DNA from: Sphingobacteriaceae bacterium
Lineage (GTDB): Bacteria; Bacteroidota; Bacteroidia; B-17B0; Aurantibacillaceae
Assembly (NCBI GenBank): GCA_002319075.1
Contig: NVQB01000001.1
Location: 496,001-560,000, forward strand
Length of the DNA: 64,000 nucleotides
Direction of reading: 5' to 3'
Below are positions 1-64,000 of the stretch, piece after piece. Made by a program: the position numbers and the translations under genes. Under the pieces are notes generated by a model that saw only the letters and a program-made list of their open reading frames with translations, searched no databases and had not been told where the DNA came from. The stretch's first letter is position 1, and the number at the start of each line of letters is the position of its first letter.

Positions 1-2
1 GA

Positions 3-848
3 AAATTCTATAACGATATTTACAAATATTCAGCGCCAATCAATTCTGCATCTTTAAATCCGGTATCTCCTTTCAGAACAACTCTTGTTGGTACATTCGA
101 CAAACCTATTACCAGTATTAGTGTTAGTAACGATAGCAAACACATTGCTCTAACGTTCAACAGTACTTCTACAGGAACAACAGGAACCATAATGTATGCC
201 AATAATGACATTTCAAAATCAACGGCTGCATCTGCTGGCTGGGTTAATGCACAAGGTACCTTACCTTCTACTGTGCAGGTTACTTATTGTTCGATGATGG
301 AAAAAACAGATGATAAGATTGTATATGTGGGTACAGATAACGGGTTATTTTATACCACCAACATTACTGCTGGTTCTGTAACCTGGGACAATGCCAATAA
401 AAATATTACAAGTGCCAACAATGCTTTACCAAAGGTTCAGGTGTTTGACATTAAACAACAAACTTTTCAACCATGGGATTGCTACAATTCAGGTCAGATC
501 TATGTTGCTACCAATGGTCGCGGTATCTGGACTAATGGTGAATACGTTCCTTACATAGTTGGTTTAAACGAGTATGAAAAGAAAACTGAAGGTAAAAACC
601 TGAGTTTGTATCCAAATCCTACTAATGGAAACGCAACGGTTTCTTTCAGCAGTGTTGATGGTGAGACTGCAGTGTTACAAATTATGGATATCAGCGGACG
701 TATCGTTCAAACTGAACCTATTGGAACTATTGACGGTCAAATAGAATATACTTTTGGCACACAAAACTTAAGCTCTGGTGTTTACATTGTAAACATTAAA
801 AGTGATGCAGCGGTGAAACGTGTATCGAAATTGGTTGTAACAAAATAA
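3..848 (+). CDS. C-terminal part of a secreted T9SS cargo protein (partial)
   Basis: The reading frame is open to the left edge, so the start and most of the protein lie outside the window. The visible part has short beta-rich segments, including DNGLFYTTN and ATNGRGIWTNGEYVP, like the loops of sialidase/BNR or beta-propeller proteins; this is a weak resemblance. The last 80 or so residues form a type A type IX secretion sorting domain: NLSLYPNPTNG, a VLQIMDISGRIV strand and the ending RVSKLVVTK. The protein is therefore expected to be exported, passed through the T9SS and anchored or released at the cell surface. A strong terminator follows directly. The enzymatic or binding role cannot be told from this fragment. 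Confidence 0.85.
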   Translation, partial: KFYNDIYKYSAPINSASLNPVSPFRTTLVGTFDKPITSISVSNDSKHIALTFNSTSTGTTGTIMYANNDISKSTAASAGWVNAQGTLPSTVQVTYCSMMEKTDDKIVYVGTDNGLFYTTNITAGSVTWDNANKNITSANNALPKVQVFDIKQQTFQPWDCYNSGQIYVATNGRGIWTNGEYVPYIVGLNEYEKKTEGKNLSLYPNPTNGNATVSFSSVDGETAVLQIMDISGRIVQTEPIGTIDGQIEYTFGTQNLSSGVYIVNIKSDAAVKRVSKLVVTK

Positions 849-862
849 CATTAAACTCTTCA

Positions 863-899
863 TAAAAAAAAGCTGTCCGGGTCGGACAGCTTTTTTTTT
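863..899 (+). terminator. Rho-independent terminator after the T9SS cargo gene
   Basis: Nine-base stem AGCTGTCCG (871-879) with CGGACAGCT (883-891), loop of three bases, followed by a run of T and preceded by a run of A. It separates the secreted-protein gene from murQ and could work in both directions. Confidence 0.9.
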
Positions 900-930
900 G
901 CTCTAATTTTATGAATGAAAATTTAATGTG

Positions 931-1740
931 ATGAAAACTACCGAAGCCGATTCTTACTACAACAACCTTGAACAAATGAGCGTGCCTGAACTTCTTTCTA
1001 ATATGAACAAGGAAGATAAAACGGTACCCTTAGCAGTGGAAAAATCTATCCCTCAAATTGAAGTAGTGGTAGAAAAAATTGTGGAGCGGATGAAGCAAGG
1101 CGGTAGACTTTTTTATATGGGAGCCGGAACCAGTGGCAGATTGGGCATTGTAGACGCGAGTGAATGTCCACCTACCTATGGCATTGAACAAGGAATTGTA
1201 GTTGGCCTGATTGCCGGTGGCGATGAAGCTATTCGCAAAGCGGTAGAGTTTGCGGAAGATGACTTAAAACAAGGGTGGCTCGATCTTGAAAAATACAGCA
1301 TCACCGATAAGGATGTGGTTATTGGCATCGCCGCTTCAGGATCTACGCCTTATGTTATAGGGGCATTGATAACCTGCAACGAAAAAAATATTCTTACGGC
1401 TTGTATTACCTGTAATACTGGTAGTGAGCTAGCGAGAGTTGCTAAGTTTCCGGTGGAAATTGTTGTAGGACCTGAATTTGTTACCGGTTCTACACGTATG
1501 AAAAGCGGAACTGCTCAGAAATTGGCGCTAAACATGATCTCTACCTCCGTGATGATTAAACTGGGCCGCGTAAAGGGAAACAAAATGGTAGACATGCAAT
1601 TGAGTAATAACAAACTTGTAGACCGCGGCACGCTAATGCTTATGAAGAATACAGGCATAACAAATTACGAAGAGGCAAAAGTGCTTTTACTGAAACATGG
1701 CAATGTGAGAAAGGCAACAGAAGCTTATAAGGCTATCTAA
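931..1740 (+). CDS. murQ: N-acetylmuramic acid 6-phosphate etherase MurQ
   Basis: MurQ cleaves the D-lactyl ether of MurNAc-6-phosphate to give GlcNAc-6-phosphate, a step of peptidoglycan recycling in the cytoplasm. The 269 residues form a SIS-type sugar isomerase fold. GAGTSGRLG is at about 64-72, DASECPPTYG carries the conserved Glu78, the AVEFAED motif lies near 105-111, and the phosphate-binding IAASGSTPY and the TGSTRMKSGTAQK segment follow. It is shorter than the E. coli protein (298) because the C-terminal helical tail is missing, which is common outside the proteobacteria. ATG at 931 is chosen over the GTG at 928. Its stop overlaps the stop of the convergent exonuclease gene by four bases (CTAA). 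No murK- or PTS-type partner lies beside it. Confidence 0.95.
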   Translation: MKTTEADSYYNNLEQMSVPELLSNMNKEDKTVPLAVEKSIPQIEVVVEKIVERMKQGGRLFYMGAGTSGRLGIVDASECPPTYGIEQGIVVGLIAGGDEAIRKAVEFAEDDLKQGWLDLEKYSITDKDVVIGIAASGSTPYVIGALITCNEKNILTACITCNTGSELARVAKFPVEIVVGPEFVTGSTRMKSGTAQKLALNMISTSVMIKLGRVKGNKMVDMQLSNNKLVDRGTLMLMKNTGITNYEEAKVLLLKHGNVRKATEAYKAI

Positions 1741-2543
1741 AGCAATTTCATTCCGAGGCGGATTTTAGTGATCACCTTTTTTGTATAAAGCGGGAAATCA
1801 CCATTCATCATCCAGCTATAATAAGAAGGTTCTTTTGTAAAAACGTCTACCACTGGTTTGTCTTTGTGCTTTCCGAAACTAAAAACTTCCTGACCTTTTT
1901 CGTTGTAAACAATTCTTCCCGCAAGATCTACATTTTTTGCACGCATAGAAAAATCACTGAGTTTTGAAATGTCGTTTACTACAGGTTGGTAAAGATTTCC
2001 TTTTTCGTCTTTTAATTCAAGGCCTTCATATTTTTCTAACTGAGCTTTAAAGATCTCGAAAGTTGCTATCACATCTGCTTCCGCACTGTGAGCGTTCTCT
2101 AAAGGTTTATTACAATAAAACTTGTAGGCTGCGCTTAAATTTCTTGGCTCCATAAAATGGAAAATATTCTGAACATCCACCAATTTCCTTCCCTCCAGAT
2201 CAAAATCCACTTCTGCTCTTAAAAATTCTTCGGCTAACAAAGGAATGTCGTACTTATTAGAATTGTACCCTGCAAAATCTGCATTACCTATAAACTTCAA
2301 AAGGCCTGGAGCTACTTCCTTAAAAGTTGGAGCGTCTACAATATCCTTATCATAAATACCATGAATCTTTGAAACAATCTCAGGAATAGGAATCTCAGGG
2401 TTGATTCGTACGGTTTTTGTTTCCGTGCTATTATCGGGATTCATTTTTAACAGACAAATTTCTACAATACGGTCAGATCCTATGCTGAGTCCTGTTGCTT
2501 CAATGTCTAAAAATATAAGGGCTTTGTTAAGTTTAATTTGCAT
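1737..2543 (-). CDS. DnaQ-family 3'-5' exonuclease with C-terminal DUF3820-like domain
   Basis: The first 170 residues are a DEDDh exonuclease domain of the DNA polymerase III epsilon type: FLDIEATGL (Exo I, Asp13/Glu15), AGYNSNKYDIPLL (Exo II) and HSAEADVIAT (Exo III, His and Asp). It should remove nucleotides from 3' ends of DNA or RNA using two metal ions. The tail from about residue 219, starting FSFGKHKDKPVVDV and followed by a YYSWM segment, resembles the DUF3820 / putative quorum-regulated factor domain often attached to such exonucleases. It is the last gene of a minus-strand operon xer-ispH-exonuclease, 16 bases after ispH. Proofreading subunit or a free-standing nuclease cannot be told apart here. 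Confidence 0.88.
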   Translation of the reverse strand: MQIKLNKALIFLDIEATGLSIGSDRIVEICLLKMNPDNSTETKTVRINPEIPIPEIVSKIHGIYDKDIVDAPTFKEVAPGLLKFIGNADFAGYNSNKYDIPLLAEEFLRAEVDFDLEGRKLVDVQNIFHFMEPRNLSAAYKFYCNKPLENAHSAEADVIATFEIFKAQLEKYEGLELKDEKGNLYQPVVNDISKLSDFSMRAKNVDLAGRIVYNEKGQEVFSFGKHKDKPVVDVFTKEPSYYSWMMNGDFPLYTKKVITKIRLGMKLL

Positions 2544-2559
2544 AGTCTGGTTGTTTGTC

Positions 2560-3789
2560 TTAAGCAGGTTCCAAATGTTTTAGCACCTCATCTAAAGGCT
2601 TTACGTCTTGAAAAAAGCTGTTTATTTTATGGATAATATTTTCTAAAATGGAATCAGGACAAGAAGCGCCGCTAGTGATAATGACTTTCAAAGGGCTTTT
2701 CGACGGAAGAAAATTTTCCGTCTTCAGCATTTTTTTAGTCGGATAATCAAAATGCTGAATGGTAGTTGAGCTTAGAATTTCTTTAGCTGACGAAATAAAA
2801 TAGGTCGGAAATTTACGTTCACACAATTCTACCAAATGCGAGGTATTACTGCTATTGTACCCCCCTGCAACGATGGCAATGTCTGCATCGCTTTCTAAAA
2901 GTCCGTAAGTGGCGTCCTGGTTTTCGTTAGTCGCATAACACAAAGTGTCTCGTGTATCAGCATAATGATCAGTGATCTTTTCTTCTCCATACTTCTCTAC
3001 CATCACTTTTTTAAAGTAATCCGCGATCTCCTGCGTCTCTGTTGCAAGCATGGTGGTTTGATTGATCACACCTAATTTTTTGAAATGCTGATCTATTGTA
3101 AATCCAGGAGTGAACTTTCCTTTAAATTCTTCTTCAAAGCTTTGTTGGTTTTTGTTTCCTGAAATATATTCTGCCAGTCTTTTCGATTCCTCCATGTCAC
3201 GCACAACTACAACGGCATCGCTATCTATAGCGCTGCGTGAAAAAGTAGAACGGGTTTCTTCGTGACTGTTTTTTCCATGGATAATAATGGTATGTTTTGT
3301 TCTGCCTATTGTTTCTGATTTTTTCCAGACACGTTCTACAAAAGGACAAGTAGTATTGTAAGATTCGGTTTTAATGCCTTTTTCTTCTAATAATTTCAGT
3401 AGTGGCAAAGGCGCTCCAAACGCAGGAATCATCACAATATCGTAAGAAGTCAAAACTTCAAAGGGAATCAATTGATGACCATGCGTATCCTGCAGAAACT
3501 GAACGCCTCTTTCGGTTAGATCTTTATTTACATCCGGATTATGGATCATCTCACTCAATAAAAAAATACGTTTACCCGGATTTTCATCTAAAGCCCGGAA
3601 GGCAATTTCAATCGCGTTCTCCACGCCGTAACAAAATCCAAAGTGCCGCGCAACATAATATTGCACAGGCCCAAAATCAAGTATGGTCGGGCTATTGTCC
3701 TTTTTACGCGGATCCTGAATTTTACGAAACTGTTTTACTTTCGCAATGATCGGACTCCTATAAAATTCAGGAACGTTAAAGGTTTTCAT
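2560..3789 (-). CDS. ispH: 4-hydroxy-3-methylbut-2-enyl diphosphate reductase IspH
   Basis: IspH makes IPP and DMAPP from HMBPP, the last step of the MEP isoprenoid pathway, using a [4Fe-4S] cluster. The three cluster cysteines are visible: Cys53 in HFGFCYGVENA, Cys148 in NTTCPFVERVWK and Cys377 in SGASCPDS. HNPDVN and SNTSHL are further active-site segments. At 409 residues it is the long form typical of Bacteroidota, against about 315 in E. coli, with an N-terminal extension of about 40 residues. It lies 13 bases downstream of the xer gene and 16 bases upstream of the exonuclease, so the three are probably co-transcribed. Confidence 0.95.
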   Translation of the reverse strand: MKTFNVPEFYRSPIIAKVKQFRKIQDPRKKDNSPTILDFGPVQYYVARHFGFCYGVENAIEIAFRALDENPGKRIFLLSEMIHNPDVNKDLTERGVQFLQDTHGHQLIPFEVLTSYDIVMIPAFGAPLPLLKLLEEKGIKTESYNTTCPFVERVWKKSETIGRTKHTIIIHGKNSHEETRSTFSRSAIDSDAVVVVRDMEESKRLAEYISGNKNQQSFEEEFKGKFTPGFTIDQHFKKLGVINQTTMLATETQEIADYFKKVMVEKYGEEKITDHYADTRDTLCYATNENQDATYGLLESDADIAIVAGGYNSSNTSHLVELCERKFPTYFISSAKEILSSTTIQHFDYPTKKMLKTENFLPSKSPLKVIITSGASCPDSILENIIHKINSFFQDVKPLDEVLKHLEPA

Positions 3790-3802
3790 GAATGTAAATT
3801 TA

Positions 3803-4711
3803 CTATTTTTTATTGCGCGGATGATAGGTCAAAATGTTATCTCTTAAGAACTGCCTGTCCAGGTGTGTGTATATTTCGGTGGTGGTAATACTTTCGTGTC
3901 CAAGCATTTCCTGCACTGCTCTTAGGTCTGCCCCACCCTCTACCAGGTGCGTGGCGAAAGAATGACGAAAAGTATGCGGACTTAACGATTTTTTGATTCC
4001 CGCTTTTTCTGCGAGATCTTTAATGATATAAAAAACCATAACGCGAGATAGCTGCCCACCACGCCTGTTCAGGAACACAATGTCTTCTGATCTGGAATTC
4101 GCCGGCAGATGCACCCGAACCTGGCTTATGTAAGAGCTGATTAATTTTTTGGCGATCTTGCCAATAGGGACAAGTCTTTCCTTATTGCCCTTGCCTACTA
4201 TTTTAATGTAATCGTTATCCAGGTGCAGATCTGTAATTTTTAAATTAGTTAATTCGCTTACACGCAGTCCGCAACTATACAGTGTTTCAAGAATGGCAAC
4301 ATTTCTTTCACCTTCGGGACTACTGCGATCTACACACCCAATCATCTTGTCAATTTCTTCTGTACTTAAAAATTCAGGAAGTTTTCTCCGGAGTTTAGGA
4401 GTTTCTAAAAGTTCGGCAGGACTTTGTTTTAATTCGTTTTCGAGCAGCAAAAATTTATAAAAAGTCTTAATCCCTGAAATAATGCGCGATTGTGTAGCAG
4501 CAGAAAACCCAAGCTCTGCAATCCACTCTACAAAGCCCTGCAACTGTTTGTAGGTAAAACTTAAAGGGCTTTGATAGCCGAGAAAACCTTCGGAATAATT
4601 CTCCAGTTTTTTAAGATCGTCAGCGTATGCTTCAATGGTGTTTTTTGACATAGATCTTTCCAGTTGAAGAAACTGCTTAAACCTTCTGTAATATATATTC
4701 CACGCACTCAT
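3803..4711 (-). CDS. XerD-like tyrosine recombinase
   Basis: A 302-residue site-specific recombinase with an N-terminal SAM-like core-binding domain (about 1-95) and a catalytic domain. All catalytic residues are present: Arg150 (SCGLRVSEL), Lys174 (GKGNKERLV), His246 and Arg249 (HTFRHSFATHL), His272 (LGHESI) and the nucleophile Tyr281 (EIYTHLD). Length and motifs fit the housekeeping XerC/XerD pair that resolves chromosome dimers at dif with FtsK. A second Xer protein is at 59048-59941; which is XerC and which XerD is an inference from neighbours. It heads the operon with ispH. It is divergent from aroQ over a 55-base shared promoter region. Confidence 0.9.
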   Translation of the reverse strand: MSAWNIYYRRFKQFLQLERSMSKNTIEAYADDLKKLENYSEGFLGYQSPLSFTYKQLQGFVEWIAELGFSAATQSRIISGIKTFYKFLLLENELKQSPAELLETPKLRRKLPEFLSTEEIDKMIGCVDRSSPEGERNVAILETLYSCGLRVSELTNLKITDLHLDNDYIKIVGKGNKERLVPIGKIAKKLISSYISQVRVHLPANSRSEDIVFLNRRGGQLSRVMVFYIIKDLAEKAGIKKSLSPHTFRHSFATHLVEGGADLRAVQEMLGHESITTTEIYTHLDRQFLRDNILTYHPRNKK

Positions 4712-4730
4712 ACTAGCAAGAAACTATCTT

Positions 4731-4759
4731 TTTGAATCCAAAAATTAGTTCTAATTTTA
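4731..4759 (+). promoter_or_regulatory. Promoter of aroQ
   Basis: TTTG (4731-4734), a 17-base spacer and TAATTTTA (4752-4759) fit the Bacteroidota housekeeping promoter (TTTG, 17-23 nt, TAnnTTTG) with one change in the -7 box. The expected start is only a few bases before the ATG at 4767, so the mRNA leader would be very short. Confidence 0.6.
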
Positions 4760-4766
4760 TCACCAG

Positions 4767-5183
4767 ATGAAGATACTTATTATAAACGGTCCCAACTTAA
4801 ATCTTTTAGGAAAAAGAGAAACCGAAATTTACGGTAACTCTACTTTTGAAAGTCATTACGAGACATTGAAAAAAAAATACAGGGATATTGAATTATATTA
4901 TTTTCAAAGTAATGTAGAAGGAGAACTCATCAATAAATTGCATGATGCAGGATTTTCTTACGATGGTATTATTCTGAATGCCGGCGCCTATACACACACT
5001 TCCATAGCCATTGCAGACGCAATTGCCGGTATAAAAACTCCGGTTGTAGAAGTTCACATCAGCAATATTTTCGCCCGCGAAGATTACAGACACGTTTCTT
5101 ACTTAGGCGCAAAATGCAAAGGCAGCATTAGTGGTTTTGGTTTGACGGGCTACGAAATGGCATTGAAGAGCTTTTTAGAATAG
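4767..5183 (+). CDS. aroQ: Type II 3-dehydroquinate dehydratase
   Basis: AroQ removes water from 3-dehydroquinate to give 3-dehydroshikimate in the shikimate pathway for aromatic amino acids. The 138-residue protein has the type II signature: IINGPNLNLLGKRE with Asn10 and Arg17, the catalytic Tyr22 (EIYGN), Asn71 in LNAGAYTHTS and His97 in EVHISNIFARE. The type II enzyme is a cytoplasmic dodecamer. It stands alone, with its own promoter, and no other aro gene is near. Confidence 0.95.
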   Translation: MKILIINGPNLNLLGKRETEIYGNSTFESHYETLKKKYRDIELYYFQSNVEGELINKLHDAGFSYDGIILNAGAYTHTSIAIADAIAGIKTPVVEVHISNIFAREDYRHVSYLGAKCKGSISGFGLTGYEMALKSFLE

Positions 5184-5276
5184 ATTATTTTTCTCATCAC
5201 TCGTAATAGAAGACTATTGACTTTCAACTATTAACTGCAAAATGGCGCTGAATAAAAAATACGAAACTACGTAAGG

Positions 5277-5375
5277 ATCTCCAGGCTCCCCATCCCCTCG
5301 CGAATAACTTCAAACTCATCGTTACTAACAATTGATAACAGTAGACGGAAAAAGATTTCCAAAACCACAGTCAAT
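5277..5375 (-). pseudogene. Degenerate duplicate of the 3' end of the YciO-family gene
   Basis: Bases 5277-5375 match 5529-5626, the C-terminal coding part of the intact gene, at about 90% identity with a single inserted base. The copy still encodes GFGNLFPSTVINC and then runs into a stop because of the shift. The rest of the gene is absent. The distance between copies is 252 bases. It is a remnant of a tandem duplication or of a recombined paralogue. Confidence 0.8.
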
Positions 5376-5419
5376 AACAAAGGGATAAGCGATAATTTTC
5401 CAGATGAAGTTGGGATCTA

Positions 5420-5440
5420 AAATAAAGCAATGCTTTATTT
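5420..5440. terminator. Perfect inverted repeat, possible two-way terminator
   Basis: AAATAAAGC (5420-5428) and GCTTTATTT (5432-5440) pair perfectly around a three-base loop. It lies between the convergent ends of aroQ and the YciO-family gene, where a shared terminator would be expected, but the stem is AT-rich and the T tract is interrupted. Confidence 0.5.
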
Positions 5441-5518
5441 CCTATGTACTCCTTTAAGCGCAAGGTAATCTATCTCTATGTGCCTATGTGGTTAAACCTT
5501 CAACGTGTGAGCGGAAAG

Positions 5519-6142
5519 CTAAGCCAAAATCTCCAGGCTCCCCATCCCTTCGCGAATAACTTCAAACTCATCGTTACTACAATTGATAACAGTAGAAGGA
5601 AACAGGTTTCCAAAGCCCCCATCAATTACCATATCCACCTTGTCTTCGTACTGCTGATGGATAATCTCCGGGTCAGCGAAATATTCGGTAATATCATCTT
5701 CCATGTCAATAAGACTGGTAGAAATTAAAGGATTACCTAGCGCATTCACGATCTCTTTACAAATTAAATTATCAGGGACACGGATACCTACCGTTTTTTT
5801 ATTCTGTTTCAATAATTTCGGAACCTTGTTGCTGGCTTCTAATATAAAAGTATAAGGACCCGGCAAAGCCTTTTTCATCACACGAAAAATATGATTGGGA
5901 ATGGCCTTGGTATATTCAGATAAATGACTCAGATCAGAGCACACAAAAGAAAAATGAGATTTCTCGGGCTTAATGCCTTTCAGTCTGCAAATTCTTTCTA
6001 CAGCTTTTGTATTAGTAATGTCGCAACCCAGCGCATATACTGTATCTGTAGGATAAATAATAATCCCTCCGTCTTTCAAACAGTTTACTATTTGATAAAT
6101 AGAAGCAGAAGGAATATTTTTATCGTTGATTCGAATTAGCAC
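5519..6142 (-). CDS. YciO/YrdC/Sua5-family protein (threonylcarbamoyl-AMP synthase-like)
   Basis: The 207 residues form a single YrdC domain. GGIIIYPTDTVYALGCD is the nucleotide-binding opening, AVERICRLKG and PGPYTFILEAS follow, then the conserved GIRVPDN, ISTSL and STVINCS. The overall pattern and length are closest to E. coli YciO (206 residues), so the clade is YciO rather than TsaC or Sua5. YrdC-domain proteins make L-threonylcarbamoyl-AMP for the t6A base of tRNA; YciO paralogues are weaker or of unsettled role. The start is GTG at 6142, placed only five bases after a perfect -7 box. A truncated copy of the gene's tail lies downstream. Confidence 0.85.
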   Translation of the reverse strand: MLIRINDKNIPSASIYQIVNCLKDGGIIIYPTDTVYALGCDITNTKAVERICRLKGIKPEKSHFSFVCSDLSHLSEYTKAIPNHIFRVMKKALPGPYTFILEASNKVPKLLKQNKKTVGIRVPDNLICKEIVNALGNPLISTSLIDMEDDITEYFADPEIIHQQYEDKVDMVIDGGFGNLFPSTVINCSNDEFEVIREGMGSLEILA

Positions 6143-6146
6143 AAAT

Positions 6147-6154
6147 CAAAGTTA
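6147..6154 (-). promoter_or_regulatory. -7 box of the YciO-family gene
   Basis: Read on the minus strand this is TAACTTTG, an exact TAnnTTTG. Transcription should begin at or next to the GTG start codon at 6142, giving a leaderless or almost leaderless mRNA. Confidence 0.55.
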
Positions 6155-6187
6155 CAGAAATCTCACGGAGATATCTTATAAAAATGG

Positions 6188-6397
6188 TTAAGCTGAATCT
6201 TTCGCCATTTCATCAATCAGCGCATGAAAATCGAGGTCAAGAATTTTCGCTATGACACGCAATTTAATAAAATCAGGCTTAATAATTCCAGATTCAAGGC
6301 GTGAATAAGAAGATTGTTCTATATTGCAATGTATCGCCATGTATTCTTGCGAGTGGCCTTTAGACTCTCTTAGAGATTTTAATTTGTAACCGATCAT
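6188..6397 (-). CDS. Small XRE/Cro-type helix-turn-helix protein
   Basis: Sixty-nine residues, consisting of an HTH_3 domain alone. Helices 2 and 3 are in SQEYMAIHCNIEQSSYSRLESG, and the opening IGYKLKSLRESKGH is typical. Such small proteins bind DNA as dimers and often act as antitoxins, phage-type repressors or local regulators. No toxin gene is adjacent, and the DNA upstream (6413-7383) is a decay zone, so it may be left over from a lost module. Target unknown. Confidence 0.8.
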   Translation of the reverse strand: MIGYKLKSLRESKGHSQEYMAIHCNIEQSSYSRLESGIIKPDFIKLRVIAKILDLDFHALIDEMAKDSA

Positions 6398-6412
6398 TTG
6401 GATATTTTTTAG

Positions 6413-6628
6413 AGTGGCGAGTACAACGTAATTAGAGGGAATTTTACTGGATCTTTATCTGTCAAGTGTCCTGGCACCACAACTCCCACTGTATTAACTT
6501 TTGGCCTTATTGTGCCAAACAATGGTAACGATATGTTTTTTCAATCCGGGGATAGCGCTGGTTGGAATTTTTACTTTCAAAATGACCCTACTTTTAGGCA
6601 TCAAGTCGCAATGGAAATTGTATCCTAA
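6413..6628 (+). pseudogene. Headless fragment of an unrecognised protein
   Basis: An open frame of 71 codons begins right after a stop at 6410-6412 and has no plausible start codon. It reads SGEYNVIRGNFTGSLSV and later GLIVPNNGNDMFFQSG, with natural composition and a proper stop at 6626-6628. It looks like the C-terminal part of a secreted beta-rich protein whose 5' end has been lost. It lies next to the HTH gene, which starts on the other strand 16 bases away. No family recognised. Confidence 0.45.
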
Positions 6629-6689
6629 AGTTAATGAGAAATTTTTCGGCCATGATTTTGTGGCCGAAAAATTTATTAATTTGGTCGAA

Positions 6690-7383
6690 ATGATGCAAAG
6701 GTTATTATTACCATTAAACTTTCTAGTTATGAGTTTCGCAATTCAAGCGCAAACTTGCTATTCAGAATACACTTGTATCAACAAAATATTTGCAAGCTCG
6801 AAAATTGATTTGGAGGGTGCGCTCCATCAGACTTCCAGCTCACAGCAAAACAAAAAAAATCAACGGAAGAAATAATCGCAAGGCATGTAATAATTTCTAA
6901 ATCGAAACTGCATATTTACTCCAATTGTGAGTTTACTTATATAGAAATAAATCTTGAGAAAATAAATATACCAGAAATTGTAACAGGTCCAGAAAATGAA
7001 GCTCATATCCTTATTGCTAAAAAAATAAGCTGATTTATGACCTTATTAAATTTAGCGTGTATGATTACAAAAATCCCGACTCTTTGACCGGAAAAAATTC
7101 GACGATAAAAAACGACTCGTTATCATCAAAGTTAGTGATGATACATAACATTAAAGACACTGCACTAATAACTTTAAAACAATATCTTCCGAAGTGCCTT
7201 ACCGCTAAAATCATTCTGCCAAATATTCCGTATCGAATTGAAAAAATCGAGACAAAGACTCAGAATGTAATTCTTACTTCCTTTGAAAATAACGTAAATT
7301 TTGATTTTCAAAAGCAAATTAGTTTTGCTAAAAAAAAATGCCTTCAGAAAGGCAAACCTGTTAATCTGTTGTTTAATTATTGA
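6690..7383 (+). pseudogene. Secreted-protein gene broken by two frameshifts
   Basis: Three overlapping frames join into one protein-like sequence of about 225 residues. The first begins at ATG 6690 with a clear signal peptide (LLLPLNFLVMSFAIQAQ) and the TCYSEYTC motif. The frame must shift near 6800-6815, after which FGGCAPSDFQLTAKQ and HVIISKSKLHIYSNC continue to a stop at 7031-7033. The second shift falls in a run of seven A at 7019-7025, and the third frame gives KLIYDLIKFSVYDYKN and runs to a stop at 7381-7383. Composition is Lys/Ile-rich with scattered Cys. Family unknown. The alternative, a set of small separate genes, is less likely because only the first part has a credible start. Confidence 0.6.
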
Positions 7384-7546
7384 GGTTAGACCTGGTATTA
7401 AATTTATTCGTCCAGTCCTAAACATTACTTGCCAAAAAAAGCCAAAAAATTTAATTTTTCCTCCCGTTAACAAGTCGTTAACTGCGGATGTATCTTTTTT
7501 TAAATACTTTCGTTATCGAGTAACCCAATAGACAAACCCCACACAC

Positions 7547-10282
7547 ATGAGTAAAAAAATACCAGTTCTGTTATTTTTATTAGCCTCTCTATTTTCAAAA
7601 TCTCAAACCTTGAGACTTTCCGGCAATATTAAAGATACCGCGAGCAAGGGCGGTCTGCCGAATGTGCTCTTAATGGCTTTGAAGTTCAGCGATTCTACGT
7701 TAGTCAAATACACCCGTTCAAACAGTTCGGGTGTTTTTTCTCCGGTACGGGTACCGCTCGATACTTATATTGTTATTTTATCCCATCCAAATTTTAGTGA
7801 CAAGACCTATTTATTGGTTCCTTCGCCAAAAGATTCTGTCTTTAATTTTAAGAATGTAGTTCTGCCACCAAAATCCATTGTACTGAACGAAGTTGAAATT
7901 GTAGCGCCTAAAGAAAAAAGTTATTACAAAGGCGATACCTTGATTTTTACCGCAGACTCCTTTAAAACCGCGCCCAATGCTACCGTAGAAGATCTTCTTA
8001 GAAAACTTCCTGGTGTGCGTGTGGATCAGAATGGAAAAATAACCATACAGGGAAAAGAAGTAGACCAGGTATTGGTAGATGGGGATGAATTTTTTGGGAC
8101 AGATCCAACTATTGCCACGCGCAACCTTAGCGCTACTTCGATTGATAACGTACAAGTATTTGATAAAAAAAATGAAAGTACCGAAGAGGGCGCTGCCGAA
8201 ACATTAAAGGTCGTCAATCTGAAAATGAAGGACGATGCCAAGAAAGGCTATTTCGGTAAGGTTTCCGGTGCCAGCGATTTTCAAAATTTTTACGAAGCTG
8301 AACTTTTGGCCAATCATTTTAAAGGGAACAGAAAAGTGAGTGTTTTTGGCCTGGTTGCCAATACCCCCAAACAAGCTTTTGGTGGACAAGAAGCCGATAA
8401 GTATGGATTAAGCAATGAACAACAGTGGAGCTATAACGATGAAACAGGAAGCTGGACAAATAATAACGACAAAGGAACCGGCGTACCACTCACTATTAAA
8501 TCGGGTTTTTATTTTAACGATAAGATTGGAAAGAATACAAAAGTAAATACAGATTATACTTTTAATCAAAATCAACTAAATAGTAAGTCGGAAACAAACA
8601 CCCAGTTCTTTTTAACCGACACGACCTATAGCAATCTGAAAATAAAAAGCAGTGTTTCGAAAAATCAAAGCCACAACTTTAATTTCAGGATCATTCAAAA
8701 ATTAGATTCACTAACTGAACTGACTGTAGCGCCGAAATTAAAATATGTTTCTTCGAGTAACAATAATACCCAAACAGATGATTTTACATCGGAAGACGAT
8801 ATTACAACCCGCCGAACCGTAATTAGAAATAAAACTACAAACGAATCACGTGATGCTAATATCTTGTTTAAACTCGATCGCAAGTTCAAAAAGAAAGACC
8901 GGAATTTAAACGTGACGTACCAGCCCATTTATAACAGTAATGAAAGTTTGACCAATTTAGAAACGAACTTTATTTATTTTAATGATCAGCAGGCCGACAG
9001 TAGTCTGTCGCAGCAGCGGAGTCAAAACAATTCTAAAATGGAGCACAATGCCTCCATCACATACATTGAGCCTTTGACCAAGAAATTTAAAACAGAAGTC
9101 GGATATAATTTCACTAACAACTTCAACACTAATAACCGTCAAACTTTTAACCAAAGAGCGACAGGCTATGACTTACTTGATTCTGCCTTGTCGAATAACT
9201 TCGAAAACAAACGGATCATTAATCGCGCTGGAACTAAATTAATTTACGATGTAAAAAAATACAGGATAGTGATCGGTAGTTATTTCAGAAATATTCAACA
9301 GGAAAATATAAACATCACCACCGGAAATAAATTACAGCAGAACGTAAACAATATTTTACCCCTTGCGTCTTTTAATTACCGCATCAACCAGGGTTCTAAT
9401 TTTTCGGTGAACTATAATTCTTCGTCACAACAGCCAGACCTCCAACAAATGCAGCCGGTGCGCGATAACAGCGATCCCAATCGTATCTCTATCGGAAATC
9501 CAAATCTAAAACCGACCTTCAGTAATAACTTCACCATGAATTATTATTTCTACAAAGGAATTAAGGATGTAAACTTTTGGTCGGGTGGAAATTTTATTAA
9601 TACGATGAACCAGATTTCTAATAACACGGTTTACGATTCAGAAGGACGCGCTATCACTCAGCCTGTAAACATTAACGGAAACTACAATAGCAATGTTTGG
9701 TTTGGCGGAGGTTTTCCCATGTTTAAAAAATTCTTTAAGGTGTATTATAATTTTAACGGAGGTTTTTCCAATAACGTGTCTTATGTAAATGGAACGCGCA
9801 ATATTGCTCAAAATATTACTTTTAGTCCTGGACTGAATCTTAATAAAAATGCCGAAAAATTCGCTGTCGATTTAGGTGCCAATTACACCTACAGTATTCC
9901 AAAATCAAACATCAGTGTTCAATCCAATCAACCCTACTACATGTACAGTCTTGAAGGAAGCATCATGGTTAAGCTTACAAAAAGATGGGTAGTTTTAACA
10001 GACGGAAAATATACGGATAACGGTAACCGTACACCCGGTTATAACATCAACTACTTTATCTGGAATGCAAGTCTGGCTCGCTCCTTCCTGAAAACTGAAA
10101 ATCTGATTTTATCTTTAAATGCCAACGATATTTTAAATCAAAATATAAGCAATCAACGCTACATTACCAGCAATCAAATTGTAGATACGAAAACGCAAAT
10201 TATCAAACGTTACTTTTTATTGAAATTACTGTACAAATTTAATAACACAAAAACTAAAGTTGAAGACGATGGTGACTTTTAA
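7547..10282 (+). CDS. TonB-dependent-receptor-like outer-membrane barrel (OMP_b-brl_3 type)
   Basis: A 911-residue outer-membrane protein. A short signal peptide (about 1-20) is followed by a carboxypeptidase-regulatory-like beta-sandwich (about 20-110), then a plug-like domain (ATVEDLLRKLPGVRVDQNG, VDQVLVDGDEFFGTD, about 145-200) and a long barrel of alternating aromatic and polar strands rich in Asn, Thr and Ser to the C-terminus. This order is that of the OMP_b-brl_3 group, barrels of unknown cargo related to TonB-dependent receptors; no TonB box is evident. It overlaps the GLPGLI gene by 14 bases. A near-consensus -7 box, TACTTTCG, is at 7505-7512. Confidence 0.85.
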   Translation: MSKKIPVLLFLLASLFSKSQTLRLSGNIKDTASKGGLPNVLLMALKFSDSTLVKYTRSNSSGVFSPVRVPLDTYIVILSHPNFSDKTYLLVPSPKDSVFNFKNVVLPPKSIVLNEVEIVAPKEKSYYKGDTLIFTADSFKTAPNATVEDLLRKLPGVRVDQNGKITIQGKEVDQVLVDGDEFFGTDPTIATRNLSATSIDNVQVFDKKNESTEEGAAETLKVVNLKMKDDAKKGYFGKVSGASDFQNFYEAELLANHFKGNRKVSVFGLVANTPKQAFGGQEADKYGLSNEQQWSYNDETGSWTNNNDKGTGVPLTIKSGFYFNDKIGKNTKVNTDYTFNQNQLNSKSETNTQFFLTDTTYSNLKIKSSVSKNQSHNFNFRIIQKLDSLTELTVAPKLKYVSSSNNNTQTDDFTSEDDITTRRTVIRNKTTNESRDANILFKLDRKFKKKDRNLNVTYQPIYNSNESLTNLETNFIYFNDQQADSSLSQQRSQNNSKMEHNASITYIEPLTKKFKTEVGYNFTNNFNTNNRQTFNQRATGYDLLDSALSNNFENKRIINRAGTKLIYDVKKYRIVIGSYFRNIQQENINITTGNKLQQNVNNILPLASFNYRINQGSNFSVNYNSSSQQPDLQQMQPVRDNSDPNRISIGNPNLKPTFSNNFTMNYYFYKGIKDVNFWSGGNFINTMNQISNNTVYDSEGRAITQPVNINGNYNSNVWFGGGFPMFKKFFKVYYNFNGGFSNNVSYVNGTRNIAQNITFSPGLNLNKNAEKFAVDLGANYTYSIPKSNISVQSNQPYYMYSLEGSIMVKLTKRWVVLTDGKYTDNGNRTPGYNINYFIWNASLARSFLKTENLILSLNANDILNQNISNQRYITSNQIVDTKTQIIKRYFLLKLLYKFNNTKTKVEDDGDF

Positions 10283-10994
10283 CAAGCTTATACTCTTACT
10301 TTTCCTAACCTGCGCTGGTTTAGGATTGAAGGGCCAGATCAACTCCGCTAAAATAACGTTTGAGCGCAAAACAAATCTTTATAAAAAATTCAAAAAGAGC
10401 AATGATATTCAACGCTGGATTAAAGAAGAAGAAAAAATAAAAATAGATTATTTCGAACTTTACATAACTGACTCTTGCTCTGTGTTTAAACCCCAGGAAA
10501 CAGAATTGAGAGAAAATTTAAGCTGGGCCACGGCAAAAAATACGGTTTATCAATATCCTAATCAGGACAAACGTTACCTCATAAAAACCATGTGGGGTGA
10601 AGAACTTCATTTAACCGACAGTATATTTAAGCGCGAATGGCAGATCACTCAAAGCAGTCGTAAAATAGCCGGCTACATGTGCCGCAAGGCGATTTGGCAG
10701 GCAAACGACAGTACACGGATTTATGCCTGGTTCAGTTACGATATTATTGCATCTACTGGTCCTGAAAGTTTTAATGGTTTGCCAGGTACTATTCTTGGAC
10801 TTGCCACAGAAGATGGCGGCATTGTTTATTTTGCGAAAAAAGTGGAAATTTTAAAACCCGAGGCCTCCGTTTTTATTCCACCAAAAAAGAAGAAAATTTA
10901 TACTGTTCCGGAGCTTAAAGCTATGCTCGCAAAACAATACGGGCACGAAAAATGGTTTAAAGAAGAGATGACAGAGCAGTTTGGAATCTGGTAG
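10269..10994 (+). CDS. GLPGLI family protein
   Basis: A periplasmic or surface protein of 241 residues with an N-terminal signal peptide (LILLLFLTCAGLGLKGQ). The family motif appears as SFNGLPGTILGLATEDGG near residue 175-192, a slightly altered form of GLPGLI. The family is restricted to Bacteroidota and its role is unknown; it is commonly encoded right behind OMP_b-brl_3 barrels, as here, which suggests a shared envelope function. ATG at 10269 was chosen because the signal peptide fits it; a TTG at 10260 is also in frame. The start lies inside the end of the barrel gene, pointing to translational coupling. Confidence 0.88.
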   Translation: MVTFNKLILLLFLTCAGLGLKGQINSAKITFERKTNLYKKFKKSNDIQRWIKEEEKIKIDYFELYITDSCSVFKPQETELRENLSWATAKNTVYQYPNQDKRYLIKTMWGEELHLTDSIFKREWQITQSSRKIAGYMCRKAIWQANDSTRIYAWFSYDIIASTGPESFNGLPGTILGLATEDGGIVYFAKKVEILKPEASVFIPPKKKKIYTVPELKAMLAKQYGHEKWFKEEMTEQFGIW

Positions 10995-10997
10995 TGC

Positions 10998-11090
10998 GAC
11001 ACAAATTTCACTAATAACACTAAGTCAGAGAAGTTGAAGGATTAGAAGGGTTTTTACAAATTTCTTTGTGTAATTCGTGAAATTAGTGTC
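10998..11090. repeat. Imperfect long inverted repeat between the GLPGLI and TetR genes
   Basis: Two 27-base arms, 10998-11024 and 11064-11090, are reverse complements at 23 of 27 positions, around a 39-base loop. The arms contain GACAC, CACTAA and CACTAAG words, shared with the tsf-pyrH spacer. It fills nearly the whole spacer. It may act as a terminator for the upstream operon or be a dispersed repeat. Confidence 0.7.
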
Positions 11091-11101
11091 TTTATGCAGT
11101 A

Positions 11102-11133
11102 TTTGGAATATTCGTTCCGAATTGATAATTTTG
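11102..11133 (+). promoter_or_regulatory. Promoter of the TetR-tatD operon
   Basis: TTTG (11102-11105), 20 bases, then TAATTTTG (11126-11133): an exact Bacteroidota-type promoter. Transcription should start near 11139, inside the palindrome at 11133-11149. Confidence 0.75.
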
Positions 11134-11149
11134 TGGTGAATAAAACCAC
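11133..11149. promoter_or_regulatory. Palindrome at the TetR start site, candidate operator
   Basis: GTGGT-N7-ACCAC is a perfect inverted repeat covering the predicted transcription start, just ahead of the TetR start codon. The position would let TetR repress its own operon. This is an inference from place and symmetry only. Confidence 0.4.
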
Positions 11150-11153
11150 TCTT

Positions 11154-11735
11154 ATGCCAAAAGTAAAACAATTTAATAAAGAAAAGGTTTTGGAAGTTGC
11201 TTCTACGATCTTTCACCAAAAAGGATATAATGGAACTTCGATAGACGAAATCCTCAAAGCTACCGGACTTAGCCGCAGCAGTCTTTACGATTCGTTTAAA
11301 GACAAACACACACTCTACTTACAATCTCTTGAATTTTATAACAATGCCGAAAAAGATGGCTACGAAAACGTGAACCAGAAAAAATTAAACGGCATGCAAA
11401 AAATAGAATTCCTTTTTAAAGAAGCGGTTAATCACATAGTTGAAAATCCAGGAGATAATGGCTGTTTGATGGTAAACGCAGCTGCTGAGATGAGTAAACA
11501 ATGCGAGAAAACATCCCAATTAATTTGCAACAATAAAGAAAGCATGCACGAACTTTTCACAACCTGGTTAAGCGATGCACAGAGCAGCAATGATGTGAAA
11601 CTCAGCAACGCTCCAAAATCATACGCGCCTTTTTTATTTAATGCCTTGTGTGGTTTAAAAGTGCTTAGTCAAAGCGGTGCTACCAAAGCTGAATTGAACA
11701 ATGTTGTTAAAGTAACGATGGACGCCCTGGTATAA
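11154..11735 (+). CDS. TetR/AcrR-family transcriptional regulator
   Basis: The protein has 193 residues if it starts at ATG 11154; an ATG at 11094 lies upstream of the promoter and is rejected. The N-terminal TetR HTH is clear: FHQKGYNGTSIDEILKATG and LSRSSLYDSFKDKH, about residues 17-52. The C-terminal ligand domain (NPGDNGCLMVNAAAEM) is of the TetR_C type found in regulators such as AcrR/YxaF relatives. The ligand is unknown. It is coupled to tatD, whose ATG overlaps the last base of the TetR stop codon. Confidence 0.88.
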   Translation: MPKVKQFNKEKVLEVASTIFHQKGYNGTSIDEILKATGLSRSSLYDSFKDKHTLYLQSLEFYNNAEKDGYENVNQKKLNGMQKIEFLFKEAVNHIVENPGDNGCLMVNAAAEMSKQCEKTSQLICNNKESMHELFTTWLSDAQSSNDVKLSNAPKSYAPFLFNALCGLKVLSQSGATKAELNNVVKVTMDALV

Positions 11736-12502
11736 TGATAGTTGACACGCACACGCACCTGTATGCAGAAGAATTTAATGCAGACAGAACCGCACTGATC
11801 GAAAAAGCCATAGCTAACGGAGTAAAGAAATTTTACCTTCCAAACATTGACTCCGGTTCTATACAGCCCATGCTGGACCTGGAAAAGGAACTGCCAGAAA
11901 GTTGTTTTGCTATGATGGGTCTGCACCCTTGTTCGGTAAAAGAAACCTACAAAGAAGAATTAGATCTTGTAAGAGAATGGCTTGATAAAAGAAAATTCAT
12001 AGCCATAGGTGAGATAGGAATAGACCTATATTGGGACAAAACGTTTTTGGAAGAGCAAAAGGCAGCTTTCCGTCAGCAAATCGACTGGGCATTAGAATAC
12101 AATTATCCCATTTCCATTCACTGTCGTGAGGCATTTGATCCGATTTTCGAAATTCTGAGCTCTTATACAACCCTTCCAAGATCGATTTTCCATTGCTTTT
12201 CAGGCACTTTAGAGCAGGCCAATAAGATTATTGATCTTGGTGGATTTAAATTGGGTATAGGAGGCGTGGTGACCTTTAAAAATGCAGGAATTGACAAAGT
12301 GGTAGAGCAGATTGATTTGCAACATCTTGTTTTAGAGACAGATGCACCTTATTTGGCTCCGGTTCCTTTCCGCGGAAAGAGAAACGAACCTGTTTATATA
12401 TTAGAAGTAGCCCGTAAAATTGCCCAGATTAAAAATATCTCCATGGAGGAAGTTGGGCGCATTACAAGTGAAAACGCAAAATATATCTTTCAAAATGGAT
12501 AA
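11735..12502 (+). CDS. TatD-family metal-dependent hydrolase
   Basis: A 255-residue amidohydrolase-fold protein. Metal ligands are visible in order: VDTHTHLYAEEF (His6, His8), GEIGIDLYW (Glu), ISIHCREAFDP (His), IFHCFSG (His) and LETDAPYLAP (Asp). TatD proteins are cytoplasmic 3'-5' exonucleases or deoxyribonucleases linked to DNA repair; other members act in D-aminoacyl-tRNA quality control. The start overlaps the TetR stop (TAATG), so translation of the two is coupled. The pairing of TetR with TatD is unusual and gives no clear functional hint. Confidence 0.9.
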   Translation: MIVDTHTHLYAEEFNADRTALIEKAIANGVKKFYLPNIDSGSIQPMLDLEKELPESCFAMMGLHPCSVKETYKEELDLVREWLDKRKFIAIGEIGIDLYWDKTFLEEQKAAFRQQIDWALEYNYPISIHCREAFDPIFEILSSYTTLPRSIFHCFSGTLEQANKIIDLGGFKLGIGGVVTFKNAGIDKVVEQIDLQHLVLETDAPYLAPVPFRGKRNEPVYILEVARKIAQIKNISMEEVGRITSENAKYIFQNG

Positions 12503-12537
12503 ATTGTTGAAAACCTGCGTATATTTTTCAAAAAAGT

Positions 12538-12568
12538 TTTGTTCACTAAAAAAAACTTCTTACATTTG
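12538..12568 (+). promoter_or_regulatory. Promoter of the rplM ribosomal operon
   Basis: TTTG (12538-12541), 19 bases, TACATTTG (12561-12568). Both boxes match the Bacteroidota consensus exactly, as expected for a strong housekeeping promoter. The leader to the GTG at 12608 is about 34 bases. Confidence 0.85.
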
Positions 12569-12607
12569 CACCCCCTATTTTAGGGAAAAGACTAAAATTT
12601 TTACAAA

Positions 12608-13063
12608 GTGGACGCATTAAGTTATAAAACAAAATTTGCCAACAAGGCAACAGCCAATAAAGAATGGTTACTTGTTGACGCTGAAAATGAAGTAGTTGGA
12701 CGTTTAGCTTCGAAAGTAGCAATGTTACTTCGTGGAAAACATTTACCAAGTTATACTCCGCACGCGGATGCAGGAAGTAATGTAATTATCATTAATGCTG
12801 AGAAAGTTCGCTTTACCGGTAAAAAATTTACTGATAAAGAATACATTCGTTACACTGGTTACCAAGGTGGTCAGCGTTTTGCCACTCCAAAAGAGGTAAT
12901 GGCAAAAAAACCTGAAGATATTTTATCACATGCTATTCATGGTATGTTGCCAAAAGGTCGTTTAGGTAGAACTTTAAACACCAATATCCGTATTTTCGTA
13001 GGTACTGAGCACGGTCACGACGCTCAACAGCCTAAAAAAATAGATTTAAGTAAAATTAAGTAA
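12608..13063 (+). CDS. rplM: Large-subunit ribosomal protein L13
   Basis: L13 is an early assembly protein of the 50S subunit that binds 23S rRNA. The 151-residue sequence has the family motifs EWLLVDAENEVVGRLAS, GKHLPSYTPHAD, YTGYQGG and HAIHGMLPKGRLGR. The start is GTG at 12608; Bacteroidota L13 proteins begin with the same Asp-Ala/Thr-Leu-Ser-Tyr-Lys-Thr order, which supports it. It opens the operon rplM-rpsI-rpsB, 11 bases before rpsI, under a consensus promoter. Confidence 0.98.
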   Translation: MDALSYKTKFANKATANKEWLLVDAENEVVGRLASKVAMLLRGKHLPSYTPHADAGSNVIIINAEKVRFTGKKFTDKEYIRYTGYQGGQRFATPKEVMAKKPEDILSHAIHGMLPKGRLGRTLNTNIRIFVGTEHGHDAQQPKKIDLSKIK

Positions 13064-13074
13064 TTAAGAAATAA

Positions 13075-13461
13075 ATGGAAGTAATTAATACATCTGGCCG
13101 CAGAAAAACTTCAGTTGCACGTGCATACGTAACAGCAGGCTCTGGAAACATTGAAGTAAACGGAAGAGATTTCAAAGAATATTTCAAAACTCCAACTTTA
13201 CATTATTATGTAACGCAATCGTTAATGGTTTCAAACCTTCGCGAAGCTTACGACGTTAAAGTAAATGTTGCAGGTGGCGGAATTACAGGTCAGGCACAAG
13301 CTATTCGTTTAGCTATTGCTAAAGCGTTAGTTGAAATGAATGCAGAGTTAAAAAAAGATCTTCGTGCAGCAGGTTTAATTACCCGCGATCCACGTATGGT
13401 TGAACGTAAGAAATTCGGTCAGAAAAAAGCTCGTGCTCGCTTCCAATTCAGCAAACGTTAA
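13075..13461 (+). CDS. rpsI: Small-subunit ribosomal protein S9
   Basis: S9 sits in the 30S head, and its C-terminal tail reaches the P-site tRNA. The 128 residues carry the standard motifs: TSGRRKTSVARAYV, GGGITGQAQAIRLAIAKAL, the GLITRDPRMVERKK segment, and the basic tail KKARARFQFSKR ending in Lys-Arg. It follows rplM by 11 bases, the usual bacterial order, and precedes rpsB by 30 bases. Confidence 0.98.
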   Translation: MEVINTSGRRKTSVARAYVTAGSGNIEVNGRDFKEYFKTPTLHYYVTQSLMVSNLREAYDVKVNVAGGGITGQAQAIRLAIAKALVEMNAELKKDLRAAGLITRDPRMVERKKFGQKKARARFQFSKR

Positions 13462-13491
13462 TATTTTATTTAAAGAAAGAGAACATAACAA

Positions 13492-14340
13492 ATGTCAGCA
13501 AGAACATCCTTTAACGAATTACTTGAATCAGGTGCACACTTTGGTCACCTTAAAAGCAAATGGAATCCGGCAATGGCTCCTTATATCTATGCCGAAAAGA
13601 ACGGAATTCATATTATCGATCTAAACAAAACTGTTGCTAAAATTGATGAAGCAGCAGACGCTTTAAAACAAATCGCCCGTTCTGGTCGTAAAGTTTTATT
13701 CGTAGCTACTAAAAAACAAGCAAAAGATATAGTTGCCGAAAAAGTAAAAACAGTTAACATGCCTTATGTTACTGAACGTTGGCCAGGTGGAATGTTGACT
13801 AACTTTGCTACGATCCGTAAATCGGTTCGTCGTATGAGCCAGATCGACAAGATGTTTGCTGATGGAACTTTCAGTAACGTTTCTAAACGCGAACGTTTAC
13901 AGTTTTCACGTGAGCGTGCAAAATTAGAGACACAATTCGGTTCAGTTGCTGACTTAACACGTTTACCAGCTGCATTGTTCATTGTGGATATCACTAAAGA
14001 ACATATCGCAGTAGCAGAAGCTAAACGTCTTAACATCCCTACTTTTGCGATTGTGGATACAAATTCAAATCCAAATTTAGTTGATTTTGCAGTTCCTGCT
14101 AATGACGATGCTTCTACTTCTATTGCTTACATCATTGAATTAATGGTGAACGCAGTAAAAGAAGGTTTATCTGATCGTAAAATGGATAAAGAAAATAACG
14201 CTGAAGAAAACGATACAAAAGAAATGAGTGCTTCTGAAGCTGAAGAATTAGCAGCAGGTGCAACCATTAAAGGTGCTAAGGAAGAAGAAGAAGAAGGTGG
14301 AGCTAAGAAACCACGTCGTAGAGTGATAGCGAAAAAATAA
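13492..14340 (+). CDS. rpsB: Small-subunit ribosomal protein S2
   Basis: S2 is a late-assembling 30S protein that binds S1 and the Shine-Dalgarno region. The body shows LLESGAHFGHLKSKWNP, YIYAEKNGIHIIDL, ERWPGGMLTNFATIR and the NIPTFAIVDTNSNP / DYAVPAND-type signature (here DFAVPANDD). At 282 residues it is longer than E. coli S2 (241): the tail from about 235 is acidic, rich in Glu and Ala, and ends in a short basic stretch (KKPRRRVIAKK). Such tails are seen in Bacteroidota. It is followed by a possible attenuator and tsf. Confidence 0.97.
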   Translation: MSARTSFNELLESGAHFGHLKSKWNPAMAPYIYAEKNGIHIIDLNKTVAKIDEAADALKQIARSGRKVLFVATKKQAKDIVAEKVKTVNMPYVTERWPGGMLTNFATIRKSVRRMSQIDKMFADGTFSNVSKRERLQFSRERAKLETQFGSVADLTRLPAALFIVDITKEHIAVAEAKRLNIPTFAIVDTNSNPNLVDFAVPANDDASTSIAYIIELMVNAVKEGLSDRKMDKENNAEENDTKEMSASEAEELAAGATIKGAKEEEEEGGAKKPRRRVIAKK

Positions 14341-14362
14341 TTTTACTATAATTTTTTTAAAG

Positions 14363-14396
14363 CGGTCATTCTGGCAACAGGCTGACCGTTTTTTTT
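14363..14396 (+). terminator. Terminator or attenuator between rpsB and tsf
   Basis: CGGTCA (14363-14368) pairs with TGACCG (14383-14388) around a 14-base loop and is followed by eight T. The stem is short, so it may only reduce transcription into tsf. The remaining spacer to 14497 shows nothing else. Confidence 0.55.
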
Positions 14397-14497
14397 AGGA
14401 CAAAGCACTCTCATCCTGATAGCTATTTGGACCGCTCAGAGTGACTTTGCGAAAATTAAAGGCCGAAATAAATAATAATTAATAAGAAATAAATAAA

Positions 14498-15322
14498 ATG
14501 GCAATTACAGCAGCAGAAGTAAACAAATTACGCCAGCAAACAGGTGCGGGCATGATGGATTGTAAAAAAGCTTTAGAAGAAGCTAACGGTGATTTTGAAG
14601 CCGCAGTAGATTTTCTTCGTAAAAAAGGCGCAAAAGTAGCAGCTAACCGTGCTGACCGCGACGCAAAAGAAGGTGTAGTTTTAGCTAAAACTTCTTCAGA
14701 TAATAAAACAGCTGTAGTAATCAGCATTAACTGTGAAACTGACTTCGTAGCGCAAAACGCTGACTTTATTCAGTTTGCTGAAACTGTTGCAGGTGTGGCT
14801 TTAGCTAAACAACCAGCAACTATCGACGAGTTAAAAGCTCTTCCTTATAATAACGAAATCACCATTGCTGAAAAATTTCTTGATCAGATTGGTAAAATCG
14901 GTGAGAAAATTGACATTGGCTATTACAGCATTGTTACTGCTCCATTAGTAGTAGGATATATTCACCCGGGTAACCGTTTAGCAGTTGCTGTAGGCTTCAA
15001 CAAAGAAGTTACTACTGAAGTTGCTAAAAATATCGCAATGCAGGCTGCAGCTATGGCTCCGGTTGCTATCGATAAAGACGATGTAGATAAAACTACTATC
15101 GAACGTGAATTAGACATTGCCCGCGAAACTACCCGTGCTGAAGGTAAACCTGAAGATATGGTTGAGAAAATTGCACAAGGTAAATTAAATAAATTCTATA
15201 AAGATTCTACATTATTAAACCAGGAGTTCTTTATTGATAATAAAATGACTGTACGCCAGTTCTTACAAGGTGTTGAGAAAGACCTAACGGTTTCCGCCCT
15301 TAAGCGTTATTCATTATCTTAA
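14498..15322 (+). CDS. tsf: Elongation factor Ts
   Basis: EF-Ts recharges EF-Tu with GTP in the cytoplasm. The N-terminal UBA-like domain has the signature VNKLRQQTGAGMMDCKKAL; the core has INCETDFVAQNADF, which includes the Thr-Asp-Phe-Val contact to EF-Tu, and a dimerisation segment follows (IAMQAAAMAPVAI). Length 274 is normal. It follows rpsB, the near-universal order, and is closed by a strong terminator. Confidence 0.97.
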   Translation: MAITAAEVNKLRQQTGAGMMDCKKALEEANGDFEAAVDFLRKKGAKVAANRADRDAKEGVVLAKTSSDNKTAVVISINCETDFVAQNADFIQFAETVAGVALAKQPATIDELKALPYNNEITIAEKFLDQIGKIGEKIDIGYYSIVTAPLVVGYIHPGNRLAVAVGFNKEVTTEVAKNIAMQAAAMAPVAIDKDDVDKTTIERELDIARETTRAEGKPEDMVEKIAQGKLNKFYKDSTLLNQEFFIDNKMTVRQFLQGVEKDLTVSALKRYSLS

Positions 15323-15330
15323 TATTTTTA

Positions 15331-15360
15331 AATCCCGGCTTTTTAGTCGGGATTTTTTTT
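15331..15360 (+). terminator. Rho-independent terminator after tsf
   Basis: AATCCCG (15331-15337) pairs with CGGGATT (15348-15354), extended by a G-T and a C-G pair, and is followed by eight T. Confidence 0.9.
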
Positions 15361-15375
15361 GAACGAACGTTTGGT

Positions 15376-15575
15376 TAGGCAACCACTAAGGCACTAAGGA
15401 CACAGAGAAACACTAAGTTAAACTGGCTTACCAAAGTGCTGACAAATGGTAGTATTGCAATGACTTTTCGTTTACTTGAATTATGCGAAAGACTATTAAA
15501 GCAAACTTAATTATCTTCGTATTTTAATTAAAAACATTCTTTTTGACACTGAGTGCTCTCAGTGTCTTAGTGGTA
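15376..15575. repeat. tsf-pyrH spacer bracketed by inverted CACTAAG-type arms
   Basis: The left arm ACCACTAAGGCACTAAGGAC starts near 15376; the right arm near 15547-15575, read in reverse complement, starts ACCACTAAGACACTGAGAGC. The two agree closely at their outer 15 or so bases and then drift. The same words occur in the 10998-11090 repeat. Inside lies a possible pyrH -7 box, TATCTTCG at 15512-15519. No coding frame is seen. Confidence 0.6.
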
Positions 15576-15587
15576 AAAAATAAATCT

Positions 15588-16295
15588 ATGAAATACAAAC
15601 GCGTACTTTTAAAATTAAGCGGAGAAGCTTTGATGGGAAATAAAGGTTTCGGGATCGACCAGGAACGTTTAATGGAATATGCCCAGGAGATTAAAGGGGT
15701 ATACAACGCCGGATGCCAGGTAGCCATCGTTATTGGCGGTGGAAATATCTTCCGCGGCATACAAGCAGAAAAAGGAGGAATGGATCGCGTTCACGGCGAT
15801 TATATGGGCATGCTAGCTACTGTGATAAATAGTATGGCTATACAAAGTGCTTTAGAAGGATTAGGTGTTCACACGCGTCTTCAAAGTGCTATTAAAATGG
15901 AACAAATTTGCGAGCCATACATTCGCCGTAAAGCGGTACGTCACCTTGAAAAAGGCCGCGTGGTTATTTTCGGCGCAGGTACTGGAAATCCCTATTTTAC
16001 AACAGATACTGCAGCAACTTTACGTGCTATCGAAATTGAGGCAAATGTTATTTTAAAGGGAACACGTGTGGATGGTATCTACACTGCCGATCCTGAAAAA
16101 GACAAAACCGCTACCAAATATGAGACTATTTCTTTTGATGAGGTTTACAGCAAAGGTCTTGAAGTAATGGACATGACTGCATTCACTTTATGTAAGGAAA
16201 ATAATTTGCCTATCATTGTTTTCGACATGAACAAAAAAGGAAATCTTAAAAATTTAATTGAAGGAGAAAAGATTGGTACTTTAGTAGAAATGTAA
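15588..16295 (+). CDS. pyrH: UMP kinase
   Basis: PyrH phosphorylates UMP to UDP in pyrimidine nucleotide synthesis; it is a hexameric amino-acid-kinase-fold enzyme in the cytoplasm. The 235 residues show [58 protein letters not shown] and [15 protein letters not shown]. The start is ATG 15588; an earlier ATG at 15543 lies in the repeat-like spacer and adds unrelated residues. The usual partner frr is not behind it; a two-way terminator and dnaG follow. Confidence 0.97.
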
Positions 16296-16313
16296 ATTTT
16301 CTTTTAACTCTAA

Positions 16314-16346
16314 ATAAAATGCCGTAGGACATCCTACGGCATTTTT
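16314..16346. terminator. Two-way terminator between pyrH and dnaG
   Basis: GCCGTAGGA (16321-16329) and TCCTACGGC (16332-16340) form a perfect stem flanked by A-rich and T-rich runs, serving both convergent genes. Confidence 0.9.
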
Positions 16347-18393
16347 ATTTTATCACCTCTCGTCCTAAAAGCCTGTTGACTCTGCCTTTGAGACTATCCA
16401 GATGCCTGATCTCTTCCAGAACAGGAATAGACTCTTCATAACTCACTGTTTTTAATTCTTTCTGCTTTTCATGAATGAAGTGACTAAGCTTCCTGCTTTT
16501 GAAACTAAATAGAGAGCGTTGTGCGTCACGTTTCGCATTGTCAATTTCTTTGGGAACAATTACGCCAAAGTTTTTCCACTTCGGACTTACCTCATATTTA
16601 TCAATCACATGATTTATAATAAAACTGCTGATGATAGGATCTGGCGATCTTAGGAAGTGTTCTATGTTTGGTAAATTATGTTGTTTTAATTGTTCGATAT
16701 ACTCGTCTAAAACCATTTTGTACAAAGGATTTTCATAGACAATTTCATCGCGCCACAATTCAAAAATAATAAACTCGCCTAAAGTGATTTCTAATTCGTG
16801 CTCTACGTTTACCTCATCTTCTGCCTGTGTGGTGATGAGCATGTTACCGTATTTAATGAGGAGCGTTAAAAGTTTTTCTTCTTCCGCATCGAAGCCTGTT
16901 AATTGCTCTTCTTCTAAAGGTGCTTCTAAGAAACTTAAATCGTCGAGACTTGCCGGATCAAATGCTCCTTCGTCGGTTGGTGCAGTTTGCGCACCTTGCT
17001 GCGTAGGTCTTTGTTGGGTTTGACGCTGCTGTTGCGGAGGTTCTTGCGAGGTTTGTTTATTTCCTTTTCTTCTAATCTTGTTAACCTCTTGCTGAAGAAT
17101 GGCTTCGTCAATTTCCATTATACCCGAACATTCTTTTATATAAATGCTCCGGATAATATTATCTGGAATAACAGCGATGTTTTCTACAATGTCTTTAATA
17201 ACGCCGGCGCGTTTAATAGGATCATTGGCAGTTTCTGTCTTTAATTTTTTTGCTTTGAAATATAAAAAGTCGTCGGTACTATTTTTTATATAATCCTGGA
17301 ACTCTTGTATGGTAACCTTCCTGCTGTATGAATCCGGATCATCGTTATTGGGAAACTGAAGGAGTCTCACATTCATCCCTTCTTCTAAAAGCAGCGGAAT
17401 GGCGCGATTACTGGCCTTCTGCCCTGCTTCATCGCCATCGTACAACACAATGATATTTCGTGTGAAGCGGTGAATGGATTTTATCTGGTCTATCGTTAAA
17501 GATGTTCCGCTTGAAGCTACTACGTTTTCAATACCGGCCTGGTGCATGGCAATTACGTCCATGTAACCTTCTACCAAATAACAAGCGTCTGCATTTTGAA
17601 TAGCTTTTTTTCCAAGCCAAAGACCGTAAAGAATTTTACTCTTATTATAAATTTCCGTCTCCGGACTATTAATATACTTCGCTGTTTTTTTATCAGTGCT
17701 TAAAGTTCTTCCCCCAAAGGCCACTACCCGTCCGCCATCATCCTGAATGGGAAACATCACACGCCCTGCATAGCGGTCAAATAAATCGCTCTGCGTTAAT
17801 TCTTTGCCTTCTACGTAACGGTTGCTGACAATGCTCATCCCAGTTTTGGCGAGATACTTAGGCGCGTAACTATTTTTTACAGCGGCCACTGTAAAGGCAT
17901 TGCGATCTTCTAAGCTATAACCCAATTGAAATTTTTCAATGATGTCATCGCGCAACTCACGTTCTTTAAAATACCCGAGACCAATAGATTTTCCCTCATC
18001 GGTGTTCATCATCGTTTCGGTAAAATACCGTTGCGCATATTGCATCACAATGAGCATACTTTCCCGTTCCGTTTGATGCTCGCGCTCTTCAGGAGTGAGT
18101 TCTTTTTCTATAACCTCAATGCCGTATTTTTTAGCCAACCATTTTAAAGCTTCGGGATAACTCAGCTGCAAATGATCCATGATAAAGTTGACAGAATTTC
18201 CGGCTTTACCACAACCAAAACATTTGTAAATTCCTTTAACGGCAGAAACTGTAAACGAAGGAGACTTTTCTCCATGAAAAGGACAGAGTCCTAAAAGGTT
18301 TGTTCCGCGTTTCTTTAAGGTCACAAATTCCCCTACCACCTCTTCTACAAGAGCGGCATCCAAAATCTTATCAACGGTAGCTCTGGGGATCAT
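16345..18393 (-). CDS. dnaG: DNA primase
   Basis: DnaG makes RNA primers for replication together with DnaB. The 682-residue protein has the N-terminal CHCC zinc ribbon (Cys37, His40, Cys58, Cys61 in CPFHGEKSP and YKCFGCGKAG), the basic RNA-polymerase subdomain (FPIQDDGGRVVAFGGR), the TOPRIM domain (YLVEGYMDVIAMHQAG, IIVLYDGDEAGQKA) and a C-terminal helicase-binding region. A Gln/Pro-rich linker (about 455-480) joins core and tail. Its last codon runs up to the shared terminator with pyrH. A -7 box, TATCTTTA on the minus strand (18412-18419), lies 19 bases before the ATG. Confidence 0.96.
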   Translation of the reverse strand: MIPRATVDKILDAALVEEVVGEFVTLKKRGTNLLGLCPFHGEKSPSFTVSAVKGIYKCFGCGKAGNSVNFIMDHLQLSYPEALKWLAKKYGIEVIEKELTPEEREHQTERESMLIVMQYAQRYFTETMMNTDEGKSIGLGYFKERELRDDIIEKFQLGYSLEDRNAFTVAAVKNSYAPKYLAKTGMSIVSNRYVEGKELTQSDLFDRYAGRVMFPIQDDGGRVVAFGGRTLSTDKKTAKYINSPETEIYNKSKILYGLWLGKKAIQNADACYLVEGYMDVIAMHQAGIENVVASSGTSLTIDQIKSIHRFTRNIIVLYDGDEAGQKASNRAIPLLLEEGMNVRLLQFPNNDDPDSYSRKVTIQEFQDYIKNSTDDFLYFKAKKLKTETANDPIKRAGVIKDIVENIAVIPDNIIRSIYIKECSGIMEIDEAILQQEVNKIRRKGNKQTSQEPPQQQRQTQQRPTQQGAQTAPTDEGAFDPASLDDLSFLEAPLEEEQLTGFDAEEEKLLTLLIKYGNMLITTQAEDEVNVEHELEITLGEFIIFELWRDEIVYENPLYKMVLDEYIEQLKQHNLPNIEHFLRSPDPIISSFIINHVIDKYEVSPKWKNFGVIVPKEIDNAKRDAQRSLFSFKSRKLSHFIHEKQKELKTVSYEESIPVLEEIRHLDSLKGRVNRLLGREVIK

Positions 18394-18411
18394 ATCTTAA
18401 ATTACGGACCT

Positions 18412-18419
18412 TAAAGATA
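18412..18419 (-). promoter_or_regulatory. -7 box of dnaG
   Basis: Minus-strand TATCTTTA, one base from TAnnTTTG, giving a leader of about 13 bases. It is divergent from the promoter of the 1857-residue protein. Confidence 0.5.
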
Positions 18420-18515
18420 CGATTTTAGGAGCAAATTATCTGCGCCTTAGAGCAATTATAGCCCTAAGATTTTCTAATACTCAGATAACTTCAATTTTCG
18501 CATTAAATTATCACT

Positions 18516-18523
18516 TATCTTCG
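18516..18523 (+). promoter_or_regulatory. -7 box of the 1857-residue adhesin-like gene
   Basis: TATCTTCG, one base from TAnnTTTG, with TTTT 17 bases upstream; the ATG follows 25 bases later. The same ten-base string TTATCTTCGT is found upstream of pyrH. Confidence 0.45.
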
Positions 18524-18548
18524 TTTACCCAAATACTCCATCCCAAAC

Positions 18549-21500
18549 ATGAAAACAACTTATTCGTATTTTATGTCCCTGCGTCTCGCGTTGGTTTTCA
18601 CATTGATTAGTATAAGCTTCCATATTTATGCTCAAACAGGAAAAAATGGCACACTAACTGTGTCAAGCGGTTCACTGATAGTCAATAAATACAGTCCTGT
18701 TTTAGTGAATATACCTTCAGGAAGCTCAACCATTTCAGCTCTCACCGGCACTTTCTTTCCTCTTTGCACCGGAGATCTTATAATGGTTTACCAGGCGCAG
18801 GGCGCTTCTGGTGGCACTGTGAACTCTGCTGCTTACGGAGCTATAAATCAGATTAACAGTGCAGGTTTTTACGAATTTAAATATGTTCAGAGTGTAAATG
18901 GAAATACAATTACCACCCAAAGTGCATTTACCAATTCTTATTCTTCAAGTGGCAACACACAGGTTATTAAAGTGCCTCAATACACTACCCTCACCATTAA
19001 TTCTGGTGCATCTATAATTCCCAAGCCCTGGAGAGATACCACAATCAGCTCTACCAATTACAGATTTGGAGGGCTTACCGTTATCCATTCTTCTTCTATT
19101 GTTAACAATGGTACAATTTCCGCCAGCGGTTTCGGTTTTAGAGGCGGCCAGATCACAGGAGCTGTAACGAGTTATACTCTCGGTATCACAAGCTACGTGG
19201 AACCAGCTCAGGGTGGCGGGGGAGAAAAAGGGGAAAGCGTTCTCGGATTTCAGGCGGATTATGATTTAACTGGCGGCAGGTACGGAAGAGGCGCGCCGGG
19301 AAATGGCGGCGGCGGAGGAAACGCAACTAATTCTGCCGGCGGTGGCGGCGGTAATGGTTATAATGGCCAATCCTGGAATGGGCAAGGAGTAATGGTTGTA
19401 GACGCTGCAAATCCCCTCAGTGCCTGGGCTCTGGACCCTGCTTACATTGCAAATTCAAATGCACTCACTAATTCTTCAGGCGGTGGAAGAGGTGGTTACG
19501 GTTGGGGCGTGTATAACATGAATGCCCTTGTTTCTGGCCCTAATAATAGCAGTTGGGGTGGTGACTTTCGATCTGAGGTGGGAGGCCTTGGGGGCCGGCC
19601 TTTAACGAATATTGCTCCTGAAACACGCATTTTCTTTGGTGGAGGTGGTGGTGCCGGGCAAACAAATAACTACGCAACACCTGCTGCAAGCCCCGGTGGG
19701 GGTATAGTTTACTTAATCGCAACGTCAGCGATCACGGGAACAGGAACTATTGAATCAAATGGCCAGGCGGCTTCAAATTCAATAGGCTGTAATTGTGATG
19801 GTCAGAGTGGCGCGGGCGCAGGTGGCACAATCATCATTAAATCTTTTTCACTTGCATCCACTCAATCGCTGATAGCAAACGGAGGGAAAGGAGGAGATCA
19901 ACTTACACCAACAGGCAGCAACTCTGATGAAAGCGAAGGCGGCGGCGGTGGCGGTGGCGGTGGATACATTGCCACATCGGTTGCAGTAGCCAATGCAACT
20001 GTTTCAGGCGGAAATAATGGCACTACAGTGAGTACGGCTGTAACGGAGTTTCCCAGTAACGGAACTACCAAAGGTGCTACGGGTCAAACAGGTACACTCA
20101 CAACAACTTTCATTACTTTTAATCCTCAGGCAGGTGCTTTGGGAACCTTTTGCCTGGGATCAGTTATAAATTTTACAAGTATTCCTGCCTCTACTTATAC
20201 CTGGTCTGGCCCCAATAGTTTTACCTCCTCTATTCAAAATCCCACGGTTTTAACAACACTCGCCACGCAGGGTATCTATACCGTATCCTTATCGTTCACC
20301 AACGGTTGCAACGGCATCCAATCTTTAACAACAAACATAAGTGTAAATCCTAGTCCAACGTTATCAGTAAATAATATGACCATCTGTCCCGGAGCTACAG
20401 CTACGCTAACTGTTTCAGGTGCATCTACCTACACCTGGATTCCGTCTAACGCAACTGGTAGCTTTATACTCGTGAGTCCGTCAGCAAGTAGCTTTTACAC
20501 AGTAACGGGAAGTTCCGCAGCCGGATGTTCCGCAACAGCTTCCTCCACCCTAACGATCCCGGCCATTCCTTCCGTTAGTATTTCGGCAAATACTCTTTCT
20601 ACCTGCGTTGGCAATCAGATTTCACTAACGGCGACTATGAATGGCGGTATACCGCCCTACACTTTCAGCTGGACAGCCGGGCCCTCAAGTTCTTCTTACA
20701 GTGTTAGTCAACCTGCAGGAACATACGATTACACTGTAAGCGGGTTCGACTCTTTTGGCTGTATAGCGACTAACTCACTTACACTTAATTTTATCTCCAA
20801 CCCTGTACTTATCGCTACCTCAGATACAGTATGTCCAGGTGTTACCGGTACTTTAAGTGCCAGCGGTGCAAATTCATATACATGGTATCCCTCAGCCTTT
20901 TCTGGTAGTTTATTCACTGCTACCCCTTCAGCTCTAAGTGTCTACACGGTTGTTGGAACGGCAGTATCTGGCTGTACTGCTAATACGACAGGCACTTTGT
21001 TCATGAAACCAGTGCCATCACTTTCATTTACAACCTTTGCGATTAACTGTGCAAGTCTTGGCTCGGCAATGGTGTCGCCTGTGGGCGGCGTCGGGCCTTT
21101 CTCATACACATGGATGCCTACTGCACAAACTGGCACTTCGGCAACGGGACTTTATCCTGGCACATACAGCCTCGACGTTTTGGACGCCGGACTAGGTTGC
21201 GTTACAACGCAAACAACACATTTTGCAGCTCTGGTTCCTTTAACCGGGACCGTTGTATCCACTCCTTCTTTACTTTGTTTTGGAGCAGCCACCGGTACTG
21301 CCACAATCAATCTTTCTAATGGATCGGGAAGCCAAAGCTATCAATGGAGCGACGCTTTGTCCACACAAACTAATACATCACCTACTAATCTTACTGCGGG
21401 AGTAAATACAGTTACAGTAGTGGATGCTCTTACTTATTGCTCAGTAACTCATACTTTTTCTATTGCACAACCTGCTGCCTTCACTTTGAATATTTCTGCG

Positions 21501-24122
21501 AGTTCTCCTTCCGTATGTCTCGGCAGCAGTATTAGTTTCACTGCTCTTAACAGCGGAGGAACAGCACCTTATTCTTATACCTGGTCTCCTTCTTTCGCAT
21601 CTTCACTGCTAACGGTTAGCGAATTGACAGCTGGAAATTTCACCTACAATGTGTCAAGTTCAGACAATTATAATTGTACTACCAATAAGTCAGTAACCGT
21701 AAAATTTGTACTTAATCCAACGGTGAGCGTTTCAAGCCCCTCTGTGTGCTCGCAAACTACTGCAACACTGACAGCTATCGGGGCTACTACCTACACGTGG
21801 AGCGGTGGTTTTATAGGAAATCCTTTTACAACCGTTGCTTTATCCAGCACATCTTACACAGTAATTGGCTCTGTCGCAGGATGTACTTCGTCGGCTATAT
21901 CTTCCGTTTTTATAAAACCATCGCCTACCCCAAGCTTTACAAGCAATTCTCCTATTTGCCAAGGAGATACGCTAATTTTAAAAAGCATAGATCCGGGATT
22001 TCTATATTACTGGACCGGTCCCATGAACTACAGCTCCACTGCTATCGGTGACACACTTTACTCAGTGCTTCCCAACCACGGGGGAAACTACACCCTGAAA
22101 GTAACCGCCCCGAACTCTTGTACTGCTGCCATAACAAAAAGTATTACAGTTAACCCCACACCATCTTTATCCGTAAGTGGTACAACCGTCTGCCAGGGAC
22201 AAGCGTTGGGTCTGAACGCTAACTTTTTAGCGGGAGCATCTTATACATGGCAGGGGCAGGGAAATACGTCATACTTACAAAGTCCTGTTTTTACGCCTGC
22301 TATCCCTAACTTCTCAGGAATTTATACACTCACCGTAAAAAGCGCAGCAGGCTGCATCCATTCATTAACTACTTCGGCTTCCGTAATCGCCACTCCTGTT
22401 CCAACAATCACGGTATCTCCGGATGTCTGCGCTGGATCATCTTTTATTCTGAACGCCTCCGGAGGAAATACCTACAGTTGGTTCGGTCCTAATGGATTTA
22501 ACAGCACCCTTCAAAATCCGTCGGTAACCAATGCCGGACCCGGAGTTTCCGGTAATTATAGTGTTTACGCATACATTGGCTCTTGTTACGGATCCACGTC
22601 TACATCCGTAACTGTGCATTCACTGCCGCTAACTCTGGCATCTGTTCCTTCTGCCGTTTGTGAGCAGTCTTCTCTTACTTTTAACGCCGGACCCGCTTCA
22701 TCTTATACATGGACAGGCCCTGGCGGCTTTAACAGCAACTTGCCGAATCCAGTGATAGTAAATACTGCCTTAACAGCAAGTGGCACTTACACCTTAGCTA
22801 TTACGGACCAGTATGGTTGTAGCAGTTACACAACCATTCAAACTACAGTGATGGAGGCGCCGCTTGTTTCAGCAGAGGATGCCAGTATTTGCCTCGGAGG
22901 AGCTGTTACGCTGTCTGCAACAGGTCTAGGAACTTATCAGTGGAGCGGCCCAGCAAATTATTCATCAAATTCAAATGCCCCTTACATAGCCGCAGCTAAT
23001 GCCGCAAATGCCGGAATATATACCGTTACACTAACTGACACTAAGTTGTGCTCTGCCTCAACGACGTTACAGTTAAGTGTTCTTAATTTTCCCTTGCCTG
23101 TTCCAACTATTTCGTCGCCGCAAAAAGCTTGTCTCCATATGGCGTTTGACCTCATAGGCAATGGCGGAAGTTCTTACTTATGGAGGGGTCCTCAGGATGT
23201 AACCGCTTCCACAAAAAACTTGTCTTTTATAATCAGAGATTTTACCATGGCCGGTATTTATACACTCACCGTAACAGATGATAATAAATGTACTGCTGCA
23301 AGTACTATTGAAGTGAAGGTATATCCAAAGCCAGAGGCTAAGCTTAATCTTAGCGCTAATAATTTATGTGTACCATTTTGTGCTTCACTCACCATTACAA
23401 CCCCCGAAAATGCCGGGATCACAACTTTATTTTACCATGTTGCAGAAATAAGATTTAACGAAAAGCATCCTGTTCACTGCATCTCGGAAGCAGGAAGGTA
23501 CGTGGCAAGCGTGAACTATGTGGATACAAATTTATGCACCAATACCTCTTCCTTGATTCTAAATGCATACCCCACTCCACGCGCAGACTTTGAGTTTCAA
23601 CCCGTGAATCCAATCGCCGGAGTGGATGAAGTGATCTTTTATAATACCAGCCGCGGCGATGAATTAGACACGTGGAACTGGCACAGTACGGTGGATTCAG
23701 TGATACAAACCGAAAAAAATATCCGGCGCCTCTTTTCCGAGGCAGGAAATTATCCAATTGTTTTAGTAGTAAAAAATAAATGGGGTTGCGCAGACACCGT
23801 TATAAAACCACTTCTGATCAACGATGATTTCGGTTTATACGTTCCGAATGCCTTCACTCCTAATGCGGATGGACTCAATGATATTTTCCAGGCAAAAGGT
23901 ACAGGTATTAAAAATTTCAACCTGGAAATTTTTTCGAGATGGGGTGAAAGCCTCTATCAGACTTACGAGTTCACTAGTGGATGGGATGGGACTTTCAAAG
24001 GCAAAGAATGTAAAACGGATAGCTACGTTTGGAAAATTACCATAACTAATTATTCAGGCAATACCAAATCTTTTACCGGCATAATAACCCTACTTAGAAA
24101 TCGGATTCCGAGCGAGGAATAG
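18549..24122 (+). CDS. Giant adhesin-like surface protein with CHU_C (type B T9SS) C-terminus
   Basis: A protein of 1857 residues. A signal peptide (about 1-29, LISISFHIYAQ) precedes a glycine-rich beta domain (about 200-520, with GGGGGNATNSAGGGG-like stretches). From about 530 to 1620 there is a chain of Ig-like modules of about 75 residues, each with a C-G...YTWSGP pattern, and two segments like SprB repeats (GPFSYTWMPTAQTG, SQSYQWSD). A PKD-like domain (YPIVLVVKNKWGCADTV) and the gliding-motility-associated CHU_C domain (YVPNAFTPNADGLNDIF, RWGESLY, GWDGTFKG) end it. It is expected to be secreted by the T9SS and attached to the cell surface, where such proteins mediate adhesion or gliding. 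The ligand is unknown. Confidence 0.88.
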   Translation: MKTTYSYFMSLRLALVFTLISISFHIYAQTGKNGTLTVSSGSLIVNKYSPVLVNIPSGSSTISALTGTFFPLCTGDLIMVYQAQGASGGTVNSAAYGAINQINSAGFYEFKYVQSVNGNTITTQSAFTNSYSSSGNTQVIKVPQYTTLTINSGASIIPKPWRDTTISSTNYRFGGLTVIHSSSIVNNGTISASGFGFRGGQITGAVTSYTLGITSYVEPAQGGGGEKGESVLGFQADYDLTGGRYGRGAPGNGGGGGNATNSAGGGGGNGYNGQSWNGQGVMVVDAANPLSAWALDPAYIANSNALTNSSGGGRGGYGWGVYNMNALVSGPNNSSWGGDFRSEVGGLGGRPLTNIAPETRIFFGGGGGAGQTNNYATPAASPGGGIVYLIATSAITGTGTIESNGQAASNSIGCNCDGQSGAGAGGTIIIKSFSLASTQSLIANGGKGGDQLTPTGSNSDESEGGGGGGGGGYIATSVAVANATVSGGNNGTTVSTAVTEFPSNGTTKGATGQTGTLTTTFITFNPQAGALGTFCLGSVINFTSIPASTYTWSGPNSFTSSIQNPTVLTTLATQGIYTVSLSFTNGCNGIQSLTTNISVNPSPTLSVNNMTICPGATATLTVSGASTYTWIPSNATGSFILVSPSASSFYTVTGSSAAGCSATASSTLTIPAIPSVSISANTLSTCVGNQISLTATMNGGIPPYTFSWTAGPSSSSYSVSQPAGTYDYTVSGFDSFGCIATNSLTLNFISNPVLIATSDTVCPGVTGTLSASGANSYTWYPSAFSGSLFTATPSALSVYTVVGTAVSGCTANTTGTLFMKPVPSLSFTTFAINCASLGSAMVSPVGGVGPFSYTWMPTAQTGTSATGLYPGTYSLDVLDAGLGCVTTQTTHFAALVPLTGTVVSTPSLLCFGAATGTATINLSNGSGSQSYQWSDALSTQTNTSPTNLTAGVNTVTVVDALTYCSVTHTFSIAQPAAFTLNISASSPSVCLGSSISFTALNSGGTAPYSYTWSPSFASSLLTVSELTAGNFTYNVSSSDNYNCTTNKSVTVKFVLNPTVSVSSPSVCSQTTATLTAIGATTYTWSGGFIGNPFTTVALSSTSYTVIGSVAGCTSSAISSVFIKPSPTPSFTSNSPICQGDTLILKSIDPGFLYYWTGPMNYSSTAIGDTLYSVLPNHGGNYTLKVTAPNSCTAAITKSITVNPTPSLSVSGTTVCQGQALGLNANFLAGASYTWQGQGNTSYLQSPVFTPAIPNFSGIYTLTVKSAAGCIHSLTTSASVIATPVPTITVSPDVCAGSSFILNASGGNTYSWFGPNGFNSTLQNPSVTNAGPGVSGNYSVYAYIGSCYGSTSTSVTVHSLPLTLASVPSAVCEQSSLTFNAGPASSYTWTGPGGFNSNLPNPVIVNTALTASGTYTLAITDQYGCSSYTTIQTTVMEAPLVSAEDASICLGGAVTLSATGLGTYQWSGPANYSSNSNAPYIAAANAANAGIYTVTLTDTKLCSASTTLQLSVLNFPLPVPTISSPQKACLHMAFDLIGNGGSSYLWRGPQDVTASTKNLSFIIRDFTMAGIYTLTVTDDNKCTAASTIEVKVYPKPEAKLNLSANNLCVPFCASLTITTPENAGITTLFYHVAEIRFNEKHPVHCISEAGRYVASVNYVDTNLCTNTSSLILNAYPTPRADFEFQPVNPIAGVDEVIFYNTSRGDELDTWNWHSTVDSVIQTEKNIRRLFSEAGNYPIVLVVKNKWGCADTVIKPLLINDDFGLYVPNAFTPNADGLNDIFQAKGTGIKNFNLEIFSRWGESLYQTYEFTSGWDGTFKGKECKTDSYVWKITITNYSGNTKSFTGIITLLRNRIPSEE

Positions 24123-24390
24123 TAGGTTTTTCCTTCTAGGTCGTTAGTAGATATGGTTATGTCAAAATACCAGTTTGTGCAAATAAGGGAGTACTGGGAT
24201 ACTAAAAAGCATGAGGCACTTACTATACTAATTCCACCGTGGTAAGTCTTTCAATGCCTGTGCATGTAAAGCCTTGTCTATCTAAGAATATGTGAGATCA
24301 TTTCGAAGAACACCGGTAAAGTTTACCATCATTCACCTGTTTTTGACCACTGAATGGATAAATTAATAAGAAAATCACGTTATTTACTCA

Positions 24391-25020
24391 TTGAAAAAAA
24401 AATTTGCTATAATAGCCATTTTTAATTGCGTTTGGCTGTGCGCTCAGCATAACTATAAGACATCCTATCGCGCGGGGCTTAAGCTGGGATATTCGCTTCA
24501 TACGCTTACGGGAGATCTTACTAAAACTCACCCTGGCCAAAACCTTATAGGAGGATTCTGGTTCCAGCTAAAAATGAACAAAAAATGGACGGCTCAAACG
24601 GAACTCATACTTTTAGATAAAGGAATCGGTGTTAGGGGAAGCAGAAAGAGTCCACATTTTGTCAACCTTCATTATATTGAATTTCCTGTCCTTTTTCAAT
24701 ACCATAGAGAGATGATTTATTATGAATTTGGCCCTGGGTTGGGATATCTGATTAATTATCGTGAACATTTATATGGTAATGAAACGCCCGATCTGGTAAT
24801 TAAACATCCATTTAGCAGAAGCGAACTTTCATTCAACATTGGTATTGGCTGCAACTTAACTGAGAAGTGGACATTCGGATTAAGACTTAGCCATTCTTTA
24901 TTGCCGGTGAGATACGCTGTTCCGAAAGTTTCTAAAGCTTCTTATAATCTTTTATTAGCTTTAAGCGTAACTCGCCAGCTAAAGAAAAGGAAAAAGAAAG
25001 CTAGCGATCCGCAAGAATAA
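24391..25020 (+). CDS. PorT-family outer-membrane beta-barrel protein
   Basis: A 209-residue protein with a signal peptide (KKFAIIAIFNCVWLCAQ) and a small barrel of the OMP_b-brl_2/PorT type: alternating strands such as AGLKLGYSLHTLTGDL, FWFQLKMNKKWTAQTEL, YYEFGPGLGYLINY and a basic tail. The start is TTG at 24391; no ATG fits the signal peptide and an in-frame stop lies at 24367. The 268-base spacer upstream holds no convincing gene. It follows the giant T9SS protein, but whether the two work together is not known. Confidence 0.75.
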   Translation: MKKKFAIIAIFNCVWLCAQHNYKTSYRAGLKLGYSLHTLTGDLTKTHPGQNLIGGFWFQLKMNKKWTAQTELILLDKGIGVRGSRKSPHFVNLHYIEFPVLFQYHREMIYYEFGPGLGYLINYREHLYGNETPDLVIKHPFSRSELSFNIGIGCNLTEKWTFGLRLSHSLLPVRYAVPKVSKASYNLLLALSVTRQLKKRKKKASDPQE

Positions 25021-25168
25021 TAAGCAAATAAAACATAGTATTCTTGCTTGTATTTACATTTTCACTTAACTGTGATTCGAACCGAAAAATCATTTAATAA
25101 AGATCTATAAGGCTCAATAATTATTAATAAAGTCCATTTATTTAAAACAAACAGGTTTTATTTGCACA

Positions 25169-25193
25169 GCGGAGAACCAGGGATTAGCTCCGC
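25169..25193. terminator. GC-rich hairpin between convergent genes
   Basis: GCGGAG (25169-25174) and CTCCGC (25188-25193) pair around a 13-base loop, in the 205-base spacer between two convergent genes. No T run follows on the plus strand, so its role as a terminator is doubtful. Confidence 0.35.
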
Positions 25194-25225
25194 AAGTTTA
25201 ATTTGATTTGTAAGTCTCAGACTAC

Positions 25226-25597
25226 CTAAGATGGCTTTTTACAACAGTCATCCAATTTGGCCACCGCTGAAGGATCAGCTTTAACAGCATCAGCATCAAA
25301 GCCAAGCCTGGAAATTTTAATGCGCACTTGTTCTAAGGTAATTTTACGTTCGTCGTAAGTTACTGTTATTGTATTTGCTTTTGCGTCTACATTAGTAGTC
25401 TTAATTCCATCTTCGTTATATAATTCTTTTAAAATTCTACCGCCGCAGCTTTCGCAAATTTTACAGTGATCGCAATAGATGGTTGTTTTGATGGCAGCCG
25501 TTTTAATGTTTTTATTTTTTTGTGCAAAGGCACCCATCGATAGGAATACCAGAAGCAGCATAGCAATCTTAGTCAGGTTTAAATTTTTCATGTTCAT
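25226..25597 (-). CDS. Secreted Cys-rich heavy-metal-associated (HMA, MerP-like) protein
   Basis: A 123-residue protein with a signal peptide (about 1-25, MLLLVFLSMGAFAQ) and a single HMA fold. The metal loop is unusually cysteine-rich: Cys42, Cys45, Cys48 and Cys51 in YCDHCKICESCGGR, where the family usually has one CxxC. A Cys-Cys pair sits at the C-terminus (DDCCKKPS). It probably binds Zn, Cd or a soft metal in the periplasm and hands it to the efflux machinery. It is the last gene of the metal operon, 12 bases behind the P-type ATPase. The start could also be the Met two codons later. Confidence 0.85.
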   Translation of the reverse strand: MNMKNLNLTKIAMLLLVFLSMGAFAQKNKNIKTAAIKTTIYCDHCKICESCGGRILKELYNEDGIKTTNVDAKANTITVTYDERKITLEQVRIKISRLGFDADAVKADPSAVAKLDDCCKKPS

Positions 25598-25609
25598 AGT
25601 TTTACAAGG

Positions 25610-27646
25610 TTAATTTAGTTTTATTTTTTGAATTCTCACAGCGTTTAATATTGCCAGCAGAGCCACTCCAACATCGGCAAAAACCGCTTCCCAAAGAGTA
25701 GCCACACCACCCGCGCCTAGAGCTAAAACGATAACTTTTACAGCCATTGCCAGGCCAATATTCTGCCACACAATTCTGCGCGTTATTTTACCGATCTTAA
25801 TCGCCGTTACTATTTTAGAGGGCTCGTCGTTTTGAATAACAATATCTGCAGTTTCAATGGTAGCATCACTGCCTAAGCCGCCCATGGCAATTCCGGCATC
25901 TGCAAGGGCTACTACCGGCGCATCGTTTACCCCGTCTCCAACAAAAGCTATAATCCTTTTTTCATTTTTTAAGGCTTGTACTTTTTCAACTTTGTGTTCG
26001 GGTAATAAATCACCGTAAGCGTTATCCATGCCCAGCGCTTTAGCAACCTTATCTACAACACTTTGTTTGTCTCCTGACAACATTACTGTTTTAATATTAA
26101 GCTTGTGCAGGTCTCTTATGGCCTGTTCTGCATCCTCTTTTAACTCATCGGCAATAGTGATATAGCCCGCATACTTAGAGTTTACGGCCACAACAACAAT
26201 GGTATCCACACTGCTTTCAATCGCACTGTCGTAAGCAATGTTAAACTTTTTAAGAAGTTTCAGATTGCCTGCCAGCACTTCTTTTCCATCGATTTTTCCT
26301 TTAAGTCCATGTCCGGCAATTTCTTCAACGTTTTCAATCGTTGTATTTCCGGTAGTATTGCCCGCATACAAAACAACTGCCTGTGCAATGGGGTGAGTCG
26401 ATTTACTTTCGATAGCGGCTGTCAATCTTATAAATTCTTTTTCATCCATGTCTACCGGCACAATTTTCTGAACCTTAAAAACACCTTTGGTTAAAGTGCC
26501 GGTTTTATCCATCACTACGGTATCTATCTTGGTCATCACATCCAAATAATTTGAACCTTTAAACAAAATACCTTTCCGGGATGCCAGGCCTATGCCTCCA
26601 AAATATCCCAGAGGAATAGAAATAACTAAAGCACAGGGACAGGAGATCACAAGGAATACAAGGGCTTTGTAGAGCCAGTTGCTAAACACATAGTCTGCAA
26701 CAAAAAAATAAGGCAACAAACAAATTACGATTGCTAAAAAAACTACAACGGGAGTGTAGATCTTCGCGAACTTTGTAATGAATAATTGTGTGGGTGATTT
26801 ACGCGCTGTGGCATCCTGCACCATTTGCAATATTTTAGAGAGCTTACTGTCTTTGAAAAGCGTTGTAACTTTAATATCGGAAATAGAGTTCAGGTTAATC
26901 ATTCCTGCCAGTACGATATCGCCTTTATTCTTAGTATCGGGTTTACTTTCGCCTGTAAGTGCTGCTGTATTAAAGGATGCAGAATTGGAAATCAGTTCTC
27001 CGTCGAGAGCGACTTTTTCGCCGGGCTTCACCTGGATAATGTCTCCAATCTGTATAGTGTCAGGAGCAACCGTTTGTATACTTCCGTTCCTGCTTATGTT
27101 TACGGTATCAGGACGAATGTCCAATAAAGCTTTGATGCTCCTTTTTGCACGATTAACAGCTGCTGTCTGAAACAGTTCGCCAATAGCGTAAAACAACATC
27201 ACCCCTACTCCTTCTGCGTACTCGTTAATAAAGAATGCACCAAGCGTTGCAATAGACATTAAAAAAAACTCAGAAAAGAACTCACCACCCGCAATTGATT
27301 TACCTGCGTCCTTCATCACTGGCAGACCTACGGGCACATAAGCTACTACGTACCAGCCTAATCTGAAATAGTGCTGAAAAAAAGAGGGTTTTATAAAATA
27401 ATCAAAAATGAGGCCGCTCATTAAAAGCACAAAACTTACCAGCGCAGGAATGTAGGAGCCCCAGGTTGCAGGTTCTTCGTGATTGTGATTATGGTCATGC
27501 CCTTCTTCTTCCGAATGTTCATGATAGTGTTTTGCATAAAGATGAGGCTTCCCGGATTTTGAATCTATTTTTTCCTCCAGTGAGCAACAGGTCATTTTGC
27601 CTTGTGCGTTGTAGGTATGCTTGTGATTTGGATTTTCATTTATCAT
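25610..27646 (-). CDS. P1B-type heavy-metal-exporting ATPase (Zn/Cd/Pb type)
   Basis: A 678-residue ion pump of the inner membrane. The N-terminus lacks a full HMA domain but carries a Cys-Cys pair (residues 20-21) and a His-rich stretch (HYHEHSEEEGHDHNHNH, 40-56). The core has TGES (231-234), the CPC ion motif (336-338), the phosphorylation site DKTGT (Asp380) and GDGVNDAP near 567. An Asp in the last membrane helix (FADVGVALLAILNAVRI) is typical of the Zn/Cd/Pb subgroup, so copper is less likely. It lies 12 bases behind the adaptor gene in the efflux operon. Confidence 0.92.
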   Translation of the reverse strand: MINENPNHKHTYNAQGKMTCCSLEEKIDSKSGKPHLYAKHYHEHSEEEGHDHNHNHEEPATWGSYIPALVSFVLLMSGLIFDYFIKPSFFQHYFRLGWYVVAYVPVGLPVMKDAGKSIAGGEFFSEFFLMSIATLGAFFINEYAEGVGVMLFYAIGELFQTAAVNRAKRSIKALLDIRPDTVNISRNGSIQTVAPDTIQIGDIIQVKPGEKVALDGELISNSASFNTAALTGESKPDTKNKGDIVLAGMINLNSISDIKVTTLFKDSKLSKILQMVQDATARKSPTQLFITKFAKIYTPVVVFLAIVICLLPYFFVADYVFSNWLYKALVFLVISCPCALVISIPLGYFGGIGLASRKGILFKGSNYLDVMTKIDTVVMDKTGTLTKGVFKVQKIVPVDMDEKEFIRLTAAIESKSTHPIAQAVVLYAGNTTGNTTIENVEEIAGHGLKGKIDGKEVLAGNLKLLKKFNIAYDSAIESSVDTIVVVAVNSKYAGYITIADELKEDAEQAIRDLHKLNIKTVMLSGDKQSVVDKVAKALGMDNAYGDLLPEHKVEKVQALKNEKRIIAFVGDGVNDAPVVALADAGIAMGGLGSDATIETADIVIQNDEPSKIVTAIKIGKITRRIVWQNIGLAMAVKVIVLALGAGGVATLWEAVFADVGVALLAILNAVRIQKIKLN

Positions 27647-27658
27647 AATATACTTGTA

Positions 27659-28834
27659 TTAATGAGCATGTCCTTCATCTTCGCTGTTTTTCATTTTAGA
27701 TAAAATATCGTAGGCTCCTTCTATTACCAGGGTACTTTGGGCGCTTACCTCTTTAGGAAGTTGAATCTCCGTGTAACCCAATTCGTTTACTCCCCGGGCA
27801 ACCTGGACCAATTTAAAATGCTGTGTTCCTTTTTCACTAGAAGGAGTACTTATGAAAATATAATCCTTGCCTTCAAAATTTACAATGGCCTGATCTGGAA
27901 GTGCTGTAACATTTTGCGTACCTGCTTCTACATAAGCTTTCAAATACATGCCGGGCAGGAGTTGAGCGTCTTCTTTATCTAAATGACAATGAATGCGTAC
28001 AGTGCGATCTTCTCTTATCTCTCTTCCAATCAAATAAACGGTGGCAGTGCGTTCTTGTGTTTCGTTAGCAAGTGTAAAGCGTACCTTCTGCCCGATCTTT
28101 AGTTTAGGCACATCTTTTTCAAAGACGGTGAGTTCTGCGTGAAGGTGTTCTGTATCTACAATTTTAAACATAACATCGGTAGGATTCACAAACATTCCCA
28201 CGTTTACATTCACCTGAGTCACATACCCACTAATAGGTGCATACAAGGTAATAGTGTTTTGAAAATTGCCGTTCTCAATTTTAGCGATGTCAATGCCCAG
28301 TAAAGAAAGTTTTGCTTTGAGTCCACCAACTTTTGCAAGCATACTTTTATACTGTGTTTTTGATTGAAGAAGTGTCTTTTGCGAGTTAACGTTTTCTTTA
28401 GAGAGTTCTTCCTGGCGTTTATATTCTGTTTCCAGGAACTCGAGTTGACTTTTCTGATCGGCATAGTCTTGCTGAAGTTGAATAAAGTCGGTATTCTGCA
28501 TCACAGCTATTACATCTCCTTTGTTCACTTTCAAACCTTGCAATAACTCTGTACTTTTTAAAAAGCCCCCCATGGGTGCAGAAATGCTGACTAAATTTTG
28601 TGGTGGTACGTCTAACATGCCATTTACCTTAATAGCGCCGCTCAAAGCTCGCATCTCTATTTTTCCGAGCGTAACTCCAACAATTTTAAATTGTTCATCT
28701 GTAAGTTCAACCGCGGTGTTAGTTTCCTCGTGATGCGTTTCTTCTTTCACTTGAAGAGCTTTATCACCGCAAGAATGCGTTAATAATACAATGGCCGAAA
28801 GCAGGAAGATTTTATTTATGATGGATTTATTCAT
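27659..28834 (-). CDS. CzcB/CusB-like periplasmic adaptor lipoprotein
   Basis: A 391-residue membrane-fusion protein of an RND metal exporter. It has a lipoprotein signal (LLSAIVLLTHSCGDK, lipid on the Cys), a barrel-sandwich half (ISAPMGGFLKSTELLQG), a helical hairpin (LQQDYADQKSQLEFLETEYKRQ), the second lipoyl half (TLYAPISGYVTQVNVNVG) and a beta-barrel domain. The tail ends in Asp/Glu and HAH, a possible metal site. It would bridge the CzcA-like pump and the outer-membrane factor. It is 12 bases from each operon neighbour. Confidence 0.92.
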   Translation of the reverse strand: MNKSIINKIFLLSAIVLLTHSCGDKALQVKEETHHEETNTAVELTDEQFKIVGVTLGKIEMRALSGAIKVNGMLDVPPQNLVSISAPMGGFLKSTELLQGLKVNKGDVIAVMQNTDFIQLQQDYADQKSQLEFLETEYKRQEELSKENVNSQKTLLQSKTQYKSMLAKVGGLKAKLSLLGIDIAKIENGNFQNTITLYAPISGYVTQVNVNVGMFVNPTDVMFKIVDTEHLHAELTVFEKDVPKLKIGQKVRFTLANETQERTATVYLIGREIREDRTVRIHCHLDKEDAQLLPGMYLKAYVEAGTQNVTALPDQAIVNFEGKDYIFISTPSSEKGTQHFKLVQVARGVNELGYTEIQLPKEVSAQSTLVIEGAYDILSKMKNSEDEGHAH

Positions 28835-28846
28835 GATTCTAATTAT

Positions 28847-31800
28847 TTATTTTTTACCTATTAAAAATTCGAGTGCTATCACACTTTGATTGTATTGTTG
28901 AATTGCTTGCAAATAATTCTCCCTGATCGACAAAGCATTTTTTAAACCTTGTAAATATTCTACATAACCAATCTCTCCGCTCTTAAATCCTTTGTCAGCC
29001 TGTTTAATCAAAAGCTCCGCATTTGGTATGGCGTTTGTTTCGTAGTAGACAAGTGTATTTTTGTTTTTTAGAAATTCCTGCAGGGCTTGACTGTACTGTC
29101 CTTGAAGGTTTAACCGGTATTGCTCAAAATTACTTTGTACCACTTGTTGATTTATGTCCGCCGCTTTTACCCTTGCCGCTTGCGGAAAAAACCAAAGTGG
29201 AATGGAGATCCCTACTTGTATTCCAGTAAAGCGTTTTGAGCCATCAAAATACTGATCCGTGCCATTTACATTTTGATAACCGATTAAGGATTGATTAAAA
29301 TATCCGACATTAAAATCTGGCAATGATTTTGCAGCTTCTACTTTCTTTTGCCGGTTACTGATCTCTATCTGCTGTTTTACATAAGAAATAGCCGGATTTT
29401 GACTAAGTGTTGAACTATCTGCAGGAAGTGTTAAGTCCAGTTTTTTAAATGGCATTTCGCTGAACGCTATTTCGCTTTTAGCATTGACCAAAACCTGCAA
29501 ATGCGCTTGATAAATTAGAATATTTGACGAGTTCTGTGCCAGGAGATTTCTGACCTCCATTAACTGTGTTTCGGCAGTGGTTCGTTCTAACAAATTACTT
29601 TCTCCGGTTTTTAGGCGCAGCTCTGCGGCCTTTGAGAAGGAAGTATAAATGCTATCCTGGGTAATTAAAAGTTTTTTCTGTGCTTTTAAAAACTGCAGAT
29701 TGTAATAGGCAGATTTTACCTGGCTGATTAATTCATTTTGTGTCATCAGCAATTTCAATTCACTTCCTTTAACCAATGCGTTATTTAATTTTGTCTGGCT
29801 TAAAAATACGGTAGGAAAAGGAATGCTTTGATTGATACTGATATTGTTATCGGTATTTACAGAGTTGTATTGACCATGCATTACCGAAATGTTGGTTTTA
29901 CCTATGTCGGAAGATGTTCGTTTGAGGGTCTTGCTATAATTGATTTCATAGGTGGCTGCTTTTATTCCTGCGTTATTTTTTAGCGCTTCGTCCACAATCT
30001 GTTGTTCGGTTAAACCCGAACTCACAGTTTGAGCAGTACCAAACGTTGGAAGTAATAGTAACAAGAGTATGGCCACTGTTGGTAAACTCGTTTTTTTCTT
30101 TCCCATTTTTTCAAAAAAGAAATAGAGTATGGGAAGTACTAATAAGGTAAGAAGTGTTGCAGATAGCAATCCGCCAATAACCACAGTAGCGAGTGGTTTC
30201 TGTACTTCAGCACCAGATCCATGAGACAGGGCCATCGGTAAAAATCCAAGAGATGCAACCAGGGCTGTCATAATTACGGGACGCAAACGTGTGCTGGTGC
30301 CCTTTAAGATGATTTCTTTCAGATCGTTCATACCTTCTTTTTTTAAACTGTTGAATTCTGATATTAATACTATGCCATTTAAAACAGCAACACCAAACAA
30401 AGCAATAAAACCAACTCCAGCGGAAATGCTAAAAGGCATTCCTCTGAGCCATAGTGCAAATACGCCCCCTATGGCAGACAAGGGAATGGCTGTTAAAATC
30501 AATAAACTCTGCTTTATAGAATTGAAGGTGAAATAGAGTAAAATAAAAATTAAAAAAAGTGCCACTGGAACCGCGATAGATAAACGCTGACGAGCCTCCA
30601 CCAGATTTTTAAAAGTGCCACCATAAGTAGGATAATATCCAGGATTAAAATTTATTTCCTTATCTACTTTTGCCTGCATTTCTTTTACAACGCTTTCAAC
30701 ATCTCTGCCGCGCACATTAAAGCCCAAGGTTATTCTTCTTTTAGCATCATCGCGCTGAATTTGATTAGGACTTATTTTAAATTCCACTTCGGCCAATTGT
30801 GAAACAGGTACCTGATTGCCATTTGGCGCAATTACAAATAAATTATTAATATCCTCAATGCTCTGCCTGTTTTCTTTTTCCAGTCTCACCACCAGGTCGA
30901 AACGTTTTTCTCCTTCGTAAATTAAACCGGCACTTTCTCCGGCAAAACCAGTTTTAATAATTTGATTCACGTCCTCTATGGTTAATCCGAATTGTGCAAT
31001 TTTATCTCTGTCAAATTTTATCACAATTTGCTGTTGTCCTGTTGCCTGTTCTACATATAAATCCTGGGCACCTTTAATTCCTTGTGTTAGCTTGCCAACC
31101 TTCACTGCATACTCAGTTAGCATATCAAGGTCCTCGCCATAAATTTTTATAACCACGTCTTGTTTTGCTCCCGACATTAATTCGTTAAAGCGCATTTGTA
31201 TGGGTTGCTGAAAACCGAAAGTCACTCCGGGAATATCTTCCAGGGCCTGAGACATTTTTTCTGCGAGCTCATCGCGCGAGGAGGCGCTGGTCCACTCCGA
31301 CTTGTCTTTGAGTATCACCATTAAGTCGCATGCTTCCACCGGCATGGGATCTGTGGGAATTTCACTAGAGCCTATTTTTCCAATAACTTCAATGACTTCC
31401 GGAAACTTCTCCTTTAAAATTTTAGCGGACCTTAGAGCGGCCTCAATGGTTTGAGAAATCGAACTACCCGTTAAAACCCTTGTTTCTACAGCGAAATCAC
31501 CTTCATCGAGCGTTGGAATAAATTCTCCACCCATGTTGAGAAATACGATAAGGCTGAAAATAAAAAGAACAGCCGCGCTTATTACAATACTTACTTTATT
31601 TCTTAGGGCGCCTATCAGCAGTGGTCTGTAGCTACGTTGGAAAAAATCCATGATACGATCCGATACTGTTTTTTTATGAACGGTGTTTTTATTCAGGAAC
31701 AAAGCAGAGATCATGGGTACATAAGTGAGCGATAAAATAAAGGCGCCAAGAATGGCGAATGACACCGTTTGCGCCATAGGCCTGAACATTTTCCCTTCCA

Positions 31801-33205
31801 CACCAACAAGGGCAAGAATAGGTAAATACACTATGAGAATAATGATCTCTCCAAATGCTGCAGAGCTTCTGATTTTTGAGGCTGACTGATAGACTTCCTC
31901 ATCCATTTCAGTTTGTGTTAATTTTTTGTTCAGCTTTCTACTCACTAAATGATGAAGGCTTGCTTCTACAATAATTACGGCGCCATCTACAATCAATCCG
32001 AAGTCGATGGCACCTAAACTCATTAGGTTACCCGATACACCAAACAGATTCATTAAGGAAATGGCAAAAAGCATAGCCAGAGGAATAACAGATGCAACAA
32101 TCAATCCGGCCCGGAGGTTGCCCAGGAGCAGCACTAAAACGAAGATAACGATCAAAGCACCTTCTGCCAGATTTTTCGTAACAGTTCCAATAGCATTGTT
32201 CACCAATTTTGTTCTGTCTAAAAAAGGTTCAATAACAACACCTTCAGGCAAAGTTTTTTCAATTTGTGTGATGCGCTCTTTAACGCTGGCAATTACTTTT
32301 GAAGAATTTGCCCCTTTCAACATCATCACAATCGCGCCAACAACCTCTCCCTCACTGTTGCGGGTCATTGCACCATAGCGTGTAGCGTGGCCAAAGCCGA
32401 TTGTTGCCACATTGCGCATTAAAACAGGAATTCCGTTAGGATACGTTTTTACAACGATGCGTTCGATATCTTCTAAACTACCTATTAATCCTTCGCTACG
32501 AATGAAATAGGCATTTGGCTTTTTATCAATGTAAGCGCCACCTGTATTCTGATTGTTTTTTTGCAGGGCGGTGAACACTTCGCTTATACTGATATTCATA
32601 CTGCGAAGTTTATCCGGATTTAAAGCAATTTCGTATTGTTTTACATACCCACCAAAGCTACTGATATCAGCTACTCCTTCGGTTCCCAAGAGCTGCCTGC
32701 GAACGATCCAATCCTGAATAGTACGCAATTCCATGGGTGTGTATTTTTTCTCGAAACCTTTTTTTGTGTGAATCACATATTGGTAAATTTCTCCGAGACC
32801 TGTTGTGAGCGGCGCCAATTCAGGCGTACCGACACCTTGTGGAATAATGGTTTTAGCTTGTGTGAGTCGTTCGTTCACTTGCTGCCGTGCCCAATAAACG
32901 TCTACGTGTTCTTTAAATACTATAGTAACAACAGAAAGTCCGAAACGCGAAAAAGAACGAACTTCTTCTATGCCCGGAATAGTAGCCATTGTTTGTTCGA
33001 CTGGAAAAGTAACCAGGCGCTCTATTTCCTGGGCAGCCAGAGAAGGAGAAACGGTTATAACCTGTACCTGGTTGTTAGTGATGTCAGGCACCGCATCAAT
33101 GGGCAATTGTTTTAATGAGTAGCTCCCCCATAGAATCAAAGCCAATGTAAAAAAACCTATAATTAATTTATTTTTTATAGAGAAGTGAATAATCTTATCT
33201 AACAT
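28847..33205 (-). CDS. CzcA-like heavy-metal RND pump fused to a TolC-like outer-membrane factor
   Basis: A protein of 1452 residues. The first 1030 or so form an RND pump of the heavy-metal class, with 12 membrane helices and the charged helix-4 motif DFGLIVDGAVIIVE near residue 400, matching the divalent-cation (Co/Zn/Cd) type. At Met1034 a new signal peptide begins: GKKKTSLPTVAILLLLLLP, ending TFGTAQ. The rest is an outer-membrane efflux protein with repeated helical hairpins (LTEQQIVDEALKNNAGIKAA). Similar fusions occur in Bacteroidota. The inner and outer parts cannot stay in one chain across the envelope unless the linker spans it, so cleavage or internal initiation at Met1034 is likely (inference). 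Confidence 0.92.
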   Translation of the reverse strand: MLDKIIHFSIKNKLIIGFFTLALILWGSYSLKQLPIDAVPDITNNQVQVITVSPSLAAQEIERLVTFPVEQTMATIPGIEEVRSFSRFGLSVVTIVFKEHVDVYWARQQVNERLTQAKTIIPQGVGTPELAPLTTGLGEIYQYVIHTKKGFEKKYTPMELRTIQDWIVRRQLLGTEGVADISSFGGYVKQYEIALNPDKLRSMNISISEVFTALQKNNQNTGGAYIDKKPNAYFIRSEGLIGSLEDIERIVVKTYPNGIPVLMRNVATIGFGHATRYGAMTRNSEGEVVGAIVMMLKGANSSKVIASVKERITQIEKTLPEGVVIEPFLDRTKLVNNAIGTVTKNLAEGALIVIFVLVLLLGNLRAGLIVASVIPLAMLFAISLMNLFGVSGNLMSLGAIDFGLIVDGAVIIVEASLHHLVSRKLNKKLTQTEMDEEVYQSASKIRSSAAFGEIIILIVYLPILALVGVEGKMFRPMAQTVSFAILGAFILSLTYVPMISALFLNKNTVHKKTVSDRIMDFFQRSYRPLLIGALRNKVSIVISAAVLFIFSLIVFLNMGGEFIPTLDEGDFAVETRVLTGSSISQTIEAALRSAKILKEKFPEVIEVIGKIGSSEIPTDPMPVEACDLMVILKDKSEWTSASSRDELAEKMSQALEDIPGVTFGFQQPIQMRFNELMSGAKQDVVIKIYGEDLDMLTEYAVKVGKLTQGIKGAQDLYVEQATGQQQIVIKFDRDKIAQFGLTIEDVNQIIKTGFAGESAGLIYEGEKRFDLVVRLEKENRQSIEDINNLFVIAPNGNQVPVSQLAEVEFKISPNQIQRDDAKRRITLGFNVRGRDVESVVKEMQAKVDKEINFNPGYYPTYGGTFKNLVEARQRLSIAVPVALFLIFILLYFTFNSIKQSLLILTAIPLSAIGGVFALWLRGMPFSISAGVGFIALFGVAVLNGIVLISEFNSLKKEGMNDLKEIILKGTSTRLRPVIMTALVASLGFLPMALSHGSGAEVQKPLATVVIGGLLSATLLTLLVLPILYFFFEKMGKKKTSLPTVAILLLLLLPTFGTAQTVSSGLTEQQIVDEALKNNAGIKAATYEINYSKTLKRTSSDIGKTNISVMHGQYNSVNTDNNISINQSIPFPTVFLSQTKLNNALVKGSELKLLMTQNELISQVKSAYYNLQFLKAQKKLLITQDSIYTSFSKAAELRLKTGESNLLERTTAETQLMEVRNLLAQNSSNILIYQAHLQVLVNAKSEIAFSEMPFKKLDLTLPADSSTLSQNPAISYVKQQIEISNRQKKVEAAKSLPDFNVGYFNQSLIGYQNVNGTDQYFDGSKRFTGIQVGISIPLWFFPQAARVKAADINQQVVQSNFEQYRLNLQGQYSQALQEFLKNKNTLVYYETNAIPNAELLIKQADKGFKSGEIGYVEYLQGLKNALSIRENYLQAIQQYNQSVIALEFLIGKK

Positions 33206-33303
33206 ATTTATACAATTTGTGCAATACGCATAAGCGCACGGCGATAATAAAATAATGGAAACACGCGGACATCAAGGTCCACATTACTTCTTAAAGTAGA
33301 AGA

Positions 33304-33690
33304 TTAAGCGAGTTTTGGCGGTTGCCAGATCTTAGACAGGTAGTCGGAAACGCTAAAATTAGGAAGGGCTGCCTGCTGTTCAACAGCAACAATATGTTGC
33401 TTCAGAGTAAGCTCTATATGATCGTTGGAAGCAAAGTAAGTAATGGAATTTAGCTGACAACCGTGGTCTCCCTGAAAAGGAAGGCAACCTTTATCGTGAT
33501 GTTCGTCTTTGTGATTTTTGTGATCGTGTGAATAATGAATGTGTAAAAACTCTGCGATAGAGCCGCCTGACTCTTTTGAGCTGTGCTCAAGATAATGAGC
33601 CACTAAATGCTGAAGCTTAAATAACTCATGCACCTCAGTTGCAGAACTAAGAAAAGCAATAAGGGTTATGGCAGCTAACAGTTTTTTCAC
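33304..33690 (-). CDS. Small exported His-rich protein at the head of the metal operon
   Basis: A 128-residue protein with an N-terminal signal peptide (KKLLAAITLIAFLSSATE). The middle has seven His in HIHYSHDHKNHKDEHHDKG, followed by a Cys pair (CLPFQGDHGC). It would bind divalent metal in the periplasm, or sense it, ahead of the RND pump. No named family is recognised; small His-rich proteins of this kind often precede CzcA genes in Bacteroidota. The start codon is GTG at 33690 and lies five bases after a perfect -7 box. The CzcA-OMF gene follows after 98 bases. Confidence 0.75.
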   Translation of the reverse strand: MKKLLAAITLIAFLSSATEVHELFKLQHLVAHYLEHSSKESGGSIAEFLHIHYSHDHKNHKDEHHDKGCLPFQGDHGCQLNSITYFASNDHIELTLKQHIVAVEQQAALPNFSVSDYLSKIWQPPKLA

Positions 33691-33695
33691 AAGGG

Positions 33696-33703
33696 CAAAG
33701 ATA
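33696..33703 (-). promoter_or_regulatory. -7 box of the metal-efflux operon
   Basis: Minus-strand TATCTTTG, an exact TAnnTTTG. It ends five bases before the GTG start at 33690, so the transcript should be leaderless or nearly so. No metal-regulator gene is adjacent. Confidence 0.6.
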
Positions 33704-33769
33704 GGGATTTAAATTTTAGTGAAAAATAAGGTTACTATTACGTATCTTTTTTCACACTGGTAAGAGCGC

Positions 33770-33803
33770 AAAAAAAGAGGCAAAACGCCTCTTTTTCTTT
33801 AAA
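33770..33803 (-). terminator. Terminator of the SnoaL-like gene
   Basis: A perfect ten-base stem, AAAAAGAGGC (33772-33781) with GCCTCTTTTT (33787-33796), five-base loop. On the minus strand it is followed by a run of T, ending transcription ahead of the metal operon. Confidence 0.85.
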
Positions 33804-33824
33804 ATTTCTAATTAAACGTAGTAA

Positions 33825-34697
33825 TTAAAATTTACCATTGGCATTCTTCCAATTTTCTCTAGCAGGAATTTCTTCAATGGTGTCCCAGTGTTCAGCGATT
33901 TTTCCATTTTCAATTCTGAACAGATCATAGAAGGAACAATGTTTTCCGCCCAGTTGTCCTTCACTTACTACCAGCACAAAATTCCCTTCGCCAAGCACTT
34001 TATGAATTTTATCATACTTCATTGTTATGCCAGCTTTTGCCATTTCACCCAAAGCCTTTCCTAAACCAGAAAGTTGATCAGGAATATTAGGATTGTGCTG
34101 CTTATAAATATCCCCATCAAAATAACCTGCAAGTTTTTCCATCTTACCATTTACAAGTATGTCTTCAACAAATGCCTTAACTAGTTTTTTATTTTCTCCT
34201 GTTTTAGTAAGGTCTTTTATTTCTGTGATACCATCGGTCATGGTATGACCACTTGGGTTGGCATTTTTAGGGGTTTCCTGCAAATTATCCCAATGTTCTA
34301 CGATCTGACCATTTTCCCAACGAAAAATATCAAAACCAATTTTTGGACCGAAAAAATTATAGTCTGTATGCGAGAAGGTGTAATCCCCATCCTTAAACAC
34401 TCGTACCGTATTTACTTTAGCCGATCCTTTAGGAAGTTGTGAAAGTAGTTTTCCAAAACCCGCCAATCCGTCTTCGGCGCTCAGGTTGTGTTGTTTGTAA
34501 TTATTTGGATTGATATATCCTACAGGTTCTGATGCGCCAGTTTCTATGGCTTTTAAAAGTTCTACGGTTTTGTTTTTGTTTTCCATGGCTTCTGTTTGTT
34601 TTGTTTTTGTTTCTTGTTTGTTCTTAGTTTGTCCGTTGCATGTACTGCTGGTTAAAACTAAAATTGAACTTGCAATTAAGAGTGGAGAAATTTTCAT
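33825..34697 (-). CDS. Exported lipoprotein with two SnoaL-like (NTF2-fold) domains
   Basis: A 290-residue protein from ATG 34697; an ATG at 34733 gives a worse signal. The lipoprotein-like signal MKISPLLIASSILVLTSSTC places a Cys at residue 20. Two repeats of a SnoaL-like fold follow (about 40-150 and 160-290). Both have the pattern YKQHN, GLAGFGKLL or GLGKALGEM, RVFKDGDYTF or KVLGEGNFVLV, DIFRWENGQIVEHWD or DLFRIENGKIAEHWD. Such domains bind small hydrophobic ligands or act as polyketide cyclase-like enzymes. The substrate is unknown. The AraC regulator upstream on the same strand may control it. Confidence 0.85.
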   Translation of the reverse strand: MKISPLLIASSILVLTSSTCNGQTKNKQETKTKQTEAMENKNKTVELLKAIETGASEPVGYINPNNYKQHNLSAEDGLAGFGKLLSQLPKGSAKVNTVRVFKDGDYTFSHTDYNFFGPKIGFDIFRWENGQIVEHWDNLQETPKNANPSGHTMTDGITEIKDLTKTGENKKLVKAFVEDILVNGKMEKLAGYFDGDIYKQHNPNIPDQLSGLGKALGEMAKAGITMKYDKIHKVLGEGNFVLVVSEGQLGGKHCSFYDLFRIENGKIAEHWDTIEEIPARENWKNANGKF

Positions 34698-34785
34698 AGC
34701 GTTTTTATTTACACTACAAAGGTGCTTCAGCAAAAGAAAAACAGAAAGGTAGTTTTAGTCCCTTCGATGGTAATTTTAGGACTTA

Positions 34786-35655
34786 TTATTTCAGGTACCG
34801 CTCCCTGAATTCAATAGGAGTGGAATGCGAATGCTTACGAAAATACTTGATAAAGTTAGTGGGCTCGTCAAAACCGAGTTCAAAACCGATTGACTTAATT
34901 GAATTATCCGTGTGCGACAATAAGCGTTTTGCTTCCAATAGAACCCTATCGCCTATCATCTGTTTGGGTGTGGCGCCAAGAATTTTTGAAGTAGCCTTGT
35001 TAAGACGTTTTTCGGTAACAGATAATTCCCCAGCATAAAAGCTTACTTGTTTACTCACCCTAAAATGCGCTTCCAGAAGATCTTTAAATAGTAACGTATA
35101 ATCTAAATCAGCGCCCTTTTTAATTTCGGTGAATGCTTGGCTGCGTTTGCTTCTTTCGGCAAGTAATAAAAAATTATGCAGTAAGTTACGTAGAAAATCT
35201 TGCTGAAAAAGATCCTTGTTTTTACGAAGTTCAATCTGCATCATTTTAATTAGCGCGTCGAATTCCGTTTCTTTTTTTGCCAGTTGAATTTGATTGTTTT
35301 CAAAGAGGTCATTAAATAAAATTGTATTTCTAAGAAACTTAACGTCGTTATCGGATTTACAAAAAAACTGGTCCGTAAATAATATGGCTTTTGCTTTATA
35401 ATCTCCAGTTGGATCAAAACGTTGTACCTTATTCTTTCCAATGAAAAGTAGGGAATTACTTTTGAGTTTAATCGGCTCAAAATCTACCAGGTGCGTTCCC
35501 GACCCACTTTCAAACCAAATGATGTGGTAAAAATTAGCACGGTGAGGAGTAGTCAACAAGTCTTTATGGTGTTTGTAGAGATGGGTGACGTCCAGTATTT
35601 CAAACTCGTGACTTAGTCCGGGTTTAAAATCATATTTACTAACTTCTCCTGACAT
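34786..35655 (-). CDS. AraC-family transcriptional regulator
   Basis: A 289-residue regulator with an N-terminal cupin-like sensor (YHIIWFESGSGTHLVDFE) and a C-terminal double HTH: VSFYAGELSVTEKRLNKATS and the second helix pair IGFELGFDEPTNFIKYFRK with TPIEFRERY. A -7 box, TACTTTCG on the minus strand (35667-35674), lies just ahead. It is 88 bases upstream of the SnoaL-like lipoprotein gene on the same strand, so this is the most likely target besides itself. Effector unknown. Confidence 0.92.
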   Translation of the reverse strand: MSGEVSKYDFKPGLSHEFEILDVTHLYKHHKDLLTTPHRANFYHIIWFESGSGTHLVDFEPIKLKSNSLLFIGKNKVQRFDPTGDYKAKAILFTDQFFCKSDNDVKFLRNTILFNDLFENNQIQLAKKETEFDALIKMMQIELRKNKDLFQQDFLRNLLHNFLLLAERSKRSQAFTEIKKGADLDYTLLFKDLLEAHFRVSKQVSFYAGELSVTEKRLNKATSKILGATPKQMIGDRVLLEAKRLLSHTDNSIKSIGFELGFDEPTNFIKYFRKHSHSTPIEFRERYLK

Positions 35656-35755
35656 TTTTGTTAAGGCGAAAGTACAAAATTAGTTACAAGTAAAGTAATG
35701 ATAAAACCGGGCATAATCCATGTCAATAGCCCCGGTTAATGCTTTTCGGTAAAAC

Positions 35756-35956
35756 TTATTTCTCTTGATTATAAACGTTACGAGTAATTTTCCAAATCCC
35801 CCTCCCTTTAAGCATAACAAATATTTCATTATATTCTGCTGGAACAACTTCTCCCTTTGCGCTGACTACAGAGCTTCCTTTAGAAGTTGAACCTACGATT
35901 GACTCCAGATTAGAACAAGAATTAAAAGATCTGAATACCTGGTTGAATGAAAATTA
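35756..35956 (-). pseudogene. Remnant of a DUF4440/SnoaL-type gene with a frameshift
   Basis: On the minus strand an open frame reads SSVVSAKGEVVPAEYNEIF then VMLKGRG and breaks at a run of G near 35798-35806. In the next frame it continues IWKITRNVYNQEK and a stop at 35756-35758. The pieces join into the C-terminal half of a DUF4440-like (NTF2-fold) protein, but the 5' half is missing. The plus strand is also open here and ends in LEQELKDLNTWLNEN, which I take to be accidental. Confidence 0.5.
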
Positions 35957-35984
35957 AAAAAAAGTAAGAAGTTGTAGTCACTAC

Positions 35985-36100
35985 CTAGTATAGAAAAAGG
36001 TCTTCTAATAACAGGATTTGATTTTTTTTGTCTGGATAATAATGGTAAATAAACTCACACGCTGTGCATTCGGCTTTCTTTTCAAAGCACGCAGGCAATA
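35985..36100 (-). other. Short unassigned frame with three cysteines, downstream of a membrane protein gene
   Basis: On the minus strand a frame contains NEVLPACFEKKAECTACEF and then IYHYYPDKKNQILLLEDLFLY before a stop at 35985-35987. It has protein-like composition but no convincing start (a TTG at Leu-Pro would give about 36 residues). It overlaps the end of the 36107-36736 gene's spacer. It may be a tiny Cys-rich peptide or the tail of a lost gene. Confidence 0.3.
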
Positions 36101-36106
36101 CCTCAT

Positions 36107-36736
36107 TTACAATGCACCTACGAGCGACAACTGAAAAAATACACCATTAGGGAAGTGTTTATGCACGGGTATTCTTCCATCTAATAAAGCGGAAGTATAT
36201 CTAATGCTGCTCGTACCAACCAAAAATCTATAACCACTGGCAAGACCTATCTGCATGTTTTTGGCAAGCTTAACAGATGAAACAAGCGATGGGTCTGCGG
36301 CAAAATAGTTGTCTTGCTTGCTGTTAAAATTGTGCTGCTCTCCTTCGTAAACCAAAAACCCCCAACCTGTAAACAGCTGGCAGCCCCATCTAAACTTTTC
36401 TGCCTGATAAAAATCGTATTCAGATTCAATACCAACCGCGTTAATAAATACCCTTGGCTGTTCTGTGAATCCCTGCAGATGAGTTGGGGTTTTAAATGCT
36501 TTGAAATAAAAAGAATGGTAAGCCGATAAAGCGCTTCGAAAGCGTGAATGCAGATTTATACCAAGTTTGATGCCACTCAGCATGGTTGTTGCGTTTTGAA
36601 GCTGTGTAAACCTCAAGGGTAATGCAATGTAGCACTTCCTATACTGCGCTCCTGTATCAGCTCCTGCCTGAGAAAAGACGATCTCGCTGTAAACAAATAA
36701 ACAAAAGAGAAGCAGCAGTCGCGTAAATAAATGCAT
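36107..36736 (-). CDS. Exported protein, probable small outer-membrane barrel
   Basis: A 209-residue protein with a clear signal peptide (LLLLFCLFVYSEIVFSQ, about 8-24). The mature part alternates short amphipathic strands such as GIKLGINLHSRF, CQLFTGWGFLVYEG and LASGYRFLVGTSS and ends in a strand rich in Phe and Leu (GVFFQLSLVGAL), as in barrel proteins of the outer membrane. No family is recognised. It lies 11 bases behind the alpha/beta hydrolase gene and is probably co-transcribed with it. Confidence 0.7.
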   Translation of the reverse strand: MHLFTRLLLLFCLFVYSEIVFSQAGADTGAQYRKCYIALPLRFTQLQNATTMLSGIKLGINLHSRFRSALSAYHSFYFKAFKTPTHLQGFTEQPRVFINAVGIESEYDFYQAEKFRWGCQLFTGWGFLVYEGEQHNFNSKQDNYFAADPSLVSSVKLAKNMQIGLASGYRFLVGTSSIRYTSALLDGRIPVHKHFPNGVFFQLSLVGAL

Positions 36737-36747
36737 TAACTATGGGT

Positions 36748-37701
36748 TTAATTAGGATTATATATCCAGTTTTTTAGTGTATCCACAAAAATTTCCTGCT
36801 GATCCATAAAAACGCCGTGAGAACAATTGGCCAGCACAACAAATTTTTTACAGAGCGGTTTTAAAAGCGAATATTGTGCGCTATCATACAAGCCATCTTC
36901 GGCACCATAAAGAGCGTAAACGGGTATTTTTTTTTCACTCAACTGATTTAGCTGCGAAAGTACGTTTAACATGGTATAATGCTCGTTTTTTGAAAAACTT
37001 ATCACAGGTGTAAACATGGTTTTATACTGCGTTTTTCCTAACCAGCCAGTATAATCCTTCAGTGTTTCGTTAGTTTCAAATAATGCATATAATTTTTTTG
37101 CCCTTTTAGTGGGATCTGCCGGGTTATAGAATTTGAATTTCGAAGCCATCATAAAACAACTTGCGCTGTACTGTAATGTTGTAGTGTCGAGCTGCCGGAT
37201 TTCTGAAATTTCTCTTAAGGTAACTGTGTCGTTTTTGTTTTTAGCAAGGCTATCTGCTTTTTTAAGTACAGTTCTAAAAATCAGTTGAATGCTTGTAGGT
37301 GCGCTAACGAGTACTAAATTACTTACGTTCTCTGGCTTGTGCTCGGCATATAAAGTAGCTACAACGCCTCCAAAACTGTGTCCGATAAGGCTTGCTTTTC
37401 TGAGTTTGTATTTAGTATATATGCTATCCAGGTCGCTAAAAGTTTGCTGGAAGGAGTACTTGGCACTGTCGTCGCTAGACCTTCCCTCTCCACGACGATC
37501 GTATACAACTACGAAAAACCCCTGGTTGGCCAGCTTTTGAGCGGTCATCACTTCGAAATCAATAGAGCTGGCACCAGGACCTCCATGCAAAAAGATGATG
37601 GCTTCAGCGCCTGGTTTACCATAGGCCTTAGAATACAACGTTTGCGCTGTTATCACCGTGAGCTGTGAGCATAAGAGGAGGACACCTAGCAAGAGTTTCA
37701 T
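36748..37701 (-). CDS. Exported alpha/beta hydrolase
   Basis: A 317-residue protein with a signal peptide (LLLGVLLLCSQLTVITAQ) and an alpha/beta hydrolase fold of the prolyl-aminopeptidase-like group. HGGPGASS supplies the oxyanion hole, GHSFGG the nucleophilic Ser (about residue 109), GAEDGLYD the likely acid and NCSHGVF the His. The DRRGEGRSSD loop is also typical. The substrate (a peptide, ester or lactone) is not predictable. It is followed by the barrel-like gene after 11 bases and is divergent from an AraC regulator. Confidence 0.88.
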   Translation of the reverse strand: MKLLLGVLLLCSQLTVITAQTLYSKAYGKPGAEAIIFLHGGPGASSIDFEVMTAQKLANQGFFVVVYDRRGEGRSSDDSAKYSFQQTFSDLDSIYTKYKLRKASLIGHSFGGVVATLYAEHKPENVSNLVLVSAPTSIQLIFRTVLKKADSLAKNKNDTVTLREISEIRQLDTTTLQYSASCFMMASKFKFYNPADPTKRAKKLYALFETNETLKDYTGWLGKTQYKTMFTPVISFSKNEHYTMLNVLSQLNQLSEKKIPVYALYGAEDGLYDSAQYSLLKPLCKKFVVLANCSHGVFMDQQEIFVDTLKNWIYNPN

Positions 37702-37822
37702 TTGCTTTTTTTATGGCCGAAGTAAAAAAAATACTTACGAGGGGTATTGTAAAAAACGCCAAATTTAGTTCGCTCATTTTTAATATTTGCAATATATTAG
37801 AAGCGTAATTAGGTACTCTAAG

Positions 37823-38638
37823 TTGTTTCTTCAGACGCCACATATAAGTATTCGCCATCTGGTACATCAGTACCGCGTTATTACTTTTACAGATGATCCG
37901 GTTTTTTTGCAACCCTGGGTAATTTCACCTACAGGCTACAACTCTCTGGCAGTGCTTATCTCTCCCGCAATAGTCACCGATCTGAATACCAAAGACCGCT
38001 TTTCTGCTAGAATAAGGTTTAGCGGACAAAACAGCAAAGTGAAATACTTTAAAAGTACCGGAGGATTCAATTCAGAAATACTTATTGATTTAAAGCCGGG
38101 TGCCGCTTATGAATTATTTGGCATTCCTCTTTATCATTTTAAAGACAGTTGGGTAGAATTAGATGATTTTATAAGCGACACGCGCGACTTGTATAGCCGG
38201 CTCGATGAGAGTTATCCCGATGTTAAAAAGATGGTACCGGTAATTGATAAATGGCTCGCGCAACGCTATGCCGCTTCCAACAAAAAGTGCCGTAAGGAAT
38301 TGATTCACGTGATGGAACTCATTAAAACCTCGCGCGGACAAATGGATGTTATACAACTGCAACGAGCGGTTGGAATGTCCCGCGTTTCTCTTCAGGAGTT
38401 ATTTCGGCGCGAAGTAGGGCTTTCACCAAAGCTATATAGTCGTATCATACGGGCCAACAATGTGTACAACGCCATAAACAAAATGACGCACCTCGACTGG
38501 ATGGAAATAGTGCATGATTTCAGATTCTTTGATCAGGCACACTTTATAAAAGACTTTAAACACTTTTTCGGCCGAACACCTAACCAGCTTCACAAAGAAG
38601 GCTTTTATTTTTCACAATACCTCGAAAATGCAAAGTAG
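37823..38638 (+). CDS. AraC-family transcriptional regulator
   Basis: The start is uncertain: a TTG at 37823 gives 271 residues and places the protein after a -7-like box (TAATATTTG, 37781-37789); a TTG at 37787 overlaps that box. The N-terminal sensor begins PHISIRHLVHQYRVITF and resembles the DUF6597-type domain. The C-terminal HTH pair is VIQLQRAVGMSRVSLQEL and MEIVHDFRFFDQAHFIKDF with FFGRTPNQLHKE. It may control the divergent hydrolase. Effector unknown. Confidence 0.85.
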   Translation: MFLQTPHISIRHLVHQYRVITFTDDPVFLQPWVISPTGYNSLAVLISPAIVTDLNTKDRFSARIRFSGQNSKVKYFKSTGGFNSEILIDLKPGAAYELFGIPLYHFKDSWVELDDFISDTRDLYSRLDESYPDVKKMVPVIDKWLAQRYAASNKKCRKELIHVMELIKTSRGQMDVIQLQRAVGMSRVSLQELFRREVGLSPKLYSRIIRANNVYNAINKMTHLDWMEIVHDFRFFDQAHFIKDFKHFFGRTPNQLHKEGFYFSQYLENAK

Positions 38639-38818
38639 ATGCTTATTGCACCAACTATTTCAACAATAACAATTTATCCGGATACCTTCAAGAGTCTGTT
38701 CAATTAATGAATAAAAACCGAATTTGCGCTACTCTACAGTGTACTACTTTAGTAAAAAAAACATGCTTGATACGAAGAATTTGCCAGACGAAAGATATTT
38801 TTTAATAATCTGCTGCAA

Positions 38819-38911
38819 TCATTTATTACCGGTACTTCGCTTTGAATATCCTGTTAAGTTACAAAGAGCTGCATGCGCAATACATCCTGTATAAACTTGT
38901 TCTATTTTCAT
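38819..38911 (-). pseudogene. N-terminal remnant of an MBL-fold (persulfide dioxygenase-like) gene
   Basis: Thirty codons from ATG 38911 read MKIEQVYTGCIAHAAL and then lose the family pattern, with a stop at 38819-38821. The opening matches, from memory, the start of Bacteroidota MBL-fold hydrolases with a rhodanese domain (MKIEQIYTGCLAxAAYYI), which are related to persulfide dioxygenases. The metal-binding HxHxDH part is gone. Its promoter and operator look intact. The context, beside rhodaneses and a TauE-type gene, fits such an origin. Confidence 0.5.
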
Positions 38912-38931
38912 AATTCTTACATTTTATAGTG

Positions 38932-38976
38932 CAAAGTTCGGAAACGCATTTTAAGAGAAATGTAACTTTTGTTCCC
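38932..38976 (-). promoter_or_regulatory. Operator 1 and -7 box facing the MBL remnant
   Basis: The inverted repeat TGTAACTTTTGTTCCC is at 38961-38976. Read leftward, its centre is 29.5 bases from the first base of GAACTTTG (38939-38932, minus strand), a -7 box of type nAnnTTTG. The spacing is identical to that of operators 2, 3 and 4 and places the site near -42, as for activation by Crp-type regulators at class II promoters. Confidence 0.65.
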
Positions 38977-39050
38977 TAACCGCATGATTTTTGTCACATC
39001 GCCTAAATGAACTTTTCGCACGAACAATTCCGTAATTTTACAAGCATAAT

Positions 39051-39671
39051 ATGACACCATCCACCACACTCTTTAGCGATGCAGAATTAAATAAGGAAAT
39101 AGAGCTGCATGCGAAATACAAACATATTAAAAAAGAAACGCTGCTTATAAAACCAGGTGACGAGGTGGTCTTTATACCTATAGTGCTTAAAGGTAGCATT
39201 CGTATCATTCGCCAGGATGAGGATGGATCGGAGGTATTTCTTTATCATTTATACCCCGGGCAAACTTGTGCCATGTCATTAAGCTGCTGCCAATCGCATA
39301 AAAAAAGTATAATTAAAGCTATTGCAGAAACGGATTCTGAGATCCTTCAGATCCCCGTAAAACTGACTGAGGATTGGTACCGTTTTCCTGAATGGAAAGC
39401 TTACATCAGTAATAATTATAATAATCGCTTTGCCGAACTTATGCAGGTGATCGATCTGATTGCCTTTAGCAATATGGACAAACAACTGCAACATTATCTT
39501 GAGGAACGTGCCAAAGCCCTCGATACACGTTTCTTACAAATTACCCATCAGGGAATAGCGGATGAGCTGCATGCACACCGTGAAGCCATCAGCCGTTTGC
39601 TGCGAACTATGGAGCAAAAAAAACTGGTAAAGCTTGGTAGAAATAGCATTGAAGTTTTGACCCTGCAATAA
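39051..39671 (+). CDS. Crp/Fnr-family regulator with clustered cysteines
   Basis: A 206-residue regulator with a cyclic-nucleotide-binding-type beta-roll (about 25-115, LKGSIRIIRQDEDGSEVFLYHLYPG), a dimer helix and a C-terminal winged HTH (ITHQGIADELHAHREAISRLL). No N-terminal Fe-S cysteines of Fnr are present. Instead Cys73, Cys79 and Cys80 lie together in GQTCAMSLSCCQ at the place where Crp binds cAMP phosphate, so a thiol, persulfide or redox signal may be sensed (inference). It sits at the hub of the sulfur cluster and most likely binds the four AAC-N4-GTT operators nearby. Confidence 0.88.
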   Translation: MTPSTTLFSDAELNKEIELHAKYKHIKKETLLIKPGDEVVFIPIVLKGSIRIIRQDEDGSEVFLYHLYPGQTCAMSLSCCQSHKKSIIKAIAETDSEILQIPVKLTEDWYRFPEWKAYISNNYNNRFAELMQVIDLIAFSNMDKQLQHYLEERAKALDTRFLQITHQGIADELHAHREAISRLLRTMEQKKLVKLGRNSIEVLTLQ

Positions 39672-39702
39672 AGAGTTACGAGTGAGTTAAATCATGTTTT
39701 AA

Positions 39703-39747
39703 TGTAACAAATGTTACACGGCAAATTTAAAGTGAATAGTACTATTG
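39703..39747 (+). promoter_or_regulatory. Operator 2 and -7 box of the first DUF2892 gene
   Basis: TGTAACAAATGTTACA (39703-39718) is a perfect palindrome. Its centre is 29.5 bases before TACTATTG (39740-39747), one base from TAnnTTTG. Transcription would begin near 39753, putting the operator at about -42. Confidence 0.75.
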
Positions 39748-39769
39748 TATTAAATTTAAAAACTTCGTT

Positions 39770-39976
39770 ATGAAAAAGAACATGGGCACAGCCGACAAAA
39801 TTATCAGAATACTTGTAGCACTTGTGATCATTGCATTGTATTATACCGGTACTATAACTGGTACAATCGCCATCATTGGCCTTATCTTATCAGGAATTTT
39901 TATAGTAACAAGCTTCATCAGTTTTTGCCCTCTCTATTTACCCTTCGGTATCTCAACACGAAAAAAAGAAAATTAG
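39770..39976 (+). CDS. DUF2892 (YgaP-type transmembrane) protein
   Basis: Sixty-eight residues with the family pattern: an amphipathic start (KNMGTADKIIRILVALVI), two membrane helices and the conserved FISFCPLYLPFGISTRKK ending. In other bacteria the domain is fused to rhodaneses (YgaP of E. coli), where it moves sulfane sulfur or thiocyanate at the membrane. The Cys in SFCPLY is part of the family motif. It has its own operator and promoter and a terminator behind it. Confidence 0.88.
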   Translation: MKKNMGTADKIIRILVALVIIALYYTGTITGTIAIIGLILSGIFIVTSFISFCPLYLPFGISTRKKEN

Positions 39977-39998
39977 AAACAACTTCTATTTGGAATTG

Positions 39999-40029
39999 AA
40001 AGCAGGCTTTTGTAGCCTGCTTTTTTTTT
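39999..40029 (+). terminator. Terminator after the first DUF2892 gene
   Basis: AAAGCAGGC (39999-40007) pairs with GCCTGCTTT (40015-40023) around a seven-base loop, followed by T. Confidence 0.92.
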
Positions 40030-40047
40030 CATACAAAATGAGCCCCG

Positions 40048-40092
40048 TGCAACATTTGTTCCAATACGTTTTTAAAAAGCGCTTTATCATTG
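40048..40092 (+). promoter_or_regulatory. Operator 3 and -7 box of the second DUF2892 gene
   Basis: TGCAACATTTGTTCCA (40048-40063); centre 29.5 bases before TATCATTG (40085-40092). The downstream bases ATTGTATTAA are the same as at the first DUF2892 promoter, as expected from a duplication that included the promoter. Confidence 0.7.
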
Positions 40093-40111
40093 TATTAATA
40101 AAACAATCACA

Positions 40112-40324
40112 ATGAAAAAAAGTAGGGGAAGAACACACCGAAACGTAAGAACGCTGGTAGCGCTGGTAATCCTTTACCTGTATTTAACCGAACGGATCAA
40201 TGGTAAAATTGCAATAATTGCCCTGAGTCTGTCCGGCTTTTTTATAGCCCTGAGCTTTATAAGCTTTTGTCCGCCCTATTTGCCCTTTGAAATTTCAACA
40301 AGAAAAAATGATAAGGCATTCTAA
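40112..40324 (+). CDS. Second, divergent DUF2892 protein
   Basis: Seventy residues, a paralogue of the protein at 39770. The ending FISFCPPYLPFEISTRKND is kept, but the first helix is altered (NVRTLVALVILYLYLTERI) and charged residues appear (Glu, Arg) where the first copy has Thr-Gly. The Gly-Thr-Ala start of the family is replaced by a Lys/Arg-rich stretch (KKSRGRTHRNVR). Tandem duplication followed by fast change is likely. Whether it still works like the first copy is open. Confidence 0.85.
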   Translation: MKKSRGRTHRNVRTLVALVILYLYLTERINGKIAIIALSLSGFFIALSFISFCPPYLPFEISTRKNDKAF

Positions 40325-40357
40325 GATCAAAACTATTTTTCCAAAAACCTCAGCTTA

Positions 40358-40402
40358 TCCAACAGTTGTTCCCGAATGAACCTTTCTACTTTCTCAAATT
40401 TG
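40358..40402 (+). promoter_or_regulatory. Operator 4 and -7 box of the DUF6132-rhodanese operon
   Basis: TCCAACAGTTGTTCCC (40358-40373) keeps the AAC-N4-GTT core. Its centre is 29.5 bases before CAAATTTG (40395-40402), a -7 box with one change. The box ends eight bases before the ATG at 40411, so the leader would be about three bases. Confidence 0.6.
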
Positions 40403-40410
40403 TACTATAA

Positions 40411-40635
40411 ATGAAGAAAAAGATTATTAAGTATAAACTGGAACTCATGGGAATACTGGTAGGTTCTGTCGGGGGCTGGATGTATTGGTTTTTTATCGGT
40501 TGTTCCAGTGGTACCTGTGCCATCACATCGCATCCAATAAATAGTTCATTATACGGAGCATTTATGGGAGCTGTATTGCTGGGAATACTGAGAAAAGAAA
40601 CAAAAAAAGAAGAACAACAAAAAAGTATAAAATGA
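40411..40635 (+). CDS. DUF6132-family small membrane protein
   Basis: Seventy-four residues with two membrane helices separated by a Cys-containing loop: IGCSSGTCAITSHPINSSLYGA. This CxxxxC-ITSHPxxSxxYGA pattern is the mark of DUF6132, found in Bacteroidota next to rhodanese and YeeE/YedE-type sulfur transport genes. A role in membrane passage or delivery of sulfur is an inference from that company. It is the first gene of the long operon and overlaps the next by four bases (ATGA). Confidence 0.85.
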   Translation: MKKKIIKYKLELMGILVGSVGGWMYWFFIGCSSGTCAITSHPINSSLYGAFMGAVLLGILRKETKKEEQQKSIK

Positions 40636-40898
40636 AAAATTTAGAAGAATTAATTAAATCAGGCAAAGCCACGATTATAGATGTTAGAACCCCTGCTGAA
40701 TTTGCAGGAGGGCATGTAAACGGAAGTGTGAATATTCCATTGCAGGAACTTCCGCAACGCCTTAGCGACATAAGAACTATGGAACACCTTGTGCTTTGCT
40801 GCGCCTCTGGAAATCGTAGCGGACAGGCAACAGCGTTTTTAAAACAAAATGGAATACCCTGTGAAAATGCAGGCTCCTGGATGGATATAAATTGTTAA
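40632..40898 (+). CDS. Single-domain rhodanese
   Basis: An 88-residue sulfurtransferase. VRTPAEFAGGHVNGSVNIPL is the CH2A-type motif and CCASGNRSGQA the active loop; the catalytic Cys57 would carry a persulfide. A second Cys precedes it and another is the last residue (Cys88), unusual and perhaps a relay. Cytoplasmic, as no signal peptide is present. The gene starts inside the DUF6132 stop. Confidence 0.92.
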   Translation: MKNLEELIKSGKATIIDVRTPAEFAGGHVNGSVNIPLQELPQRLSDIRTMEHLVLCCASGNRSGQATAFLKQNGIPCENAGSWMDINC

Positions 40899-40909
40899 AA
40901 CTAAAAAAT

Positions 40910-41227
40910 ATGATACAAGCACTTAAAAACATGTTAGGCTTAGGTCCAAAAGCAGACCTTGGAGCTCTTATTGCAAAAGGGGCGCAGATTATTGATGTTC
41001 GCTCAAGAGGTGAATACGCTTCGGGACATTTGAAAGGATCTTTGAATATTCCACTAGATCAATTACAGGATCACCTTAAAAAATTGAAAAGTCCCGATCA
41101 CCCTATCATCACATGCTGTGCATCGGGTATGCGAAGCAGCTCGGCAAAAAGTTACCTGAAAACCCAGGGATTCACCAACGTTCACAACGGAGGTTCGTGG
41201 CACAGTTTGAAAAAATATAACAAATAA
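40910..41227 (+). CDS. Single-domain rhodanese
   Basis: A 105-residue sulfurtransferase; ATG 40910 is preferred to a TTG at 40892 because it leaves no overlap with the previous gene. IDVRSRGEYASGHLKGSLN and the active loop CCASGMRSSSA (catalytic Cys70) are plain. An extra N-terminal helix (IQALKNMLGLGPK) sets it apart from the first rhodanese. Tandem single-domain rhodaneses suggest relay of sulfane sulfur to different acceptors. Confidence 0.92.
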   Translation: MIQALKNMLGLGPKADLGALIAKGAQIIDVRSRGEYASGHLKGSLNIPLDQLQDHLKKLKSPDHPIITCCASGMRSSSAKSYLKTQGFTNVHNGGSWHSLKKYNK

Positions 41228-41230
41228 AAA

Positions 41231-41494
41231 ATGTTTAAACACTGGAAAATACGCCTCACACAAGGCTGGAATTTTATGCGGGTATTCAGGCTGGGGCTTG
41301 CAATTCTGGTATTGATGGAGGCATGGAAAAGTTCACAAATTCTTTTCGCCGGGCTAGGTGGAATACTGCTATTCCAGGCATTAATAAATGTGGGTTGCTG
41401 TGGGAGTTCGGGCTGTGATATAAATCATAAAGATAAAGGTGATAGATCATCCTCTGTTATAGCTGAAGAAACGACCTTTGAAGAAATCAAATAA
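41231..41494 (+). CDS. Small membrane protein with a CCGSSGC motif
   Basis: Eighty-seven residues: a basic start, two hydrophobic segments (FRLGLAILVLMEAW and LFAGLGGILLFQALINV) and Cys56, Cys57 and Cys62 in GCCGSSGC directly after the second helix, then an acidic tail. The layout recalls YgaP-type membrane anchors. The Cys cluster at the membrane face could accept sulfur from the rhodaneses or bind a soft metal. No named family is certain. The start lies three bases after the rhodanese stop. Confidence 0.8.
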   Translation: MFKHWKIRLTQGWNFMRVFRLGLAILVLMEAWKSSQILFAGLGGILLFQALINVGCCGSSGCDINHKDKGDRSSSVIAEETTFEEIK

Positions 41495-41496
41495 GA

Positions 41497-41934
41497 ATGG
41501 TAATTCCCGAAATCATATATTCTACGCTAAGCAATAGATGCCCGCGTTGTCATAAAGGCCAGGTGTTTGAGAACAATTTCTCTTATAACCCCAAAAACAC
41601 TTTTGCTATGCACCACCATTGCAGTGAATGCCAACTCAAATACGAAAGAGAGACGGGATTCTTCTACGGCGCCATGTATGTTTCCTACGCATTAATGTCA
41701 GGCATTCTAATCATTTGGTTTATTACCGACCTGCTATTTCTTCACATGGAAGCTCTTGATCTCGCCATGCTTGTTGTCTCCACGATGTTACTTTTTTTCC
41801 CGGTAGCTTATCGCTGGGCAAGAATTATCTGGCTAAACTTTTTTGTGCGTTACGATAAAAGTTATGCCGATAAAAATTTTCATGCATTGAAAGAATTAAA
41901 ACTAAAACAAAATGAAAACAAGTATAACCATTGA
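41497..41934 (+). CDS. DUF983 family zinc-ribbon membrane protein
   Basis: A 145-residue protein with an N-terminal zinc ribbon (Cys15, Cys18, Cys42, Cys45 in RCPRCHKG and HHHCSECQ) and two membrane helices (GAMYVSYALMSGILIIWF and LDLAMLVVSTMLLFF). RETGFFYGAMYVSYA is the DUF983 mark. The function of the family is unknown. It is not usually linked to sulfur, so its place in this operon is of interest. Its 3' end overlaps the HMA gene by 23 bases. Confidence 0.9.
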   Translation: MVIPEIIYSTLSNRCPRCHKGQVFENNFSYNPKNTFAMHHHCSECQLKYERETGFFYGAMYVSYALMSGILIIWFITDLLFLHMEALDLAMLVVSTMLLFFPVAYRWARIIWLNFFVRYDKSYADKNFHALKELKLKQNENKYNH

Positions 41935-42074
41935 TCATTTAAAATGCAGAGTTTGTGCAGCCACTTTTAAAAAAAGTCTGCACACTTTTGAAAAAAGTTA
42001 ATGCTTACGTGAATTGTGCTATTGGTAAATTATATCCTGAAAAAGAACATGAAAAACTTTCAAAACATAATTAA
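41912..42074 (+). pseudogene. Frameshifted heavy-metal-associated (HMA) domain gene
   Basis: From ATG 41912 the frame reads KTSITIDHLKCRVCAATFKK then stops at 41999-42001 just after a run of six A (41991-41996). Shifted by one base it goes on [21 protein letters not shown] to a stop at 42072-42074. The sum is a HMA-like domain with CxxC (Cys-Arg-Val-Cys) that ends short. It runs into the thioredoxin start. Either the gene is dead, the A run is a slippage site, or one base is wrong in the assembly. Confidence 0.65.
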
Positions 42075-42348
42075 TTCGGAAAAGCCAGTATTGGTAGATT
42101 TTTATGCCGAATGGTGCGGTCCCTGCAAAACGATGACACCAATTCTGGAGCAACTTAAAAAAATGGTTGGTGACTCTGCAACTATAGTGAAAATAGACGT
42201 AGATAAAAATCCGGAAGCGGCGAACTTATACCAGGTAAGAGGAGTACCCACCCTTTTACTATTTAAAAAAGGAGAAATTAAATGGCGGCAATCGGGTGTC
42301 GTACCCTCCGATCATCTAAAATTAATTATTGATAGAAATAGTATTTAA
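42049..42348 (+). CDS. Thioredoxin
   Basis: A 99-residue cytoplasmic thioredoxin with the WCGPC active site (Cys23 and Cys26), [13 protein letters not shown] before it and the cis-Pro loop [13 protein letters not shown] 42049 was chosen, since residues before it come from the HMA remnant. In a sulfur operon it could reduce persulfides on the rhodaneses or glutathione-like thiols. It precedes the OsmC gene by four bases. Confidence 0.95.
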
Positions 42349-42352
42349 TAGT

Positions 42353-42799
42353 ATGGAAACAAAACACTTTTATGAAATAGACGTGGACTGGGTAACAGAC
42401 CGCAAAGGACTTATGAACTCACCGGTATTAAAACATAACCTGGAAGTAGCAACACCACCTGAATTTCCAAAAGGAATGGAAGGCATTTGGTCGCCCGAAC
42501 ATTTATTTGTGGCCGCAGTGAATAGCTGCCTCATGACAACATTTCTTTCGATTGCCGAGAATTCGAAACTTGAATTTCAAAGTTTCCGCTCAAAAGCAAT
42601 AGGCAAGCTGGAGCTGATAGATGATAAATACATGATGAGTGAAATAACGCTCATGCCAGTACTTACTATAGATGATGAAATACAGAAAGAAAAAGCAAAC
42701 CGGGTTCTTCAGAAGTCAGAGGCCAATTGCCTGATCTCAAACTCTGTTAAATCTAAAATTATTTTTAAGCCAGAAGTCAAAATAACATCCATTAGTTAA
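42353..42799 (+). CDS. OsmC/Ohr-family protein
   Basis: A 148-residue OsmC-fold protein from ATG 42353. The two family cysteines are Cys59 (AAVNSCLMTTF) and Cys126 (SEANCLISNS), and WSPEHLFVAAV is typical. OsmC/Ohr proteins reduce organic peroxides with a Cys pair, and some act on persulfides. Close relatives in Bacteroidota lie near rhodanese genes. Operon position, four bases behind the thioredoxin gene, suggests the thioredoxin as its reductant (inference). Confidence 0.9.
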   Translation: METKHFYEIDVDWVTDRKGLMNSPVLKHNLEVATPPEFPKGMEGIWSPEHLFVAAVNSCLMTTFLSIAENSKLEFQSFRSKAIGKLELIDDKYMMSEITLMPVLTIDDEIQKEKANRVLQKSEANCLISNSVKSKIIFKPEVKITSIS

Positions 42800-42802
42800 C
42801 TT

Positions 42803-43525
42803 ATGAAAATTTTTAATTCTTCCCTCTTCTTTCTTGTTATAACTTTTCTTCTTACATCCTGTGGTTCACAACATACTCAGCCAAATTTCAGAGAATTATC
42901 TCCTGAAGAGTTTGAAAGTGGGCTCGCTAAAAATCCCTCGCTACAATTAATAGATGTAAGAACTCCTGAGGAATTTGAACGGGGTCACCTGGAAGGTGCT
43001 GCGAATTATAACATCCAAACTACTGATTTTGAAAAGGAGATTGAAAGTCTCGATAAAAACAAACCGGTATATATCTATTGCTTGTCAGGAGGAAGAAGTG
43101 CCTCGGCCGCATCACTTCTTATTAAAAGGGGATTTTCAGAAGTACATAACATGACTGGCGGACTCATGAAGTGGAACGCAAGTAACAGAAAACTTGTGGA
43201 GGGCAAGGCCGTGGTCAAAAAAACCGGTATGACTGTTGAAATGTTTAAGGAATTTTTAAAAACCGATAAATTTGTTTTGATAGACTATAATGCCAGGTGG
43301 TGCCTACCCTGCAAAAAAATGGCGCCCATGTTAGACAGTCTTGCAACCAGTAAGAGTGAAAAGCTTACCCTGGTAAAAATTGACGCCGACGAAAATTCAG
43401 ACTTGATCAAGATAAAAGGCATAGAAAGTCTACCCGTACTTGAACTCTATAAAAACGGTAAAATGATCTGGAAGCACGAAGGAGAGATAGAAGAACAGGA
43501 GCTGCTGGATCAAATAAAGCTATAA
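42803..43525 (+). CDS. Lipoprotein with fused rhodanese and thioredoxin domains
   Basis: A 240-residue envelope protein. The lipobox FLLTSCG marks Cys20 for lipidation. The rhodanese domain (about 30-130) has the CH2A motif DVRTPEEFERGHLEG and the active loop CLSGGR (Cys93). The thioredoxin domain (about 140-240) has WCLPC (Cys167, Cys170) and the loop GIESLPVLELY. The fusion couples sulfur transfer with thiol reduction on one chain outside the cytoplasm, mirroring the cytoplasmic rhodaneses and thioredoxin of the same operon. Reductant and acceptor are unknown. Confidence 0.92.
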   Translation: MKIFNSSLFFLVITFLLTSCGSQHTQPNFRELSPEEFESGLAKNPSLQLIDVRTPEEFERGHLEGAANYNIQTTDFEKEIESLDKNKPVYIYCLSGGRSASAASLLIKRGFSEVHNMTGGLMKWNASNRKLVEGKAVVKKTGMTVEMFKEFLKTDKFVLIDYNARWCLPCKKMAPMLDSLATSKSEKLTLVKIDADENSDLIKIKGIESLPVLELYKNGKMIWKHEGEIEEQELLDQIKL

Positions 43526-43531
43526 GTATTC

Positions 43532-43945
43532 ATGATAACGGGTAAAAGAAAAGCTATAAGTAATTTCATTCGTCAGTTTGCAACGGTTGTTGATAGTGAA
43601 AAACGCGTGTACAAAATTGAGCAGGGCCTTTTTGGAATCTTCCACTGGGGTAGCTTTCAGCCACTCCCCAAAATAGAGTATGTGTTGATATTCAGAAGCT
43701 TTTTCGCCAAATGTGAAGCTTGTGCTTTCGATGCCGGAGACGATAACCCCAACGCTTACTTCCAGGTGAGCCTGGTTTACAGAAGCAACCGACGGATTAT
43801 ACTACACGAAACTAAAAAAAAACAGGAGGCTTTCGAACTTGCAACGGAAACCGCAAAAGCATTAAAAACAAAAATCTGCGATTCAGCAACCATTCCTGGA
43901 AAAGGAACCTGGCATAGCATAATTAATGAGAATAAATTAAAATGA
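43532..43945 (+). CDS. Unknown protein with a CxxC motif, in the sulfur operon
   Basis: A 137-residue protein without signal peptide or membrane helix. It begins TGKRKAISNFIRQFATVVD, has a KCEAC motif in FRSFFAKCEACAFDAGDD and a third Cys (KTKICDSAT). The beta-rich middle and helical tail (EAFELATETAKALK) suggest a small alpha/beta fold. No family is recognised. It overlaps the TauE gene by four bases (ATGA) and so is part of the operon. Confidence 0.7.
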   Translation: MITGKRKAISNFIRQFATVVDSEKRVYKIEQGLFGIFHWGSFQPLPKIEYVLIFRSFFAKCEACAFDAGDDNPNAYFQVSLVYRSNRRIILHETKKKQEAFELATETAKALKTKICDSATIPGKGTWHSIINENKLK

Positions 43946-44319
43946 CACCAACAACTGTTTTGTTACTTACCCTCATTGGTTTAAGCGCAGGTGCCCTGGG
44001 AGGCATGGTAGGCCTGGGAGGTGGCATCATACTTATTCCAGCCTTAATCATGATCATGAAGCTCGATCAGCAAACAGCACAAGGAACGAGTATCGCCATC
44101 ATGTTGCCACCTATCGGTTTATTTGCAGTTTACAATTATTACAAAGGTGGCTATGTAAACGTGAATTATGCAGTGATAATCGCAGCTGCTTTTATGATAG
44201 GAGGGTATTTCGGTTCACTCTTTGCTTTGAAACTTTCTCCTGATTTGATGCGTAAGGTGTTTAGCGCGCTCCTTATTGTAATCGCCATAAAAATGTTCTT
44301 TTCAGGTAAAACTGTATAA
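43942..44319 (+). CDS. Half-length TauE/SafE-family sulfite/sulfonate exporter
   Basis: A 125-residue membrane protein with about four helices and the family motif GLSAGALGGMVGLGGGIILIPALI plus QQTAQGTSIAIMLPP. Full-length TauE/SafE proteins have about 250 residues made of two such halves. Half-length members probably work as dimers. Exported substrate may be sulfite, thiosulfate or a sulfonate, which would remove the end product of persulfide oxidation. It closes the operon. Confidence 0.88.
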   Translation: MTPTTVLLLTLIGLSAGALGGMVGLGGGIILIPALIMIMKLDQQTAQGTSIAIMLPPIGLFAVYNYYKGGYVNVNYAVIIAAAFMIGGYFGSLFALKLSPDLMRKVFSALLIVIAIKMFFSGKTV

Positions 44320-44723
44320 GAACGTGAATCATGTGCATTTGAAGTGAACACCACAAGTTGCTAAATTAAACTCTGCTTCCTTTACTCCCCGAAGCCCCCT
44401 GGCATGCCGAAAAGACACTTTCACTGACCTCTGGGTTAAAGGAGCTTCATAGAGTCATTCCTCGTAAATTTTGAACAAAAGGTAATTTTTTTTTAATTGA
44501 CATACCTATTTGCTTAGCATGAGCGATTACCTTCGCTAAATGTCATCACTCCCAGAATCATAATGCAAATCTTAAATACGCAAACTTTAAGACACGAGCA
44601 AAGACCTCTGAATTTTGAACATTTTTTAAATTAATTTCCCCAATTATGGGGCTGTTAGTGTAGCCTTTTTGCGGGCACAAAATTTGTTTGATTAGCGTAT
44701 CTTTAAATTCTATTTAAAAAACC
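44320..44723. other. Spacer without a recognised gene
   Basis: In 404 bases I see only short frames, a T run near 44489-44497 and TATCTTTA near 44697-44704, a possible -7 box for the AI-2E transporter gene at 44724. No operator of the AAC-N4-GTT type was noticed here. Confidence 0.4.
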
Positions 44724-45857
44724 ATGACCAGCAAATTACCTCTTTACCACAAAATAGCCATTGTGCTTTTAGGACTATTTATTTTCTTCTACATCCTGTT
44801 TTTGGGGAGAGAAATATTAGTTCCCCTGACATTTTCCTGGATATTGGCCATTTTGCTGAATCCCATTGTGAACTTTCTCACAAGAAAAAAATGGAATCGT
44901 CTATTGGCCATTAGTGTTGCGATTGTACTCATGCTCGTTGTAACTTCGGGAATCATGTTATTTATCGGATCTCAAGCCAGCATGTTTAGTGATTCTGTTC
45001 CCCAGTTAAAACAAAAATTTCATGAGCTTGCAGGGCAAGTTTTGGCATGGGTTTCTACTACCTTTAACATTGAAACGCCAAAAATTACAGGCTGGATAGA
45101 AGAACAGAAAGCCAACGGCATGGATGGAGCAACAGGAGTTATAGGCACCACGCTGGGTACGGTTTCGGGTGTGTTAGTAATGATTTTGCTGTTGCCGGTC
45201 TACATATTTCTATTCTTATACTACAAACCACTTTTATTAAAATTCGTTTCCAAAGTTTTTTCAAGCTCCCAACATACAGTTGTAGCAGACGTGCTGGGGC
45301 AGATCAAAAGCTTAATTCAAAACTACCTCGTGGGTCTTATGATAGAAATGGCCATTGTAGCAACCTTAAATAGTACAGCTCTGCTCATTATTGGAATCAA
45401 ATATGCAGTATTACTTGGTGTAATTGGAGCACTACTTAACCTGATTCCATACATCGGGGGAATTATCGCAATCTCTCTACCAATGGTAATGGGGTTAATA
45501 ACAGGTGAGCCCATTACCGCATTATATGTTTTAGGCGCGTACCTGCTTATCCAACTGATCGATAACAATTTTCTTGTACCAAAAATTGTTGCTTCAAAAG
45601 TAAAAGTAAATGCTTTGATCTCAATAGTCGTGGTCTTAATTGGAGGCGCGCTTTGGGGTGTTGCCGGAATGTTTCTTTCGATTCCCTTAACGGCCATTGC
45701 TAAAGTAGTTTTTGATCGCATAGAATCACTTGAACCATACGGCTATTTAATTGGCGATGACATGCCGGACGAGAAGAGGTCTATATTTACATTTAATGCG
45801 AAGAGTAAAGTTGTATCTGAAAACGAAACAAATAAAACAGTGATCAACGATAAATAA
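44724..45857 (+). CDS. AI-2E family transporter (PerM/YhhT-type membrane protein)
   Basis: A 377-residue inner-membrane protein with about eight helices and a soluble segment between helices 3 and 4. Marks of the family are the opening RLLAISVAIVLMLVV-type helix, VYIFLFLYYKPLLL and the C-terminal block GALLNLIPYIGGIIA with DNNFLVPKIV. Members carry out transport of AI-2 or Na/H exchange in a few studied cases; most are uncharacterised. The cytoplasmic tail is rich in Lys and Glu. It stands alone. Confidence 0.9.
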   Translation: MTSKLPLYHKIAIVLLGLFIFFYILFLGREILVPLTFSWILAILLNPIVNFLTRKKWNRLLAISVAIVLMLVVTSGIMLFIGSQASMFSDSVPQLKQKFHELAGQVLAWVSTTFNIETPKITGWIEEQKANGMDGATGVIGTTLGTVSGVLVMILLLPVYIFLFLYYKPLLLKFVSKVFSSSQHTVVADVLGQIKSLIQNYLVGLMIEMAIVATLNSTALLIIGIKYAVLLGVIGALLNLIPYIGGIIAISLPMVMGLITGEPITALYVLGAYLLIQLIDNNFLVPKIVASKVKVNALISIVVVLIGGALWGVAGMFLSIPLTAIAKVVFDRIESLEPYGYLIGDDMPDEKRSIFTFNAKSKVVSENETNKTVINDK

Positions 45858-46066
45858 TTTAGCCACCCCATCCACTACCTGATCTTAGTACTATGAAAAC
45901 TGTTAAGGGATCAGAGTTTTCGTCATGCAATAAAATTCTACATTACAGAGAATTAAGAAAGCATGGTTAGAATACTAATACGCTATCGAAATACCCTACC
46001 TGAATTTATATTCATTAAACAATTTACACGGAGCTAAATTACCACAGGTTGTTTAGAGTGCAATGG

Positions 46067-49000
46067 TTATTCAACTATTAACTTGAAATTACCCGAAGCC
46101 TCTTTGCCCTTAATTTTCAGGTAATAAACGCCCCTGGCATACTTTGTAACATCCACCTCTTCAAACTCATTTTCGGTTTTATACACTTCGATTATCTGCC
46201 CGATTTCATTTGAAATTTGTATTTCCTTTGTTCCGGAGAATTCAAATTTTACACTCACCCGGGTTTGCGCAGGATTAGGATAAACGGAAATGGATGTACT
46301 TCTATTTGTTTTTTCCGTAAATCCTGTGCAGTCTGAAACAGATAGTGAAACCAACGTGCTCGAAGAACAGCTATTGAGACCTGTTCCGCTTAGTGTATAA
46401 TTAGTGGAAATGCTTGGAGCCACTGTAAGTGTGCTGGCATTCGAGCCTGTGTTCCAAGTGTATGTGTCCGCACCGCTAACAGTAATAGTTGCCGAATCTC
46501 CGTTGCACAGTGTGGCGTTGCTTATCATTACTGAAATCATGGGTTTTTCGTTAACCGTAACCGACGAAATTACAGCAGACGCACTACTACAGCCGTCGCT
46601 GCTCGTACCTATAACCGAATAGTTAGTACTTACCGTAGGCATAACCACAAAATTCCCACCTTCAAGCGTATACACACTGGCACCTGTTGGTATAATGCTA
46701 AAGGCTTCACCGCTACAAATGGTACCGCTATTCACCGATATAACCGGCAAGCTGTAAACCGTTACCGCTACGGTTGCGGCTGTGCTGCTTATACAACCTC
46801 CATTTCCTGTACCAAAAATAGTATAGCTCATATTTGTTAGCGGACTCACCACATTACTTCCTCCTGAATATGTGTAGCTGTTTGCACCACTGGGGTTAAG
46901 GGTAAAAGACTGACCTGTGCAAACCGAACCGCTGCTTGCTATAATCGTTGGTGTAGTGTAAACCGTCAAATTTGACAAAGCGATAGTATTTGAAACACAA
47001 CCGTTTGTACCAGTGCCTATAACTGAATAACTAGTATTAACAAGGGGTGAAACAGTAAAAGCTCCTCCACTGATAGTATAAGAAGATGCGCCGGATGGTA
47101 CAATCGCAAACATATTTCCTGAACAAATAGATCCGCTATTGACACTTACTGTTGGCGAATTAAACACACTAATGATCGAAACAGCTGTATTCGAAGACGC
47201 ACATCCTTCAAGACTTACTCCGGTTAACGAATAAGAAGTATTGCTTGCTGGAGACACTATAAAAAGTCCACCGCTTATGTTATAAACAGAAGCTCCCGAA
47301 GGAATAATCGTAAACGAACTCCCTGTGCACAAGGATCCGCTATTTACAGAAATACTCGGCAAGCTGTATACCGTAACGGCCAAACTTGCGCTACTGCTAC
47401 AATACAAGGAGTTTGTTCCTGTTACAGAGTAAACGGTTGATACAAGAGGAGTTTCTGAGATAAGGTTCGAAAACGAACCGTTGCTCCATGCAAAAGAGAT
47501 TGCACCAGATGCCTGAAGTGTAAGTGTAGTGCCTGCACACAGTGTATTATTGCCAGCAATAGTAACTGTTGGCAGAGGATTTACTGCGATAAGTACAGTT
47601 TTTGTAGTAACGCAAGCGTTATTTATATCTATTCCCTGAACGGTATAAACGCTTGGTGCCGCTGGTGTAAATGTAGCAACAGCATTAGCCGGACCGTTTG
47701 TCCAAAGGAAGTTGGTAGCTCCACTTGCAGTAAAAGTGATCGCACTTTGCGCACAAATTGCCGACGAAGACTGATTAATAGTAATAACAGGAAGAGAATT
47801 CGTGTTTATAGTTACAAGCGTTGATGAAATACAACCAGCACTGCTTGCTCCACTTAAAGTATAAGTACTGTTAACAGAAGGATTTACAACGCTAAGACTT
47901 CCAACACTAATTGAATTGAGAGAATAAGAGGAAGCACCGGACCCCGTAATGGTGGCGCTGCCGAATGCGCAAACTAAAGTAGACGACGCATTTACAGAAA
48001 CTGCTGGCAATGAATATACATTTACAGCGAGACTAGTCGTTGCCGAGCAACCCGCCGCATTTGTCCCGCTAAGATTAACAACTGTAGTTGTAGCCGGCGT
48101 AAATAAAATGGATGCAGAAGTGCTTCCATTACTCCATAAATAGCTGTTGGCACCATTGGCGCTCAGAAAAACCGAGCTACCAACACAGGTACTTGCGGTT
48201 CCTGAAATACTAAGCGTTGGTGAAGCGCTAACGGAAACGGAAATTGTTTCTGAACCAATGCAACCGTTGGTGATATCTGCACCGGATACAGTGAAAACAC
48301 CCGATGACAGAGGACTGAAAGAAGCCACAGATGAATTGGGACCATTGGTCCACGAGTAGTTAGTGGCACCATTAGCAGTAAACGACACCGACGCCGGAAT
48401 ACAAATACTGGTACTAGAAGGAGAAATACTGATAACAGGAAGACTCTTAGTGGCAATCGAAAGTGTATTGCTCGAAGCACAGCCGGCAATGTTGCTACCA
48501 AACAAAGTATAAATACTAGTACTTAGCGGACTTACAGTTGTACTTACTCCATTTCCTCCTGAGCTCCAGGTATAGTTATTAGCGCCATTTGCTGTGAGAT
48601 TTACGGCTGTTCCTAAACATACAAGTGTACTCGATGCGCTAATGTTCACTATAGGGTTAGTGGCTGACAAGACTGCAAGAGTGATAGTTGAAGTACAGTT
48701 ATTCCCGTTTGTGCCACTCAAAGTATAAACAACATTGCTTAAAGGTGTTATAATAATCTGATTGCTGTTTTGACTTGTACTCCAGGTATAAGTAGTGGCT
48801 CCGCTTGCCGTCAGCGTCGACGATTGTCCTGCGCAAATAGTAGTAGCACCAGAAATAGACAAACTTGGACTTGGATCTACTGCAACTGCGAGTTGAGCAC
48901 TATTGCTGCATGTAGAGCTTCCTCCAATTACTGAGTAGGTGGTTGAACTTGAGGGAGTCACTACAACACTCGCCCCTGTAGCTCCTGTATTCCATGTATA

Positions 49001-52000
49001 AGTTGGGTAGCCACTCGCTGTTAAGATTACGGTTTGTCCACTACACGCCACAGTTGGACCAGTTATAGAAATCAGAGAAGGACTGACTACTGCGACAGAA
49101 AATGAAACAATCCCGGAAATGCATCCCGCTATATTTGTTCCCTGAGCAGTGTAGACAGTTGATGTAACCGGACTCGCTACAAGACTATTAGAAAACGAAG
49201 AATTATTCCAGGTATAAGACATAGCTCCACTTGCAGTGAGACTAACGCTTTGACCAGCACAAATCTGTGATGCTCCATTGATGGAGATTGTTGGAGCAGC
49301 TAATACATTTACCGTTACAGTGCCCGAAGAGCTGCAACCGGCAGCATTGGAGCCAATCACAGAGTAGGTTGTACTCACTGATGGCGTGGGATTTATAGAT
49401 GCACCACTCATGCCATTACTCCAGGAATAGGAAGTGGCTCCTGATGCAAGCAGCGTTGCCGATACACCGGCACATACAGAGGCATTAGCGGATGAAATAC
49501 TAAGCGTAGGATTTTGCGATATAATAACCGGAATATTTGCTGAAACGCCAGAACCACAAGGTGAACTTGCATAAGTAACGTAATAATTTGTCGCCACAGT
49601 TGGTGTAACCACTATACTCGGAGAAGTGGCTCCTGTACTCCAGGTGTAACTTGCCGCACCAGATGCAGATAGTGTTGTTGAGCCTGAACACGACAATGTA
49701 TTAGAACTTGTAATAGTTAAAGTTGGTTGAGCAATAACAGTGACTAAAACAACATTAGAATTGGCAAATAACGAATTCCCAGGACAAGTCTCCATGATTT
49801 TAAAATAATAAGTACCTGCAGATAACGCGCCAGCATTTAAATAAGGAGTTGTATAACCCGAACCAAAATTCACATTTGTATAAGTGCCAACCGATGTTGG
49901 TGAAACAAGCCATTGATAAGTTGAATTTGTTCCACCGCTCATGTTTGTTGTTTGCAGATAAACTGGCTGTCCACCACAAATTGTAAAGTTAGGCGTAGTT
50001 ACCGTTCCTGCACCTGCAGCAACACACGTTCCGGTTGCAGCGAACTCATCGGCTCCCATATCTGGAGTAAGCGTGCTGCGTGATTGACCATCAATATCTT
50101 GTGTAATCCCTAAAGGTGTTCCTAAATTATCTACAAGCGCATTAGCAGCCACAGTAGCGTCAATATGTGCATTAACCGAAGAAGTGAACCACGGCTTCAT
50201 GTTAATCGAATTATTATTTCCACCAAAAGCAGTTTTAAACGCAGCTAGTGTTGTTAATGAAGTCGAAACGATTCCTAATGCTCCTTGCGATCCTTCAACG
50301 AAATAATTATTGTAATCCATAGTGGCGAGTTGTTTTCCATAACCACTTAATACGGCATATGTTCTTGACGTCGCGTTATTGGGATTGACCACATTCGTGT
50401 AAAAAATATTGTTACGAAGGTCTATATCTGTAGTTGCGTCATAATACATGCAAGCTGATTGGCAACTTGTGGTCGACGATAAACTTGAGCCAAAATTTAA
50501 AGCAAAAGTATTATGGTAAACTTTGATGTTTTTAGCAGACACGCCAGACTTAATGCATAAACCATAGGTACCATAAGAAACGCCACTACTCAGCCCGCTT
50601 ATGTTTGTAACCATATTATTGCTAATCAATATATCGCGTGTAAAACTTAAAGGATAAAGATTGATACCCACACAACCTCCACCACTGGTAGTAGAGGTTT
50701 GCGCAACATTAGTTATTACATTCGAAGTAACGGTAACATTTTTAATAGGACCGTACAAATCCATGCCGTAAGGATTGGCGTAAGTAGAAGAATTGGTAAC
50801 ATTATCTATAGTATTATTTCTTACAGTAAGTAGCACTGCACTCTTTACATAGATACCTGTTTCCTTAATTGCCGTGGTGTAAGAGCCTGCTGAGCCAAAA
50901 CGATTATTTTCTATAAGGCAATTCGAAAATTTACTTTGGGTCACATCATAATTATCGCCCATCTCAATACCATAATTGAGCCCGTAAAAATAATTGTTTT
51001 GAATTTTTATATCTGTATTAAAACCATTGGATGCAATACCGCTGGAAGTGCAATTTGTAAGTGAGTTAACAGTAAGATTTTTGAAGGTCAAATGATTATT
51101 TCCCGGACCTGAAAGCGAATTAGACTGTAAATAAATAATTTCATTTATGTAATTAGTATTAGTAACCACAACTGACAAACTACTACCGCCACTATTCAAT
51201 CCATCAAGCGTAATGTAGGACGCGTCTTGAAACTTTAACACATTATATATAAAGTTAATCGTAGTTCCTCTCACAGCAACCGTATTACCCGCAGCAGGAA
51301 TAATCAAAAGAGAGTTCGTCGCACTCGCCCCCGGATTGTTGCTAAATGTAATTGGAAAACTTTCTAAAGGAATTGTATAGAGGGTGTTCGTTAACACAAA
51401 AGTCACAGACCCGGTTAAACAAGCTTTATTGTAAGCATTCGCGGCTTGCGTAAGGCTGGTAAATGTACCGCCCGCGCCAACAGTATAAGTCCCTGCTAAA
51501 GACATATTTACTGTGTAGGTAGCTGCAACGGGAGTACTTGTCACATTGTTCACGCTGCCAGCACCAAACCCATTTGCAGGTTGCGACATAATGTTGCTTA
51601 AAGTCGAGGCATCCTGTGCTACAAGAAACCAGGAAATTTGATCGCCATAACTTACTGCGTAATTTATATTAAACGCCCAAATTCCTAAAGTGGAATTTCC
51701 AGACGCAAGCGACCCCGGGCTGGAAGTATAGGTACCGGAATTAATTTTAAAGTAAAACTGTGGTGCCAGCGAACCGGTCGCTACACCACTTTTATCGTAA
51801 AGTTGTGCTGTAAATGTTCTTCCACTCTGACCGCATGACATAGATGTAAAATCAGAATTTATTAGTGTTGGAGCAAGACTATCTGCGCCCGGAGGAATAT
51901 AGCTTCCTTCTATCGCACCTATATCAGGCGAGTTCACATCTCTCGCATTTCCGTAAAAGTCATTACTGATCCAGGAGATAGGCGCAGCGCCTGATTCTAT

Positions 52001-54601
52001 TTGAGTTGAAACTGTTGCGCTTGGCAGCAGGTAATTTATGGACGATGGACTAGTAGATGCAAATGTTACGTTCTCGCTCACTGAATTTTTTTCTCTGCCA
52101 ACAACTGCAGCCTTGAGTTGCGAAATACCACTGCATAAAGGCAAAAGTCCATACGCAGAAGAGGCATAAAATAAATTATTATTAGAGCTTACGTCGTAGC
52201 CGGCATTTACATTGGCATTCAATGCTAGTCCACTTAATGTAGATGAACCAGGAGATTGGTTAATCAGCAGATTATTTTTTAAAACAAAAGAAGCCGTTGG
52301 CAGCGCTTTAATACAAGATGAACCCATAGAAATTCCGGAAAGAAAAATGCTATTGTAGATAACATTACATTGTACATTACCGGAAAAAAGAAGACCATTA
52401 AAGGAAGTCGAGGAGGTGCCAGCCGAACTAACGTGACCAATAATATTATTGTAGATGTTTATCTTCGTTCCTCCCCCAATTTCAATTCCGGTTGCATTAA
52501 CAGAATTACTCGCTATTACATTACTAATTTTGTTTCTGTAAATATTAAAACCCTGTGAACCTGTTAAAATGTAAACAGCCGAAGCGGAAGGCGAAAGAGT
52601 CCCTGTTCCCTGAGTGACAAGACTATTAATTGTATTGGCATAAATTAACGGCGCAGTGTAGGGAGAGGCTATGGTAGACGTACTGAAAATACCCAGCACA
52701 TTTCCAAAATTTTCTATGTTAACAATGGTGTTACTGAAAACGGCAGATGGCGCGGTTCCATCAGCATCTCCAAGACCATCTAAAGAAATAACAGTTAAAT
52801 TATTTGAAGAATTAAGTTTTATGTTGGATAGAACATTGTTATTTATAAGTTTCCTGGAGTAGTATTCGTAATTATTGCTTGATGTAGATTTTATGCCTGT
52901 AAAAACCGCTGAAGCACCTGTTACTCGGATGTTATTAAAATAATTATTGGCTATTGAAACAACAGCTCCTTCAGCGTTGATTGTAGAGTTACTATAAAGC
53001 GAAACTGTTGGACCCGGAGCCGTTAAAGTGAAACCATTTACTGAATTTCCAGAAACAGTAACACTTGGACCAAAAACGCAAGCGTTATTAATAAACACTA
53101 CACGATTACCTGCGTCTAAAACACACGGTAGCCAGGTATTGTTAATCACCGATAGCAAGTAATGAGCACCGTAATCTTTAATGTAGTTTACAGTTGCCAA
53201 TGACCCTGTGATAATAACATTGTCGAAAATATTGTTACTGTAGGTAACACTGGTGTTTGAATAGCCATAAGCTGCATTATGCAGTACGTTAAAATCACCA
53301 TTATAGTTGTTAGGGTCTGTAAAAATAAAGTTTAAAAAATTATTGGCTATGCTAAGATCATTTGTAATTGGCCCATCGTTATAAATCAAACTTGTAGTAC
53401 CAACGGTGGCCGTACTCAAACAATTCGTAAAGGTATTCCCGCTTATTAAAAGCGTATTAAAAATAGCTGAATTACTTATACCGCAGAACTTAACAGAAGG
53501 ATTAACACTGGCTGTGCAATTTGAAAAAAGATTGTTAGAAACCGAAAGTGTTGCAGAATTAGCACCCGAATTATCCCCATTTGAAATTCCAAATAATTCA
53601 GAACACAGCGACCCCGATGCTACAGATATTGTATTGTTAGATACGCTCGTGTGCCCATCAGAGAAATCTGTTGCTATCCCATAGAGCCTCGAATTGCGAT
53701 GTAAATTGGCGGCGCCATTATCTATCACGTTGTTAGATATCTTCAAACCGTTTTGGCCCCTGGCATATATTCCGCAAGCTGAATAATTAGAACCAGCTAT
53801 CCCTCCAAATAGTGTCACCGTATTTCCACTCGCAATTGTAGGGCCGCCTATTTCATTATTGGAATCTGGAAAAGCAAGTAAAGTGCTGCCATTAGTGCCC
53901 ATCATGCTCACCCCATGATTGCAATTCTCTATAACGTTAGAATAAATTTTATTGTAACTATGCGAGCCGTTCGAAGAAATAGGGTTCAGACCAAGAACTT
54001 GATTACCCACCAACGCGTTCGCAAAATCAATACCACGTGAGCCATACACACCCGAAACACCATTGCCATTATTTATGCGATTAAGTGTAATTGAGCAGTT
54101 TTTCACAGTGTTAAACTGACAGCCATCATTTGTATTTCTTTTAAAAAAACCAATTCCAAATTCCATTGTCGATGGATTGCTGGTATTGGGATCTACAATA
54201 GTTATACCATCTATGGTCAAATAATCAACACCAATATTTCGCCACACACCATCTTGCACAGCAGAGGATGGAGCTCCTGTTCCACCTGTATAGGCAAAGA
54301 TTTTCGGATTAACTCCTGCACCGCTTTTTTTAAACTCAATGGTGTTTAACGACGAAGAACCTACCACCGTATAAAGATAATACCCGCCGCTCACAGCCGT
54401 TTCAGTGTACCCGGCAGCAATATTTATTGTAACCGGCCCAACAATGCCAACAGCGTTGAGACTATTAATTGCCACGGCAATACTGGAGAAAGACCCAGGC
54501 ACGCTATAAGTACCGGCAAGCTGGCCATGCATTTTAAAAAATGATACTATTAAAAATGTAAGTATCAATAAAGATTTGGGTTGAGCGTAGTTTTTAATCA
54601 T
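46067..54601 (-). CDS. Giant T9SS-secreted protein: two beta-helices and sixteen Ig-like repeats
   Basis: The protein has 2844 residues. A signal peptide (about 1-26, LTFLIVSFFKMHGQ) is followed by two right-handed parallel beta-helix domains (about 27-900 and 1030-1590) rich in NNxF and SNNxI turns, each closed by an Asp-Ile/Met-Gly-Ala segment (SPDIGAIEGS and TPDMGADEF). Between them is a short beta domain. From about 1625 to 2755 come sixteen repeats of about 70 residues, with two Cys each (CAGQSVSLTASG, then GCxSS). The last 75 residues are a type A sorting domain (SVYPNPAQTRVSVKF). It should be exported by the T9SS to the surface or medium. Role unknown; polysaccharide or surface binding is likely. 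Confidence 0.9.
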   Translation of the reverse strand: MIKNYAQPKSLLILTFLIVSFFKMHGQLAGTYSVPGSFSSIAVAINSLNAVGIVGPVTINIAAGYTETAVSGGYYLYTVVGSSSLNTIEFKKSGAGVNPKIFAYTGGTGAPSSAVQDGVWRNIGVDYLTIDGITIVDPNTSNPSTMEFGIGFFKRNTNDGCQFNTVKNCSITLNRINNGNGVSGVYGSRGIDFANALVGNQVLGLNPISSNGSHSYNKIYSNVIENCNHGVSMMGTNGSTLLAFPDSNNEIGGPTIASGNTVTLFGGIAGSNYSACGIYARGQNGLKISNNVIDNGAANLHRNSRLYGIATDFSDGHTSVSNNTISVASGSLCSELFGISNGDNSGANSATLSVSNNLFSNCTASVNPSVKFCGISNSAIFNTLLISGNTFTNCLSTATVGTTSLIYNDGPITNDLSIANNFLNFIFTDPNNYNGDFNVLHNAAYGYSNTSVTYSNNIFDNVIITGSLATVNYIKDYGAHYLLSVINNTWLPCVLDAGNRVVFINNACVFGPSVTVSGNSVNGFTLTAPGPTVSLYSNSTINAEGAVVSIANNYFNNIRVTGASAVFTGIKSTSSNNYEYYSRKLINNNVLSNIKLNSSNNLTVISLDGLGDADGTAPSAVFSNTIVNIENFGNVLGIFSTSTIASPYTAPLIYANTINSLVTQGTGTLSPSASAVYILTGSQGFNIYRNKISNVIASNSVNATGIEIGGGTKINIYNNIIGHVSSAGTSSTSFNGLLFSGNVQCNVIYNSIFLSGISMGSSCIKALPTASFVLKNNLLINQSPGSSTLSGLALNANVNAGYDVSSNNNLFYASSAYGLLPLCSGISQLKAAVVGREKNSVSENVTFASTSPSSINYLLPSATVSTQIESGAAPISWISNDFYGNARDVNSPDIGAIEGSYIPPGADSLAPTLINSDFTSMSCGQSGRTFTAQLYDKSGVATGSLAPQFYFKINSGTYTSSPGSLASGNSTLGIWAFNINYAVSYGDQISWFLVAQDASTLSNIMSQPANGFGAGSVNNVTSTPVAATYTVNMSLAGTYTVGAGGTFTSLTQAANAYNKACLTGSVTFVLTNTLYTIPLESFPITFSNNPGASATNSLLIIPAAGNTVAVRGTTINFIYNVLKFQDASYITLDGLNSGGSSLSVVVTNTNYINEIIYLQSNSLSGPGNNHLTFKNLTVNSLTNCTSSGIASNGFNTDIKIQNNYFYGLNYGIEMGDNYDVTQSKFSNCLIENNRFGSAGSYTTAIKETGIYVKSAVLLTVRNNTIDNVTNSSTYANPYGMDLYGPIKNVTVTSNVITNVAQTSTTSGGGCVGINLYPLSFTRDILISNNMVTNISGLSSGVSYGTYGLCIKSGVSAKNIKVYHNTFALNFGSSLSSTTSCQSACMYYDATTDIDLRNNIFYTNVVNPNNATSRTYAVLSGYGKQLATMDYNNYFVEGSQGALGIVSTSLTTLAAFKTAFGGNNNSINMKPWFTSSVNAHIDATVAANALVDNLGTPLGITQDIDGQSRSTLTPDMGADEFAATGTCVAAGAGTVTTPNFTICGGQPVYLQTTNMSGGTNSTYQWLVSPTSVGTYTNVNFGSGYTTPYLNAGALSAGTYYFKIMETCPGNSLFANSNVVLVTVIAQPTLTITSSNTLSCSGSTTLSASGAASYTWSTGATSPSIVVTPTVATNYYVTYASSPCGSGVSANIPVIISQNPTLSISSANASVCAGVSATLLASGATSYSWSNGMSGASINPTPSVSTTYSVIGSNAAGCSSSGTVTVNVLAAPTISINGASQICAGQSVSLTASGAMSYTWNNSSFSNSLVASPVTSTVYTAQGTNIAGCISGIVSFSVAVVSPSLISITGPTVACSGQTVILTASGYPTYTWNTGATGASVVVTPSSSTTYSVIGGSSTCSNSAQLAVAVDPSPSLSISGATTICAGQSSTLTASGATTYTWSTSQNSNQIIITPLSNVVYTLSGTNGNNCTSTITLAVLSATNPIVNISASSTLVCLGTAVNLTANGANNYTWSSGGNGVSTTVSPLSTSIYTLFGSNIAGCASSNTLSIATKSLPVISISPSSTSICIPASVSFTANGATNYSWTNGPNSSVASFSPLSSGVFTVSGADITNGCIGSETISVSVSASPTLSISGTASTCVGSSVFLSANGANSYLWSNGSTSASILFTPATTTVVNLSGTNAAGCSATTSLAVNVYSLPAVSVNASSTLVCAFGSATITGSGASSYSLNSISVGSLSVVNPSVNSTYTLSGASSAGCISSTLVTINTNSLPVITINQSSSAICAQSAITFTASGATNFLWTNGPANAVATFTPAAPSVYTVQGIDINNACVTTKTVLIAVNPLPTVTIAGNNTLCAGTTLTLQASGAISFAWSNGSFSNLISETPLVSTVYSVTGTNSLYCSSSASLAVTVYSLPSISVNSGSLCTGSSFTIIPSGASVYNISGGLFIVSPASNTSYSLTGVSLEGCASSNTAVSIISVFNSPTVSVNSGSICSGNMFAIVPSGASSYTISGGAFTVSPLVNTSYSVIGTGTNGCVSNTIALSNLTVYTTPTIIASSGSVCTGQSFTLNPSGANSYTYSGGSNVVSPLTNMSYTIFGTGNGGCISSTAATVAVTVYSLPVISVNSGTICSGEAFSIIPTGASVYTLEGGNFVVMPTVSTNYSVIGTSSDGCSSASAVISSVTVNEKPMISVMISNATLCNGDSATITVSGADTYTWNTGSNASTLTVAPSISTNYTLSGTGLNSCSSSTLVSLSVSDCTGFTEKTNRSTSISVYPNPAQTRVSVKFEFSGTKEIQISNEIGQIIEVYKTENEFEEVDVTKYARGVYYLKIKGKEASGNFKLIVE
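46340..49727 (-). repeat. Sixteen coding repeats of about 70 residues
   Basis: The coding repeats each open with Pro-Thr-(Leu/Ile/Val)-Ser-Ile and contain ASGATSYTWSNG or a relative. Repeats 12-15 (about 46545-47362) form a separate subtype in which the Trp is lost and SGGxFxVSP appears. The DNA has drifted, so this is not a simple tandem array. Confidence 0.8.
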
Positions 54602-54618
54602 CGTATTTTTTGGATAAT

Positions 54619-54626
54619 TAAAGATA
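54619..54626 (-). promoter_or_regulatory. Possible -7 box of the 2844-residue gene
   Basis: Minus-strand TATCTTTA, one base from TAnnTTTG, 18 bases ahead of the ATG. The remaining spacer to 54891 shows nothing. Confidence 0.4.
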
Positions 54627-54891
54627 CATAATGTTTTTTACGTGGTCGGCAAACTCCTGTGATTTAACCTTTTGCAGAAATTTCAATACGTTTTAATAGC
54701 GAAAAATTCACTATTTTAACTACCTCAATACGTTTCAGAAAGGTGGAGAATGTTCTATGCAGACAAAATGCTCCTGCGCTGATCATGAATGTAATTTCCT
54801 GCGCTTTTTCAGAATTCAAACGTTTACCTGATCTTAATTGCTACATCTGGTAAAAATATGCCTTCTCATTTACTTAAAGAAGAAAAGAAGA

Positions 54892-55917
54892 TCACTTAAT
54901 GCCTCTCAAAGCGGCAATAGTGCTATCCAGCATCTCATCGTTAAAATCAAGATGCGTTACAAAACGAATGGTCTGTTTTCCGAAGGATGAAATTTTAATA
55001 TTTTTCTCGGCCATCTTTCGCTCGAAAGCTTCGCCACTAATGATGTCTCTTTTTAAATTGAAAATAACAATATTAGTATACACAGGAAGAATAGATTCTA
55101 CAAAATGTAAATTACCTAGCTCTCCTTCTAACTTTTTTGCGCGCACATGATCTTCTTTTAATCGCGTGGTGTTATTTTTTAAAGCAAATAATCCTGCGGA
55201 GGCTAAGAAGCCCGCCTGACGCATACCGCCACCAAATACTTTACGGTAACGACGGGCTTGTTTTATAAACTCTTTATCCCCTAATAAAACCGAACCAACG
55301 GGTGCGCCCAAACCTTTCGATAAACAAATAGAAATAGAATGAAAATACGTCCCGATTTCTTCTGGACTATCAGTTGTCTCTGCAAGAGCATTAAATATTC
55401 TTGCCCCGTCTAAATGTAATTTTAATTTTTTATCGCGACACAAATCATAAACAGGTTTGATCTGCTCTTTTGTATAAAAACTACCTCCTGCCCTATTCAC
55501 GGTATTTTCCAGCGACACTAAAGTTGTTCTGGTTAGCCAATCAAAATCTCCGTTAATACAAGGCTCTATCATTTCAGGTGTCAATCTGCCTTCGCTGCCA
55601 GTAATTAATCTCGCCTGAACTCCTGAGTTAAAAGAAATGCCACCACCTTCATAATTATAAATATGTGAATTCACATCACAAATAACTTCGTCTCCGGGCT
55701 GAGTATGCACTTTAATGGCTATTTGATTAGTCATAGTGCCGCTCGGACAATATAAGCCTGCTTCTTTACCAAATAAATTAGCGGCATAATTTTCCAGATC
55801 GCTAACGGTGGGATCTTCATTAAAAACATCGTCACCCACTTGTGCCTGCATCATAGCGTCCAGCATAGCCAGAGAAGGTTTTGTAACCGTGTCGCTTCTT
55901 AGATCAATAAAGCTCAT
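54892..55917 (-). CDS. Low-specificity L-threonine aldolase (PLP-dependent)
   Basis: A 341-residue enzyme of the GntG/LtaE type, which splits L-threonine or L-allo-threonine into glycine and acetaldehyde. The start FIDLRSDTVTKPS is the family signature. The PLP-binding Lys201 lies in ICLSKGLGAPVGS, Asp170 and Arg173 in LHLDGARIFNA. VGDDVFNEDPT is also conserved. It begins one base after the stop of the E1 dehydrogenase gene, so the two are in one operon, a neighbour pair with no obvious metabolic link. Confidence 0.95.
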   Translation of the reverse strand: MSFIDLRSDTVTKPSLAMLDAMMQAQVGDDVFNEDPTVSDLENYAANLFGKEAGLYCPSGTMTNQIAIKVHTQPGDEVICDVNSHIYNYEGGGISFNSGVQARLITGSEGRLTPEMIEPCINGDFDWLTRTTLVSLENTVNRAGGSFYTKEQIKPVYDLCRDKKLKLHLDGARIFNALAETTDSPEEIGTYFHSISICLSKGLGAPVGSVLLGDKEFIKQARRYRKVFGGGMRQAGFLASAGLFALKNNTTRLKEDHVRAKKLEGELGNLHFVESILPVYTNIVIFNLKRDIISGEAFERKMAEKNIKISSFGKQTIRFVTHLDFNDEMLDSTIAALRGIK

Positions 55918-55918
55918 T

Positions 55919-57919
55919 CTAATAGTTCCAGAGTTTTAATAATTTTTCTTTAAAACGCTCTTTTGGTAAAAAGTTATGCTCTAAATCCACGTTCATTGGA
56001 ACAGGTGTATCCAGGCTTCCTTCCCGCATTACAGGAGCATCCAGATACTCAAAACAATTTTCAGTAATCAGCGATGCAATCTCTCCGGCAATACCACCGG
56101 TTAAAGTATCTTCATGCATCACTATGGCTTTTCCTGTTTTTTTTACGGAAGCGTAAACAGCTTCTATGTCTAATGGTGCTAATGTTCGTAAATCCAGCAG
56201 ATCGGCTTTAATGTCCTTATTTTCTTCTAATGCTTCCAAAGCCCAGTGTACACCAAGTCCGTACGTCACAATAGTAAGATCCGTCCCTTCTTTTAAAAGC
56301 TTTGCTTTTCCAAAAGGAATGGTAAAATAATCCTCGGGAACATCTTCGCTGATACTTCTGTACAGGGCCTTGTGCTCAAAATACATTACCGGATTCGGAT
56401 CTTCAAAAGCAGTCAACAATAAACCTTTTGCATCTGTCGGAAATGCAGGATAAGCTATTTTTAATCCCGGCGTTTTAAAAAACCAGGCTTCGTTACTCTG
56501 ACTGTGAAATGGACCGGCTGCAACCGCAGCACCCGTAGGCATACGAACTACCACATCCGCATTTTGTCCCCAACGGTAATGACTCTTCGCCAGGTTATTT
56601 ATAATTTGCGTCATGCCTTCGGTAACAAAATCAGCAAACTGCATTTCTACCATTGCCTTGTGTCCGTTAATAGACAATCCAAAACCCGCGCCAAGAATAG
56701 CGCTTTCACACAAAGGTGTATTTCTCACGCGTTCTTTTCCAAAAGCTTCTACAAAACCTTCTGTGATCTTAAACACGCCACCGTAGTCTGCAATATCCTG
56801 ACCCATTAAAACAAGATTTTTATGCTTTTGCATGGCCTGTTTCATACCGTTACTAATAGCGTCAATTAAACGCATATTGGTTTTAGTACCGGGAGAATTG
56901 CTCGTATCTTCAGTAGTATAAGGCTTGAATAATTCATTGATTTCTTTTTCAGTGTCAGGAACAGGATTTTGCTCTGCAAAAGCAATTTCCAATCCTTCTT
57001 CAATTTCTTTTTTTATCTCCCCACGTTTTGTTTCAACGCCTTCTTCAGTAAGCACTCCTTCTGCAATTAAAAACTTCTCAAAAGTCGCTACAGGATCTTT
57101 CCTGCCCCATATATCAAACAATTCTTTTGGAACATATTTTGTTCCGCTTGCTTCTTCATGCCCCCGCATACGAAAGGTCACACATTCTAAAAGAACAGGA
57201 CGTGGATCATTCCGAATACTTTCACTTAAATTTTTAATGGTCTCATAAACTTTCAATACATTATTTCCATCTATCGAAATACCTTCAATGCCATAACCAA
57301 TCGCTTTATCAGCAAAAGACTTGCATTTAAATTGTTCATTGCTCGGAGTACTTAAACCATAGCCATTATTTTCAACAATAAAAATTACAGGTAAATTCCA
57401 CACTGCAGCGGTATTAATACTCTCATGAAAATCTCCTTCGCTGGCTCCACCATCACCACTAAAAACAACCGTAACTTTTTGCTCACGTTTTAGTTTATTC
57501 GCAAGTGCGATACCATCGGCCACGCCCATTTGCGGACCTAAATGAGAAATCATACCAACGATGTGATATTCATTTGTTCCAAAGTGGAACGAGCGGTCAC
57601 GCCCTTGAGTAAAACCGCCTGGCTTGCCCTGGAACTGAGAAAACAATCTGTTCAAAGGAATTTTACGTGTTGTAAATACTCCCAGATTTCGGTGCATCGG
57701 AAGGATATATTCATCTTCATGAAGTGCTGTAGCTACACCCACAGAAATAGCTTCCTGTCCTATTCCACTAAACCATTTTGCAATTTTTCCCTGGCGAAGA
57801 AGTAACAACATCTTCTCCTCTATCATACGGGGTTTTAAAATATTATTATAAAGTTCAAGAAGTATTGAATCTTTGTGTTTCTTTTTCTCAAATTTAACGG
57901 GCATTTCAGCAGTGATCAT
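55919..57919 (-). CDS. 2-oxo acid dehydrogenase E1, alpha and beta subunits fused
   Basis: A 666-residue protein. Residues about 20-340 match the E1 alpha subunit, with the thiamine-diphosphate motif GDGGASEGDFHES...VENNGYG. From about 350 on it is E1 beta (LVLMGQDIADYGGVFKIT, CESAILGAGFGLSING, PGLKIAYPAFPTDAKG, EDTLTGG). The fused form is common in Bacteroidota and resembles branched-chain 2-oxoisovalerate dehydrogenase. It would feed E2/E3 to form acyl-CoA for branched fatty acids. E2 and E3 genes are not in the window. ATG 57919 is used; Met6 is also possible. Confidence 0.93.
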   Translation of the reverse strand: MITAEMPVKFEKKKHKDSILLELYNNILKPRMIEEKMLLLLRQGKIAKWFSGIGQEAISVGVATALHEDEYILPMHRNLGVFTTRKIPLNRLFSQFQGKPGGFTQGRDRSFHFGTNEYHIVGMISHLGPQMGVADGIALANKLKREQKVTVVFSGDGGASEGDFHESINTAAVWNLPVIFIVENNGYGLSTPSNEQFKCKSFADKAIGYGIEGISIDGNNVLKVYETIKNLSESIRNDPRPVLLECVTFRMRGHEEASGTKYVPKELFDIWGRKDPVATFEKFLIAEGVLTEEGVETKRGEIKKEIEEGLEIAFAEQNPVPDTEKEINELFKPYTTEDTSNSPGTKTNMRLIDAISNGMKQAMQKHKNLVLMGQDIADYGGVFKITEGFVEAFGKERVRNTPLCESAILGAGFGLSINGHKAMVEMQFADFVTEGMTQIINNLAKSHYRWGQNADVVVRMPTGAAVAAGPFHSQSNEAWFFKTPGLKIAYPAFPTDAKGLLLTAFEDPNPVMYFEHKALYRSISEDVPEDYFTIPFGKAKLLKEGTDLTIVTYGLGVHWALEALEENKDIKADLLDLRTLAPLDIEAVYASVKKTGKAIVMHEDTLTGGIAGEIASLITENCFEYLDAPVMREGSLDTPVPMNVDLEHNFLPKERFKEKLLKLWNY

Positions 57920-57950
57920 TCTTTTGTACGTATTTAGAAATTAAAATGGA

Positions 57951-58634
57951 TTATCTTTTTCCGAGCAATACCGTGCATCCAAAACCGATATTAATCCAAC
58001 TCATAAAATAATTATTAGACTTATCTTGCACCTGAGCGATCGCATTAAATCGCGGTGCTTTAGGATCAAATTTATATAACATGGTTGTGTAGGCAACCAT
58101 TAAAGAAAAGGTTAGTGAACGGTCTGCGATAAAACTAACCGATATTTCCGGCTGAACAAAAGGAGCGTTAAATCCAGCTCTTTCAAATGGACGATTAGCT
58201 TCAGCAGAATCCTGTACAACATTATTGTACTGTACTATCGAATATCCTGTATTGAGTGCAAAAGTAGCAAACCCCCTCTCAAAAAATTTATCATACCCTA
58301 ATTTCACAAAGCCAGCGTTGCCCACCATTCTAACATTGTATGACAAAGATGCGCCGGTATTCGGAGCTTGATAATACACAAACACTTCTTTGTTATTTTG
58401 AAAATGCGTGTATTGATACCCTACACCGACAAAGAATGTACTAAAAAGTCTTGCATTAAAACTAAGGTTACTTTCTAAAACGCCATTAAAACTGGTCCTG
58501 AATTTTTGACTACTTACAGACTTTTGAATCCCTATATTGTAACGCACCGTAAAAGGCGCACTTCTTTTATCTCTTGCCTGCGACAGCACAAGGAGTGGGA
58601 AGAGAAGGCTGAGTAATAAAAGTGTTTTCCGCAT
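57951..58634 (-). CDS. Exported protein, probable outer-membrane barrel
   Basis: A 227-residue protein with a signal peptide (LLLLSLLFPLLVLSQ). The rest alternates beta strands (LSFNARLFSTFFVGVGYQYTH, GNAGFVKLGYDKFF) and ends in WINIGFGCTVLLGKR. It looks like a small outer-membrane barrel. No family is recognised. It lies 31 bases ahead of the E1 gene on the same strand and may be co-transcribed with it. Confidence 0.7.
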   Translation of the reverse strand: MRKTLLLLSLLFPLLVLSQARDKRSAPFTVRYNIGIQKSVSSQKFRTSFNGVLESNLSFNARLFSTFFVGVGYQYTHFQNNKEVFVYYQAPNTGASLSYNVRMVGNAGFVKLGYDKFFERGFATFALNTGYSIVQYNNVVQDSAEANRPFERAGFNAPFVQPEISVSFIADRSLTFSLMVAYTTMLYKFDPKAPRFNAIAQVQDKSNNYFMSWINIGFGCTVLLGKR

Positions 58635-58666
58635 TTCTTGTTAAAGATAAAACTAATTGCTTGAAT

Positions 58667-58701
58667 AAAAAAAGCCGTCCCAATACATATCGGAACGGCC
58701 T
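58667..58701 (-). terminator. Terminator of raiA
   Basis: GCCGTCCC (58674-58681) and GGAACGGC (58692-58699) pair over eight positions, one of them G-T; on the minus strand seven T follow. Confidence 0.85.
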
Positions 58702-58718
58702 TCAAACAAATTATTAAT

Positions 58719-59021
58719 TTAGTGTTGTTGAATTAATTTTTCTTTATGCTTTTTAATCTGCGTTTTAAGAGCTTCACAACTAAGATCAGTTGCTTCCTCA
58801 AAACTTTCGCACTGTTTTTTGGCGAAAAACTCCTGACCTTTGCCCAGCATTTTAATCTCTGCGATCTTGTTATCACTTGTGCTACTTTTATCAAGTCGCA
58901 ACGTAACTTCAGTACTAATTATTCCATCATAATAAGTACTTAATTTCTCTACCTTTTCATTTATAAAGTCGAGTAATTTTCTGTCTGCATTAAAATGCAC
59001 CGATTGAATGTTGATAGTCAT
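58719..59021 (-). CDS. raiA: Ribosome hibernation promoting factor (HPF/RaiA family, short)
   Basis: A 100-residue protein that binds the 30S decoding site of idle ribosomes and blocks translation in stationary phase. The pattern is NIQSVHFNADRKLLDFINEK, then VTLRLDKSS and KIAEIKMLGKGQEFFAKK with the ending CEALKTQIKKHKEKL. It is the short type, without the C-terminal dimerisation domain of long HPF. Order rpsU-xerC-raiA on the minus strand is usual in Bacteroidota. A terminator follows. Confidence 0.92.
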   Translation of the reverse strand: MTINIQSVHFNADRKLLDFINEKVEKLSTYYDGIISTEVTLRLDKSSTSDNKIAEIKMLGKGQEFFAKKQCESFEEATDLSCEALKTQIKKHKEKLIQQH

Positions 59022-59047
59022 AACTTGTTCCTCCTTTATTTATATTA

Positions 59048-59941
59048 TTAATTGCCCGATCGTGGATGGGCCTGGTTATACGATTTCTTTAATTTGTCAA
59101 TTGAATTGTGTGTGTATATCTGCGTTGCCGATAAACTGCTGTGTCCCAGCAATTCTTTAACGGCATTAATATCTGCTCCATTATCTAGAAGATGCGTAGC
59201 AAAACTGTGTCTTAAGATATGCGGACTTTTTTTCTTACTGGTTGTCACCTGGCTTAAAACGGCCTTAACAATTTTACTGATCTGTGACTCACTAATGGGA
59301 GTATCGTTCAAAGTAACAAACAAATGAGAGTTAGAAAGGTGGTGTTCCTTCTTTACGGTAAGATATTCCTGAAGGTTTCGTTTTAGAGAAATATCAAAAG
59401 GAATAATACGCTCTTTATTTCGTTTACCTAAAACTTTTAACTGCAAATTGTAAAGATCTACATCGCCTTCTTTTAAACCCAATAGTTCAGCGCGACGAAT
59501 GCCAGTCTGATACAAAACATCTATCAATAGTTTATCACGCAATCCTTCAAACCCTTCAGAAAATTCCTGGGTGGTAAAAACACTTCCGAGATGATTCTCA
59601 TCAATAAAAACGGGCAAACGCTTAGGCATTTTCGGACCCTGAATCTTTTGTGTGGGATTTACGTCAATCTCCCCGTTTCTTAGAAGATATTTAAAGAAAG
59701 ATTTTAAGCTGCTGATCTTGCGATTCACGCTACGGGGCGAAAACCCACTATCCATTAAATGAGCAACAAATTCACGTACATGCAGAAAGGAAATGGTTGT
59801 AAGGGTGTACCCCTGTAGTTCAGCATCAAGAAATGTAAAAAAATCATGAAGATCTGCTCCGTAATTTTTCGTGGTTAAGGGACTAAACCTTTTTTGAAGG
59901 TTTAGGTAGGATAAAAAACTGTTAACTGCTCCCTCTACCAT
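59048..59941 (-). CDS. xerC: XerC-like tyrosine recombinase
   Basis: A 297-residue recombinase if it starts at the ATG at 59941 (an ATG at 59947 adds two residues). Domain order and catalytic residues are those of XerC/XerD: Arg in TGIRRAELLG, Lys in LGKRNKERII, His and Arg in HILRHSFATHLL, His in LLGHSSL and Tyr in QIYTHNS. Its place between rpsU and raiA is the standard Bacteroidota xerC position. With the Xer protein at 3803 it would resolve chromosome dimers at dif. Confidence 0.92.
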   Translation of the reverse strand: MVEGAVNSFLSYLNLQKRFSPLTTKNYGADLHDFFTFLDAELQGYTLTTISFLHVREFVAHLMDSGFSPRSVNRKISSLKSFFKYLLRNGEIDVNPTQKIQGPKMPKRLPVFIDENHLGSVFTTQEFSEGFEGLRDKLLIDVLYQTGIRRAELLGLKEGDVDLYNLQLKVLGKRNKERIIPFDISLKRNLQEYLTVKKEHHLSNSHLFVTLNDTPISESQISKIVKAVLSQVTTSKKKSPHILRHSFATHLLDNGADINAVKELLGHSSLSATQIYTHNSIDKLKKSYNQAHPRSGN

Positions 59942-59950
59942 ATACAAAAT

Positions 59951-59974
59951 AAAAAATCCTAATCGAAATTAGGA
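59951..59974 (-). terminator. Terminator of rpsU with a TTCG loop
   Basis: On the minus strand TCCTAAT-TTCG-ATTAGGA (59974-59957) forms a seven-base stem closed by a TTCG tetraloop, then six T. It separates rpsU from xerC. Confidence 0.85.
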
Positions 59975-60023
59975 ATTTCAAATTAGGATTGCAATTAATT
60001 TATCTTAAAAAAACAGGTTTTAC

Positions 60024-60221
60024 CTATTTTTCGATAGCACCGATCTGTAATTTTTGTTTGTAAGAGGCCTTAATGATCTCTTCACGACGACGCACAGAAG
60101 GTTTAGTGAATTTTGAACGCTCACGTAGTTGTTTAACAACTCCTGTTTTTTCAAATTTCTTTTTATACTTTTTTAGAGCCTTTTCGATATTATCGCCTTC
60201 TTTTATCTGAACTACTAACAT
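60024..60221 (-). CDS. rpsU: Small-subunit ribosomal protein S21
   Basis: A 65-residue basic protein with the S21 pattern VQIKEGDNIEKALKKYKKKF, then RERSKFTKPSVRRREEIIKA. S21 helps initiation on the 30S platform; Bacteroidota S21 is part of the site that hides the anti-Shine-Dalgarno sequence, which fits the absence of clear Shine-Dalgarno sites in this window. It has its own promoter and terminator. Confidence 0.96.
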   Translation of the reverse strand: MLVVQIKEGDNIEKALKKYKKKFEKTGVVKQLRERSKFTKPSVRRREEIIKASYKQKLQIGAIEK

Positions 60222-60250
60222 TTTTACTGTTTATTTTAAATTTAGAGGGG

Positions 60251-60258
60251 CAAATATA
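60251..60258 (-). promoter_or_regulatory. -7 box of rpsU
   Basis: Minus-strand TATATTTG, an exact TAnnTTTG, 29 bases ahead of the ATG. Confidence 0.7.
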
Positions 60259-60345
60259 TGAAATTTATTATAACCCGGAAAACTATTTTTACTTTTTTTA
60301 TCGATTAATTTAAACGCTTTATCGATTTATTCATGCTTAAAACTC

Positions 60346-60353
60346 TAAATTTG
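60346..60353 (+). promoter_or_regulatory. -7 box of the DHH gene
   Basis: TAAATTTG is an exact TAnnTTTG ending eight bases before the ATG at 60362, so the mRNA is expected to be leaderless or to have a leader of one to three bases. Confidence 0.6.
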
Positions 60354-60361
60354 CGCCTCAT

Positions 60362-61360
60362 ATGCAAAAAGACAGCTTCCCTAAGTTTAAAAAACTGCTT
60401 AAAACCAGCCAAAAAATAGCAATTGTTACGCATTGGAGTCCCGACGGCGACGCCATGGGAAGCAGCCTGGCGCTTTACCTTTTTCTTATAAAACTTGGCA
60501 AAAAAGTCACCGTCATTGTCCCAAACGCTTATCCTGAATTTTTACAATGGCTCCCAGGTAATAAACAGGTTCTTAACTTCCAGGAGAATGAAGCAAAAGG
60601 AGAAAAAATTTTAAATGCAGCGGATGTTATTTTTACACTCGATTTTAATTCATACAAACGCCTCGAAAAACTTGGAGGCATTCTCGAAAAAACACCTGCA
60701 CCTAAAATACTAATAGATCACCACCAACAGCCCGATAAATACGCCACGCTTTATTTTCATGACGTGGAAGCGTGCAGCACCTGCGAATTGATCTTTGATT
60801 TTATTGTGGGACTGGGAGAGAAAAAATTAATTGACAAAAAAATTGCGGCTTGCCTCTACACAGGCTTAATGACAGATACAGGCTCTTTCAGATATTCGAG
60901 CGTAACCTATAAAACGCATTTAATTCTTGCCGAACTTTTAAAAACAGGAATTATTCCAACAGATATTCATAGTGCGGTTTACGACAGTTATAGTTTCAAC
61001 CGTTTAAAACTTCTCGGTTTTGCATTGAATGAAAAATTAAAAATGGTAGAAGGCTACCCTGTTGCCTACTTCGCCCTCACTGAAAAAGAACTTGAAAAAT
61101 TCAATTATCAAAAAGGAGATATTGAAGGATTGGTAAATTACCCCTTCTCCATAAAAGGAATTAAAGTTTGCGCATTATTTAATGAATCAGAAGGCTACGT
61201 AAAAATCTCCTTCCGAAGTAAAGGAAAAATAGACATGAACACCTTTGCCAGAACCTATTTCGGAGGTGGGGGACATATTAACGCCGCTGGAGGAAAGAGT
61301 AATGATAGTCTTGCAGCTACTGAAGCAAAATTTATTGAACTTGTAAAAACATTATTTTAA
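60362..61360 (+). CDS. DHH/DHHA1 phosphoesterase (NrnA-like oligoribonuclease/pAp phosphatase)
   Basis: A 332-residue enzyme expected to degrade very short RNA (and often 3'-phosphoadenosine 5'-phosphate) in the cytoplasm. Motifs in order: HWSPDGDAMGSSLAL (DxD), FTLDFNSYKRLEKL, the DHH motif as LIDHHQQPDKYA, MTDTGSFRYSS and the DHHA1 glycine motif FGGGGHINAAGG. Length is normal for NrnA. It heads an operon with the DUF6913-like gene three bases downstream. Confidence 0.93.
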   Translation: MQKDSFPKFKKLLKTSQKIAIVTHWSPDGDAMGSSLALYLFLIKLGKKVTVIVPNAYPEFLQWLPGNKQVLNFQENEAKGEKILNAADVIFTLDFNSYKRLEKLGGILEKTPAPKILIDHHQQPDKYATLYFHDVEACSTCELIFDFIVGLGEKKLIDKKIAACLYTGLMTDTGSFRYSSVTYKTHLILAELLKTGIIPTDIHSAVYDSYSFNRLKLLGFALNEKLKMVEGYPVAYFALTEKELEKFNYQKGDIEGLVNYPFSIKGIKVCALFNESEGYVKISFRSKGKIDMNTFARTYFGGGGHINAAGGKSNDSLAATEAKFIELVKTLF

Positions 61361-61363
61361 TAA

Positions 61364-61870
61364 ATGTTTAAAGCTCTTGCCAAAATTATTTTAAGATCCC
61401 GGGTTAGCCAGGAAAACGCTATCCGGCAAAAAAAATTTATACCCTGGGATAAAATTGAAAATGTAGCGCTGATTATTGAAAAACAGGAATCACTTAACAA
61501 AAGTGTTATCGATCGGTTTATTGATGAAAGTAAAAAACACGTCGAAGTTTTTTATATTGAAACAGATTCAAAAGACAAGACCTATGGAGATTGGAACTGC
61601 TATTCAAAAAAAGATAAATCGCTATGGAATCTTCCAAAAAAAGAAAAAGAATCTGAATTAAAAACTAAAAAATTTGACGCTGTTATAAATACCTGTAGCG
61701 AAACAAATTTGTTTGCGATTGCGGTTTTTTCTTCTCTTGCTGCATATTTAAAATGCGCCCAGAATAACAGTTTTAATTTACCAGACCTTATCATTAAAAA
61801 AACAGATGCATTCAGTTTAAAAAATTACCTGGATGAAACCGTTAAATATCTGAAAATGATCAAGGTCTAA
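61364..61870 (+). CDS. DUF6913-like protein of unknown function
   Basis: A 168-residue cytoplasmic protein, basic at the start (FKALAKIILRSRV). WDKIENVALIIEKQ and EVFYIETDSKDKTYGDWN look like alternating strands of a Rossmann-like fold; FDAVINTCSETNLFAIAVFSSLAAYLKCA is a conserved core. I recall the DUF6913 group of Bacteroidota, often next to the NrnA-like gene, as here, so a link to RNA turnover is possible. Function unknown. Confidence 0.75.
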   Translation: MFKALAKIILRSRVSQENAIRQKKFIPWDKIENVALIIEKQESLNKSVIDRFIDESKKHVEVFYIETDSKDKTYGDWNCYSKKDKSLWNLPKKEKESELKTKKFDAVINTCSETNLFAIAVFSSLAAYLKCAQNNSFNLPDLIIKKTDAFSLKNYLDETVKYLKMIKV

Positions 61871-61936
61871 TACATTTTTTTCACAAGGATTATTTACATA
61901 AATTTAATGAATTGATTAATTGTCCCTAAACAATAT

Positions 61937-63577
61937 ATGGATTTAGAATTTAATAAAAACGAGGATACAATGCGTTTGCTCATTAGCCAGATGGAGCAAC
62001 GCCTGCAAAAAATCCATCTGGGTGGCGGAAAAGCGCGGACCGAAAAATTAAAGGAACAAGGTAAAATGTCTGCCCGTGAAAGGATTGATTTTTTACTGGA
62101 TAAAGATACTCCACGTTTCGAAATGGGTGCTTTTGCCGGCTATGAAATGTATGCTGAACACGGTGGTTGTCCTGGAGGCGGTGTGGTTATTGTGATTGGT
62201 TATGTGAGTGGAAAACAGTGTATCGTTGTTGCCAATGATGCTACCGTAAAAGCTGGTGCATGGTTTCCAATAACGGGAAAGAAAAATTTACGCGCACAGG
62301 AAATTGCTATGGAGAACCGTTTACCCATCATTTATTTGGTAGACAGTGCCGGCGTTTATTTGCCACTGCAGGACGAGATCTTTCCGGATAAAGAACATTT
62401 TGGGCGTATCTTCCGTAACAACGCGGTAATGAGCAGTATGGGTATATTGCAGATCGCCGCGGTAATGGGAAGCTGTGTAGCCGGAGGTGCTTATCTTCCT
62501 ATTATGAGCGATGAGGCTATGATTGTAGATAAAACCGGATCTATTTTTCTTGCAGGAAGTTACCTGGTAAAAGCAGCTATTGGTGAACATATTGATAATG
62601 AAACTTTAGGCGGAGCAACCACACATTGCGAAATAAGTGGTGTTACCGATTATAAATGCAAAGATGACGCAGATTGCCTTACGCGTATTCGCAATATAAT
62701 GAGTAAGGTGGGCGATTACGACAAAGCCGGCTTTAACCGCATCGAAGCAGCTCTTCCTAAAAAAGATCCGAAAGAAATTTATGGCATTCTTCCTGATTCC
62801 CGCGACAAACAATACGACATGCGTGAAATTATTGAACGTTTTGTAGATAACAGCGAACATGAAGAATACAAAGAATTATATGGTCAAAGTATCATCTGCA
62901 CCTACGCGCGTGTTGATGGCTGGGCAGTGGGTATAGTAGCCAACCAAAGAAAAATTGTAAAAGGTAAAAAACCGGGCGGAAGTAATGAAATGCAATTTGG
63001 AGGCGTAATTTACAGTGATAGTGCCGATAAAGCTGCGCGTTTTATTATGAATTGTAATCAGAAAAAAATTCCTTTAATTTTTATTCAGGATGCAACAGGA
63101 TTTATGGTAGGGTCGCGCAGTGAACAGGGAGGAATAATTAAAGATGGCGCAAAACTTGTAAATGCCATGGCTAATAGCGTTGTTCCCAAATTTACTATAG
63201 TTGTTGGAAACAGTTATGGCGCTGCAAACTATGCCATGTGTGGAAAGGCTTATGATCCGCGACTGATCGTAGGTTGGCCAACGGCAAAAATTGCGGTAAT
63301 GGGCGGTTCTCAAGCAGCAAGGGTTTTAGTGCAAATTGAAGTGGCAAGCTTGAAAGCAAACGGAGAAGAAATTACTCCCGAAAAAGAAACAGAATTGTTT
63401 AATAAAACCAAAGATCGTTACGACAAACAAACTACGCCCTACTATGCAGCCTCGCGTTTATGGATTGATGCAATCATTGATCCATTAGAAACACGCAAAG
63501 TAATTGCTATGGGAATAGAAATGGCAAACCACTCCCCTATTACCAAACAGTACAACGTTGGGGTGCTACAAACCTAA
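61937..63577 (+). CDS. Acyl-CoA carboxylase beta (carboxyltransferase) subunit
   Basis: A 546-residue biotin-dependent carboxyltransferase of the PccB/MccB type. Conserved parts: GGGKARTEKLKEQGKMSARE, the CoA-site CPGGGVVIVIGYVSGK, GAYLPIMSDEAMIVDKTGS, GGATTHCEISGVTDY, the second half FIQDATGFMVGSRSEQGGI and NSYGAANYAMCGKAYDP with WPTAKIAVMGGSQAA. Overall it is closest in feel to methylcrotonyl- or geranyl-CoA carboxylase beta subunits; substrate is not settled. The biotin carboxylase subunit is not in the window. Confidence 0.93.
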   Translation: MDLEFNKNEDTMRLLISQMEQRLQKIHLGGGKARTEKLKEQGKMSARERIDFLLDKDTPRFEMGAFAGYEMYAEHGGCPGGGVVIVIGYVSGKQCIVVANDATVKAGAWFPITGKKNLRAQEIAMENRLPIIYLVDSAGVYLPLQDEIFPDKEHFGRIFRNNAVMSSMGILQIAAVMGSCVAGGAYLPIMSDEAMIVDKTGSIFLAGSYLVKAAIGEHIDNETLGGATTHCEISGVTDYKCKDDADCLTRIRNIMSKVGDYDKAGFNRIEAALPKKDPKEIYGILPDSRDKQYDMREIIERFVDNSEHEEYKELYGQSIICTYARVDGWAVGIVANQRKIVKGKKPGGSNEMQFGGVIYSDSADKAARFIMNCNQKKIPLIFIQDATGFMVGSRSEQGGIIKDGAKLVNAMANSVVPKFTIVVGNSYGAANYAMCGKAYDPRLIVGWPTAKIAVMGGSQAARVLVQIEVASLKANGEEITPEKETELFNKTKDRYDKQTTPYYAASRLWIDAIIDPLETRKVIAMGIEMANHSPITKQYNVGVLQT

Positions 63578-63594
63578 TAATCGGTTCATATAAG

Positions 63595-63999
63595 ATGGTG
63601 CTAACACCAAACATAACATTTTTAAAGGTTATCGAAATACCCGAAGCCAATATCGTTTTGAGGAGCGATGATATTATACATGTAGACTATAATAAAGATG
63701 TTACACTGGATGTAGAGCTGCAGATTAGGATGCGGGCTATTTTCGATAAACTTGCTGACGGGAAAAAAAAGCTTTTTATTTTCTCAGCAGCCGAGGGCTT
63801 CACACTTACAAAAGAGGCCAGGAACAACTCAGATATTATGAATGGTGATTCGCCTATTGCCGCTTATGCCGTGGTTGCCAATAATCTGGCCTATAAACTC
63901 ATTGCTAATTTTTATTTAAAAGTTAACAAGCCAAAAGTTCCTTTTAAAATCTTTTTAACTATTGATGATGCCGCTAAATGGCTTAATACACAACGCTAG
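63595..63999 (+). CDS. Protein with a SpoIIAA/STAS-like fold, unknown role
   Basis: A 134-residue protein that begins 17 bases behind the carboxylase gene. The pattern FLKVIEIPEANIVLRSDDIIHVDYNK, then KKKLFIFSAAEGFTLTKEAR, AAYAVVANNLAYKLIANFYLK and FLTIDDAAKWLNTQ fits a group of Bacteroidota proteins with a SEC14/STAS-like fold that I recall as DUF7793-like. No catalytic residues are evident. The stop codon is the last feature of the window. Confidence 0.65.
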   Translation: MVLTPNITFLKVIEIPEANIVLRSDDIIHVDYNKDVTLDVELQIRMRAIFDKLADGKKKLFIFSAAEGFTLTKEARNNSDIMNGDSPIAAYAVVANNLAYKLIANFYLKVNKPKVPFKIFLTIDDAAKWLNTQR

Positions 64000-64000
64000 T

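Follow-up and report, generated by a model that had tools for sequence, protein, structure and literature searches.

Inverted repeats at one fixed distance from promoter boxes around a Crp/Fnr-type regulator and sulfur-handling genes in a Sphingobacteriaceae bacterium

Class II activators have a layout in which the dyad is centred near -41.5, and in class II promoters of E. coli CRP and FNR the dyad for the Crp/Fnr dimer is centred at -41.5. The window analyzed here (64,000 nucleotides; it covers bases 496001-560000 on the main contig, and the genome has 5.65 Mb) encodes a Crp/Fnr-type regulator surrounded by four inverted repeats with the core AAC-N4-GTT, and most genes around it belong to sulfur-handling families. 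The locus raises the question of whether these repeats are operators of the regulator and what they control. We consider it likely that the four sites are class II activator operators of the regulator at 39051 and that they control a sulfane-sulfur regulon.

Candidate operators, promoter boxes and genes

The features of the locus, in window coordinates, are listed below.

38911-38867, minus strand: remnant of a divergent gene that has been lost; its 15 initial codons, MKIEQVYTGCIAHAA, share 87% identity with the protein of relative L035
38939-38932, minus strand: -7 box GAACTTTG of the leftward promoter, predicted start 38927
38961-38976, minus strand: candidate operator site 1, TGTAACTTTTGTTCCC in plus-strand reading, promoter leftward
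38985-38996, no strand assigned: second dyad, TGA-N6-TCA, 22 bp from site 1 and at -63.5 from the predicted leftward start
39051-39671, plus strand: Crp/Fnr-type regulator, 206 aa, with Cys73, Cys79 and Cys80 in the cNMP-like domain and an HTH recognition helix with R177-E178 and S181-R182
39703-39718, plus strand: candidate operator site 2, TGTAACAAATGTTACA
39740-39747, plus strand: -7 box TACTATTG, predicted start 39752
39770-39976, plus strand: YgaP-like_TM (DUF2892) membrane protein, 68 aa, by profile match
40048-40063, plus strand: candidate operator site 3, TGCAACATTTGTTCCA
40085-40092, plus strand: -7 box TATCATTG, predicted start 40097
40112-40324, plus strand: second YgaP-like_TM (DUF2892) protein, 70 aa, sharing 63% identity with the first
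40358-40373, plus strand: candidate operator site 4, TCCAACAGTTGTTCCC
40395-40402, plus strand: -7 box CAAATTTG, predicted start 40407, leaving a 4-base leader
40411-40635, plus strand: DUF6132 protein, which opens the rhodanese operon
40632-40898 and 40910-41227, plus strand: two rhodanese genes
41231-42348, plus strand: operon part with an 87-aa protein (no family match), a DUF983 protein, a gap with HMA-gene pieces and a thioredoxin (42049-42348)
42353-44319, plus strand: OsmC-like protein and the three features listed next
42803-43525, plus strand: rhodanese-thioredoxin fusion
between the fusion and the TauE half-protein, plus strand: 137-aa protein
43942-44319, plus strand: TauE half-protein

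The HMA (PF00403) gene pieces at 41914-42046 are split between frames; the gene has 94 aa in L035. Elsewhere in the window, a 1452-aa frame (28847-33205, minus strand) combines ACR_tran (RND pump) with OEP (outer-membrane efflux), and a repetitive protein of 2844 aa (46067-54601, minus strand) has an end that by eye resembles the sorting domain of secreted Bacteroidota proteins.

The first-pass annotation had described four AAC-N4-GTT inverted repeats at one fixed distance from TAnnTTTG-like boxes. All four repeats are in the sequence, and at every site the centre lies 29.5 bases before the first base of a box that fits NANNWTTG; GAACTTTG and CAAATTTG lack the first T of TAnnTTTG. A NANNWTTG box (background frequency about 1 per 261 bases per strand) stands 29.5 bases away on either side at 4/4 sites compared with 0/21 other cores in the window (Fisher 7.9e-5), but this pattern was derived from the same four sites, and the independent test is conservation elsewhere, where the distance holds. 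The bare core occurs in the window at chance level (25 observed, 25.5 expected). The flanked form TGNAAC-N4-GTTNC is enriched (5 compared with 0.74 expected; five or more in none of 100 shuffles), the five matches coming from three places, of which two match on both strands, with site 4 not fitting.

In the available part of a start-site map of Flavobacterium psychrophilum, the sigma-A box TAnnTTTG lies at -12 to -5 (PMC9723704). By this calibration the operator centres fall at -41.5, which supports the earlier placement near -42, and the starts would be at 38927 (minus strand), 39752, 40097 and 40407, so the three rightward starts proposed before (39753, 40098 and 40408) each move one base earlier. 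The proposed class II assignment combines an exact and conserved box distance with starts predicted from the Flavobacterium map.

Sites 2 and 3 each precede a YgaP-like gene. Two such genes are found only at the window locus (0/20 named loci with a DUF2892 match have two), and the two units of operator, promoter and gene have the look of a tandem duplication. Probably, then, site 3 and site 2 are duplicates of each other, and the four copies, all present, would amount to three ancestral promoters.

Site 1 has the orientation and spacing first reported, but it serves no gene here. In orthologous loci the leftward promoter serves a divergent metallo-beta-lactamase (MBL)/double-rhodanese gene of about 472 aa (PF00753, PF00581). 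Only 15 codons of this gene are left in the window, so the site 1 promoter and operator are leftovers, and an intact gene driven by the leftward site in its own genome is rejected. DNA homology to the orthologues starts at 38868 in 7/9 loci compared; in the other two, L093 covers less and L101 has no match. The genome carries two more distant MBL-rhodanese copies, at 4301113 and 2956256 (identity to the L035 protein 59% and 56%), and no core with a box at 29.5 was found within 1.5 kb on either side of them. The orthologue scores 47 bits against the curated sulfur transferase/dioxygenase model Blh (cut-off 625), and because this is far under the cut-off, the name persulfide-dioxygenase-like is a family guess.

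The second dyad, TGA-N6-TC[AG], keeps a centre-to-centre distance of exactly 22 bp to site 1, opposite to the box, in 10/10 loci with a leftward site beside the regulator (the window and nine others); this count omits L111 and also L104, where the palindrome can be read in either direction. By eye, its distance to the likely -7 box of the regulator gene itself varies among loci. It could be a second Crp/Fnr site of the leftward promoter, at -63.5, or an autoregulatory site.

The regulator, its signal and its mode of action

Profile searches place the regulator, with its cNMP-binding-like domain and a Crp-type HTH at the C terminus, in the Crp/Fnr superfamily (PF00027, 3.2e-10; PF13545, 2.5e-8). 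It matches the solved chains 3DV8, CRP and NtcA, the best being 3DV8 (E 4.9e-35), a putative Crp/Fnr regulator from Eubacterium rectale, a species of another phylum, with cysteines where the window regulator has Cys73 and Cys79. An AlphaFold model (pLDDT 85.8, pTM 0.62) has 4ev0 as its first fold match. An E. coli-type CRP, the cAMP sensor, is rejected (NF008732, 46.8 bits; cut-off 266), as is FNR, the [4Fe-4S] oxygen sensor (NF008365, 21 bits; cut-off 228). FNR has four cluster cysteines and the regulator has three Cys only.

The first-pass annotation had called the regulator Cys-bearing; of its cysteines, the Cys79-Cys80 pair is not constant in the family. In 30 members read by eye, drawn from 42 matches of an unselected search, Cys73 is present in 30, Cys79 in 24 and Cys80 in 22; in the 80 named loci used below, conservation of the cysteines follows from the selection itself, since they were part of the search pattern. 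Regulators L051-L053 have Gly-Gly in place of Cys79-Cys80 and still adjoin rhodanese genes. A vicinal Cys79-Cys80 sensor is thus rejected as a family rule, which leaves Cys73 as the candidate should a cysteine do the sensing. The Cys73 region presumably corresponds to the phosphate-binding cassette of CRP.

In the proposed mechanism, a regulator dimer would bind AAC-N4-GTT centred at -41.5, overlapping the -33 region, and would activate as a class II factor, bringing the housekeeping polymerase of Bacteroidota to a weak -7 box. The targets would act on sulfane sulfur: YgaP-like membrane proteins, the DUF6132 protein, rhodaneses and thioredoxins, with the MBL/rhodanese persulfide-dioxygenase-like enzyme and a CoA-disulfide-reductase-like protein added in relatives. 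The trigger would most likely be a reactive sulfur species, with Cys73 of the cNMP-like domain as its target. We tentatively suggest that a cyclic-nucleotide pocket has been turned into a Cys73-based sulfane-sulfur sensor that activates from -41.5, unlike repressor-type persulfide sensors, and that this arrangement is widespread. Of 23 genomes sampled from the class but not from the genus, 15 have relatives of the regulator, and the named relatives are titled Bacteroidota almost throughout.

The same regulator and sites could instead respond to haem, redox state or oxygen/NO, with the sulfur genes as one output; we regard this as unlikely. HcpR of Porphyromonas gingivalis, a haem-binding Crp/Fnr protein, is among the fold matches, and the haem-binding PgRsp was modelled on 3DV8 (PMC6955866), which is also the best solved relative here. 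In the available part of its description, PgRsp has 207 aa, belongs to an unassigned Crp/Fnr family, is reported to bind its own promoter, and carries Cys76 and Met78 spaced like Cys73 and Met75 of the regulator (PMC6955866). On that description, by the shared template and the Cys/Met spacing, PgRsp is the nearest described relative. It differs in being described as a redox regulator that binds haem and controls genes for haem uptake and peroxide, with no sulfur operon, and single changes of Cys76 or Met78 left its haem spectra unaltered, as reported in the same part (PMC6955866). The word rhodanese is absent from the PgRsp paper, as are the words consensus and binding site (PMC6955866). Against the haem reading, the genes around the present regulator are mostly of sulfur-handling families.

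Repressor or dual sites, released by sulfur stress as with ArsR- or CsoR-type persulfide sensors, are improbable. Regulators of the SqrR/BigR type and CstR are described as repressors in the source material available. A repressor would not need the layout found here, in which one exact distance and a centre at -41.5 go with an otherwise unconserved spacer, as in an activator. An alignment of 57 sites, all selected on core and box, has mostly A or T at the N4 positions, and a fixed -33 element is absent from the 21 bases preceding the box.

Distribution of the sites and conservation of the distance

The strict composite TSNAAC-N4-GTTNC, 23 N and ANNWTTG has three perfect matches in the 5.65 Mb genome, all at the window locus, and site 1 matches it with one mismatch. 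Seventeen other places have one mismatch, near the level of the reversed pattern (15). A control with one extra N has a single perfect match, at another place. A looser composite has five matches, four here and one antisense inside a 604-aa frame. A check proposed with the first-pass annotation, that sites should lie only near sulfur genes, thus agrees with the genome itself (3/3 perfect composites and 4/5 looser ones at this locus).

Across 40 genomes of the genus, SNAAC-N4-GTTNS with 23 N and ANNWTTG gave 116 matches, compared with 86 for a one-base-longer pattern and 61 for the pattern read backwards. Scoring was by script for 104 distinct places and by hand for 12 at regulator loci. Regulator loci account for 22 matches (the four of the window included) and places immediately upstream of sulfur genes at other loci for 12; this leaves 82, a number near the 86 of the one-base-longer control. 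The 12 sulfur-linked places are L190, L191, L195, L197, L201, L229, L234, L235, L261, L263 and L270, found by script, and L271, found by eye. The operator at L205 lies downstream of a sulfur operon and is not counted as sulfur-linked. Leaving regulator loci aside, the true pattern is intergenic in 29/94 places and sulfur-linked in 12/94 (11 by script, one by eye), compared with 2/30 (p = 0.005) and 0/30 (p = 0.03) among 30 of the 86 control places that were examined. The sulfur enrichment away from regulator loci is modest relative to this control. Similar operator-plus-box sequences ending in ATAAAACGTAAATTTTG were also seen within reading frames at L204 (genome G021) and L240 (genome G012).

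These distributions bear on which protein binds. That the regulator at 39051 is the binder remains an inference, but it has support in trans. In genome G024, contig 83 carries the regulator gene but no sulfur operon, and contig 29 has the operator ahead of a DUF6132-rhodanese-thioredoxin operon. Genomes G010, G011, G013, G017, G020 and G035 likewise have the operator before sulfur genes on a contig other than that of the family member, and G017 has one more site, before a gene called CoA-disulfide-reductase-like because it resembles, by eye, the L043 protein. Among 36 same-genus genomes searched for the protein (G060-G062 left out), a sulfur-linked site is present in 14/20 with a family member and in 1/16 without (Fisher 1.1e-4), and this co-occurrence may partly reflect joint absence of regulator and operon. 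The one exception, G009, has its sulfur-linked site on a 3.6 kb contig and no family member at E<=1e-15. Binding by another Crp/Fnr protein of the same cell is quite improbable. The genome has five further weak family matches (E 2.5e-7 to 1.8e-3), and site 1 has a neighbouring dyad of another type, TGA-N6-TCA. The local regulator, however, is the sole strong family member (E 2.4e-92; the next is 2.5e-7), and site and family member occur together across the genus.

The box distance was also compared in 80 named regulator loci, the best 80 of 370. With up to two flank mismatches, the box lies at 29.5 in 42 cases, compared with about 1.5 on average per distance for the 59 others (10.5-69.5). By number of flank mismatches (0, 1 and 2), there are 20, 17 and 5 cases at 29.5, and the means per other distance are 0.27, 0.44 and 0.76. 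Sites with three or four flank mismatches give one and zero matches at 29.5 in the 80 loci, with no peak. These counts are not independent, because many loci are close relatives and some are near-identical (e.g., L113 and L115).

In close loci (regulator at least 58% identical), a site is near the regulator gene in 21/25; none is near the gene in L100, L110, L111 and L114. Matches at L100, L111 and L148 fall inside long reading frames and are excluded from the counts of sites near the gene. Only 2/55 distant loci carry one near the regulator (L123 and L144), so the regulator family as a whole does not keep the operator. In the unselected set, the distance from site to box is 29.5 in the more distant L049 and L051 and 30.5 in L048. 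A relaxed core, RAY-N4-RTY, gives three matches at 29.5 in the 55 distant loci compared with 0.55 elsewhere, too few to use. GTGA-N6-TCAC dyads are near the regulator in 11/55 distant loci compared with two in control regions. Several of the loci L135-L170 have TGTGA-N6-TCACA-like dyads upstream of the regulator gene, which are perhaps the operator of those loci.

Chance palindromes in AT-rich promoters would account for the bare core being at chance level in the window, but this origin is rejected as having a negligible probability on the 29.5 peak in the 80 loci (20 compared with a mean of 0.27 for perfect flanks) and the genus scan, and in compared loci the sites are intergenic and before homologous genes.

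Sulfur genes and relation to known systems

By family membership, the targets of the candidate operators belong to sulfane-sulfur handling families, and their function in handling sulfane sulfur would follow from these families. A relative of DUF2892, DUF6132, rhodanese, the 87-aa type or MBL-rhodanese lies within 5 kb in 47/80 loci, some of which have short flanks. In the 48 loci with 10 kb flanks, a sulfur-type relative is within 5 kb in 24 and at 5-10 kb in three. Many Cyclobacteriaceae-type loci (L135-L170) are without sulfur-type relatives nearby, so the sulfur link, strong in the near clade, becomes patchy outside it.

E. coli CRP and FNR class II promoters share the fold of the regulator and the -41.5 dyad, which is a predicted position here. 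They differ in the operator, which is AAC-N4-GTT here and TGTGA-N6-TCACA or TTGAT-N4-ATCAA for CRP and FNR, and in the promoter, which has the Bacteroidota -7 box TAnnTTTG here; evidence for cAMP or an iron-sulfur cluster was not found. In E. coli, the sulfide-responsive regulator YgaV similarly controls the YgaP-type rhodanese protein, but the available text presents it as an SqrR/BigR homologue that represses its own operon and is reported as both repressor and activator elsewhere (PMC9774250), whereas the window regulator is a Crp/Fnr protein and probably an activator. The sulfane-sulfur sensors named in the available part of a review are FisR, SqrR, CstR, OxyR, CsoR, AdpA and MarR-type proteins; these respond to sulfane sulfur and several control sulfur-oxidation genes, but no Crp/Fnr protein is named, and the words FNR and CRP are absent (PMC11211675). 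In openly licensed PubMed Central literature, as far as its text was available, we found no Crp/Fnr regulator of sulfane-sulfur or rhodanese genes in Bacteroidetes, which is weak evidence, and no paper on an AAC-N4-GTT operator or its sulfur regulon.

Class II activation by Crp/Fnr proteins is known; the different operator and the sulfur regulon would be new. The operator, the exact distance, the predicted starts and one candidate cysteine make a whole regulon in an understudied phylum directly testable, and the distance rule offers a sequence-only route to class II promoters in Bacteroidota. Crp/Fnr proteins are absent among the sulfane-sulfur sensors named in the available part of the review (PMC11211675). 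The layout, conserved in close relatives, suggests a new kind of sulfur sensor.
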